A stretch of DNA of 40,847 bases from an uncultured Pseudomonadota bacterium (GTDB lineage Bacteria; Pseudomonadota; Gammaproteobacteria; Burkholderiales; Eutrophovitaceae): positions 1 to 40,847 of the forward strand of contig CAJXOL010000007.1 in assembly GCA_913057675.1 (NCBI GenBank). Reading direction: 5' to 3'. A program made the translations under genes and the position numbers. Every line of letters starts with the position of its first letter. The stretch's first letter is position 1. The notes under the pieces are model-generated. The model worked only from the letters and a program-made list of their open reading frames with translations. It ran no database searches and was not told the origin of the DNA. Positions 1-40,847 of the stretch are shown piece after piece.

Positions 1-47
1 GAGATTTCTGCCTGTCTCGTGGGCTCGGAGATGTGTATAAGAGACAG
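1..47. other. Nextera i7 adapter (sequencing artefact)
   Basis: Positions 29-47 are the 19-bp Tn5 mosaic end used in Nextera libraries. Positions 14-28 are the fixed i7 arm, 6-13 read TTCTGCCT (reverse complement of index AGGCAGAA), and 1-5 are the start of the P7 side. This is library adapter left on the contig and not part of the genome. The other end carries the same sequence in inverted orientation. Confidence 0.98.
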
Positions 48-162
48 CGCCATGGCAGAGCGCATGAATCGTGATTTGGTGTTTGACCACACCGACGCGG
101 CGCGTGACTTGGGCTTCAAGCCGCGCACATTTTCTATTTCGCCTGAGGATATAGCGAGATGA
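48..162 (+). CDS. C-terminal fragment of NAD-dependent epimerase/dehydratase-like protein (partial)
   Basis: The open frame enters from the adapter junction and ends at TGA 160-162, giving about 37 residues (readable from A-MAERMNRDLVFDHTDAAR). The tail RMNxDLVFDHxxAxRDxGFxPRxF resembles the C-terminus of extended SDR proteins (NAD-dependent epimerase/dehydratase, NDUFA9-like), which often act on nucleotide sugars or lipids. The catalytic and Rossmann parts lie outside the contig, so substrate cannot be inferred. The ATG at 52 is internal, not a start. The family call comes from recognising this tail only and is moderate. Confidence 0.5.
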
Positions 163-323
163 CATTCGCCGAGCCATCAATTAAATCTCTATTTTTGGAG
201 ATCCGTTTTGAGAGGCAGGTTTTGGCTTCTGGCTCCGGTATCTATAGATCACGTAGTCCTGGGCCGGGCCCAAGTCCTTCGGTGAGAGATAAACGACTTG
301 TTGTACCTAAGGTTTTTGGATAG
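159..323 (+). CDS. Possible short ORF, 54 codons, function unknown
   Basis: An ATG at 159 overlaps the preceding stop in an ATGA arrangement and opens 54 codons ending at TAG 321-323. The first ~27 residues (SIKSLFLEIRFERQVLASGSG) look faintly like the start of a trypsin-like peptidase domain protein. The rest is low-complexity (SRSPGPGPSPS) and unlike any family I know. It may be a decayed gene remnant or a chance ORF. A tandem 12-bp duplication (GGTTTTTGGATA twice, 311-334) spans its stop. Confidence 0.2.
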   Translation: MTFAEPSIKSLFLEIRFERQVLASGSGIYRSRSPGPGPSPSVRDKRLVVPKVFG

Positions 324-334
324 GTTTTTGGATA
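311..334. repeat. Tandem 12-bp duplication
   Basis: GGTTTTTGGATA occurs twice head to tail with no mismatch (311-322 and 323-334), in the AT-rich gap between the epimerase-like remnant and tRNA-Ser. Two copies only; no function is evident. Slippage is the simplest origin. Confidence 0.7.
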
Positions 335-391
335 TCCTAATGCACTAATATTATTTAAAGTATATATAAAACATACACTTATAGTGATTAG

Positions 392-484
392 TGGCGGAGA
401 GTGAGGGATTCGAACCCTCGATAGGGCTATAAACCCTATACTCCCTTAGCAGGGGAGCGCCTTCAGCCGCTCGGCCAACTCTCC
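392..484 (-). tRNA. tRNA-Ser (anticodon GCU)
   Basis: On the minus strand a 93-nt class II tRNA folds with acceptor arms GGAGAGT/ACTCTCC, a G discriminator and encoded CCA. It has the long variable arm typical of serine tRNAs, and the T-loop GGTTCGAATCC is intact. The anticodon loop CTGCTAA gives anticodon GCU (plus-strand 448-450), reading AGU/AGC. It lies 69 bp downstream of lysC on the same strand and could be read through from that promoter. In many gammaproteobacteria this tRNA follows csrA; here csrA is missing. Confidence 0.97.
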
Positions 485-485
485 A

Positions 486-511
486 TTCGGCAACGCGATT
501 AGCATGCCGAA
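486..511. other. Inverted repeat between tRNA-Ser and lysC
   Basis: TTCGGCA (486-492) and TGCCGAA (505-511) form a 7-bp perfect stem with a 12-nt loop in the 69-bp gap between lysC and tRNA-Ser. No T-run follows on either strand, so it does not look like an intrinsic terminator. It could be a processing stem 5' of the tRNA. Confidence 0.4.
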
Positions 512-553
512 AGCGTGTATTCTAGTTGAAACTGCTTCCGGTATCTAGCTCAG

Positions 554-1795
554 TTACTCTAAATCAAAAGCTTGGTGAAGCGCCCGCACAGCAAGTTCCA
601 TGTATTTCTCATCAATGACGGCCGTGATCTTGATTTCCGAGGTTGAGACCATTTGAATGTTTACACCTTCATTGGCTAACGCAGCAAACATTTTACTTGC
701 GACACCAACATGAGACCGCATTCCAACGCCGACCACTCCTAGTTTGCAAATCTTGTCGTCCCCCAATATATCTCGAGCACCGATGACTGCTTGTACAGGC
801 TTTAAAATATCGAGAGTTTTGTTTAAATCGTTCCGATGCACGGTGAATGAGAAGTCTGTTTTCTGGTCAGTGCTGATATTTTGTACGATTACGTCGACTT
901 CAATGTTGGCCTTTGCTATTGGATCAAGAATTTTAAAAGCAATGCCTGGAGTATCTGGAACTCCACGCACTGTTACTTTTGCTTCATCACGATTAAAAGC
1001 AATACCAGAAACTAGAGCGGCTTCCATAGTCCCATCATCCTCAAATGTAATTAATGTTCCCGATTGCGATTCCTCATCAATCGAAATGTCGGGGTCAGTT
1101 AGGCTGGATAGTACGCGGAGTCTGACGCGATACTTTCCGGCAAACTCTACCGAACGAATTTGTAATACCTTTGAACCTAAGCTGGCCATTTCGAGCATTT
1201 CCTCAAAAGTGACTGTTTTCAATCGGCGCGCATTTGGGACCACTCTTGGATCCGTGGTGTATACCCCATCGACATCCGTATAAATCTGACATTCTTGTGC
1301 TCCAAGTGCTGCAGCGATAGCCACTCCAGAGGTGTCGGATCCACCGCGCCCTAGTGTCGCTATGTTACCTTCCGCGTCTACGCCTTGGAAACCAGCTGCG
1401 ACAATAACGTTTCCGGAATTCAGATCGTCCTGTATCCGATCCTTATTGATATCTAAGATACGAGCTTTAGTGTGCGCGCTATCAGTGAGAACTCTTATCT
1501 GTGCTCCAGTATATGATTTTGCAGAAACACCTAGTTCGATTAGGGCCATGGCTAATAGGCCAATAGTTACCTGTTCTCCAGTTGAACAGACAACATCTAA
1601 TTCTCTGGGGTCAGGTGTCGGCTGGATGGTTTGCGCTAATTCGATAAGGCGATTGGTTTCACCAGACATGGCGGATACAACGACAACGACGTCATGTCCC
1701 GCCTTTTTCCATTTGGCAACACGTCGTGCAACATTTTTGATGCGGTCTGTCGAACCTACTGACGTGCCACCATATTTTTGGACAATTAAAGCCAT
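554..1795 (-). CDS. lysC: Aspartokinase LysC
   Basis: Aspartate kinase (413 aa) phosphorylates L-aspartate with ATP, the first step towards lysine, threonine, methionine and diaminopimelate. The N-terminal kinase domain starts with the signature KYGGTSVGS (residues 7-15) and contains the TLGRGGSDTSGVAIAAAL nucleotide/substrate region. The C-terminal third holds tandem ACT domains (for example VRGVPDTPGIAFKIL and LGVVGVGMRSHVGVASKMF), the usual site of feedback inhibition. Length and start match pseudomonad monofunctional LysC (about 411 aa), so the ATG at 1795 is secure. Upstream is the divergent tRNA-Arg(ACG); downstream on the same strand is tRNA-Ser. In relatives alaS precedes and csrA follows lysC, and neither is present. 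No lysine riboswitch is evident in the ~115-nt upstream gap. Confidence 0.97.
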   Translation of the reverse strand: MALIVQKYGGTSVGSTDRIKNVARRVAKWKKAGHDVVVVVSAMSGETNRLIELAQTIQPTPDPRELDVVCSTGEQVTIGLLAMALIELGVSAKSYTGAQIRVLTDSAHTKARILDINKDRIQDDLNSGNVIVAAGFQGVDAEGNIATLGRGGSDTSGVAIAAALGAQECQIYTDVDGVYTTDPRVVPNARRLKTVTFEEMLEMASLGSKVLQIRSVEFAGKYRVRLRVLSSLTDPDISIDEESQSGTLITFEDDGTMEAALVSGIAFNRDEAKVTVRGVPDTPGIAFKILDPIAKANIEVDVIVQNISTDQKTDFSFTVHRNDLNKTLDILKPVQAVIGARDILGDDKICKLGVVGVGMRSHVGVASKMFAALANEGVNIQMVSTSEIKITAVIDEKYMELAVRALHQAFDLE

Positions 1796-1888
1796 CTTAA
1801 TTTTTCATTGAATCTAAAGAGCCGGCATTTTAACGTAAGTTAGTCATATTATTTTTATTCGAGTCGTTACGCTTAATACTGATTTTGT

Positions 1889-1894
1889 TATAAT
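1889..1894 (+). promoter_or_regulatory. -10 element for tRNA-Arg(ACG)
   Basis: A perfect TATAAT ends 15 nt before the tRNA start and is followed by a C-rich discriminator (tcgccactcc). The -35 region (about 1866-1872) is poor. Position and -10 quality suggest the start of the tRNA-Arg transcript near 1901. Confidence 0.5.
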
Positions 1895-1909
1895 TCGCCA
1901 CTCCAATAC

Positions 1910-1986
1910 GCGCCCGTAGCTCAGCTGGATAGAGTACATGCCTACGAAGCATGGGGTCGCACGTTCGAATCGTGCCGGGCGCGCCA
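1910..1986 (+). tRNA. tRNA-Arg (anticodon ACG)
   Basis: A 77-nt cloverleaf with acceptor GCGCCCG/CGGGCGC, a G discriminator and encoded CCA. The anticodon stem CATGC/GCATG encloses loop CTACGAA, so the anticodon is ACG (1944-1946), normally edited to ICG to read CGU/CGC/CGA. A T6 run (about 1988-1993) follows directly. It is divergent from lysC. The acceptor arm is identical to that of the second tRNA-Arg 1.3 kb downstream, suggesting a shared origin. Confidence 0.97.
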
Positions 1987-2050
1987 ATTTTTTCCTGATT
2001 TTTGACCTTAAAAATTAGACGACTTTAATATCTTAAGGATGAGTGAAACC

Positions 2051-3079
2051 TCAATTTGGTTTTCGTGCGTGAATTAAGCGCGTGAGGCCAGGGATCATAT
2101 CGTCTTCTTTGATATCGACGAAGCCAACCTCGTTTAGTCGTGTTCGTAACCATCCAGGAGTGACTGACCGGGCTTCAGGTGTGAACGCCATGTGCTGCAG
2201 TTGCCACAGCGCTGCCATGGGTGGACCCGAGCGATCATTCTCAACCATGAAGTCGTGAATCATTATGTTACCGCCTGGCTTTAGACAATTGAATGCGTAT
2301 TCAACAAGACGTGGCACTTCGGCTCCAGGAATGCCACTAAATAAATATGACATTAGAATAGCGCCTTGTTCCTTTGGCCATTCAGTTGATAATGCGTTCG
2401 ATGGAATGTAACGAATTCGATCGATCATTTTAGCTTCACATATGAATTTCCAACCTATTTCTGCGACGTTGGGGAAATCAATAATTGTCGAGATCAGCTT
2501 AGGAAAAGCTTCTAAGAGTCGAATACTCATCGCTCCGGTGCCTCCGCCAACGTCAAGCAGAGTTTCTGCTTCACTGAGATCTACAAGACGGCAAAGTGTT
2601 CGACCTGGCCCTAGGGATCCAGCATGTTGGGCTTCACAGTAAATTGACGCTTGTTCCGCATCGTTCATCCAGTGTTGGTAGGAGTCTACTGCGTCGGCGG
2701 CCAGTGTGCCGTCTAATACCTCATTAAGCTGTCCAAGAAATGGATACATTTGTTGGTCAATTTGATAACGAAGGTAGTCTCCAAAATCATATTTGGCTCC
2801 CTTGGAGAGGAAAGCGTCTGCTCCAGGTGAGTTTGAGTAGATTTCACCTTCACCGTCCCGGTCAACTAATCCTATGCTGGTTAGCGCCGTCATCAATGTG
2901 GTGATTCGGTTTACTGGGACTTTAGATTCTTCTGCGATTTGTGCCGAACTTTTCGGTCCATCAGACAGTTTAGTAAAGACGTCGATATGTAAACCTGCGA
3001 ATAGCGCTTTAGATGCCATAAATCCGAATGCAATTTTAGAAACATCTTCCGCGGTGCTTACTAAACTATTTTCCAACAA
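2051..3079 (-). CDS. COMT-like SAM-dependent methyltransferase with dimerisation domain
   Basis: A 342-aa class I methyltransferase of the COMT/hydroxyneurosporene-methyltransferase type. Residues ~10-95 form the winged-helix dimerisation domain (KSSAQIAEESKVPVNRITTL). Residues 175-182 (LDVGGGTG) are the SAM motif, with IIDFPNV at ~199 and the beta-strand IMIHDFMV at ~272. The position that in plant and bacterial O-methyltransferases usually carries the catalytic His (VLHDW-like) here reads LMSYLFSGIPG (~242-252), so a classical His-driven O-methyl transfer is doubtful. Marine DMSP-synthesis enzyme DsyB belongs to this broad fold, but I see no residue that proves that role. The start is TTG 3079: GGGAG lies 8 nt upstream and there is no nearby ATG before the domain. 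It stands alone between the two tRNA-Arg genes. Confidence 0.8.
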   Translation of the reverse strand: MLENSLVSTAEDVSKIAFGFMASKALFAGLHIDVFTKLSDGPKSSAQIAEESKVPVNRITTLMTALTSIGLVDRDGEGEIYSNSPGADAFLSKGAKYDFGDYLRYQIDQQMYPFLGQLNEVLDGTLAADAVDSYQHWMNDAEQASIYCEAQHAGSLGPGRTLCRLVDLSEAETLLDVGGGTGAMSIRLLEAFPKLISTIIDFPNVAEIGWKFICEAKMIDRIRYIPSNALSTEWPKEQGAILMSYLFSGIPGAEVPRLVEYAFNCLKPGGNIMIHDFMVENDRSGPPMAALWQLQHMAFTPEARSVTPGWLRTRLNEVGFVDIKEDDMIPGLTRLIHARKPN

Positions 3080-3261
3080 GACTAAATCTCCCTAAATATT
3101 CTAGATGTGTAAGTGCCAAGTCTACCATGCGTGTTTTTTGGATAGGGATTAAGGGGAATAATGCGGTTGAAACTGATCTGCTATTAATTATTATTAAGCG
3201 CCGATACGAGTTTAATTATTACGGTTTGCTGATAGAATGTCCGCGTTGTTATATGTTCCGC

Positions 3262-3338
3262 GCGCCCGTAGCTCAGTTGGATAGAGTACTTGGCTTCGAA
3301 CCAAGGTGTCGGGAGTTCGAATCTCTCCGGGCGCACCA
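3262..3338 (+). tRNA. tRNA-Arg (anticodon UCG)
   Basis: A 77-nt cloverleaf with acceptor GCGCCCG/CGGGCGC, an A discriminator and encoded CCA. The anticodon stem CTTGG/CCAAG encloses loop CTTCGAA, so the anticodon is UCG (3296-3298), reading CGA and possibly other CGN codons. The acceptor and D arm are almost identical to the ACG isoacceptor at 1910-1986. The anticodon and T arms have diverged. Confidence 0.97.
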
Positions 3339-3419
3339 CTTTCTTCACCGCATGGGTTAAATGTTGGTGTTGTTGCGCTAAATGCTGCAAATTACATTGA
3401 ATTGTTTGAGGAGCTGCCT

Positions 3420-3674
3420 GTGCCTATCTTCGATCGACTAATCGTATCTTATTTTTTAGTATGCTTAATTACCCCAATAGGGCATATTCATGCAGGTGAC
3501 GCTGCCATTGAAATTCAAGAGGGAAACGTCCACAACTGGATCAAGTACTACGAGAAAGAGCTGGGCATTGAAATCGCTGATCCCGTACCTCAGGGTTCTG
3601 AAGCAGAGCGTGTTGATTTAGAACATGATCATCAAGAGTCAGGGGCGGAAGCAACACAAAACTCACCTCATTAA
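3420..3674 (+). CDS. Small exported protein, unknown function
   Basis: An 84-aa product. The frame is open back into the tRNA, but the likely start is GTG 3420, because GAGGAG (3408-3413) lies 6 nt before it. The N-terminus is a signal-peptide-like segment (RLIVSYFLVCLITPIGHIHA), with plausible cleavage after HIHA at about residue 22. The mature part is short, acidic and His-containing (EGNVHNWIKYYEKELGIE, then an EAERVDLEHDHQESG tail). I do not recognise the family. It sits 80 nt downstream of tRNA-Arg(UCG) and may share its transcript, and it converges with the VOC gene. Confidence 0.6.
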   Translation: MPIFDRLIVSYFLVCLITPIGHIHAGDAAIEIQEGNVHNWIKYYEKELGIEIADPVPQGSEAERVDLEHDHQESGAEATQNSPH

Positions 3675-3682
3675 AAGGTGTA

Positions 3683-4066
3683 CTAATTGGGCGTGGGTTC
3701 TGTTGGTGGATAATCTAGTTCGACCTTGGCTCCAAAAGGGTCAAAGAAAAAGAGTTGCCAAGGATCTGTCTCCCTGAATTGTCTCAACGAATAGTCTCGG
3801 TTGTTTTGCTTTAATTTATTGACAGTATCTACCAGACCTGTCGCGCTGAACGCTATGTGATCAATCACCCCTTCTCGTGGTTCTGGCAACGTTTTCCCAG
3901 CAATGACATGCAGTACTGCAGTATCTCCTGCGTAGAGCCATGCGCCTGGAAATGGAAATGGAGGTCGTTCACCAGCCTTTAAGCCTAAAAATTTGTTATA
4001 AAAATTGACTGTGACATTGAGGTCCTCTGTCAGAATGGTAAAGTGGTTCATAGAGGTTGCTGGCAT
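3683..4066 (-). CDS. VOC (glyoxalase/bleomycin-resistance/dioxygenase) family protein
   Basis: A 127-aa single-module VOC protein made of two beta-alpha-beta-beta-beta units. The candidate metal ligands are all at the expected places: H8 (MNHFTI), H53 (VLHVIAG), H70 (DHIAF) and E116 (KVELDY). The motif FFFDPFGAKVELDY near the C-terminus is typical of the family. A divalent-metal enzyme acting on a small organic substrate is likely, but the substrate is not predictable. The start at ATG 4066 has GGAAAG shortly upstream. It is divergent from the thermonuclease gene, with about 100 bp between the two chosen starts. Confidence 0.85.
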   Translation of the reverse strand: MPATSMNHFTILTEDLNVTVNFYNKFLGLKAGERPPFPFPGAWLYAGDTAVLHVIAGKTLPEPREGVIDHIAFSATGLVDTVNKLKQNNRDYSLRQFRETDPWQLFFFDPFGAKVELDYPPTEPTPN

Positions 4067-4170
4067 CCGTCTTTCCTTTTTTAAGCGTAGTTATTAGATT
4101 TGAGCTTGACAGCAAAGGTAATCTATCGTCTATCCTAATTAATATCCTAACAAATTCTCGGATCTTTTCT

Positions 4171-4722
4171 ATGCAGATGTGTAACGGCACAGCCTTGTTC
4201 ATTAAACGGCGTTTTCTTATTCTGCCTCTGATTATAGCTATTACATTTTGTTATGAGATTTCTTTGTCTCAATCAGAAGTTTTTCGAGGTGAGGTCATCC
4301 GGATTGCAGACGGGGACACCATCACCGTCTTAGGTGAAGGAGATCAAAAAATAAAAGTCCGATTCAGCGGTATCGATACACCCGAGATGGATCAACCGTT
4401 TGGCGCAGAAGCTCGTGATAGGTTGGTTCAGATGATTCGGGGACAGACCGTGACGTGTGAGTGTGTAAAAAGAGACCGTTACAAGCGCTGGGTGTGTAAG
4501 GTCTTGCTTGATGATTTAGACGTCAATTGGACCTTGGTCCGAGATGGGCTTGCTTGGTGGTATCGTGATTATCAGCGGGATCAGGAACCTGAGGATCGTA
4601 TTCGTTATGAAGAGGCTGAGGTTTTGGCAAAGCATCAGCGAATTGGCTTGTGGGATGATGATTCGTCTATTCCGCCGTGGGAGTGGCGGCGTCTGGCGCG
4701 AGCGAAACGTCACACCAAGTAA
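4171..4722 (+). CDS. Exported thermonuclease (SNase-like)
   Basis: A 183-aa staphylococcal-nuclease-like protein that hydrolyses phosphodiester bonds of DNA/RNA with Ca2+. The hydrophobic segment at residues ~12-32 (RFLILPLIIAITFCYEI) is a signal peptide or anchor, so the enzyme acts outside the cytoplasm. Catalytic motifs are ADGDT (46-50), RFSGIDTPE (64-72) and KRDRYKR (100-106), matching the conserved Asp, Arg, Asp-Thr-Pro-Glu and second Arg of the family. The C-terminal RIGLWDDDSSIPPWEWR is also typical. The frame is open from a TTG at 4057 inside the VOC gene. I prefer ATG 4171, which puts the signal peptide at the N-terminus; the ribosome binding site is weak. Confidence 0.88.
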   Translation: MQMCNGTALFIKRRFLILPLIIAITFCYEISLSQSEVFRGEVIRIADGDTITVLGEGDQKIKVRFSGIDTPEMDQPFGAEARDRLVQMIRGQTVTCECVKRDRYKRWVCKVLLDDLDVNWTLVRDGLAWWYRDYQRDQEPEDRIRYEEAEVLAKHQRIGLWDDDSSIPPWEWRRLARAKRHTK

Positions 4723-4764
4723 TCGGTTAATCTTACAATTGTTTGATTTTAAGTTTGTTGCGAT

Positions 4765-5109
4765 ATGAAACTAATTTTGCTTGCTATTCTCTCGGTCGTT
4801 TTAGCGGCTAATAATCCTAGTGAAAACGATTTTGAACAGTACGTTGGTGACAAAATAGCCAAGAATGAAATCGCTAAAAAATTATTGTCGCAAGACGGGG
4901 GTATCCTGAAGTCGATCATTGAGGCACTCGATGGTGTGCCCTGTGTTTTGGAGCAACCCTTTGCTCAGAAATATGAAAATTATTTTGTGTTCAGCCTCTA
5001 CACGATTGACTTACAGTGCTTCGCAGGCCCTAAGGTGACGTTATTGGGGGTGTCAGGTCAAATCTTTCCCATAGAGTCCATAGAGTCCACAGAGGCAAAG
5101 TCCGATTAG
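4765..5109 (+). CDS. Small exported protein, DUF4359-like
   Basis: A 114-aa product with a short N-terminal signal (MKLILLAILSVVLAANNPSE). The following NPSENDFEQYVGDKI and the YFVFSLYTIDL strand recall DUF4359 proteins, small exported proteins of unknown function best known from cyanobacteria. This assignment is from memory of the family pattern and is tentative. Two cysteines (in GVPCVLE and LQCFAG) could form a disulfide. It is 42 nt downstream of the thermonuclease on the same strand, so the two may be co-transcribed. It converges with the PatB-like gene, 4 nt away. Confidence 0.65.
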   Translation: MKLILLAILSVVLAANNPSENDFEQYVGDKIAKNEIAKKLLSQDGGILKSIIEALDGVPCVLEQPFAQKYENYFVFSLYTIDLQCFAGPKVTLLGVSGQIFPIESIESTEAKSD

Positions 5110-5113
5110 TCGG

Positions 5114-6256
5114 CTAGGTTAGCGCCTCTAATCCTTTGTTGATGCGTTGAATTGCCTCACGTAACACCGACTGTGGGCATGCAAAGTTTAGTCTGAGGAA
5201 CCCTGGAGCTCCAAACGGTGCACCATCATAGAGACCAATTCCAAATTGCTCGAAGTATGTCGATGGGTTGTCAACGTTCATTCTGCGTGCGTCAATCCAT
5301 GTTAGGTACGTGGCTTCTGAGTGGTATACCGTCAGTTGGTCGTGAGCCGACAAATCGCCTTCAACGTAGTCACGATTCAGACGTAAGTAGTTAACCAGTG
5401 CGGCATGCCATGGCTTACCTTCTTTGTAGGCTGCGAGGGTGGCAGTATAGCCTAGAGCCCCGACATGATGCACGATGCCGTTCATCACTTTTTTTAGTTT
5501 ATTTCTTAATGTTGGATTTTTCACAACGGCGTACGCGCAGCCTAATCCTGGCATATTAAAAGTCTTACTCGCAGATAGGAGTGTTACTGAAATATCCGCA
5601 GCGTCCGGTAGGTTTGCAGTGACTGTGTGGGTTTTGTCTTGGTCCAAGATGAGACCCGCATGAATTTCATCAGAAATTATAGTCAGATTATGTTTGTGGC
5701 AAAAGGCGACTAACTCATTGAGCTCCTTACTATTCCAAACGCGTCCAGTTGGGTTGTGTGGGCTACAGAATAAAAAAGCTTTTGTTTTTTTTGTAACAGT
5801 TTTTTCCAGGGCATCAAAATCCATCGCCCACTTTGTTCCGCTCCAAACTAGAGGTGCGGTAATGGTTTCCCGATTACCGTAAGTTGGTGCAGATAGAAAA
5901 GGTGGATATATCGGTGTATTCGAAAGAATCGCATCACCCTCTTCGGCGAATGCACGGCTCACAACGTTGAGTCCAACCACCAAGCTCGGTAACCATATAA
6001 TCCAGTCTGTATCGATAGCCCAATTAAATTCGGTCTTTAGGTAGGTTGCAACAGTTGAAGATAATTCTTCGGGTGGCTGGGTATATCCATAGATGCCGTG
6101 ATTAATGCGCTCCAGTAGTGCGGACTTAATGCACGGCGCCGTTTCAAAGTCCATGTCAGCAACCCACATGGGTATGATGTCTGGGCGATCATATTTAGTC
6201 CATTTGCTGCTGGACGTATTCGTTCTATCAATAATTTTGTCGAATTCAAAGGTCAT
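5114..6256 (-). CDS. MalY/PatB-type PLP-dependent cystathionine beta-lyase
   Basis: A 380-aa fold-type I PLP enzyme of the MalY/PatB group, which cleaves C-S bonds (cystathionine to homocysteine, or cysteine conjugates) by beta-elimination. Family marks: WVADMDF at 31-37, FCSPHNPTGRVW at 163-174, the PLP-ring Asp in ISDEIHAG (D196), and the Schiff-base lysine K231 in SASKTFNMPGL. Length fits the family (about 385). The start ATG 6256 is 5 nt after the dnaE2 stop on the same strand, so the gene is probably read from the SOS operon, although no good ribosome binding site is visible. Normal roles are methionine biosynthesis or cysteine-conjugate breakdown. Its place behind a mutagenesis cassette is unusual. 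MalY-like regulators are an alternative. Confidence 0.92.
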   Translation of the reverse strand: MTFEFDKIIDRTNTSSSKWTKYDRPDIIPMWVADMDFETAPCIKSALLERINHGIYGYTQPPEELSSTVATYLKTEFNWAIDTDWIIWLPSLVVGLNVVSRAFAEEGDAILSNTPIYPPFLSAPTYGNRETITAPLVWSGTKWAMDFDALEKTVTKKTKAFLFCSPHNPTGRVWNSKELNELVAFCHKHNLTIISDEIHAGLILDQDKTHTVTANLPDAADISVTLLSASKTFNMPGLGCAYAVVKNPTLRNKLKKVMNGIVHHVGALGYTATLAAYKEGKPWHAALVNYLRLNRDYVEGDLSAHDQLTVYHSEATYLTWIDARRMNVDNPSTYFEQFGIGLYDGAPFGAPGFLRLNFACPQSVLREAIQRINKGLEALT

Positions 6257-6261
6257 ATTTT

Positions 6262-9200
6262 TTAATGAAAATCTCTTGACGTTGTGGTGAGTTTACCAAG
6301 AAGAGGCGAGTAATCGATTAATTTTTTTGCAATGAGGTGAATAACCTCACCATCTCTTTCGACATGTCCCAAAACAACCATTAGTTGAGCCTTCATCAGT
6401 ATCTGACGTTGTTCGAAGGCGATTCGGTTCCAGATCACCACATTCGTATACCCCGTTTCATCCTCAAGAGTGAGGAATACCACACCACTGGATGTGCTGG
6501 GGCGTTGCCGGGAGGTGACGATTCCTGCTGCGCGAACCGATTGTCCACTTCGAAGTGCTTTGATCTTCTCGGCTGTTACTATTTTTCTTTTATTGAGTGC
6601 TGTTCTGAGTAAGCGCAGTGGGTGTTCTCGCAAGGTGAGCCCTAGACTCCTGTAATCAGCAACAATATTTTCACCCTTTGTCGGTGTGGGTAAGTTCAGA
6701 GACTCCTGTGTGCCTGGTAAGTGGTGAAATAGCTCGGGTGGGTTTAGGTCCAGCCCACGTGCCCACCAATTTGCTTGATGTCGATTCCCTATAGAGCTCA
6801 ATAAGGCATCAGCACGAGCGAGTGCGCGTAAGTCTTGTTTATTTAATCCCGCGAGCCTTGCAATTTGATCCATCGCTAAGTGTTCCGACCGATGAGCCAC
6901 AATTCTGTGTGCCGCATCGCTGGAGAGTCCCTTAATCATATTGAAGCCTAACCTGATAGCTGGCTTATCTGTGTTGGGTGTGTGAGTCAAATGACACTCA
7001 TGATGACTCAGTAATATATCTACGGGCAGAATCATCACATTATGGCGTTGTGCGTCTTGAATCAGTTGGGACGGGCCATAAAAACCCATCGGCTGGCTGT
7101 TGAGTAGTGCGCACGTGAACGCTGCTGGTTCGTGACGCTTAAGCCAGCTGGAGACGTACACGAGTAGAGCGAAGCTCGCTGAGTGAGATTCTGGAAATCC
7201 ATACTGCCCAAAGCCGAGAATTTGCTGGAATATTTGTTTAGAAAATTCTTTGCTGTACCCACGAAGTTGCATTCCTTGAAGGAGTTTTTTCTCAAGGTGT
7301 CCTAGACCACCGTTACGCTTCCAAGCCGCCATGGAGCGTCTGAGTTGATCGGCTTCGCCAGGCGTAAATCCCGCAGCCACAATAGCGAGTTGCATCACTT
7401 GTTCTTGGAATATGGGTACACCTAAAGTTCGTTCTAAAACTTTTTTAACATCAGCAGAGGGGTAGGTGACGGGCTTTTTACCCTGACGACGTTGCAGATA
7501 TGGATGAACCATACCGCCTTGAATAGGGCCAGGACGTACGATGGCGACTTCAATCACCAAATCATAAAAACACTTTGGTTTTAGTCTAGGGAGCATGGAC
7601 ATTTGTGCTCGAGATTCGATTTGAAAAACGCCAATGGTGTCTGCCTTCGATATCATTTCATAGACTTTTGGATCTTCTGGCGGTATGTCAGATATGGTGA
7701 AAGGTTTATGACGCCACTTTTCAATAAGATGCAGAGAGCGACGAATGGCGGAGAGCATGCCCAGTGCTAATACATCAATTTTGAGCAATCCCAGTGCATC
7801 TAGATCATCTTTGTCCCACTGTATTACGGTACGGTTTTTCATGACCGCATTCTCAACAGGGACTAACTGAGTCAGCGGGCCTTGTGAAATTAAAAACCCA
7901 CCAACATGCTGGGATAAATGTCGCGGAAATCCAGATAGTTCCTGAGTGATATAGATGAGTTGCCGAATGATTTTGGTGTTTGTATTAAAACCAGCTTCCT
8001 TGAGTCGTTCGGACCGACTCGATTTTTGTTCCCACCAGCTGAAACTCGTAGAAATACGATTAATTTGTTCTGTATCTAGTCCCAGTGCTTTGCCAACGTC
8101 TCTGAATGCACTTTTAGGTCGATAAGTGACGACAGTTGCAGTTAGTGCTGCTCGATCTCGGCCATACTTATTGTAGATATACTGAATCACCTCTTCTCGA
8201 CGGTCATTTTCAAAGTCGACGTCGATATCAGGTGGTTCGTGTCGCTCTTTAGATATAAATCGTTCGAATAACATTTCTGAGCGATTAGGATCTACTTCTG
8301 TGATACCTAATACATAACAAACTGCCGAGTTTGCCGCGCTACCTCTACCTTGAAATAGAATGCCTTGAGATCTGGCATAGCTGGTGATGTCAAATACGGT
8401 TAAAAAATATGATTCATAGTTCAATTCATGAATGATGCTGAGCTCCCGTTCAACCAGTAATTGAACCTTCTCTGGAATGGTTTGAGGAAATCTCCAAATG
8501 AGCCCTTTTTGAGTGAGCGCACGTAAATGTTCAGTTGTACTCATTCCATTCGGTGTAATTTCTTCGGGGTACTCATATTTGAGTGTACTGAGGTCAAAGT
8601 TGCATTGGTTGGCGATCGCGAGAGTTTCAGTAATGAGTTGAGAGGAATATAAGCGTTCGATCGAGTCAATGCTGCGTAGGTAACCTTCCCCATTTTGGGA
8701 TAATTCATAACCACTGTTTTTAACGGTTTTTTTGATTCGAATTGCATGGATCGTATCTCGTAGCATACGACGCTCCGGTATATGCATATGTGCGCTACCA
8801 ATTGCGACAAGAGGGACCATCATGAATTGTGACAAGCGTTCAATGGCCAGTATTTGTTTTTTTTCGTGATTGAGAAGAAGTTGCGCCACGCCAATCCATA
8901 CTTGATTTTTGAAATAATGTTTTAGCCAGACAAGGTCTTTGATCTGCCTCTCCTTTGATAAATCAGTGTTGGGTAGACATATCACGATGCAGTTGATTTC
9001 GACGTCTTTAAAATGTTTTTGGCTTAAGTAGTATTCGCCTTTAGATGCGCGACGACGTGCGGTACTGATGAGATTGCACATATAACCATAGCCGTCACGA
9101 TTTTTGGCAATCAGGATAAATCGAGTCCCTTCCTCAAGTTTAAATTCAGATCCAATTAGTAATTTAATATCTGCCGCTCGCGCGGCGACATGAGCACGTA

Positions 9201-9363
9201 CAACGCCAGCTACAGAGCACTCATCTGTGATCGCAATAGAGTGATATCCAAGTTTTTTGGCTTGTTCTACGAGTTCCTCAGGGTGTGAGGCGCCCGTAAG
9301 AAAACTAAAGTTGCTGATGCAATGAAGTTCTGCATAAGGGGTAATAACAGGGGCTGTCTTCAT
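6262..9363 (-). CDS. dnaE2: Error-prone DNA polymerase DnaE2
   Basis: A 1033-aa C-family DNA polymerase that does translesion synthesis in the ImuA-ImuB-DnaE2 mutasome. The N-terminal PHP domain begins AELHCISNFSFLTGASHP, the standard DnaE2 opening. The palm carries the catalytic acidic pair in PDIDVDFE (about residues 378-385) and the later KIDVLALG. A helix-hairpin-helix region and an OB-fold (about AAGIVTSRQRPSTSSGVVFL) finish the protein. The length is right for DnaE2 and shorter than replicative DnaE. I choose ATG 9363 because it overlaps the imuB stop as ATGA; an upstream ATG at 9387 would add 8 residues. It is the fourth gene of lexA-imuA-imuB-dnaE2 and should be induced by DNA damage. 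Confidence 0.97.
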   Translation of the reverse strand: MKTAPVITPYAELHCISNFSFLTGASHPEELVEQAKKLGYHSIAITDECSVAGVVRAHVAARAADIKLLIGSEFKLEEGTRFILIAKNRDGYGYMCNLISTARRRASKGEYYLSQKHFKDVEINCIVICLPNTDLSKERQIKDLVWLKHYFKNQVWIGVAQLLLNHEKKQILAIERLSQFMMVPLVAIGSAHMHIPERRMLRDTIHAIRIKKTVKNSGYELSQNGEGYLRSIDSIERLYSSQLITETLAIANQCNFDLSTLKYEYPEEITPNGMSTTEHLRALTQKGLIWRFPQTIPEKVQLLVERELSIIHELNYESYFLTVFDITSYARSQGILFQGRGSAANSAVCYVLGITEVDPNRSEMLFERFISKERHEPPDIDVDFENDRREEVIQYIYNKYGRDRAALTATVVTYRPKSAFRDVGKALGLDTEQINRISTSFSWWEQKSSRSERLKEAGFNTNTKIIRQLIYITQELSGFPRHLSQHVGGFLISQGPLTQLVPVENAVMKNRTVIQWDKDDLDALGLLKIDVLALGMLSAIRRSLHLIEKWRHKPFTISDIPPEDPKVYEMISKADTIGVFQIESRAQMSMLPRLKPKCFYDLVIEVAIVRPGPIQGGMVHPYLQRRQGKKPVTYPSADVKKVLERTLGVPIFQEQVMQLAIVAAGFTPGEADQLRRSMAAWKRNGGLGHLEKKLLQGMQLRGYSKEFSKQIFQQILGFGQYGFPESHSASFALLVYVSSWLKRHEPAAFTCALLNSQPMGFYGPSQLIQDAQRHNVMILPVDILLSHHECHLTHTPNTDKPAIRLGFNMIKGLSSDAAHRIVAHRSEHLAMDQIARLAGLNKQDLRALARADALLSSIGNRHQANWWARGLDLNPPELFHHLPGTQESLNLPTPTKGENIVADYRSLGLTLREHPLRLLRTALNKRKIVTAEKIKALRSGQSVRAAGIVTSRQRPSTSSGVVFLTLEDETGYTNVVIWNRIAFEQRQILMKAQLMVVLGHVERDGEVIHLIAKKLIDYSPLLGKLTTTSRDFH

Positions 9364-10784
9364 GCAAAAATGCCGTGTAAGAACCATTGGTTACTCACTG
9401 CATCTTTATATATCCAGACTTGTGAATAGTCTTGAGTTAAGGCTATGAAGTAATCTCTTTTGATGCCTTGATCATCCCACCATCCTGTTTCGATACGCTC
9501 AGGCCCGTCAATGATGGTTAATGGTCCGCGTAGGGTTGGGATGTCCGATACCGAAGTTAATGCTTTGGGTATGCGCAGTAACCAAGAGGGTCGATGATTG
9601 AGTTTTGTGTAGTGCTGATGTAGTCCTGGAATGGTCTCTCCCCAAGATTTTTCTGGACGATGGTCTGCACAGACGGTGATCCCATAGACAGATTTTTCTC
9701 CTACTCTGGCTTGTAGTTGGTCAATTAAATGACTTCGACTCAGTTCGCTCTGTTCTTCGTGAGGGAGTAGTGAATGACTGGATGGAGTTAAGGGTGTCTC
9801 TTGTATGGACCTAAGGTGAATTGACTCAATTCTAGAAGGAATGCTTTCTCGGTTAAGTCGTTCTTGAACTAGGTGAGTCAGATGTTTTGGATTTCTAGAG
9901 GGTGCTGAAAGTTTGAACTTGAAGTCATGCTGCAGTTTCTCTTCATTGACGATGCTTAGTTCAAACTGTATGACTCCGTATTGTTTAACCTGTAGGTAAG
10001 TGGTCATGCTTTGAATTATTCGATGAAGGCCAAATAGAAGTTCCCCTACTGAAGAGGCGGGAAGGTTGAGTGATACCTCAGAATCAAAATTTTCTGGTAA
10101 TGAAAAGAACGGTTGAGGATCTGGCTTTTTGCCGAAAGCTCGATCTAATTGATCCAACGCATAAGTTCCCCAACGTTGGGTTACTGCGGATCTGGGGATA
10201 CGTGCTAATTGGCCAATAGTTTTAATCCCAACATCATGCAGTTGCATGCCTGATATATCCCCAGATTCAATGATTGAGGTGGGTAATGGATCAAGGTGTT
10301 GAGACAGGTCATTGATTGTAAAGGCTGTGGTGTTTGATCTGTATCGTGAGAACCATATGGCGGCTAAAGGGGTGGGGGATACACCTGTGTGTACATGAAG
10401 CCCTAAATCAGTAATCGTTTGTGTTATTTGATTCTTTAGGCTTTGTGTGCCACGAAATAGCTTGATACTGGCTCCAATTTCAACGAGAACTGAACTCGGT
10501 AGTCGAATGCTTATTTGAGATGAATACTTGAAAAGTGATGTGGCGACTTCTTCTAGTTTTTTAATTTCTTGATTTTTGTTGCGGTGCTTAACTTGGATAA
10601 AATTTGACAGGACATAAGCCGCGGATAGCGCCATGCCATTTCGGATGCCTAATTGCTGAGACGTGTTGTTGCTTGCAATGATCGTATTCGTTGATTCGAC
10701 AATCACTACGGGTTCTTTAATCTCATCACCAATAGAAAAAATATCGATAGATAAATTTGGGAAACTTAGGCAAAGCCACAACAT
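9360..10784 (-). CDS. imuB: ImuB, inactive Y-family polymerase-like mutasome subunit
   Basis: A 474-aa homologue of Y-family polymerases that bridges DnaE2 and the beta clamp in the mutasome but lacks polymerase activity. It opens LWLCLSFPNLSIDIF where active enzymes have the DxDxF motif. The second acidic motif (SxDE) is replaced by LVEIGASIKLFRG at ~100-112. This loss of catalytic acids is a hallmark of ImuB. The region DQLQARVGEKSVYGI at ~350 is a conserved ImuB signature. Its start overlaps imuA by 19 bp and its stop overlaps the dnaE2 ATG, indicating tight translational coupling. I could not point to a clear clamp-binding motif by eye. Confidence 0.95.
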   Translation of the reverse strand: MLWLCLSFPNLSIDIFSIGDEIKEPVVIVESTNTIIASNNTSQQLGIRNGMALSAAYVLSNFIQVKHRNKNQEIKKLEEVATSLFKYSSQISIRLPSSVLVEIGASIKLFRGTQSLKNQITQTITDLGLHVHTGVSPTPLAAIWFSRYRSNTTAFTINDLSQHLDPLPTSIIESGDISGMQLHDVGIKTIGQLARIPRSAVTQRWGTYALDQLDRAFGKKPDPQPFFSLPENFDSEVSLNLPASSVGELLFGLHRIIQSMTTYLQVKQYGVIQFELSIVNEEKLQHDFKFKLSAPSRNPKHLTHLVQERLNRESIPSRIESIHLRSIQETPLTPSSHSLLPHEEQSELSRSHLIDQLQARVGEKSVYGITVCADHRPEKSWGETIPGLHQHYTKLNHRPSWLLRIPKALTSVSDIPTLRGPLTIIDGPERIETGWWDDQGIKRDYFIALTQDYSQVWIYKDAVSNQWFLHGIFA

Positions 10785-11404
10785 GTTTGGTGCAATAGGT
10801 TAGAGATTGATATTGCGCTAATGGGGCCTCCACCTCGTCGTTTCGGGATGTCGATTAGCGTTTCATTGTTGGCCTGCCTGACTATGATTCTCCAGGGTGT
10901 GGGATTGTTTTTATAGTTTGTTATTGGCTTTGTAAAAAAAGCACTCAACACTTTTTTTTCTTCTAATGCCAGTTGTAGTCGACGAATCATTTTTTCTGTT
11001 ATCTGTGGAATCCAACCGATGACCGCACTACAAGAGTTCGATCTCAATCCTTGTTCCATACACCATCCTGCGTCATTAATGTTCTGTGCCTGTGTGATGA
11101 TGACTTTGCTGGTATCGACGCCCATTCTGGATAGAAAGGGCGTATAGGGAATATGAGGAGGGCAGACTAATAAGATCCAGCGTGAATCTTGAGAGAGTCG
11201 AGCAAGTGCCGGAATCAATATCGAAAACTCACCAATTCCGATTTGGTGAGGTACGATTTCCATGAGTGTGCCAAGGGGCCATCCGTGGATTCTTTCGTCA
11301 ATATTGGTGAAGCCTGAAGGTACGTATCCAAGCGGATTGAGTTTGTGCTCTTTCCCTTTCCAGATATGAGTAGGGAGGATGGATTGAAGGAGGGGAGATG
11401 CCAT
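10766..11404 (-). CDS. imuA: ImuA, RecA-like mutasome accessory protein
   Basis: A 212-aa RecA/SulA-superfamily protein required with ImuB and DnaE2 for damage-induced mutagenesis. The N-terminus KLNPLGYVPSGFTNIDERI followed by GWPLGTLMEIVP is typical of ImuA. At the P-loop position it reads EIVPHQIGIGEFSIL (49-63), without the GKT/S of RecA, so ATP binding is doubtful, as in many short ImuA proteins. The C-terminal stretch PTPWRIIVRQ and the RRGGGP motif are also typical. The start ATG 11404 is 14 nt after lexA, and the gene overlaps imuB by 19 bp. It is under the LexA-controlled promoter. Confidence 0.93.
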   Translation of the reverse strand: MASPLLQSILPTHIWKGKEHKLNPLGYVPSGFTNIDERIHGWPLGTLMEIVPHQIGIGEFSILIPALARLSQDSRWILLVCPPHIPYTPFLSRMGVDTSKVIITQAQNINDAGWCMEQGLRSNSCSAVIGWIPQITEKMIRRLQLALEEKKVLSAFFTKPITNYKNNPTPWRIIVRQANNETLIDIPKRRGGGPISAISISNLLHQTCCGFA

Positions 11405-11418
11405 AATTCAGTCGATTA

Positions 11419-12021
11419 CTAATTGATTTTTCCGTTACGGATGATGCCAACCGCGAGGCCCTCTATGGCAAAGTCATCTCGTTCGCCATTCACATAGATA
11501 GGCTGAAAATCAGGATTTTCTGCTTCTAGCCATACTTCCTTGTTTTTCCGTTTGAAGCGTTTGACCGTGACTTCTTGGTTGATGCGTGCCACGATGATTT
11601 GCCCAGACCGTGCTTCTGATGTGGCATGGACGGCGAGTAAATCTCCATCATGGATGCCAACATCGCGCATGCTGCTTCCCCTCACTTTGAGTAGATAGTC
11701 TGCCGCAGGTCTAAACAAAGACTGCTCAACTTGGACCCTATTCTGTATGTGCTCTTCAGACAATATGGGTTGTCCAGCTGCCACTCGACCCACAATGGGC
11801 AGTCCGGCGTTTTTAAGTAGTTGTATTCCTCTTGATGTGCCACGTATGAGTTTGATGTGCCCTTTTTTTTCAAGTGCTTTGAGGTGGTCTTCGGCCGCAT
11901 TTGCAGATTTGAAACCCAGGGCTCGGGCTATATCTGATCGTGTAGGAGGGAAGCCAGTATTTTCAACAAAGCTTTGAATGAGGCTAAGAATTTCAGTTTG
12001 TCTTTGTGTCAGCAGTTTCAT
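11419..12021 (-). CDS. lexA: LexA SOS repressor
   Basis: A 200-aa repressor of the SOS response. The N-terminal winged helix (residues 1-65; [20 protein letters not shown]) binds the operator. The C-terminal S24 peptidase-like domain self-cleaves with RecA at A82-G83 (VAAGQP). The catalytic pair is S117 (RGSSM) and K154 (TVKRFK). The frame is open to 12102, but the family start [12 protein letters not shown] corresponds to ATG 12021, and the longer version would translate through the operator. It is the first gene of the operon lexA-imuA-imuB-dnaE2 and is autoregulated by the palindromic box 15-53 nt upstream. Confidence 0.97.
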
Positions 12022-12034
12022 ATCGATAGCAGTT

Positions 12035-12074
12035 AAATACCCAGTACTGTTATTATATACAGTACTGGGTATTT
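12035..12074. promoter_or_regulatory. LexA operator inside a 40-bp perfect palindrome
   Basis: The core CTGT-TATTATAT-ACAG (12047-12062) is a perfect gammaproteobacterial SOS box. It is embedded in a longer perfect inverted repeat: arms 12035-12050 and 12059-12074 are 16 bp each and fully complementary, with the 8-bp box spacer between them. Symmetry ends at 12034/12075. The box covers the lexA -10 element, so LexA bound here would block the promoter. Confidence 0.95.
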
Positions 12075-12079
12075 TCCAA
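12052..12079 (-). promoter_or_regulatory. Predicted lexA operon promoter
   Basis: On the minus strand TATAAT (plus 12052-12057) is a perfect -10. TTGGAA (plus 12074-12079) is a fair -35 with a 16-bp spacer. The start of transcription is expected near 12045, giving a ~24-nt leader before lexA. The LexA box lies across the -10 and spacer. Confidence 0.7.
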
Positions 12080-12102
12080 GGTAATATTTTTATAAAACGC
12101 AC

Positions 12103-12117
12103 GCACCATCGTAGTGC
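12103..12117. promoter_or_regulatory. NtrC-type binding site
   Basis: GCAC-CATCGTA-GTGC matches the NtrC (GlnG) half-site pair GCAC-N7-GTGC, and the dyad extends one further base (C/G) on each side. It lies about 140-150 bp upstream of the sigma-54 promoter of urtA, a normal distance for an enhancer site. This predicts nitrogen control of the urea locus. Confidence 0.6.
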
Positions 12118-12137
12118 GCCAGTTCTACCTTTTTGTC

Positions 12138-12159
12138 GTGCGGTGAGTGCAGTTAGTGC
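12138..12159 (+). repeat. Three GTGC direct repeats at 9-bp period
   Basis: GTGC begins at 12138, 12147 and 12156, each followed by a similar 5-mer (GGTGA, AGTTA, GTTTT). GTGC is also the NtrC half-site, so this may be a cluster of weak half-sites next to the good dyad at 12103-12117. Chance is not excluded. Confidence 0.4.
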
Positions 12160-12255
12160 GTTTTATCTCGTTATCACTCGTTGCAATCTCATGTCATTTG
12201 ATTTATGTGGTGCGCTTCTAATTTAAGCATCTGTTTTTTATGGTTTTTTTTATCA

Positions 12256-12271
12256 TGGCACGGTTCATGCT
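12256..12271 (+). promoter_or_regulatory. Sigma-54 promoter of the urea operon
   Basis: TGGCACG-GTTC-ATGCT matches the consensus TGGCACG-N4-TTGCW at all but one consensus base. The essential GG (-24) and GC (-12) are separated by exactly 10 bp. The predicted transcript start is near 12282, about 90 nt before urtA. With the upstream NtrC dyad this forms a standard nitrogen-regulated promoter. Confidence 0.75.
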
Positions 12272-12371
12272 TTATACCCTATTAGCAGTTCAGGATCTGA
12301 AGTTGATCTTAATAATTTCAGTTTCTGGGGTGAGGAAACATTTTTTTAACTACCGTTTAAGGATCATAAGA

Positions 12372-13622
12372 ATGAACCGAAAGCAATTCATAAAAACTGT
12401 AATTAGTGCGACACTCGGAATTAGTTCTGCGTTTGCAATGACGGCCCAGGCTGAGGAAACCATTAAGGTTGGCATCCTGCATTCTTTGTCGGGAACAATG
12501 GCTATTTCGGAGACGGCGTTGAAGAATACAGCGCTCATGACTATTGAGGAAATCAATGCTAATGGCGGATTATTGGGTAAACAACTTGAGCCAGTAGTGG
12601 TTGACCCTGCATCAAACTGGCCACTGTTTGCTGAAAAAGCCAGACAGTTAATCACGCAGGATGAGGTTGATGTCGTTTTTGGCTGTTGGACCTCTGTATC
12701 AAGAAAATCTGTATTACCAGTTTTTGAAGAATTAAATAATCTTCTGTTTTATCCCGTTCAGTACGAGGGGGAAGAGTTATCACAAAATGTGTTCTACACC
12801 GGAGCCGCTCCGAATCAACAAGCTATTCCAGCAGTTGAATATTTGATGAGTGAAGAGGGTGGTGGAGCTAAGCGTTGGTATCTTTTGGGGACAGACTATG
12901 TTTATCCTCGAACAACCAACAAAATCCTCCGAGCTTTCTTGATTTCTAAGGGTGTTGAAGAGTCAGATATTGAAGAGGTTTATACGCCTTTTGGTCACAG
13001 TGATTATCAAACCATTGTTGCTGATATTAAAAAATTCTCTGCTGGTGGGAAAACGGCTGTAGTGTCTACTATTAATGGTGACTCTAATGTTCCATTTTAC
13101 AAAGAGTTGGGTAATGCAGGCTTGAAAGCAACTGATGTCCCTGTCGTGGCATTCTCTGTTGGTGAGGAAGAGCTCCGAGGCATTGACACTAAGCCATTAC
13201 TTGGGCACTTGGCTGCTTGGAATTACTTCATGTCGGTTAAAGGTAAGCAAAACAGATCATTTACTAAAATGTATAAGGCATGGGCCATGAAAAACGGCGT
13301 CCCTAATCTTGATACTGTAGTAACTAATGATCCGATGGAGGCTACCTACGTTGGAATCAAAATGTGGGCACAGGCGGTAGAGCAGGCTGGAACTACGGAC
13401 GTAGATGCAGTCCGTGAGGCAATGGGTGGTCAGACATTCAAAGCGCCATCCGGCTTTACACTTACTATGGACGCGACAAATCACCATCTTCATAAGCCAG
13501 TTATGATTGGCGAGATCCTTCCAAACGGCCAATTTCAGGTGGTTTGGAGTACTAAGGCTCCCATCAGAGCTCAGCCTTGGAGCCCATTTATTACCGGCAA
13601 CGAGAGTAAGCAGGGATTGTAA
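12372..13622 (+). CDS. urtA: UrtA, urea ABC transporter substrate-binding protein
   Basis: A 416-aa periplasmic binding protein of the branched-chain amino acid/urea type that captures urea for UrtBCDE. The signal peptide spans residues 1-27 with cleavage after TAQA. The mature protein starts EETIKVGILHSLSGTMAISE, and VFGCWTSVSRKSVLPVFEE, NLLFYPVQYEGEE and STINGDSNVPFYKEL are UrtA signatures. The frame is open upstream to 12240, but ATG 12372 places the signal peptide correctly and has AAGGA about 9 nt upstream. It is the first gene of the urea operon, behind a sigma-54/NtrC promoter, and is followed by an attenuating hairpin. Confidence 0.96.
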   Translation: MNRKQFIKTVISATLGISSAFAMTAQAEETIKVGILHSLSGTMAISETALKNTALMTIEEINANGGLLGKQLEPVVVDPASNWPLFAEKARQLITQDEVDVVFGCWTSVSRKSVLPVFEELNNLLFYPVQYEGEELSQNVFYTGAAPNQQAIPAVEYLMSEEGGGAKRWYLLGTDYVYPRTTNKILRAFLISKGVEESDIEEVYTPFGHSDYQTIVADIKKFSAGGKTAVVSTINGDSNVPFYKELGNAGLKATDVPVVAFSVGEEELRGIDTKPLLGHLAAWNYFMSVKGKQNRSFTKMYKAWAMKNGVPNLDTVVTNDPMEATYVGIKMWAQAVEQAGTTDVDAVREAMGGQTFKAPSGFTLTMDATNHHLHKPVMIGEILPNGQFQVVWSTKAPIRAQPWSPFITGNESKQGL

Positions 13623-13689
13623 TAATCTCCTCTGGTGCTGGTATGAAATTGTTTAAATTACCAGTGTAAACGAAATACACAAAAGGTCT

Positions 13690-13715
13690 GCCTTGCTTCA
13701 AGCAGCAGGCTTTTT
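13690..13715 (+). terminator. Attenuating terminator between urtA and urtB
   Basis: GCCT-TGCT-TCA-AGCA-GC-AGGC forms a stem (one 2-nt bulge) followed by TTTTT (13711-13715). It lies in the only sizeable gap (113 bp) of the urt genes. Partial termination here would give more binding protein than membrane components, as is common in ABC importers. Confidence 0.6.
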
Positions 13716-13735
13716 GTGGTTAAGTTGACGCGAGC

Positions 13736-15355
13736 ATGTTGAATAACAAACGAAACGCATTATTATTTATTTTAAGTCTCCTTGCGCTCGCCTTTCCTAT
13801 GGCCGGTGCAGCGCTTGATCGAACGGATATATCTGGGTTGGCGTCAGAGCATGTAATGGAGCGTCTCAAAGCTATTGATAAGATTGCACGAGTCGGAGAT
13901 TCGGATGCGCTTAGACTACTGAAAGAGCTTCAAAACAGCGAGTTGTTAGTTACCGACACAGGTCAAATTGTTCTGGAAAATGATGATTGGAATGTGATTG
14001 ATGCGATCACATTGGAGATGCTCGACCCTCAGCCCGACACCTATAACACGGTTATTGTTAATAACCGTATGCGGTCCCAGCTCGAGAGCGCGGTGGGCGT
14101 ACTTCAATTGTTATCGGATGATAGGGAAATACGCCTTACCTCAGCGAAGTCTTTACGGGACAATCTATCCCCTTCATTGCTGACTTTTTTAAATAAAGCC
14201 CTCGCTCAGGAATCTGATGAGGAGATCGGGCGAATTTTAAAAGAGAGTCAATCCGTCATTTTGTTGGATAGCCCTGATGAGCAAGAGCGAATCGACGCGG
14301 TTAACTATTTAACGTCGAGCAGTGAACGACGTGTCCGAGAATTGCTAGTAGCTAAATTAGAAAAAAATGAATCAGGTGAATTTGAAGAGCCATCTGCTGA
14401 AGTCAGGGTGGCGATAGAATTCGCTGTCACTGCTATCGATCGGAAACTCACGTTTATCGATTATTTTGGGCGTTTATTTAGCGGGTTATCTCTAGGTAGC
14501 ATTTTACTTCTTGCCGCGATGGGTCTCGCGATTACATATGGACTGCTTGGCGTGATCAATCTTGCTCATGGAGAGATGTTGATGATTGGTGCCTACGCAA
14601 CTTACGTGACACAACAACTGTTTGTTAATTATCTACCAAACTATTTTGACCTATATGTTTTGGCTGCCATTCCGATGGCATTTCTTTCTTCGGCCATCAT
14701 TGGGGTCGTGCTTGAGCGTTCTGTTATTCGTTGGTTATATGGACGTCCACTTGAAACGCTATTGGCTACTTGGGGTATTAGTCTTTTTCTAATTCAGTTG
14801 GTTAGACAGATTTTTGGAGCGCAAAACGTTGAGGTGTCAAACCCAACTTGGTTGTCGGGAGGCGTTGAAGTATGGAATATCGTCATGCCTCTTAACCGTA
14901 TTGCTATTATTGTTTTTGCTGCCTTAGTGCTTATTGGTATTTGGTTGCTGATTAGTCAAACCAGGCTAGGATTATTTATCCGTAGCGTCACACAAAACCG
15001 AAGTATGGCAGCTTGTGTTGGTGTTAATACGGCTAAGGTCGATATGCTTGCATTCGGCTTAGGTTCCGGCATTGCAGGCTTAGCTGGCGTTGCTTTATCT
15101 CAAGTAGGTAATGTCGGACCGGATCTTGGTCAGGCGTACATCATTGATTCATTCATGGTTGTAGTGCTTGGTGGTGTGGGGCAATTAGCTGGAACGGTAT
15201 ATGCGGCGCTCGGTCTTGGAGTGTTCTCCAAATTCATTGAGCCTGGTGTTGGGGCGGTTTTAACTAAAATTATTATCCTCGTATTCATCATCGCTGTTAT
15301 TCAAAAGCGTCCTCAAGGGTTGTTTGCCCTAAAGGGACGTTCCGTGGAGGGATAA
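13736..15355 (+). CDS. urtB: UrtB, urea ABC transporter permease
   Basis: A 539-aa inner-membrane permease of the LivH type. It carries the N-terminal periplasmic extension found in UrtB: a signal-like segment (1-26) and about 210 residues of helical HEAT-like sequence (for example LKAIDKIARVGDSDALRLLKE). From ~245 the transmembrane core begins (GSILLLAAMGLAITYGLLG), with the conserved GLLGVINLAHGEMLMIGAY. The late motif GLGSGIAGLAGVALSQVGNVGP is typical. The next gene starts directly after the stop codon. The ribosome binding site is not obvious. Confidence 0.96.
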   Translation: MLNNKRNALLFILSLLALAFPMAGAALDRTDISGLASEHVMERLKAIDKIARVGDSDALRLLKELQNSELLVTDTGQIVLENDDWNVIDAITLEMLDPQPDTYNTVIVNNRMRSQLESAVGVLQLLSDDREIRLTSAKSLRDNLSPSLLTFLNKALAQESDEEIGRILKESQSVILLDSPDEQERIDAVNYLTSSSERRVRELLVAKLEKNESGEFEEPSAEVRVAIEFAVTAIDRKLTFIDYFGRLFSGLSLGSILLLAAMGLAITYGLLGVINLAHGEMLMIGAYATYVTQQLFVNYLPNYFDLYVLAAIPMAFLSSAIIGVVLERSVIRWLYGRPLETLLATWGISLFLIQLVRQIFGAQNVEVSNPTWLSGGVEVWNIVMPLNRIAIIVFAALVLIGIWLLISQTRLGLFIRSVTQNRSMAACVGVNTAKVDMLAFGLGSGIAGLAGVALSQVGNVGPDLGQAYIIDSFMVVVLGGVGQLAGTVYAALGLGVFSKFIEPGVGAVLTKIIILVFIIAVIQKRPQGLFALKGRSVEG

Positions 15356-16465
15356 ATGCAGTATCAATCAAATATTGAACCGTTATTTTCTAAGCTTGGT
15401 TGGCTTGGATTGATAACATTCGCTGTACTAACTCTTATCGTTGTGCCGTGGATGTATCTCTTTATTCCAGATGGTGGTGCATTTCATATTTCCTCCTACA
15501 CCGTGACGCTAATTGGCAAAATTATGTGTTATTGCATAGTCGCCGTGGCAATGAATTTGATATGGGGTTATGCGGGAATCTTATCCCTTGGCCAAGGTTT
15601 GTTTTTTGCTCTTGGTGGGTATTCTTTTGGGATGTATCTCATGCGGCAAATTGGTCAGGATGGTCAGTATCAGAGCGACCTGCCTGATTTTATGGTTTTT
15701 CTCGATTGGAAAGAATACCCGTTGCATTGGTTAGGCACAGATAGTTTTTTGTGGGCGATCGTGTTAGTCGTCTTAGTTCCTGGAGTTCTGGCCTTCGTAT
15801 TCGGATATTTTGCTTTTCGGTCTCGTATTAAAGGCGTGTATTTTTCAATTATTACTCAAGCCCTCACGTACGCGTTTATGTTGTTATTTTTCCGTAACGA
15901 GACGGGTTTTGGAGGTAATAACGGGTTTACTGACTTTAAACGAATACTGGGTTACTCCCTAACCGATCCAACGATGCGCGCAGCATTGTTTGGACTTAGT
16001 GCATTTTTCTTACTGCTCGTTTTAGTTCTCTCTCGAGTATTGATTAAATCCAAGTTTGGTCGAATATTGACTGCTATTAGAGATTCAGAGTCGCGTCTGA
16101 TGTTTTGCGGCTATGACCCGATTCGTTTTAAACTTTTCATTTGGACGCTCTCTGCGATCATCTGTGGTATCGCGGGTGCTTTATATGTGCCTCAAGTCGG
16201 CATCATCAATCCCAGTGAGATGTCTCCAGCAAATTCTATTGAGATCGCGGTATGGGTGGCTGTCGGTGGGCGAGGTACTATCCTCGGGCCCGTGATAGGT
16301 GCCGCAGCTGTAAATGGCGCTAAGAGTTTCTTCACGCAAGCCTTTCCGGAGTATTGGCTCTTTTTCTTAGGATTACTATTTATTTTAGTAACACTATGCC
16401 TGCCCTTTGGGATAGTCGGTTTGTTTTCTAAATTGAAGAATAAATTCAAAAAAATAGAGAGTTAA
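15356..16465 (+). CDS. urtC: UrtC, urea ABC transporter permease
   Basis: A 369-aa LivM-type permease that pairs with UrtB to form the urea channel. Several transmembrane helices are visible, with the family motif NLIWGYAGILSLGQGLFFALGGY at ~65-87 and FGGNNGFTDF at ~185-194. The motif ICGIAGALYVPQVGIINPSEM is typical of UrtC. The ATG immediately follows the urtB stop (TAA ATG), so translation is coupled. The C-terminus is lysine-rich and probably cytoplasmic. Confidence 0.96.
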   Translation: MQYQSNIEPLFSKLGWLGLITFAVLTLIVVPWMYLFIPDGGAFHISSYTVTLIGKIMCYCIVAVAMNLIWGYAGILSLGQGLFFALGGYSFGMYLMRQIGQDGQYQSDLPDFMVFLDWKEYPLHWLGTDSFLWAIVLVVLVPGVLAFVFGYFAFRSRIKGVYFSIITQALTYAFMLLFFRNETGFGGNNGFTDFKRILGYSLTDPTMRAALFGLSAFFLLLVLVLSRVLIKSKFGRILTAIRDSESRLMFCGYDPIRFKLFIWTLSAIICGIAGALYVPQVGIINPSEMSPANSIEIAVWVAVGGRGTILGPVIGAAAVNGAKSFFTQAFPEYWLFFLGLLFILVTLCLPFGIVGLFSKLKNKFKKIES

Positions 16466-16469
16466 ATCA

Positions 16470-17288
16470 ATGCAAGAAACATTAGGGATGAAAGACTCCA
16501 TTAGAAAAAATACTTTAGGAAGTGTCGCACGGAGAGGGGTCGATACGTCACACGGCCCTATTTTGTATCTTGACGACATTTCCGTAAGTTTCGATGGTTT
16601 TAAAGCATTAAATGCCCTCTCTTTAACAGTAGATGCGGGTGAGCTTAGATGCATTATTGGTCCGAATGGCGCGGGTAAGACCACAATGATGGATGTGATT
16701 ACAGGTAAAACAAAACCCGATTCTGGGACGGTGTTTTTTGGGCAAACACTTGATCTAAGTAGAATGAATGAACCTCAAATCGCATCTGCTGGGATCGGCC
16801 GTAAATTCCAAAAACCAACGGTTTTCGAGAATCACACAGTATTCGAAAATTTAGAGTTAGCCATGCAGTACGATAAGCGGGTTTGGGTTAGTCTCTTCGC
16901 TAAAAGAAAAAAATCACAGATAAAAAAAATTACTGAAACGATGGAAATTATAGACTTAGTTAATCAGGCAGGGCGATTGGCTGGGTTGCTTTCGCATGGG
17001 CAGAAACAGTGGCTTGAAATTGGCATGCTGCTGATGCAAGAGCCAAAACTTTTATTGCTGGATGAACCAGTAGCAGGGATGACAGATGACGAGACTGCGA
17101 AAACAGCGAAGCTTTTCAAGTCTCTCGCAGGAGAGCGCTCGTTAGTGGTTGTTGAACATGATATGGAGTTTGTTGCGGAGATTGCATCGACAGTCACCGT
17201 TTTACACGAAGGTGCAGTGTTAGCCGAGGGTCGCATGGAGGACGTGCAATCGAATGATCGTGTGATTGAAGTCTATTTGGGGCGTTAA
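16470..17288 (+). CDS. urtD: UrtD, urea ABC transporter ATPase
   Basis: A 272-aa ABC ATPase, LivG type, powering urea import. Walker A is GPNGAGKT (near residue 65), the ABC signature is LSHGQKQWLEIGML, and Walker B is LLLLDEPVAGM. The motif GIGRKFQKPTVFENHTVFEN marks UrtD rather than a generic LivG. The N-terminus has ~25 extra residues before the ATPase core, so the true start could be slightly downstream. The gene follows urtC with a 4-nt gap. Confidence 0.96.
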   Translation: MQETLGMKDSIRKNTLGSVARRGVDTSHGPILYLDDISVSFDGFKALNALSLTVDAGELRCIIGPNGAGKTTMMDVITGKTKPDSGTVFFGQTLDLSRMNEPQIASAGIGRKFQKPTVFENHTVFENLELAMQYDKRVWVSLFAKRKKSQIKKITETMEIIDLVNQAGRLAGLLSHGQKQWLEIGMLLMQEPKLLLLDEPVAGMTDDETAKTAKLFKSLAGERSLVVVEHDMEFVAEIASTVTVLHEGAVLAEGRMEDVQSNDRVIEVYLGR

Positions 17289-17291
17289 ATT

Positions 17292-17990
17292 ATGTTAGAA
17301 GTTAAAAATATTAATCAATATTATGGCTCTAGCCATACTCTGAAAAATGTGAGTTTCACAGTGCCCACTGGGGCTGTAACGACTTTACTAGGTAGAAATG
17401 GAGTTGGTAAAACTACACTTCTCAACTGTTTGATGGGGGTTTTAGAGACGACAAGTGGAACGATTCATATCAATGGTTCAGATGTCACAGGACAACCATC
17501 TTATGTTCGAGCTCGTCAAGGTGTTGGTTATGTGCCGCAGGGGAGAGAAATATTTTCGCGATTGACAGTTGAGGAAAATTTATTAATGGGCCTTGCGACA
17601 AAATCTAAAGGAGCGTTATCGGACCTGCCGCATGAAATATTTGATATGTTCCCAGTTTTAAATGAAATGCTCCATCGGCGTGGAGGGGACTTATCTGGTG
17701 GGCAGCAGCAGCAACTAGCGATAGGTAGGGCACTCGCGATGTCACCAAACACTTTGATTCTTGATGAGCCTACCGAGGGTATTCAGCCATCGATTATCAA
17801 AGATATTGGTAATGCGATTCGCTTGTTAGCTGCGCGGGGTGATATGGCCATCTTATTGGTGGAGCAATATTATGATTTTGCAAAAGATCTTGCCGATCAT
17901 TACATTATTCTTCAACGCGGGGAAGTCATCAAGTCGGGTTTGGGTGAAGACATGGATGCTGATAATGTTAGACATTATTTATCAGTATGA
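17292..17990 (+). CDS. urtE: UrtE, urea ABC transporter ATPase
   Basis: A 232-aa ABC ATPase, LivF type, partner of UrtD. Walker A is GRNGVGKT (residues ~34-41), the signature is LSGGQQQQLAIGRAL, and Walker B is LILDEPTEGIQPS. The stretch GVGYVPQGREIFSRLTVEENL is typical of UrtE. It starts 3 nt after urtD, and its stop overlaps the ureD start codon as ATGA, directly coupling import genes to urease genes. Confidence 0.96.
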   Translation: MLEVKNINQYYGSSHTLKNVSFTVPTGAVTTLLGRNGVGKTTLLNCLMGVLETTSGTIHINGSDVTGQPSYVRARQGVGYVPQGREIFSRLTVEENLLMGLATKSKGALSDLPHEIFDMFPVLNEMLHRRGGDLSGGQQQQLAIGRALAMSPNTLILDEPTEGIQPSIIKDIGNAIRLLAARGDMAILLVEQYYDFAKDLADHYIILQRGEVIKSGLGEDMDADNVRHYLSV

Positions 17991-18823
17991 ACTTAACAGA
18001 TAGTCCATCACCTTCTTGGTTTGCGGATTTGCAACTTGCTTTTGGTTTTCGTGAGGGCAGGACGGCAATGATCCGAAATAAACACGAGGGACCACTTGTC
18101 GTTCAAAAAGCGCTGTACCCAGAAGGCCCTGAGCTTTGTCAAATCTTGATTGTCCATCCTCCAGGAGGTATTGCTGGTGGTGATGAATTAAGGGTTAGTT
18201 GCGATTTGGATGTGGGAGCTAGGGTTCAACTAACTACTCCCGGTGCTACAAAGTGGTATGAAAGTTTCGATAGTCCCTCAAAACAATTCATAACTCTAAA
18301 CCTGGCTGCAGCGAGTATCTGTGAGTGGCTTCCGCAGGAGAATATTATCTTTAATAGATGCTTGGTCGATGTTGTAACAGAGGTCAATGTTGAGTCAGGT
18401 GCTATTTTTGTCGGCTGGGATTTCTATTCGTTAGGTCGTCACGTAAAACATGCCCCTCTCTTACATGGTCAACTCAAGCAAAAAACTAAAATCTTAATTG
18501 ATGGTATTCCAATATTTACGGAGCGTACGCTTTTTGACCCAGATCGCTTAATGGATGGTCCTGGAATTTTGGATGGATATTCCAATTACGGAACAATGTT
18601 CATTGTTGGTTTAGATCAGAATCCTGCGCTAATTGAAGATTTAAGAAAGATCGCCGAAGGTGAAATGCATTGCGCTTTAACTTGGTTGGATGGGGTATTA
18701 ATCGCGCGATGGGTAGGGGCAGACATCGAGGCTGGGCGCGATATTTTCACAGCGATATGGGCGAGGTTACGACCGGTTTATTTTCTGCGTCCGGCTGTTA
18801 AGCCTCGAATTTGGAATACTTAA
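17987..18823 (+). CDS. ureD: UreD (UreH) urease accessory protein
   Basis: A 278-aa scaffold protein that binds apo-urease and recruits UreF and UreG for nickel delivery. Conserved blocks are GREGRTAMIRNKHEGPLVVQKALYPEG-like (residues ~18-45), LIVHPPGGIAGGDEL (~52-66), TPGATKWYES (~82-91) and EWLPQENIIFN (~110-120). The start ATG overlaps the urtE stop by 4 nt. As usual ureD precedes ureABC. Confidence 0.96.
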   Translation: MNLTDSPSPSWFADLQLAFGFREGRTAMIRNKHEGPLVVQKALYPEGPELCQILIVHPPGGIAGGDELRVSCDLDVGARVQLTTPGATKWYESFDSPSKQFITLNLAAASICEWLPQENIIFNRCLVDVVTEVNVESGAIFVGWDFYSLGRHVKHAPLLHGQLKQKTKILIDGIPIFTERTLFDPDRLMDGPGILDGYSNYGTMFIVGLDQNPALIEDLRKIAEGEMHCALTWLDGVLIARWVGADIEAGRDIFTAIWARLRPVYFLRPAVKPRIWNT

Positions 18824-18850
18824 TGCGTAATAATTGAATGAGGTGATTCA

Positions 18851-19153
18851 ATGAATTTAACTCCGAGAGAGAAAGATAAATTATTAATTTTTACTGCGAG
18901 TTTGCTGGCGGAAAGACGCCTCAAAAAAGGGTTGCTTCTGAATTATCCAGAGGCTGTAGCCTATATTTCTGCAGAGATCATGGAGGGTGCGCGAGAAGGC
19001 AGAACTGTAGCGGATTTAATGTCATACGGTGCAACATTGTTGGCGCGCTCCCAGGTGATGGAGGGGGTGCCAGAGATGATCCCAGAGATTCAGGTCGAGG
19101 CGACCTTCCCCGATGGGACCAAGTTAGTAACCGTTCATCAACCGATTGTTTGA
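18851..19153 (+). CDS. ureA: Urease gamma subunit UreA
   Basis: A 100-aa gamma subunit of the three-part bacterial urease, which hydrolyses urea to ammonia and carbamate in the cytoplasm. The sequence is canonical throughout: [14 protein letters not shown] at the start, [19 protein letters not shown], and [18 protein letters not shown] near the end. The length matches the family (100). GAGGTG lies upstream of the ATG at a suitable distance. Confidence 0.97.
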
Positions 19154-19163
19154 GGAACTAAGC

Positions 19164-19472
19164 ATGATACCTGGAGAAATTGAGACCTTGGAAGGTGATA
19201 TAGAAATTAACCAAAATAGGACGTTAGTCACCATCATCGTATGTAACGCTGGAGATCGGCCGATTCAAGTGGGCTCTCACTATCATTTTTACGAAACCAA
19301 CTCAGCGCTCGAATTTGATCGGGAGCAAAGTAGGGGATTTCGTTTAAATGTTGCAGCTGGTACAGCTGTTCGATTTGAGCCAGGTCAAAAGAGAACGGTT
19401 GAGCTAGTCGCGTTTGGGGGAGATCGAAAAGTTTTTGGATTTAGGGGTCTGGTAATGGGAGATTTGACATGA
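19164..19472 (+). CDS. ureB: Urease beta subunit UreB
   Basis: A 102-aa beta subunit of urease. Typical features are [16 protein letters not shown] at the start, the motif [16 protein letters not shown], and a C-terminal [10 protein letters not shown]. The frame is open from a TTG at 19146 inside ureA, but ATG 19164 matches the family N-terminus and has GAGGAA about 7 nt upstream. Its stop overlaps the ureC ATG (ATGA). Confidence 0.97.
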
Positions 19473-21175
19473 CTAATAAAATCGATCGTCGCGCTTATGC
19501 GGAGATGTTTGGCCCAACGGTTGGCGATCGTGTGCGTTTGGCGGACACCGATTTATGGATTGAGGTCGAAGAAGATAAGACGATACCAGGGGAGGAAGTT
19601 AAGTTTGGTGGTGGGAAAGTCATTCGTGACGGAATGGGACAGGGTCAGAGACCTGCCGACGCGGTTGCGGACACAGTCATTACGAATGCTTTAATTGTTG
19701 ACCATACGGGAATTATCAAAGCTGATATTGCGATAAAGGATGGTCGTATCAGTGGAATTGGTAAAGCAGGTAACCCAGATGTGCAACCAGGAGTTGACAT
19801 CGTGATTGGTGCGGCGACGGAAATTATTGCAGGCGAGGGCTCTATCGTAACTGCTGGGGGAGTTGACGCTCATATTCATTTTATTTGTCCGCAACAGATT
19901 GAAGAAGCATTGTCTTCCGGTGTCACTACGATGTTAGGCGGCGGAACAGGACCTGCTACGGGTACAAATGCTACAACTTGTACGCCTGGTCCTTGGCACA
20001 TTTCGAGGATGCTTCAATCGGCTGATGCGTTTCCTATGAACCTAGGGTTCATGGGTAAAGGGAACGCGAGTTTACCACTGCCGTTGGAGGAACAAATCGC
20101 AGCGGGTGCTATGGGCCTGAAGTTACATGAGGATTGGGGCACCACGCCTGCGTCCATTGATAATTGCTTAACGGTAGCAGACGCCTCAGATGTTCAGGTT
20201 GCAATTCATACCGACACCTTGAATGAGTCAGGGTTTGTGGAGGATACCCTCGCTGCATTTAAGGACAGAGTCATACACACGTACCATACAGAGGGTGCGG
20301 GTGGAGGTCATGCTCCCGATATCATTAAAGCGTGTGGTTTTGCCAACGTCTTACCTTCTTCTACTAATCCGACACGCCCGTATACCGTCAATACAATAGA
20401 CGAACATTTAGACATGTTGATGGTTTGCCACCATCTGGATCCAGCAATCGCAGAAGATGTTGCTTTTGCAGAATCGAGAATACGTCGTGAAACAATCGCA
20501 GCTGAAGACGTACTGCATGATTTGGGCGCGTTCAGCATGATAGCGAGTGATTCACAGGCCATGGGTCGAGTCGGAGAGGTTATTTGTCGGACGTGGCAGA
20601 CGGCTCATAAAATGAAAGTTCAACGGGGCCCATTGCCTGAGGACTCTGATCGGTCTGATAATTTTCGCGTAAAGCGTTACGTGTCGAAATACACTATAAA
20701 TCCAGCAATTACTCATGGTGTTGCTCATGAGGTTGGTTCGATAGAAGTCGGCAAGTTAGCTGATATTGTGCTTTGGAAGCCGGCTTTTTTTGGCGTAAAA
20801 CCCTCTATGATCTTAAAGGGAGGCGTTATTGCAATGTCCCTTATGGGGGACCCCAATGCCTCTATCCCTACGCCTCAACCGGTTCATTATCGATATATGT
20901 TCGGTGCTTATGGTGGGTCTATGAGTCACTCCTCGGTTACATTTGTTTCTCAAGCGGCTATTGATTCTAACGTTCGGGGCCAATTAAATCTGAATAAACG
21001 TCTTGTTCCAGTTCGTAATACGAGGACGATCTCCAAGGCATCAATGATTTTGAATACACTCCAGCCAAAAATAGAGGTTGATCCGCAAAATTATCATGTT
21101 TATGCGGATGGTGAATTGCTAACGTGTGAGCCAGCTACAGTACTGCCGCTGGCGCAGCGATACTTCTTGTTTTAA
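19469..21175 (+). CDS. ureC: Urease alpha subunit UreC (catalytic)
   Basis: A 568-aa catalytic subunit with a bi-nickel centre. All ligands are present: H135 and H137 (DAHIHF), the carbamylated lysine K218 (GLKLHEDWG), H247 (IHTDTLNE), H273 ([10 protein letters not shown]) and D361 (SDSQAMGR). The mobile flap carries C320 and H321/H322 (MVCHHLD). Length matches bacterial UreC (567-570). Nothing suggests inactivation. It overlaps ureB by 4 nt and is followed by ureE after 3 nt. Confidence 0.98.
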
Positions 21176-21178
21176 ATC

Positions 21179-21694
21179 ATGTTGGTTATTACAAAACGAG
21201 CAGACACTACCTCAACCGTGGATGTCGAAGTTTCACTTACGTTTGATGTGAGAAAAAAATCTCGATTTAAGACATTTAGTGTCGACGGCGAAGAAGTGGG
21301 TATATTTCTGGAGCGGGGTGCAATCCTTTCCGATGGTGATTGTTTAATGAGTGAGGATGGGAGAGTAGTCCGAGTTGTCGCTAAGGATGAATCACTGCTT
21401 CAGATCAAGCGGGGATCATCACGATCTCTTGCGCAGCTTGCATATCACCTTGGTAATCGTCACGTCTCAATAGAGATTGACGTGGATTCATTAAGTATTG
21501 CGTACGATCAGGTTTTGAAAGATATGGTTGAAGGTTTGGGTGCTCAAACGCTAGCAGTTACGGCTCCATTTCATCCCGAAAGTGGAGCCTACGGTGGTGG
21601 ACACAGTCATGGATCAGAGCATGGAAAAGGTCGAGGACCAATTATTCATGAATTCCCCCCTTTGACCGATTTGAGTGTCGATGATGACGCGTAA
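21179..21694 (+). CDS. ureE: UreE urease nickel metallochaperone
   Basis: A 171-aa nickel chaperone that passes Ni2+ to UreG. The N-terminal peptide-binding domain contains DVRKKSRFKT and ILSDGDCL; the metal-binding domain contains LAYHLGNRHVSIEID. The C-terminus has a modest His-rich tail (HPESGAYGGGHSHGSEHG), shorter than in Klebsiella. The start is 3 nt after ureC. Its end overlaps the beginning of ureF. Confidence 0.95.
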   Translation: MLVITKRADTTSTVDVEVSLTFDVRKKSRFKTFSVDGEEVGIFLERGAILSDGDCLMSEDGRVVRVVAKDESLLQIKRGSSRSLAQLAYHLGNRHVSIEIDVDSLSIAYDQVLKDMVEGLGAQTLAVTAPFHPESGAYGGGHSHGSEHGKGRGPIIHEFPPLTDLSVDDDA

Positions 21695-22364
21695 CAATTT
21701 GATGAATATGCTGAGGCTTTCTAGCCAATCTTTACCTACCGGGGCGTTCAGTTATTCTCAGGGAATGGAGTGGTTGGTAGATACGCAACGAATTCATAAT
21801 GAGTCAACAGTGTACGAGTGGGTCGCATCAATCCTTCTAGGGCCATATGCAAACTATGAGCTGCCTATTCTGCGAGAGATGTTTGATGCTTGGAATCGTG
21901 TTGATCATCAAGCTATTGAAGTCCTTAATCTGGATTATCTGAGCTCTAGAGAGACCGTTGAGATACAAAAAGAGACGTTGCAGATGGGATACGCTATTCG
22001 GGCTGTCATCCGGGAAATGGACACTACTTCTAATCACTCAACTCAATTCTTATCGCAATTAGATAATTTAAGTTTCCCTATTGGATTCTCTTTTTGCTGT
22101 AATCAAAATGGTTTATCGGTCGATGAAATGCTGACGAGTTATGTGTGGTCTTTCATTGAGAATCAGATTCTTGTTGCCATAAAGGCAGTGCCGCTTGGGC
22201 AGAGTGCCGGCCAGAGACTTTTGAATGTGCTGATACCTGCAGGGGACGAGGCAGTTCAGATATCACTCTTGGTCGATATAAATGATTGGTCAAATTTTTC
22301 GCCATTACAGGCTATAGCAAGTGCGAAACACGAAACGCAGTATTCGAGGTTGTTTAGATCGTGA
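21681..22364 (+). CDS. ureF: UreF urease accessory protein
   Basis: A ~227-aa all-helical protein that binds UreD and gates nickel transfer from UreG. The family motif LRLSSQSLPTGAFSYSQGME is near the N-terminus, with VDEMLTSYVWSFIENQILVAIKAVPLGQ at ~150 and PLGQSAGQRLL. Several starts are possible: GTG 21675, ATG 21681, 21684, 21702 or 21708. I chose 21681; all overlap or abut the ureE stop (21694). The product is slightly divergent but complete. Confidence 0.93.
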   Translation: MMTRNNLMNMLRLSSQSLPTGAFSYSQGMEWLVDTQRIHNESTVYEWVASILLGPYANYELPILREMFDAWNRVDHQAIEVLNLDYLSSRETVEIQKETLQMGYAIRAVIREMDTTSNHSTQFLSQLDNLSFPIGFSFCCNQNGLSVDEMLTSYVWSFIENQILVAIKAVPLGQSAGQRLLNVLIPAGDEAVQISLLVDINDWSNFSPLQAIASAKHETQYSRLFRS

Positions 22365-22397
22365 CACTAATAAATATAAATGAATAGGAGTGATTTT

Positions 22398-23018
22398 ATG
22401 GCGTCTTCCCCTTTAAGAGTTGGTATTGGTGGTCCCGTTGGATCAGGTAAAACTGCCTTAACTTTAGCTTTGTGTAGGGGCATGAGAGACAAATACGAGA
22501 TTGCAGTGGTCACTAACGATATCTACACGAAAGAAGATGCTGATTTTTTGGTACGCAACGGTGCGCTCACTCCAGATCGGATCATAGGAGTCGAGACGGG
22601 TGGTTGCCCGCATACGGCGATTCGTGAGGACGCGTCTATTAATCTCGAAGCTGTGGGGCGCCTTAGCAACCGCTTCGATTTAGATGCTGTTTTTATTGAA
22701 AGTGGCGGTGATAATTTGGCCGCTACATTTTCGCCTGAATTGTCTGATTTAACAATTTATGTCATTGATGTATCTGCTGGAGAAAAAATACCTAGAAAGG
22801 GTGGTCCAGGCATCACCAAGTCAGACTTGTTGGTCATAAATAAGATAGATTTAGCTCCGATGGTCGGAGCTTCTCTCGAAGTGATGGAGAGAGACGCGCT
22901 TAGGATGCGGGGTGATAAACCATTTATTTTTAGCAACTTGAAAATAGATCAAGGATTAGCCGAGATAACTGAGTTCGTTGTTGAGGAAGGTATGCTTGGT
23001 CGGTTGCAACGGGTTTAG
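22398..23018 (+). CDS. ureG: UreG urease GTPase
   Basis: A 206-aa SIMIBI GTPase that provides energy for nickel insertion. The P-loop GGPVGSGKT is at 11-19, the nickel-binding CPH motif at C70-H72 ([14 protein letters not shown]), then [15 protein letters not shown], and the guanine-specificity motif NKIDLAP. ATG 22398 is preferred over 22380 because TAGGAG lies 7-8 nt before it. It is the last gene of the urea operon; the next gene has its own strong ribosome binding site after an 83-bp gap. Confidence 0.97.
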
Positions 23019-23101
23019 CGTGTAAAACTTATCAACATCACTGGCATGAAAGTTTAAAGTGGTCGTAGTACTATCTTGATATCACAACTAGGAGGGTTCT
23101 C

Positions 23102-23926
23102 ATGATTGATGTCAAGTGTTCCAAACAGTTTCTTGTTCCCATTTTTGCAGCATTGTTTTTGTCCAGTTGCGGCGGACCAGATGTCGCACAGATCATTGAT
23201 GATGCTCTAGTCGCTGAGCATCGGACTCCTGCCTATGCTGAGCGAGATGAGTTCCGACATCCAAAAGAGACGCTGCTCTTCTTTGGTTTAAAACCGGAAA
23301 GTTCTGTGGTCGAAATCACGCCCGGGTTTGGTTGGTACGCTGAGATTCTGGCCCCGTTGCTTAGCGGTAATGGACAGTATTACTACACTTCCTATACGTT
23401 GGATGAGGATATTAATCCTTACTTTATTAAAGTAGAAAAGGCATTTAAAGAAAAAATTGCGCTGAACCCTGATATTTACGAGAAACTAACTTGGGTTCAT
23501 TTCGACTCAAGTCAGCCTGAGTTTGCGCCGGATGGCCCCGTTGACATGGTTCTGACATTCAGAAACGTGCATAACTGGGCAAAATCTGGAGCTACTGAAT
23601 CAATGTTTGCTGGCTTTGCCCAGGCGCTCAAGCCGGGCGGTGTTCTCGGTCTTGTCGAACATAGAGCGAAACCAGGAACGCCGTTAGAGGAGCAGATTCG
23701 CAGTGGCTACATGACAGTCGAATATGTTGTTCAAATGGCAAAAAATGCTGGCTTTCGTTTAGATGCCTCTTCCGAGATTAATGCAAACTCTAAGGACACT
23801 ACCGATCATCCAGGCGGTGTTTGGAACTTATTGCCGAACCTCAGAAATGTATCGGAAGAAGACAAAGTTGCGATCGTAACGATTGGAGAGTCCGATCGAA
23901 TGACTTTGAGGTTTGTTAAAGAGTAA
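23102..23926 (+). CDS. Lipoprotein with class I methyltransferase fold
   Basis: A 274-aa protein with an N-terminal lipoprotein signal: hydrophobic FLVPIFAALFLSSCGG, lipobox LSSC, so lipid attachment to the Cys at ~24. The rest resembles predicted methyltransferases (COG4798-like): a motif I-like VVEITPGFGWYAEILAPLL (~66-84), LTFRNVHNW (~148-156), and ALKPGGVLGLVEHRA (~174-188). The acidic-residue/glycine pattern is relaxed (EITPGFG). A SAM enzyme outside the cytoplasm lacks an obvious methyl donor, so an altered function is possible. AGGAGG lies 7 nt before ATG 23102, a perfect ribosome binding site. It lies between ureG and fhs and has no evident partner. Confidence 0.8.
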   Translation: MIDVKCSKQFLVPIFAALFLSSCGGPDVAQIIDDALVAEHRTPAYAERDEFRHPKETLLFFGLKPESSVVEITPGFGWYAEILAPLLSGNGQYYYTSYTLDEDINPYFIKVEKAFKEKIALNPDIYEKLTWVHFDSSQPEFAPDGPVDMVLTFRNVHNWAKSGATESMFAGFAQALKPGGVLGLVEHRAKPGTPLEEQIRSGYMTVEYVVQMAKNAGFRLDASSEINANSKDTTDHPGGVWNLLPNLRNVSEEDKVAIVTIGESDRMTLRFVKE

Positions 23927-23972
23927 GTTGATTGAACATTAGTTTTCGTAACATGAAAGTGAAAGATTAAAG

Positions 23973-25649
23973 ATGCTAACTGACATAGAAATTGCCCAAC
24001 AGGCTAAGTTAAAACGGATCGCTGAGATTGCCACGCAACGGTTGGGTATTCCTGAGGAGCATGTGGAGCCTTATGGGCATTACAAAGCTAAATTGACCAA
24101 TGAATTTGTCGCGAGCTTACAAGACAAACCGGACGGCAAATTAATTTTGGTCACGGCCATCAGTCCGACTCCAGCAGGTGAGGGTAAAACCACGACCACA
24201 GTAGGGCTTGGCGATGCGATGAACTCTATCGGCAAGGATGCGCTAATTTGTTTAAGGGAACCGAGTCTGGGGCCTGTTTTCGGAATGAAAGGTGGTGCTG
24301 CCGGTGGTGGATTCGCACAAATTGTACCGATGGAGGATATTAACCTTCACTTTACGGGCGATTTCAACGCTATACAGTTAGCTAATAACTTGTTGTCAGC
24401 GATGCTCGACAATCATATCCATCACGGAAATTCCTTAGGTATTGATGTGCGTCGTATCACATGGAAACGTGTAGTAGACATGAATGATCGGGCGCTCCGC
24501 TCTATAGTTGTCTCTCTAGGTGGTCCGGGGAACGGTTATCCACGTGAAGATGGGTTCGACATCGTAGTTGCTTCTGAAGTGATGGCGATTCTTTGCCTCG
24601 CTGAATCTATGACGGACTTAAAAGAACGTTTGGGTCGTATTGTCGTGGCGTATACCCGAGATAAAAAACCAGTTCTCGCTGCTGAGCTCGAGGCACATGG
24701 TGCCATGGCTGTTTTATTAAAAGATGCTGTGAAGCCAAATTTGGTTCAAACTTTGGAAAATAATCCAGCAATTATTCATGGTGGGCCATTCGCTAATATC
24801 GCTCATGGATGTAATTCAGTGATTGCGACGAGGACATCACTCAAGTTGGCTGATTACGTGATCACAGAGGCGGGGTTCGGTGCAGATCTCGGTGCAGAGA
24901 AATTCATTGATATCAAGTGTCGAAAATCTGGATTGAAACCAGATGTGGTGGTGCTTGTGGCCACGATTCGAGCGTTAAAGTTTCATGGAGGTATCGCGTT
25001 AGCGGATTTAAACCAAGAAAACTTAATGGCGCTGGATGCTGGTTTCGCAAATTTGGAACGCCACGTCGATAACATGCGTAACGTCTTTAATCTGCCTTGT
25101 GTGGTGTCGATTAATCATTTCACCCATGACTCGGATGCTGAAATAACCTTGCTTCAAGAGCGATGCGATGCGCTTGGTGTGTCGGTGGTTGTGTCTAAGC
25201 ACTGGGCAGAGGGTGGTAAGGGTGCGCAAGCGCTGGCGCACAAAGTTATCGATATTATTGAGAATGAAAAACCTGAGCTTACATTTGCTTACGAAGATGA
25301 GGATAGTCTTGAGCACAAAATAGAATCAATTGCGATAAAGATTTATGGGGCTGCTGATGTTAAGTTTGATACGAAAGCCAAAATCAGACTGGCCGAGCTT
25401 GAGAAGGAAGGCCATGGGGCATTGCCAGTCTGTATCGCTAAAACGCAGTATTCCTTTTCCATTGATCCTAGCCTTAAAGGTGCGCCAACTGGGCATACGC
25501 TAACCGTGCGTGAGATTCGACTATCTGCTGGTGCAGGGTTTGTCGTCGTAGTATGTGGAGACGTCATGACGATGCCTGGTTTGCCGAAGGTCCCTGCGGC
25601 TACTCGTATTGATTTGAGCGGAGATGGGAAAGTTGTTGGGTTGTTTTAA
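23973..25649 (+). CDS. fhs: Formate-tetrahydrofolate ligase
   Basis: A 558-aa ATP-dependent enzyme that makes 10-formyl-THF from formate and THF in cytoplasmic one-carbon metabolism. The phosphate-binding loop [11 protein letters not shown] is at 66-76. Other family marks are [34 protein letters not shown] and [13 protein letters not shown]. The length matches the family (about 555-560). It is 42 nt upstream of a GltD-like flavoprotein on the same strand. Known contexts are purine synthesis, serine/glycine interconversion and oxidation of methyl groups from betaine-like compounds. Confidence 0.97.
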
Positions 25650-25691
25650 TGTTTGGATGTCTCGCATGAAATCGGGTCGAGAGCCGTTACG

Positions 25692-27467
25692 ATGAGCGGC
25701 CCCAAAATTACTGCGCTCACAAAGCCCGAGGGGATCAGTAGTCACGCGCGAGACATTGCTTGGGTTGAGGCGAACATTCCATGTCAGGTCGCCTGTCCCG
25801 CGGGAACCGATATTCCTGGATATATTGAGGCGATCAACAATGGAAAATTAGACGAAGCCTATTCCATCAATTTTAGGGATAACGTGTTTCCTGGCGTTCT
25901 TGGGCGCGTGTGCTCTAGGCCTTGTGAAAGTGCATGTAGGCACAGCAGGCCAGGTCTTGGAGATTCTGTAGCTATTTGTGCTCTCAAAAGATCATCAGCT
26001 GATCTGGGTGGCGCACTCACTATCCGACCCGAAATGAAATCATCCAGTGGTTATCATGTCGCGGTTATTGGTGCTGGTGTTGCGGGGCTGGCTGCTGCGC
26101 GAGACCTCGCATTGGAGGGGCACAAGGTTATCGTGTATGAAAAGCACAGTCGTCCGGGAGGCATGATGGTGCAAGGGATTCCGTCGTTTCGATTGCCTAG
26201 AGATGTGGTTGAGCATGAGATTAATCAGGTTTTATCTCTCGGTGTGGAACTCAAGTGCGGTGTCAGTATTGGTAATGATTACAGTCTTGATACACTTGTT
26301 GATTCGCATGATGCGGTCGTTCTGGCTGCAGGAACTTTAAATGGTAACCGTTTAGATATCCCTGGGGGTAACCTGGCGGGAGTTGAGCATGGCCTAGAGT
26401 TCCTTATGATGGTTAATGAACAAGGTCGAAAACACATAGGCTCTAATGTTGTGGTAATCGGTGGTGGATATACTGCAATGGACTGCGCGCGAACGGCTAT
26501 TAGATTAGGGGCAGAGACTGCTGTGTATTACCGTCGTGGACCTCAGGATATGGTTGTCTTGCCTGGTGAGGTTCAAGAATTGTTGAATGAGACCGGGGCA
26601 ATGAATTATTTTAAAACGCCTAGCCAATTTCGTGGTGGGGAATCAATTCAACAAGTTTCTTTGGCGAAGACGCGTATTGATATGGAAGGCGGGAAGTCGA
26701 TCATTCGTATAGATACGGGTAGTTCAACGGATATTGATGTGGATAGTGTGATTTTAGCTACAGGTCAGACCGCAGATACAGACTGGATTTCAGGACACAT
26801 CAGAGAAGCCATCTTAAATGAGCAAGGCGATGTTTCGATAGCCCAAGGCGCGCTTACGCCAGATCCTAAAGTGTTTGTGGCGGGTGACTTTGCTACCGGT
26901 GCCACAACGCTGATCGATGCAATAGCCCATGGGCGAAAAACCGCTTCACTTGTGACGCGATTCCTCACTGGGCAGGATATATCCAGTAGGAAAGTTCAGA
27001 TTGAAAAAAAACGTTTTGGCGTTGATTTTGAAGGAGGTCGATTTCTCAGAACGCAAGAAATGAATGTTATTCCGATTACTCCGGTCCCAGCGCTCGATTT
27101 GGTGGATAGGCAAGGCAGCAAGGAAGTTGAACTTGGGTATGACAATGGGACCAGTGTAGAAGCCGCTAAGCGGTGCTACTTATGCCATTACAAGTTTGAA
27201 ATTGACAACAGATTATGTGTGCTTTGCGATGAATGCATAAAGGTGAAGCCTACAGAGGGCTGTATCTTGCCCGTATCGGGTCTAGAGGTTGATGCTGCTG
27301 GGGTAGTTGTTAGGTATAAGCACCTGCAGAAAGGCAAATCAGATTCTCTTTACTATAATCAGCTTTGGATCGATCAAGACAAGTGTATCCGTTGTGGTCA
27401 ATGTGAAGCGGTATGCCCGGTTGGTGCCATATCAATACAAAAGGTTAGCTTTGTTAAAGTGCAGTAA
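25692..27467 (+). CDS. GltD-like FAD/NAD(P) oxidoreductase with C-terminal iron-sulfur domain
   Basis: A 591-aa flavoprotein. The N-terminal [4Fe-4S] region has cysteines at C31, C35, C74, C78 and C82 (CQVACPAGTD, CSRPCESACRH), as in the glutamate synthase small chain and related proteins. FAD is bound at VIGAGVAGLAAA (~126-137) and NAD(P) at VVVIGGGYTAMDCARTA (~263). The C-terminus adds two further cysteine groups: CYLC...CVLCDEC...C and the ferredoxin motif CIRCGQCEAVCP. It therefore probably passes electrons between NAD(P)H and ferredoxin or another carrier. The frame is open to TTG 25653; I chose ATG 25692. No glutamate synthase large subunit is nearby; the partner gene is fhs. Confidence 0.88.
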   Translation: MSGPKITALTKPEGISSHARDIAWVEANIPCQVACPAGTDIPGYIEAINNGKLDEAYSINFRDNVFPGVLGRVCSRPCESACRHSRPGLGDSVAICALKRSSADLGGALTIRPEMKSSSGYHVAVIGAGVAGLAAARDLALEGHKVIVYEKHSRPGGMMVQGIPSFRLPRDVVEHEINQVLSLGVELKCGVSIGNDYSLDTLVDSHDAVVLAAGTLNGNRLDIPGGNLAGVEHGLEFLMMVNEQGRKHIGSNVVVIGGGYTAMDCARTAIRLGAETAVYYRRGPQDMVVLPGEVQELLNETGAMNYFKTPSQFRGGESIQQVSLAKTRIDMEGGKSIIRIDTGSSTDIDVDSVILATGQTADTDWISGHIREAILNEQGDVSIAQGALTPDPKVFVAGDFATGATTLIDAIAHGRKTASLVTRFLTGQDISSRKVQIEKKRFGVDFEGGRFLRTQEMNVIPITPVPALDLVDRQGSKEVELGYDNGTSVEAAKRCYLCHYKFEIDNRLCVLCDECIKVKPTEGCILPVSGLEVDAAGVVVRYKHLQKGKSDSLYYNQLWIDQDKCIRCGQCEAVCPVGAISIQKVSFVKVQ

Positions 27468-27588
27468 CGACACTTTTCTTTCAGTTTGTTACGATCTATA
27501 CTAAATATGTTATGTCGAGAGCCAGCGCTATTAATTGGTGTGCTAGTTCTCGAAACGCGAAGTTCATCCATAACGATGGGGGTAGAGC

Positions 27589-28149
27589 GTGGCATTTGTA
27601 TTAGCACTTGATGCGACTGGTGTCCCCAGTCGATGGCTGCAACTAGAGAATGCAATCACTTATCATGCCCGAGGTATGGTGGCTTGGTCGCTAGGTGAGG
27701 CGATAGCTACATTTCGTGGTGGCGTGTCGCGTTTAACCGGTGAGCGATCGGAGATTCAAACCCAAAGTATTATTGCTATTAAAGGTTCTGTGGATCGATT
27801 TATGGGTAATCCACATCCTTCATTAACAAACAGCGCCTTGTTTTCTCGTGACCGTAAAATCTGCGCGTACTGCGGTGATCAATATCGAGAAAGAGAACTT
27901 TCGCGCGATCACATCACTCCTGTTCATGGAGGTGGTGAAGATAAATGGATGAATGTCGTTACTGCTTGTCGACCTTGTAACATCAGAAAGGGTGGGCGTA
28001 ATCCGGATCAGGCGAAAATGCCGTTGTTGTTTTTGCCGTATATTCCGAATAGGTACGAGCATTTAGTTTTGCAAAATAGAACAATTTTGCAAGATCAGGC
28101 TGAATATTTAATGGCAAAGGTGCCGAAGTATAGTCGTCTTCATGGCTAG
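27589..28149 (+). CDS. HNH endonuclease
   Basis: A 186-aa protein with a C-terminal HNH nuclease domain. Zinc-type cysteine pairs are C92/C95 (CAYC) and C127/C130 (CRPC). Catalytic residues are D107-H108 (SRDHITP), H113 and N122 (WMNVVTAC), followed by NIRKGGRNP. The first ~85 residues form a separate helical region with no motif I know. The start is GTG 27589, with a GGGGG stretch upstream. It stands alone, without a methyltransferase or restriction partner, so a restriction role is not supported. This type is a common chromosomal gene of unknown role. Confidence 0.88.
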   Translation: MAFVLALDATGVPSRWLQLENAITYHARGMVAWSLGEAIATFRGGVSRLTGERSEIQTQSIIAIKGSVDRFMGNPHPSLTNSALFSRDRKICAYCGDQYRERELSRDHITPVHGGGEDKWMNVVTACRPCNIRKGGRNPDQAKMPLLFLPYIPNRYEHLVLQNRTILQDQAEYLMAKVPKYSRLHG

Positions 28150-28185
28150 GCTACCTGAGGCAATCTTATTAAAGTAGGTGAATTC

Positions 28186-29019
28186 TTGAAAAAAATTATA
28201 TCCATATTTCTAGTTTGTGCGGTTTTGGTAGGCTGCAAATCTAATCCAATTTCTGGTCGCGCACAGTTTATGTTAGTGCCAGAAAATATGGCGATTAGTG
28301 AGTCAAACAAGGCTTATAAAGCAATGCTTACGCCAATTAAGAAAGATGGAAAGCTTAATGCTGACCCAGATATGCTTGAGCGAGTGAAAACTATTACCAG
28401 TCGTTTGGTGGCTCAGGCAGTGATCTACCGACCCGATGCGGCAAATTGGAATTGGTCCGTGCAAGTGATTGATGAACCGGAGATCATAAATGCATGGTGT
28501 ATGGCTGGTGGAAGGATGGCAATTTATTCAGGACTCATTTTAAAACTTGAAGCAACCGATGATGAAATTGCTCAAGTAATGGGTCATGAAATCTCTCATG
28601 CATTGTTGTCCCACACCCGCGAGCGTATGTCTCGTGCTTTAGCTATGCAATTGGGTATTACGGCGATGTCTATTGCGGTGTCAGACGAAAAATATGGTGG
28701 TATTGCTATTCAGGGGACAGCGATGGCCGCTATCATTGCATTGGAGTTACCTAATAGTCGAACGGCAGAGAGCGAGAGCGACCGATTGGGTATTGAAATC
28801 GCGGCGAAAGCTGGCTTTGATCCAAAGGCGGCTGTAACGTTATGGAAAAAAATGGCTGATGAGAGTGGGCAAAAAGATTCGCGTTTTGATTTCCTCTCTA
28901 CTCATCCTGCGCCTGTTAAGCGTATGGAAGAGTTGGAAATATTAACCCAGGCAATGATGCCTTATTACGAAGATATGTCGCCTAAGCCTGTCCATCCCGT
29001 GAGTGCGGGCGACATCTAA
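28186..29019 (+). CDS. M48-family metallopeptidase lipoprotein
   Basis: A 277-aa zinc peptidase of the LoiP/YcaL/BepA-like group, acting in envelope quality control. The lipoprotein signal is IISIFLVCAVLVGC, with Cys17 as the lipidation site. The zinc motif HEISH (H134, E135, H138) sits in VMGHEISHALLSHTRE, and the third ligand is in SRTAESESDRLG (~197). FLSTHPAPVKRMEEL is the typical C-terminal motif. The start is TTG 28186: TAGGTG lies just upstream, and no ATG would keep the signal peptide. There is no TPR tail, so it resembles short members. Confidence 0.93.
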   Translation: MKKIISIFLVCAVLVGCKSNPISGRAQFMLVPENMAISESNKAYKAMLTPIKKDGKLNADPDMLERVKTITSRLVAQAVIYRPDAANWNWSVQVIDEPEIINAWCMAGGRMAIYSGLILKLEATDDEIAQVMGHEISHALLSHTRERMSRALAMQLGITAMSIAVSDEKYGGIAIQGTAMAAIIALELPNSRTAESESDRLGIEIAAKAGFDPKAAVTLWKKMADESGQKDSRFDFLSTHPAPVKRMEELEILTQAMMPYYEDMSPKPVHPVSAGDI

Positions 29020-29087
29020 AACCTTCAGGCAGACCCTTTAGTCACATGAGAAGCATCTACGATGTGATCTGTTTATTGTGAGAATAC

Positions 29088-29116
29088 AAAAAAAGAGGCA
29101 CCCGAAGGTGCCTTTA
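29088..29116 (-). terminator. Intrinsic terminator for the minus-strand operon
   Basis: AGGCACC (29096-29102) and GGTGCCT (29107-29113) form a 7-bp stem with the loop CGAA. Read on the minus strand, the stem is followed by C-TTTTTTT (plus 29088-29094), a strong terminator for the acyl-CoA dehydrogenase operon. On the plus strand only TTT follows, so it may also stop the peptidase transcript weakly. Confidence 0.8.
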
Positions 29117-29119
29117 AAA

Positions 29120-29135
29120 ATCCTCATATGAGGAT
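29120..29135. repeat. 16-bp perfect palindrome
   Basis: ATCCTCATATGAGGAT is fully self-complementary. It lies 4-7 nt from the terminator stem, in the gap between the convergent M48 and acyl-CoA dehydrogenase genes. It may be an accessory hairpin or a protein site; function unknown. Confidence 0.6.
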
Positions 29136-29233
29136 ATAGGGGAACGTATGAACCGCCGGAGTCGAGAAGCGGCACATACAATGAGATAGACTGGCTAGGG
29201 ATGCGAAGGTTCCCAAATATGTACGGGTATTCT

Positions 29234-30382
29234 TTAAATTTTTCGGCTGATAATTTCCTTCATGATCTCATCCGTCCCACCATAAATACGCTGTACTCGA
29301 GCGTCGGCAAACATGCGTCCAATGAGGTATTCGTCCATGAATCCATAACCACCATGGAGTTGAACGCATTCATCAACCAGCAGGTTTTGTTGTTGGGTTA
29401 ACCATAACTTTGCCGCCGAGGCGGTTTCCGTATCTAGTGTTCCACAGAGTATTTTGTTGATGCAATCGTCAACGAATGCTCGGGCAACTTTCAAGGTCGT
29501 AACCATATTGGCTAAGACGAATCGAGAGTTTTGTTTGTTAATTAAAGGTTCGCCAAAAACCTTTCGATTTCTAACGTAATCTACGGTAAGTTTATAGGCC
29601 CCCTCCATCGCGCCCATAGCCATATCAGCAATTAACAGGCGCTCGTAGGGAAGGTCTGCCATGATCTGAGAAAGCCCTCGGCCGGGAGTGCCGCCTAGAA
29701 TGTGATTGGCGCTGAGATTTATATTGTCGAAAAAAAGTTCTGAGGTGTCTTGGGCTTTGAGGCCGATTTTTTTAAGTCGATTTCCAACTGAATAGCCTGT
29801 GTGCTTTTTGGTTTCAATGATGAAAACAGAAAATTTGCCACTATCTTCATGGGTTTCTATTCTTGCAAAGACTAAAACTAATTCTGCTAAATAACCATTT
29901 GTGATGAATGTTTTTGAGCCATTTAGGAAGAATTCATTATCTCTTGCAGTCGCCTTGGTGCGAATGCCCCTAAGGTCTGAACCTGCATCTGGTTCGGACA
30001 TCGCTATTGCACCAACGAGTTCACCTCGAGCGAGCTGGGGAAGATAGTATTGTCTCTGCTCTTCAGTGCCATGGTTGAGTAGGTAGTGTGCAACGATGCT
30101 ATGAACGGATGGGCTCATACCCGTTAGACCACGATGTCCCATTGCTTCATACAGGATAGCTTCATGTCTAAAGTCGCCACCACCACCGCCATATTTAACT
30201 GGTATATCTGTACATAAAATGCCAATCTCTCCAGCTCGCCTCCAGATCTCATGACCCACGTGTCCTCGTTGCCTTGATTCCTCATCAAAAGGAACCATTT
30301 CTGTATCTAGGAAGCGTTCAACTGTTTCCTTATATGTTGTTAATTCTTCGTTTAGCCAAGAGGGCTGGAAATCATAAGGCAT
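29234..30382 (-). CDS. Acyl-CoA dehydrogenase
   Basis: A 382-aa FAD enzyme that introduces an alpha-beta double bond into an acyl-CoA. Typical motifs are AIAMSEPDAGSDLRGI (~125-140), FITNG (~159-163), LHGGYGFMDEYLIGRMFAD and the C-terminal YGGTDEIMKEIISR. The C-terminal position has Gly where MCAD has the catalytic Glu. Instead E247 in PYERLL matches the base of the isovaleryl-CoA/long-chain subgroup. Exact substrate unknown. The frame extends to 30445 inside the thiolase gene, but ATG 30382 gives the family N-terminus and leaves 5 nt after the thiolase stop. It is the last gene of the minus-strand group, before a strong terminator. Confidence 0.94.
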   Translation of the reverse strand: MPYDFQPSWLNEELTTYKETVERFLDTEMVPFDEESRQRGHVGHEIWRRAGEIGILCTDIPVKYGGGGGDFRHEAILYEAMGHRGLTGMSPSVHSIVAHYLLNHGTEEQRQYYLPQLARGELVGAIAMSEPDAGSDLRGIRTKATARDNEFFLNGSKTFITNGYLAELVLVFARIETHEDSGKFSVFIIETKKHTGYSVGNRLKKIGLKAQDTSELFFDNINLSANHILGGTPGRGLSQIMADLPYERLLIADMAMGAMEGAYKLTVDYVRNRKVFGEPLINKQNSRFVLANMVTTLKVARAFVDDCINKILCGTLDTETASAAKLWLTQQQNLLVDECVQLHGGYGFMDEYLIGRMFADARVQRIYGGTDEIMKEIISRKI

Positions 30383-30387
30383 GATGA

Positions 30388-31575
30388 TCAGTAGGTCTGG
30401 CAGTTTTCGAAAATGGTGACATTGGCCATGCCACCACCTTCGCACATGGTTTGAAGACCTAATTTCATTTTTTTTGTTTTTAAGGCATGTATCAGCGTTG
30501 TGGCTAGTTTTGTTCCGGAGCTTCCTAGAGGGTGTCCAAGAGCGATGGCTCCACCATGAACATTCAGCTTATCTGGATCCACTTGGGTCGCGCTAAGCCA
30601 CGCTAATGGTACTGAGGCAAAGGCTTCATTCACTTCAAACAAGTCGATGTCTACTGCGGAGAGATTTGATTTTTTCAGCGCATGCGCTGTTGCGGGAATA
30701 GGCGCTTCGAGCATGATGACTGGGTCGTGTCCAATCACCGACATCTGACGTATTCGAACCAATGGCTCTACTCCAAGACGCTTTAATCCTTTCTCGTTAC
30801 ATACAATCACGCCACTCGCGCCATCACAAATTTGACTGGCCGTAGCCGCAGTGATTTTTCCATTCTCGAGAATTGGCTTCACAGCAGCAATACCTTCAAT
30901 CGTTGCGTCAAACCTAATCCCTTGATCAGCGTCATGAGGTTCCCCAGTCGAGTTTCCTAGAGCGTCTTTAACTTCGATGGATACGATTTCATTTTTGAAA
31001 GCATCATGCTTATGTGCTTCTGCCGCTCGTCTGTGACTCTCCAAGGCAAATTCATCAAGTTCGCGTCTCGATAGTCCATAGCGCTTGACTAACATTTCAG
31101 CGCCATTAAATTGACTGAATTCAACGTTAGGATAGCGTTTTTGGAGGTTCGGACTCATATAGTGTCCCATGCCGTTGTTCTGAGGCAGCGTTGTCGTTGA
31201 AAACATAGGTGTTCGCGTCATGCTCTCAACCCCACCAGCAACGACTACGTCCATACTGCCCGACATGACAGCTTGAGCGGCAAAATGAAGTGCTTGTTGG
31301 GATGAGCCACATTGCCGATCAACACTCGTGGCGGGAACCGATTCAGGGAGTTGCGACGCCAAAACTATATTTCGAGCCACGTTCATTGCTTGTTCTCCTA
31401 TTTGGCTCACACTTCCCATAATGACGTCTTCAATCACATCTGGAGGACAATCAATTTCTTTTAATAGTGCATTAATAACCTGAGCACCTAGATCGACGGG
31501 GTGCCAATTGGCCAAGAGACCTCCACGACGACCACCTGCAGTTCTAAGAGCGGCTACAACGTATGCATTATTCAT
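30388..31575 (-). CDS. Thiolase (acetyl-CoA C-acyltransferase)
   Basis: A 395-aa thiolase that cleaves 3-ketoacyl-CoA with CoA, or condenses two acyl-CoA. The nucleophile is C89 (SVDRQCGSS), the second-site His is H348 (GGAIALGHPLG), and the base is C378 (TMCEGGGM). N316/E317 (EVNEAFA) is also conserved. Length is normal. It could degrade acetoacetyl-CoA formed downstream of the nearby BKACE step, or serve beta-oxidation with the acyl-CoA dehydrogenase that follows after 5 nt. Confidence 0.95.
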   Translation of the reverse strand: MNNAYVVAALRTAGGRRGGLLANWHPVDLGAQVINALLKEIDCPPDVIEDVIMGSVSQIGEQAMNVARNIVLASQLPESVPATSVDRQCGSSQQALHFAAQAVMSGSMDVVVAGGVESMTRTPMFSTTTLPQNNGMGHYMSPNLQKRYPNVEFSQFNGAEMLVKRYGLSRRELDEFALESHRRAAEAHKHDAFKNEIVSIEVKDALGNSTGEPHDADQGIRFDATIEGIAAVKPILENGKITAATASQICDGASGVIVCNEKGLKRLGVEPLVRIRQMSVIGHDPVIMLEAPIPATAHALKKSNLSAVDIDLFEVNEAFASVPLAWLSATQVDPDKLNVHGGAIALGHPLGSSGTKLATTLIHALKTKKMKLGLQTMCEGGGMANVTIFENCQTY

Positions 31576-31696
31576 TAATATTTCCGTTTTTAAACTATCG
31601 CGCTTATGTTTGAAAAAACCATTGAAACAAACAATATTGTGTTGGCTACCCTAGTATTCTCTTTCCAAGAATGATTTGGATTACACAAAAATTTTT

Positions 31697-32743
31697 TTAG
31701 ATCATGCCTCTCCGAGATGCAATTGAATGAGTGACGCAAAGGCTTGTTATAAAGAGTAATGAAGCAACTGCCTGATGAGCTACTCCAAGAATTACGGGGA
31801 CACCTGAAAGTAGGGTAGCTATACCGAGAATCATTTGTGCAGTGAGTAGGCAGAGCATTAAGCTAGAAAAATTCTTAGTGCGAAGTGATACATCTCTTCG
31901 TCGCAGTCTAAACCAAAATATAGGTATTAAAGCTGCAAGAGTATAGGCGATAATCCGGTGATTAAATTGCACTGTAGTCATGTTCTCAAAGAAGTTCGTC
32001 CACCATGGTGAGAGTGCGAAAAGGTCAGGCGGTATAAAACTATTTCCCATAAGCGGAAAGGTGTTGTAAATGAGTCCTGCTCTCAATCCGGCTACGAATC
32101 CGCCAGACACGACCATAATTAGCAACAGTAGATTAATTGCTATCGAAAATTTGTACATTTTCTTAGCGGGAATGTTTAAATTAGCCTTCGAGGGGTAAAG
32201 TACGGTCAGAGCGGTCCAAGTTATCGCCCCAAAAATTAGAAACGCGATTGATAGGTGGGCTGTTAAGCGATATTGACTGACATTGGGGTCATCTACTAAT
32301 CCGCTCGCAACCATGTACCAACCCATGCCGCCTTGAAGTCCGCCCAGCGCAAATATGCCCAGCAAGCGAGCGACTAAACCGCCGTTGAGGCGCCCCATCA
32401 ACATGAAGTAGATAAACGGTATGAAAAACACTAGGCCAATGAGACGTCCTAACAATCTATGGAAGTACTCCCACCAAAAAATCACTTTAAATTCATCAAG
32501 TGACATGCCGTAGTTGATTAGCTGGTACTCGGGACTACCTTTATATTCATCGAATACTTGGAGCCAATCGGCATAATTCAGGGGCGGGATGGTGCCGATA
32601 AGCGGCTCCCATTCCACAATAGACAGCCCTGAGTGGGTGAGGCGAGTTGCGCCACCAACAATGATCATGCAAAAAACCATCAATCCGCAGATGGCCAGCC
32701 AGCTGACAACTTGTTTTTGGTGGAGGGTTGAAAGTTTTTCCAT
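31697..32743 (-). CDS. ctaA: Heme A synthase (CtaA/COX15)
   Basis: A 348-aa inner-membrane enzyme that oxidises heme O to heme A for aa3-type cytochrome oxidase. About eight transmembrane helices are visible, starting WLAICGLMVFCMIIVGGATRL. Family marks are RLTHSGLSIVEWEPLIG, the heme-ligand helices WEYFHRLLGRLIG and FNHRIIAYTLA, and VAHQAVASLLF near the end. The form matches type-2 COX15 of proteobacteria. It sits between the BKACE gene (27-nt gap) and the thiolase rather than beside cytochrome oxidase genes. Confidence 0.95.
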   Translation of the reverse strand: MEKLSTLHQKQVVSWLAICGLMVFCMIIVGGATRLTHSGLSIVEWEPLIGTIPPLNYADWLQVFDEYKGSPEYQLINYGMSLDEFKVIFWWEYFHRLLGRLIGLVFFIPFIYFMLMGRLNGGLVARLLGIFALGGLQGGMGWYMVASGLVDDPNVSQYRLTAHLSIAFLIFGAITWTALTVLYPSKANLNIPAKKMYKFSIAINLLLLIMVVSGGFVAGLRAGLIYNTFPLMGNSFIPPDLFALSPWWTNFFENMTTVQFNHRIIAYTLAALIPIFWFRLRRRDVSLRTKNFSSLMLCLLTAQMILGIATLLSGVPVILGVAHQAVASLLFITSLCVTHSIASRRGMI

Positions 32744-32770
32744 GTTTTTTTCTATAAAACAAATGTGCTA

Positions 32771-33697
32771 TTAGAAGTTGACTTGATCTCTGCCTTTTAG
32801 TTTCAACATCGATCGAGCCTCGTCTGGAGATGCAGTCTCGAGTCCTAGGTCTTCCATAATTCTCTTAATTTTGATGACTTGCTCCGCATTAGAGGTCGCG
32901 AGCGTTCCTTTTCCGCCCCATAAGCTATCCTCAAGACCTACCCGGACGTTACCACCCATGACCGCAGACTGAGTGGCAACATACATCTGGTTACTCCCGG
33001 CACCGAGTACTGACCATAAGTAATCGTCCCCGAATAATCTGTCTGCTGTTCGTTTCATATGCATCACGTCTTCAGCATGAGGGCCAATACCACCTCGTAA
33101 TCCAAACACAGATTGAATGAGAAATGGAGCTTTAATCAGGCCACGGTCCATGAAGTGTGCCGCGGTGTATAGGTGCCCTATGTCATAGCATTCAATTTCA
33201 AATCGAGTGTTGTTGTTGCCGCATGATTCTAAAATGTAGGCGATGTCTTTAAATGTATTTTTAAAAATACGATCATCAGATTCTTCTAAGTATGGTCGCT
33301 CCCAATCATGCTTGAAATCTTTGAAACGGTTAAGCATCTCGTAAAGCCCAAAGTTCATGGAGCCCATGTTCAAAGAAGCTACTTCTGGCTTTAATTGAAG
33401 TGCCGGTTGCAGTCTCTCCTCGACACTCATGGTCGGCGCGCCACCCGTGGTGATATTGATAACAACATCGCTATTTTTAGCAATTGTCGGTAAAAACTTA
33501 AGAAACATATCGGGGTCTTGAGTTGGCTTACCATCTTTTGGATCCCTGGCATGTAAGTGGACTATCGCTGCTCCAGCCTCAGCGGCACCTACCGCGGCCT
33601 CAGCAATTTCCTCTGGTGTAACTGGGAGATAAGGCGACATTGAAGGTGTGTGGATTGAGCCCGTCACAGCGCACGTGATAATTACTTTATTAGCCAT
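32771..33697 (-). CDS. Beta-keto acid cleavage enzyme (BKACE, DUF849)
   Basis: A 308-aa zinc TIM-barrel enzyme of the Kce/BKACE family. Members condense a beta-keto acid with acetyl-CoA and release acetoacetate plus a new acyl-CoA. Signature motifs: TGSIHTPSMSPYLPVTPEE (residues 12-30), zinc ligands H47 and H49 in VHLHARDPKDGKPTQ, and the later VRVGLEDSLWGGKG with the third ligand Glu. The family has many substrates (3-keto-5-aminohexanoate, dehydrocarnitine and others), so the substrate is open. The start is ATG 33697 with AAGGA 6 nt upstream; the frame is open to 33763. It lies 117 bp downstream of the hydroxyacid dehydrogenase, which could make its keto-acid substrate. Confidence 0.93.
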   Translation of the reverse strand: MANKVIITCAVTGSIHTPSMSPYLPVTPEEIAEAAVGAAEAGAAIVHLHARDPKDGKPTQDPDMFLKFLPTIAKNSDVVINITTGGAPTMSVEERLQPALQLKPEVASLNMGSMNFGLYEMLNRFKDFKHDWERPYLEESDDRIFKNTFKDIAYILESCGNNNTRFEIECYDIGHLYTAAHFMDRGLIKAPFLIQSVFGLRGGIGPHAEDVMHMKRTADRLFGDDYLWSVLGAGSNQMYVATQSAVMGGNVRVGLEDSLWGGKGTLATSNAEQVIKIKRIMEDLGLETASPDEARSMLKLKGRDQVNF

Positions 33698-33814
33698 ATT
33701 GGTTCCTTGGAGTGCTATTTGGTATTGATTAACTTGCGTCCACTTGCTCAATGACTGAGCCAAAAATCTGATGTTTATTGAAAAAAGATTAACATAAAAA
33801 ATTGTACTGTTTGG

Positions 33815-34750
33815 CTAATTGTGCGATTTGTTATTTCGTTTGTGCGCAATGAGCGCCATCAATCGTTGATCCCTCCAGGACTCTCTTTCAGGATGTTCCG
33901 AAAATGGCATGATCTTTCTGCGCTGAGACTCCACTTTCGCTACTAATTCTTCGTTCCAATCAGGATAGTTGATGCCACTCATCATGTCTGCATAAGCGTC
34001 GCCAAATCGAGCTGCGTAATCGGCAACCCCACCGGGGGCGTTTAGATCTATAGTCTCAAAAGGTCCCATAAAGGCCCACCTAAGTCCCAAGCCGTCTTTT
34101 ATGGTTTTATCCAGATCTTCTACTGAAACATAATCTTCATCCACAAGGCGCCAGGCTTCCCGTAATAATGCCGCTTGTAGTCGGTTGAGAATAAAACCTG
34201 CTACTTCTTTCTTGACAATAATTGGTGCTTGCCCAACTAGTTGATGAAGATCGTATGTCCTTTTTGTGATCTCGGGACTGGTCCATGGCGCCGGTGAGAC
34301 TTCGACGATCGGTGCTATGTGTGGCGGATTAACTGGGTGAGCCACAATGCACCGATGTCGACCTTCTAAGTGTTCGCTAAATAGAGATGTTTGTATGGTC
34401 GAGGTTGAGCTTGCGAGGATGCACTTTTCTGGTGCGAGGTTATCTAGTGTTTTGAATACTTCTTTTTTCATGTCAATATTTTCAGAAGTATTTTCTTGCA
34501 CATAAAAAGCGCTTGATACTGCCTCCTCAAGCGACTGGGCGGGAGTGATACGGCCGAGAATTGTTAGTGGGTCTTCGTCAATCAAACCGTATTCTTTGAG
34601 TTCAGCAAGTCCGTGACTAATTAAAGCAACGGCTTTCGTTACGGCACCGTCGAAGTTGTCATACAGCATGACTGGGTAGCCCGCCCTCGCAAACACTATG
34701 GCCCATGAGCGACCGATAAGCCCTGCGCCGATGATGGCAATATTTTTCAT
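33815..34750 (-). CDS. CRYL1/carnitine-dehydrogenase-type 3-hydroxyacid dehydrogenase
   Basis: A 311-aa NAD-dependent member of the 3-hydroxyacyl-CoA dehydrogenase superfamily. The Rossmann motif GAGLIGRSWA is at residues 8-17. Catalytic-domain motifs are ASSTSTIQTSLFSE, CIVAHPVNPPHIAPIVEV, KKEVAGFILNRLQAALLREA and DGLGLRWAFMGPFETIDLN. These resemble lambda-crystallin (L-gulonate dehydrogenase) more than pseudomonad L-carnitine dehydrogenase, by my recollection. The product would be a 3-keto acid, which fits the BKACE encoded next. It is the first gene of the minus-strand catabolic group. Confidence 0.88.
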   Translation of the reverse strand: MKNIAIIGAGLIGRSWAIVFARAGYPVMLYDNFDGAVTKAVALISHGLAELKEYGLIDEDPLTILGRITPAQSLEEAVSSAFYVQENTSENIDMKKEVFKTLDNLAPEKCILASSTSTIQTSLFSEHLEGRHRCIVAHPVNPPHIAPIVEVSPAPWTSPEITKRTYDLHQLVGQAPIIVKKEVAGFILNRLQAALLREAWRLVDEDYVSVEDLDKTIKDGLGLRWAFMGPFETIDLNAPGGVADYAARFGDAYADMMSGINYPDWNEELVAKVESQRRKIMPFSEHPERESWRDQRLMALIAHKRNNKSHN

Positions 34751-35016
34751 ATGTATCCTTATGAGGGTATGGGTATTAGTCGATCTGTAACAAGTTGTTT
34801 GAAGACTTTATTTCGATTTATAATTAAAAAGGATACTCGTTTTAGATGGTTCAAGATTGAATTGTCGTGATGTAATGAGCAGATTTTCTCGCAATACAAG
34901 GTATGATCCGAATAACCGTGGTTAGCAAAGTATATTTTTCTTTAAAAATATTTGTGAGCTAGTGTTTAGAGATGTAATTGTGAGTTGAGTGGAAAGTAAA
35001 TGCTGAGTCAGTGGAA
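34751..35016. other. Divergent intergenic region upstream of tsaB
   Basis: An AT-rich gap of 266 bp between the dehydrogenase and tsaB. A plus-strand promoter candidate is TTGTTT (34795-34800) - 18 bp - TATAAT (34819-34824), which would leave a ~190-nt leader. I see no gene, riboswitch or terminator in it. Confidence 0.4.
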
Positions 35017-35721
35017 ATGGATCAAAAAAATCTTATGTTAAATGTCTTGGCGATTGAGACATCTACAGAGGTGTGTTCAGTTGCCGTGTCAGTGAGTGGG
35101 GAACTACTCCTATTAGAAAAACATGTCGGTCAAAGGCATTCGGAAGTGATATTGCCGATGATTGATCAATTAATTCTGGATTCTGGTATCAGCCTCCAGC
35201 AAATGGATGTCATTGGTTTTGGGGCTGGACCGGGGTCCTTCACGGGGGTGCGTCTAGCCTGTAGTGTTGCTCAAGGGTTAGCCTTCGGAGTTAGTGTGCC
35301 TGTAGTGCCGGTATCCTCACTAGAGGCGCTAGCTCAAGCAACAAATTTTGAGAAAGTATTGATCTGTCAAGATGCTCGGATGAATCAGGTGTATTTCGCC
35401 ACATATGAGCGGAAAGATAGTAGTTGGGTGCCGTTAACGGAGCCGTGCGTGTGTGACCCTCAAGAAGTTACTGTTCCTATGGGGGGAGGATGGATCGCAT
35501 GTGGTAGCGGATTTATCTCGTACGAGGAGGAGTTTAAATCCTATTTTGGCTTATCGGGGCTGACGGTGAACGTTGATCACATCAATCCATCAGCAAGAGA
35601 AGTTCTGCTTATTGCAGAGCGAGAATTTAGTAATGGCCGCTATGTTGCAGCGGAAAATGCTGCTCCAACGTATGTTAGAAACAAAGTAGCACTCACGCTA
35701 GATGAACAAGCCTCTCGATAA
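35017..35721 (+). CDS. tsaB: TsaB, tRNA t6A biosynthesis scaffold
   Basis: A ~234-aa ASKHA-fold protein that partners TsaD and TsaE in making N6-threonylcarbamoyladenosine at tRNA position 37. The start region LNVLAIETSTEVCSVAVSV and the loop VIGFGAGPGSFTGVRLACSVAQGLA are diagnostic. Three starts compete: GTG 35011, ATG 35017 and ATG 35035. The family usually begins just before the LAIETST strand, which would favour 35035, but no ribosome binding site decides it. The stop lies within rimI, with 20 nt of overlap. Confidence 0.94.
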   Translation: MDQKNLMLNVLAIETSTEVCSVAVSVSGELLLLEKHVGQRHSEVILPMIDQLILDSGISLQQMDVIGFGAGPGSFTGVRLACSVAQGLAFGVSVPVVPVSSLEALAQATNFEKVLICQDARMNQVYFATYERKDSSWVPLTEPCVCDPQEVTVPMGGGWIACGSGFISYEEEFKSYFGLSGLTVNVDHINPSAREVLLIAEREFSNGRYVAAENAAPTYVRNKVALTLDEQASR

Positions 35722-36166
35722 GGCAAATCTAGTCGTCAGAACGATGTCCGAAGCAGATCTGCCATTGGTTCTACAAGTAGAGAAATCGATTTATGCGTAT
35801 CCCTGGACGCCAGGCAATTTTGCGGATTGTTTAGCCTCTGAGTATAGATGTTATGTTTTGACTTGTGATGGTGCGCTCATCGCCTACGCAGTCCAGATGG
35901 CAGTTTTGGATGAAATGCACCTGCTCAACTTGACTGTGTCGGATAATTTTCAACAAAAGGGAGTCGGTCGTTATCTTCTAGAATCACTGGTCAGTGATGC
36001 TCTGGCACTGCAGGCAGTTAAGATAATCTTGGAAGTAAGGCGCTCTAATTTCCCTGCTATATTTTTGTATGAATCACTAGAGTTTAAGCAAGTTGGATTA
36101 CGCAAGAATTATTATCCTGATCAAAGGGGTCGGGAAGATGCAATTGTAATGGAGATGTTGTTTTGA
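35702..36166 (+). CDS. rimI: RimI N-acetyltransferase
   Basis: A 154-aa GNAT acetyltransferase that acetylates the N-terminal Ala of ribosomal protein S18. Acetyl-CoA binding is seen in LTVSDNFQQKGVGRYLLESL (~85-104), with the preceding LDEMHLLNLTV strand. The C-terminal half has LEVRRSNFPAIFLYESLEFKQVGLRKNYY, the classical RimI motif. It overlaps tsaB upstream by 20 nt, and its TGA stop overlaps the TTG start of the next gene. Confidence 0.95.
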   Translation: MNKPLDKANLVVRTMSEADLPLVLQVEKSIYAYPWTPGNFADCLASEYRCYVLTCDGALIAYAVQMAVLDEMHLLNLTVSDNFQQKGVGRYLLESLVSDALALQAVKIILEVRRSNFPAIFLYESLEFKQVGLRKNYYPDQRGREDAIVMEMLF

Positions 36167-36882
36167 GTACCAGGGAAGAAATTTTGAGCGAAATCGGCAT
36201 AACGCCTATCTGGAGATTAGGCCATGGCCCTGATGGGTCTTCTACTAGCGCTGCCGCCCAGAACAATAGGACGGCACAACCCGCAGTTGAATATGATTCG
36301 CTCGAGAATGCTGGGCAGTTGCGCAAAAGTTCAGTGAGTATAAGTGATTCATGTGTTCTGTCGAGTTTTGGTGGTCATGTTGTGCTTGGTTCGGGCGACC
36401 ACCAAGCGGATTGGTTGTTTGTTGGCGAGCAATTGGAAGTAGAGGAGAATCTATCTAGTGAAACGTTCTCTGGGGAGGTCGGGAAATTACTCGACAATAT
36501 GTTGTCAGCAATGAATTTACGCCGCGATAATAAAGTCTATTTATTGAATGTCGTTCAGTCTCCACTTCCGAATGGCCAGGAGCCTGATCCAAATGAGAGT
36601 GTGGCTTGCACTCATTTTCTCGAGCAACAGATTCAATCCATTCAACCATCAATCCTCGTGGCGCTTGGTAGTCTTTCCGCGGAGCGTTTAATCAAACTCA
36701 ATCAAGACTTATCTGATTACCGACAGGTGAGGCATGAAAGTTGTGAGGTGAGTCTTGTGGTGACGTATCACCCGCAGGATTTATTAGAAAATTCTTTAGA
36801 GAAAGCAAATGTCTGGAAGGATCTTTGTTTTGCTATGGACATGATGAATAAAATTAAGCTTAAACAAGCGAATGTGAGCTAA
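36163..36882 (+). CDS. UDG-fold protein, probable DNA polymerase III psi subunit-like
   Basis: A 239-aa protein with a uracil-DNA-glycosylase fold. The core DWLFVGEQLEVEEN followed by GKLLDNMLSAM parallels motif A of family 4 UDG, and LVVTYHPQDLL parallels the motif with the C-terminal HPS/HPA. The four Fe-S cysteines of family 4 enzymes are not present, and the catalytic-loop residues are altered (GEQ rather than GEAPG). In gammaproteobacteria a UDG-related protein beside rimI is the psi subunit (HolD) of polymerase III, which fits location and divergence. A start at TTG 36163 overlaps the rimI stop, with GGAG about 10 nt upstream. A noncanonical glycosylase is the alternative. Confidence 0.7.
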   Translation: MSTREEILSEIGITPIWRLGHGPDGSSTSAAAQNNRTAQPAVEYDSLENAGQLRKSSVSISDSCVLSSFGGHVVLGSGDHQADWLFVGEQLEVEENLSSETFSGEVGKLLDNMLSAMNLRRDNKVYLLNVVQSPLPNGQEPDPNESVACTHFLEQQIQSIQPSILVALGSLSAERLIKLNQDLSDYRQVRHESCEVSLVVTYHPQDLLENSLEKANVWKDLCFAMDMMNKIKLKQANVS

Positions 36883-36890
36883 AACTAGTG

Positions 36891-37964
36891 ATGAATTCAA
36901 GACCTATTCAGGCAATAGTCAATCGAGATGCAATGCGGCACAATATTTCCTTGATTAAGAGTCTAGCGGGGAGTGCGAAAGTTTTTGCTGTAGTTAAGGC
37001 CGATGGATACGGTCATGGCTTGAGTCGTATTTTCCCTGCTCTTTCGCAGATCGACGGATTTGCGGTTATTGAGATGGATGCGGCAGCATTCTTGAGAGAA
37101 CAGGATGCTCGTAGACCCATATTATTGCTAGAGGGTGTTTTTAGTTCTGAGGAATTGAGTCTTGCGGCAGATCTTCAGCTTGATTTAGTTGTTCACAATA
37201 TTGAGCAGATTGCATTGCTCGAGAAATGCGAATTGTCGTATCCGTTCCATGTGTTTTTGAAAATAAACACTGGCATGAATCGCCTTGGCATCAAAGTCGA
37301 TGAGGTAATGCAATGTTATCAAGTGCTTTGTAGTTTGCCTGCTGTGGAACGGGTTACGGCGATGACGCATTATGCAGAGGCTGACTCTCCTAGAGGGGTT
37401 GATTGGCAAAATGCACAATTTTTAGAGGCGATTGGATCTTTGGTGGTCCCTGCTTGCAAGAGTAACTCTGCGGCATTATTTCGTTTTGGTCCGAATGAGG
37501 AAAGCTGGGTTCGACCCGGCATCGCGCTTTATGGGGCATCCCCGATGACGGATGTGTCCGCGAGTTCCTTGGGGTTGAAACCTGTGATGACCCTTAAATC
37601 TGGAATCATTGGTGTGCAAGAGATTGGCATCGGGGAGCGGGTAGGATACGGCGGAACGTTCACTGCGAACCAACATATGAAAATTGGCATAGTAGCAGGA
37701 GGATATGGCGACGGTTACCCTCGATCGATGCCCAATGGCACTCCTGTGATCGTTGATGGTATCCGCACCTGCACCGTAGGGCGAGTTTCGATGGATACGC
37801 TTGCGGTCGACTTAACTGATGTCCCAACAGGAAACGTCGGATCAACTGTTGTCCTCTGGGGGGAGGGATTACCTGTTGACGAGGTCGCTCAAAATGCTGG
37901 AACCATTGGCTACGAGCTATTGACTCGGTTGACCGCTCGAGTCCCTGTTTTCTGTTCTGACTGA
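36891..37964 (+). CDS. alr: Alanine racemase
   Basis: A 357-aa PLP enzyme interconverting L- and D-alanine for peptidoglycan. The PLP lysine lies in VFAVVKADGYGHGL (~K36 from this start), and the second base is Tyr in ERVGYGGTF (~253). HYAEAD and the phosphate-binding GRVSMDTLAVDLTD are also conserved. The length is normal. The start is ATG 36891 or the adjacent GTG 36888. It is 8 nt downstream of the UDG-fold gene and 38 nt upstream of radA; the alr-radA link is common in gammaproteobacteria. Confidence 0.96.
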   Translation: MNSRPIQAIVNRDAMRHNISLIKSLAGSAKVFAVVKADGYGHGLSRIFPALSQIDGFAVIEMDAAAFLREQDARRPILLLEGVFSSEELSLAADLQLDLVVHNIEQIALLEKCELSYPFHVFLKINTGMNRLGIKVDEVMQCYQVLCSLPAVERVTAMTHYAEADSPRGVDWQNAQFLEAIGSLVVPACKSNSAALFRFGPNEESWVRPGIALYGASPMTDVSASSLGLKPVMTLKSGIIGVQEIGIGERVGYGGTFTANQHMKIGIVAGGYGDGYPRSMPNGTPVIVDGIRTCTVGRVSMDTLAVDLTDVPTGNVGSTVVLWGEGLPVDEVAQNAGTIGYELLTRLTARVPVFCSD

Positions 37965-38002
37965 AATAGTGATTACCAGTCCACGCATAGATATAATGTG
38001 GT

Positions 38003-39352
38003 ATGAGCAAATCTAAGACGGCATTTGTATGTTCCAGTTGTGGCGGTCAGACTCAAAAGTGGGCTGGTCAGTGCCCACACTGCCATGAGTGGAACGTTCT
38101 CCAAGAGACAACTGTAACTCGCGGTGGGGAGCGTTATCAGCCCCTAAATCATACCAACACGTTGATACCGATAGGTTCAATCGAGGCCTCAGAGGAGGCG
38201 AGATTTTCCACGCATAGCAGTGAGTTAGATCGAGTGCTCGGTGGCGGTCTTGTAAGGGGAGGCGTAGTTCTTATCGGGGGTGACCCAGGGATTGGTAAGT
38301 CGACGTTATTACTCCAAGCCATGAGTGCGATGAGCGAAGATCACAAGGCCATTTACGTCAGCGGCGAAGAGTCATCACAACAGATCGGACTCAGAGCGCA
38401 GCGGTTAGATTTAAAATCGGAGAAGTTGCTTCTTTTATCTGAAATTCAGCTGAATAGAATACTGGATACTTTAACTCGAGAAAAGCCTGATGTTGCCGTC
38501 ATCGATTCTATTCAGACGGTCTATTCCGAGGACATACAGCCTGCGCCTGGTAGTGTGTCTCAGGTGAGGGAGTGTGCGGCCCAATTAACGCGCTTCGCTA
38601 AAGCGAATGGCACAACACTATTGTTGGTCGGGCATGTGACAAAAGAAGGTGCTATTGCTGGACCTCGCGTGCTTGAGCATATTGTTGATACGGTTTTATA
38701 TTTTGAGGGGGATGCTCACTCGAGTTTTCGGTTGGTTCGTTCGATTAAAAATCGATTTGGAGCGGCTAATGAGCTTGGTGTTTTTGCAATGACAGATAGA
38801 GGGCTTCGTGGAGTGGCGAACCCTTCAGCATTGTTTTTGTCACAACACGAAAAAGAAGTTGCTGGTTGTTGTGTGATGGTGACTCAGGAAGGTAGTCGTC
38901 CCCTTTTGGTAGAGTTACAAGCCCTTGTTGATACGTCCCACTCGGCGAACTCACGGCGACTTACCGTTGGGTTGGAGCAAAACCGATTGGCTATGTTGCT
39001 AGCGGTTTTGCATCGACACGCAGGTATAGCCGCATTCGATCAGGATGTTTTTGTTAATGCAGTTGGTGGTGTCAGAATTAATGAGCCGGCATCCGATTTG
39101 CCCGTCCTTTTGGCTATCGTTTCGTCATTGAGAGGGAAAGTAGTTGGTGGTAAAACTGTAGCCTTTGGTGAGATCGGTTTATCGGGTGAGGTCAGGGCGG
39201 TGCAGCGTGGTCAGGATCGTTTAAAAGAAGCGCTCAAACTTGGTTTTAATCGAGCCATCATTCCTATAGCAAATGCTCCTAAAATCAGCCCCAAGGGTAT
39301 CGAGTTGATCAAGGTAGAGCACATTAGCCAGGCCATCGATGCGATATTTTAG
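38003..39352 (+). CDS. radA: DNA repair protein RadA
   Basis: A 449-aa RecA-like ATPase that drives branch migration in recombinational repair. The N-terminal zinc finger is CSSCGGQTQKWAGQCPHC (residues 10-27). Walker A is GGDPGIGKST (~93-102), the RadA-specific motif is KNRFG (~248), and the C-terminus is the Lon-like domain (DVFVNAVGGVRINEPASDLP, AFGEIGLSGEVR). Length matches the family (about 455). Confidence 0.97.
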   Translation: MSKSKTAFVCSSCGGQTQKWAGQCPHCHEWNVLQETTVTRGGERYQPLNHTNTLIPIGSIEASEEARFSTHSSELDRVLGGGLVRGGVVLIGGDPGIGKSTLLLQAMSAMSEDHKAIYVSGEESSQQIGLRAQRLDLKSEKLLLLSEIQLNRILDTLTREKPDVAVIDSIQTVYSEDIQPAPGSVSQVRECAAQLTRFAKANGTTLLLVGHVTKEGAIAGPRVLEHIVDTVLYFEGDAHSSFRLVRSIKNRFGAANELGVFAMTDRGLRGVANPSALFLSQHEKEVAGCCVMVTQEGSRPLLVELQALVDTSHSANSRRLTVGLEQNRLAMLLAVLHRHAGIAAFDQDVFVNAVGGVRINEPASDLPVLLAIVSSLRGKVVGGKTVAFGEIGLSGEVRAVQRGQDRLKEALKLGFNRAIIPIANAPKISPKGIELIKVEHISQAIDAIF

Positions 39353-39400
39353 ATTGATTGATAAGGTAGCAAAGTATTTAATTAAAAGGTGTAATCGGTA

Positions 39401-40798
39401 ATGCATGACGCGTTTAATAAAGAGCTAGAAAAAAACAAAGGAAATTATGCGTCTTTGTCCCCGATTTCTCTTATCGCGTGGGCCGCAGATGTTTATCCAG
39501 AACGTATGGCTGTTGTCTATGGAGAACAGAAGCAAACATGGAAAGAAACTTATACTCGATGCAGGAAACTCGCCTCCGCGTTGGTTAGGCTTGGGGTGAA
39601 GCAGGGTGATACGGTCGCGATTATGGCGCCTAATACGCCGGCAATGTTTGAGGCACATTACGGTATACCGATGGCGGGTGCCGTTATTAATGCACTGAAT
39701 ACGCGTTTAGACTCAGGAGCGATTGCGTTTATGCTCCAACACGGATGTGCCAAGGTTTTTTTAGTCGATCGAGAGTATCACGAGGTCGTCAGTGCCGCGT
39801 TGGCAACGTTGGAGCAGAAACCGCTATTAATCGATATTGCTGATGCGAACCTCGTAGACATGCCGCTGTTGAGTGATATTGAATATGAAGCATTCATTCA
39901 GAGTGGAGATCCATTTTTTGAGCAGAAATTGCCTGAAGATGAGTGGGATGCGATTGCCTTGTCTTATACGTCTGGAACTACCGGTGACCCTAAAGGTGTT
40001 GTGACACATCATCGAGGTGCTTATTTAAATGCTCTTGGTAATGTGGTGACATGGACTATGCCCTATTTTTCAAGATATCTATGGACGCTACCCATGTTTC
40101 ACTGCAATGGTTGGTGCTTTCCCTGGACGTTAGCAATCGTTGCTGGGACAAATATTTGCCTTCGACGCGTTGATTCTGATGTCATTTTCGAATTAATACG
40201 AGACCATGGTGTCACACATATGTGTGGGGCGCCGGTGGTTTATAACACCTTGATCAACGCATCAGCCGGTAAAGATCAAAAGCTTAAATTACGGGTCAAA
40301 GGCATGATTGCTGGTGCAGCACCTCCGCGATCTGTAATTGAAGGTGCGGAGCTTCTGGGAGTTGACTTGACCCATGTGTATGGCCTGACCGAAGTTTATG
40401 GACCAGCTGCGGTGTGTGCGCAACATCCTGAATGGGAAAATCTATCATTGGAGGAGCGCGCTCAAAAAAATGGCCGTCAGGGTGTGCGTTATGTCGTGCA
40501 AGAAGGAATGGACGTTTTTGACTCTGAAACAATGCTTCCGGTAGCTCGTGACGGCCAGACAATAGGGGAAATCTGCTTTCGTGGCAACATCACGATGAAA
40601 GGATATTTGAAAAACCCGACTGCTACGCATGCCGCATTTAATGGAGGTTGGTTCCATACTGGGGATTTAGCCGTCATTGATGAGTTTGGTTACGTAACCA
40701 TTAAGGATCGATCCAAAGATATCATCATCTCAGGTGGTGAAAATATATCAACGATCGAGATTGAGGATGTCCTTTGTCAGGACAGCCGTGTTCTTGAG
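39401..40798 (+). CDS. Acyl-CoA ligase (AMP-forming), DmdB-like, truncated by contig end
   Basis: 466 codons are open from ATG 39401 (or an ATG in another frame at 39405) to the adapter junction at 40799. The protein is an ANL-family ligase that activates a carboxylic acid with ATP and CoA. Visible core motifs: YTSGTTGDPKGVVTHHRG (A3), HVYGLTEVYGP (A5), GGWFHTGDLAV (A7) and IKDRSKDIIISGGENIS (A8). The last ~70-80 residues with the A10 lysine are missing. The opening LSPISLIAWAADVYPE and APNTPAMFEAHYGIPMAGAV are typical of the medium-chain/DmdB-like subgroup. In DMSP demethylation DmdB acts on methylmercaptopropionate; here a short or medium acid is as likely. Any codons read into the adapter are artefact. 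Confidence 0.9.
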
Positions 40799-40847
40799 CT
40801 GTCTCTTATACACATCTCCGAGCCCACGAGACAGGCAGAAATCTCGT
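40799..40847. other. Nextera i7 adapter (sequencing artefact)
   Basis: Positions 40799-40817 are the mosaic end, 40818-40832 the i7 arm, 40833-40840 the index AGGCAGAA, and 40841-40847 the P7 side. It is the inverted copy of 1-47 and marks the end of a sequenced fragment. Confidence 0.98.

Follow-up and report, generated by a model that had tools for sequence, protein, structure and literature searches.

A predicted NtrC- and sigma-54-dependent promoter in front of the urea transport and urease genes of an uncultured Burkholderiales bacterium

How a long block of urea genes that stands back to back with lexA is switched on is the question raised by the locus described here. It lies in a stretch of 40,847 nucleotides from an uncultured member of the Burkholderiales; this whole stretch is what we call the window. 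An earlier note on this DNA had placed twelve urea import and urease genes behind a single promoter, and all twelve are indeed present, arranged tightly head to tail in the order urtABCDE-ureDABCEFG (Table 1). The largest internal gap, between urtA and urtB, is 113 bp, terminator-like sites show no excess over shuffles, and the gene order is identical in genomes G008 and G001; the layout suggests that the twelve genes are co-transcribed. We take urtA to start at the ATG at 12372. The mechanical reading frame begins further upstream, with an ATG at 12240, but the protein matches of relatives begin from 12372, and a start at 12240 would place the promoter inside the gene.

Table 1. Coordinates of the predicted features in the lexA-urtA intergenic region and the adjoining genes (window positions).
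Feature	Position	Strand	Basis
lexA, divergent neighbour	11419-12021	-	TIGR00498 above cut-off
LexA box CTGT-N8-ACAG before lexA	12047-12062	no strand	motif match
sigma-70-like lexA promoter TTGGAA-16-TATAAT, overlapping the LexA box	12052-12079	-	consensus match only
NtrC-type dyad (upstream activating site) GCACCATCGTAGTGC	12103-12117	no strand	letters and position conserved in relatives
sigma-54 -24/-12 promoter element TGGCACGGTTCATGCT	12256-12271	+	consensus match; conserved in relatives
Predicted 5' leader of the urt-ure transcript	12282-12371	+	predicted start 12 bp after the -12 GC
urtA, urea-binding protein	12372-13622	+	TIGR03407 above cut-off (scanned from the 12240 start)
urtB, urtC, urtD, urtE, urea ABC transporter	13736-17990	+	TIGR03409, TIGR03408, TIGR03411, TIGR03410 above cut-off
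ureD, urease accessory	17987-18823	+	PF01774
ureA, ureB, ureC, urease subunits	18851-21175	+	profile matches
ureE, ureF, ureG, urease accessory	21179-23018	+	profile matches

Some other features within and beyond the block are worth recording. At 19621-19907 of the window, on the minus strand and antisense to ureC, there is a match (103 bits) to the Rfam family 5_ureB_sRNA (RF02514), a family described from Helicobacter; this match is probably not an RNA gene, because the reverse strand of a conserved coding sequence would also score. After ureG there is a conserved gene encoding 274 amino acids (23102-23926) that matches nothing in Pfam or NCBIfam at the thresholds applied, and at 27589-28149 there is a small HNH-endonuclease protein that is conserved in the genus and has a weak likeness to IscB (40 bits, against a cut-off of 175).

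Promoters recognised by sigma-54 follow the consensus TGGCACG-N4-TTGCW, and NtrC sites follow GCAC-N7-GTGC. The earlier note had claimed a near-consensus sigma-54 promoter with exact GG-N10-GC spacing before urtA, and a GCAC-N7-GTGC dyad upstream of it, and the presence of both elements is confirmed. The first reads TGGCACG-GTTC-ATGCT and agrees with the consensus at 11 of the 12 letters, with GG at 12257-12258, ten intervening bases, and GC at 12269-12270; from the end of the -12 GC at 12270 to the urtA ATG is 101 bp. The second is a perfect copy of the dyad (8/8 letters) lying 153 bp from the -24 element, a spacing within the 100 to 250 bp upstream at which an NtrC site was sought. Although NtrC sites are often paired, and several relatives carry paired NtrC-type sites 31 bp apart, pairing is usual rather than obligatory; at this locus, the best other match between 12040 and 12260 has five of the eight letters. 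At the level of sequence, these observations support the interpretation of the DNA before the urea genes as what would be a standard proteobacterial nitrogen-starvation switch, with an NtrC site and a sigma-54 promoter.

Neither motif is significant genome-wide when taken alone. In the 2,134,415-base genome, the sigma-54 pattern with at most one mismatch has 24 matches compared with 13 for a reversed control, and the exact dyad has 17 compared with 13 for its control; within the window, and at a looser threshold, both fall below expectation from shuffles (4 versus 5.6 matches for the sigma-54 pattern, and 8 versus 11.8 for the dyad). The combination, unlike each motif alone, is significant. 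When a gene is required to have both an exact dyad no further than 250 bp away and a sigma-54 site with at most one mismatch within 150 bp, a rough estimate from motif densities gives an expectation of about 0.0035 genes per genome, whereas three are observed: urtA, glnK-amtB, and a second amt gene (amt2). Among the remaining dyads, one (L081) has a 9/12 sigma-54 site downstream, inside a reading frame, and nine further dyads checked on their loci are without a sigma-54 site; two of the 17 dyad sites have no locus of their own, one of these being the second glnA dyad. We note that two exact GCAC-N7-GTGC dyads some 400 bp apart (G000:C8:25919-25933 and 26316-26330) flank a gene whose 127-amino-acid product has no family assignment and which precedes an FGE-sulfatase-like gene, with no sigma-54 site nearby.

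The strongest evidence that both elements are real comes from their conservation across species. We looked for UrtA orthologues in 61 genomes, one of them the source genome, and the same-order set comprised 21 urtA upstream regions with enough DNA, the window among them; a sigma-54 site with at least 9/12 letters and a dyad with at least 7/8 were required, in the right order and within 200 bp. Two orthologues were dropped (L027, in which the start of the contig cuts into the gene, and L035, a partial gene), distant paralogues or weak matches (L029-L034 and L036) were left out, and L022 and L163, which look like the same record, were counted once in each set. A sigma-54 site was found in 20/21 of the same-order regions and a dyad also in 20/21, with both present in 19, compared with 0.21 on average and at most 2 over 100 shuffles; the two misses are L019, which lacks the dyad, and L028, which lacks the sigma-54 site. 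In a set of named loci (79 of 80, L120 having been dropped with too little upstream DNA), both elements were found in 43, against a shuffle mean of 1.27 and maximum of 5, and the other 36, several enterobacteria among them, do not have both at these thresholds. In an alignment of the genus the two elements stand out, their position and key letters being kept while the flanking DNA has diverged, with the dyad retaining seven of its eight letters in two urtA-bearing congeners, G001 and G006.

The earlier note had suggested looking for rpoN and ntrBC in the genome, and for the same dyad at the glnA and amtB promoters, and these searches bear out the prediction. The rpoN gene is on contig C15 (E 6.2e-58), and ntrB is present (NF008293 above cut-off); glnA, ntrB, and the N-terminal part of ntrC are linked on contig C121, and the C-terminal part of ntrC is at one end of contig C49. 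These pieces, each at a contig end, correspond to residues 1-149 and 232-463 of TIGR01818, and neither exceeds the whole-protein cut-off. The contig ends at L002:1-40, L003:1710-1738, and L039:1940-1985 translate into the recurring strings VYKRQ and SPSPRDRQ, and resemble sequencing adapters that were not removed from the assembly. The split in ntrC is likely an assembly break, because both ends read into what seems to be the same kind of adapter-derived sequence; an intact ntrC was found in 18 of the 21 genomes searched, the source genome being among the three without. A search with PF00158 gave five matches, three of them weak. Of the strong pair, one is the C-terminal piece of NtrC and the other is a regulator encoded just upstream of fliE, whose contig (C122) also carries the C-terminal piece of one more activator. 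The C122 activators are probably flagellar, because they are beside fliE; with the other clear sigma-54 activators lying there, NtrC is the sole nitrogen-type activator seen and the natural activator for the urtA promoter.

At the core Ntr regulon of the source genome, the same dyad and -24/-12 element are found as at urtA. The distance from the dyad to the start of the sigma-54 element is 79 bp at glnK-amtB, and 97 and 68 bp at amt2; glnA(-ntrBC) has two exact dyads and a weaker, 9/12, sigma-54-like site, at 109 bp. The dyad to -24 spacing at urtA (153 bp) is thus longer than the 68-109 bp at the other nitrogen genes.

We consider it very probable (roughly 0.92) that an ordinary Ntr-regulon promoter drives the urt-ure genes. 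Upon nitrogen limitation, NtrB would phosphorylate NtrC, and NtrC~P would bind the dyad (12103-12117) and possibly also weaker adjoining sites, contacting through DNA looping the sigma-54 RNA polymerase parked at 12256-12271. The ATPase of NtrC would then open the promoter, with transcription predicted to start near 12282 and the transcript most likely spanning urtABCDE-ureDABCEFG, such that cells short of ammonium would take up urea and cleave it to ammonia. The binding of NtrC, the start site, induction by nitrogen limitation, and co-transcription are all parts of this mechanism that we infer.

The position of the dyad raises the question of whether it serves urtA at all. As the earlier note had described, and as is true of the layout, the divergent lexA and urea systems share a short region, and 24 bp separate the dyad from the predicted -35 of lexA, which it precedes; it could belong to the lexA side, with NtrC or another factor bound there also modulating the lexA promoter and hence the SOS response. 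The divergent lexA-urtA pair is itself conserved, in 10 of 22 urtA loci (nine in the same family and one in another family), yet none of the 80 named urtA loci, other Burkholderia included, has lexA in its flank, and many of them keep the dyad. Moreover, the distance from the dyad to lexA varies, but its relation to the sigma-54 site is kept. Genomes with lexA but no adjoining urtA give a mixed pattern. G003, one of two congeners lacking urtA and ureC, has cleanly lost the whole urea block and the sigma-54 site (C8, L181:1364-1680), such that lexA is followed directly by the counterpart of the gene at 23102-23926 of the window, yet the dyad is still there in perfect form, 82 bp before lexA. 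This dyad has no changes in 15 positions compared with G004 and G008, whereas the flanks differ at 13-14 of 69 (∼20%), and by our own arithmetic, uncorrected, the chance of its remaining unchanged is about 0.03. G002 has a degenerate dyad (7/8) on a contig that ends ∼133 bp before lexA, and the family members G010 and G012 have no dyad before lexA. The simplest reading of the G003 dyad is that it is a relic of a recent loss of the urea block, and an assignment of the dyad to lexA is very unlikely. A related proposal is that the NtrC site also acts on the divergent lexA promoter, with nitrogen starvation tuning SOS mutagenesis; the lexA side has the context lexA-imuA-imuB-dnaE2, and if NtrC did act there, the perfect G003 dyad would be a sign of a second role. 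We regard this proposal as about equally unlikely, and no link of NtrC to SOS or lexA, or of lexA to urtA, was found in the titles and abstract beginnings among the literature matches listed.

Two other explanations set NtrC aside altogether. Rather than binding a protein, the dyad could form a terminator or insulator hairpin that separates the divergent units, and a terminator-like match is listed on the minus strand at 12119-12101. However, such a hairpin would stop leftward transcripts before lexA, for which there is no known source, and the palindrome, imperfect in both G001 and G006, shifts in other genera, while GCAC-N7-GTGC is kept; with terminator-like matches in the region showing no excess over shuffles (13 versus 14.9), a hairpin role is highly improbable. 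Alternatively, both motifs may have arisen by chance and urtA be driven by an ordinary sigma-70 promoter, a view with which the modest frequency of each motif alone, hardly commoner than control in genome or window, would be compatible. Against it are the joint occurrence of the motifs and their conservation across species, and a sigma-70-like scan of 11900-28200 lists no promoter before urtA on the plus strand. Because both elements are conserved far above shuffles, we consider the chance explanation so very unlikely as to be close to negligible. The Ntr-regulon promoter is thus the reading that we prefer.

In the genus, the leader predicted for the urt-ure transcript forms a hairpin (z -1.98), and this fold is found in the five congeners examined, with base changes that keep the pairs, for example in G006. 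Over 76 urtA leaders the mean z is -0.27, with four below -2, and the possibility of a leader RNA element or general RNA switch was rejected because the hairpin is not general among them; an Rfam search found no RNA family at the promoter.

Control of urea genes by NtrC and sigma-54 is already known in relatives, and the arrangement is an ordinary one that a specialist would expect. In Burkholderia cenocepacia H111, neither urea nor nitrate is reported to serve an ntrC mutant as its only source of nitrogen, and the listed genes among I35_0765-0775, which include ureF, ureE, ureC, ureA, urtD, urtB, and a urea-binding protein, are down by 4.2 to 7.8 log2 units (PMC5491218). As in the window, the urea ABC transporter genes of H111 adjoin those for urease and its accessory proteins, although the dependence of that system on NtrC and sigma-54 is reported from experiment, and here it is predicted from sequence (PMC5491218). 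An rpoN mutant of Paraburkholderia phymatum is likewise reported not to use urea (PMC5748707). The urtA promoter of Pseudomonas putida (PP_4841) responds to nitrogen limitation by induction, which is attributed to NtrB/NtrC; it is treated as dependent on sigma-54 and NtrC, and it resembles in this respect the one predicted here (PMC8050072, PMC7801951). The locus tag of P. putida ureD is a distant one (PP_2842), so that, unlike here, urt and ure do not form one block. More broadly, urease and urea transporters are predicted targets of NtrC in Alteromonadales, Oceanospirillales, Rhizobiales, and Rhodobacterales according to a comparative study (PMC5343134), and a sigma-54 survey describes urease genes as enriched in alpha- and betaproteobacteria (PMC12316311). 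What emerges is a well-supported regulatory annotation for this bacterium, which leaves knowledge of NtrC unchanged: urea would be a back-up nitrogen source, switched on together with glnA, glnK-amtB, and the second ammonium transporter.
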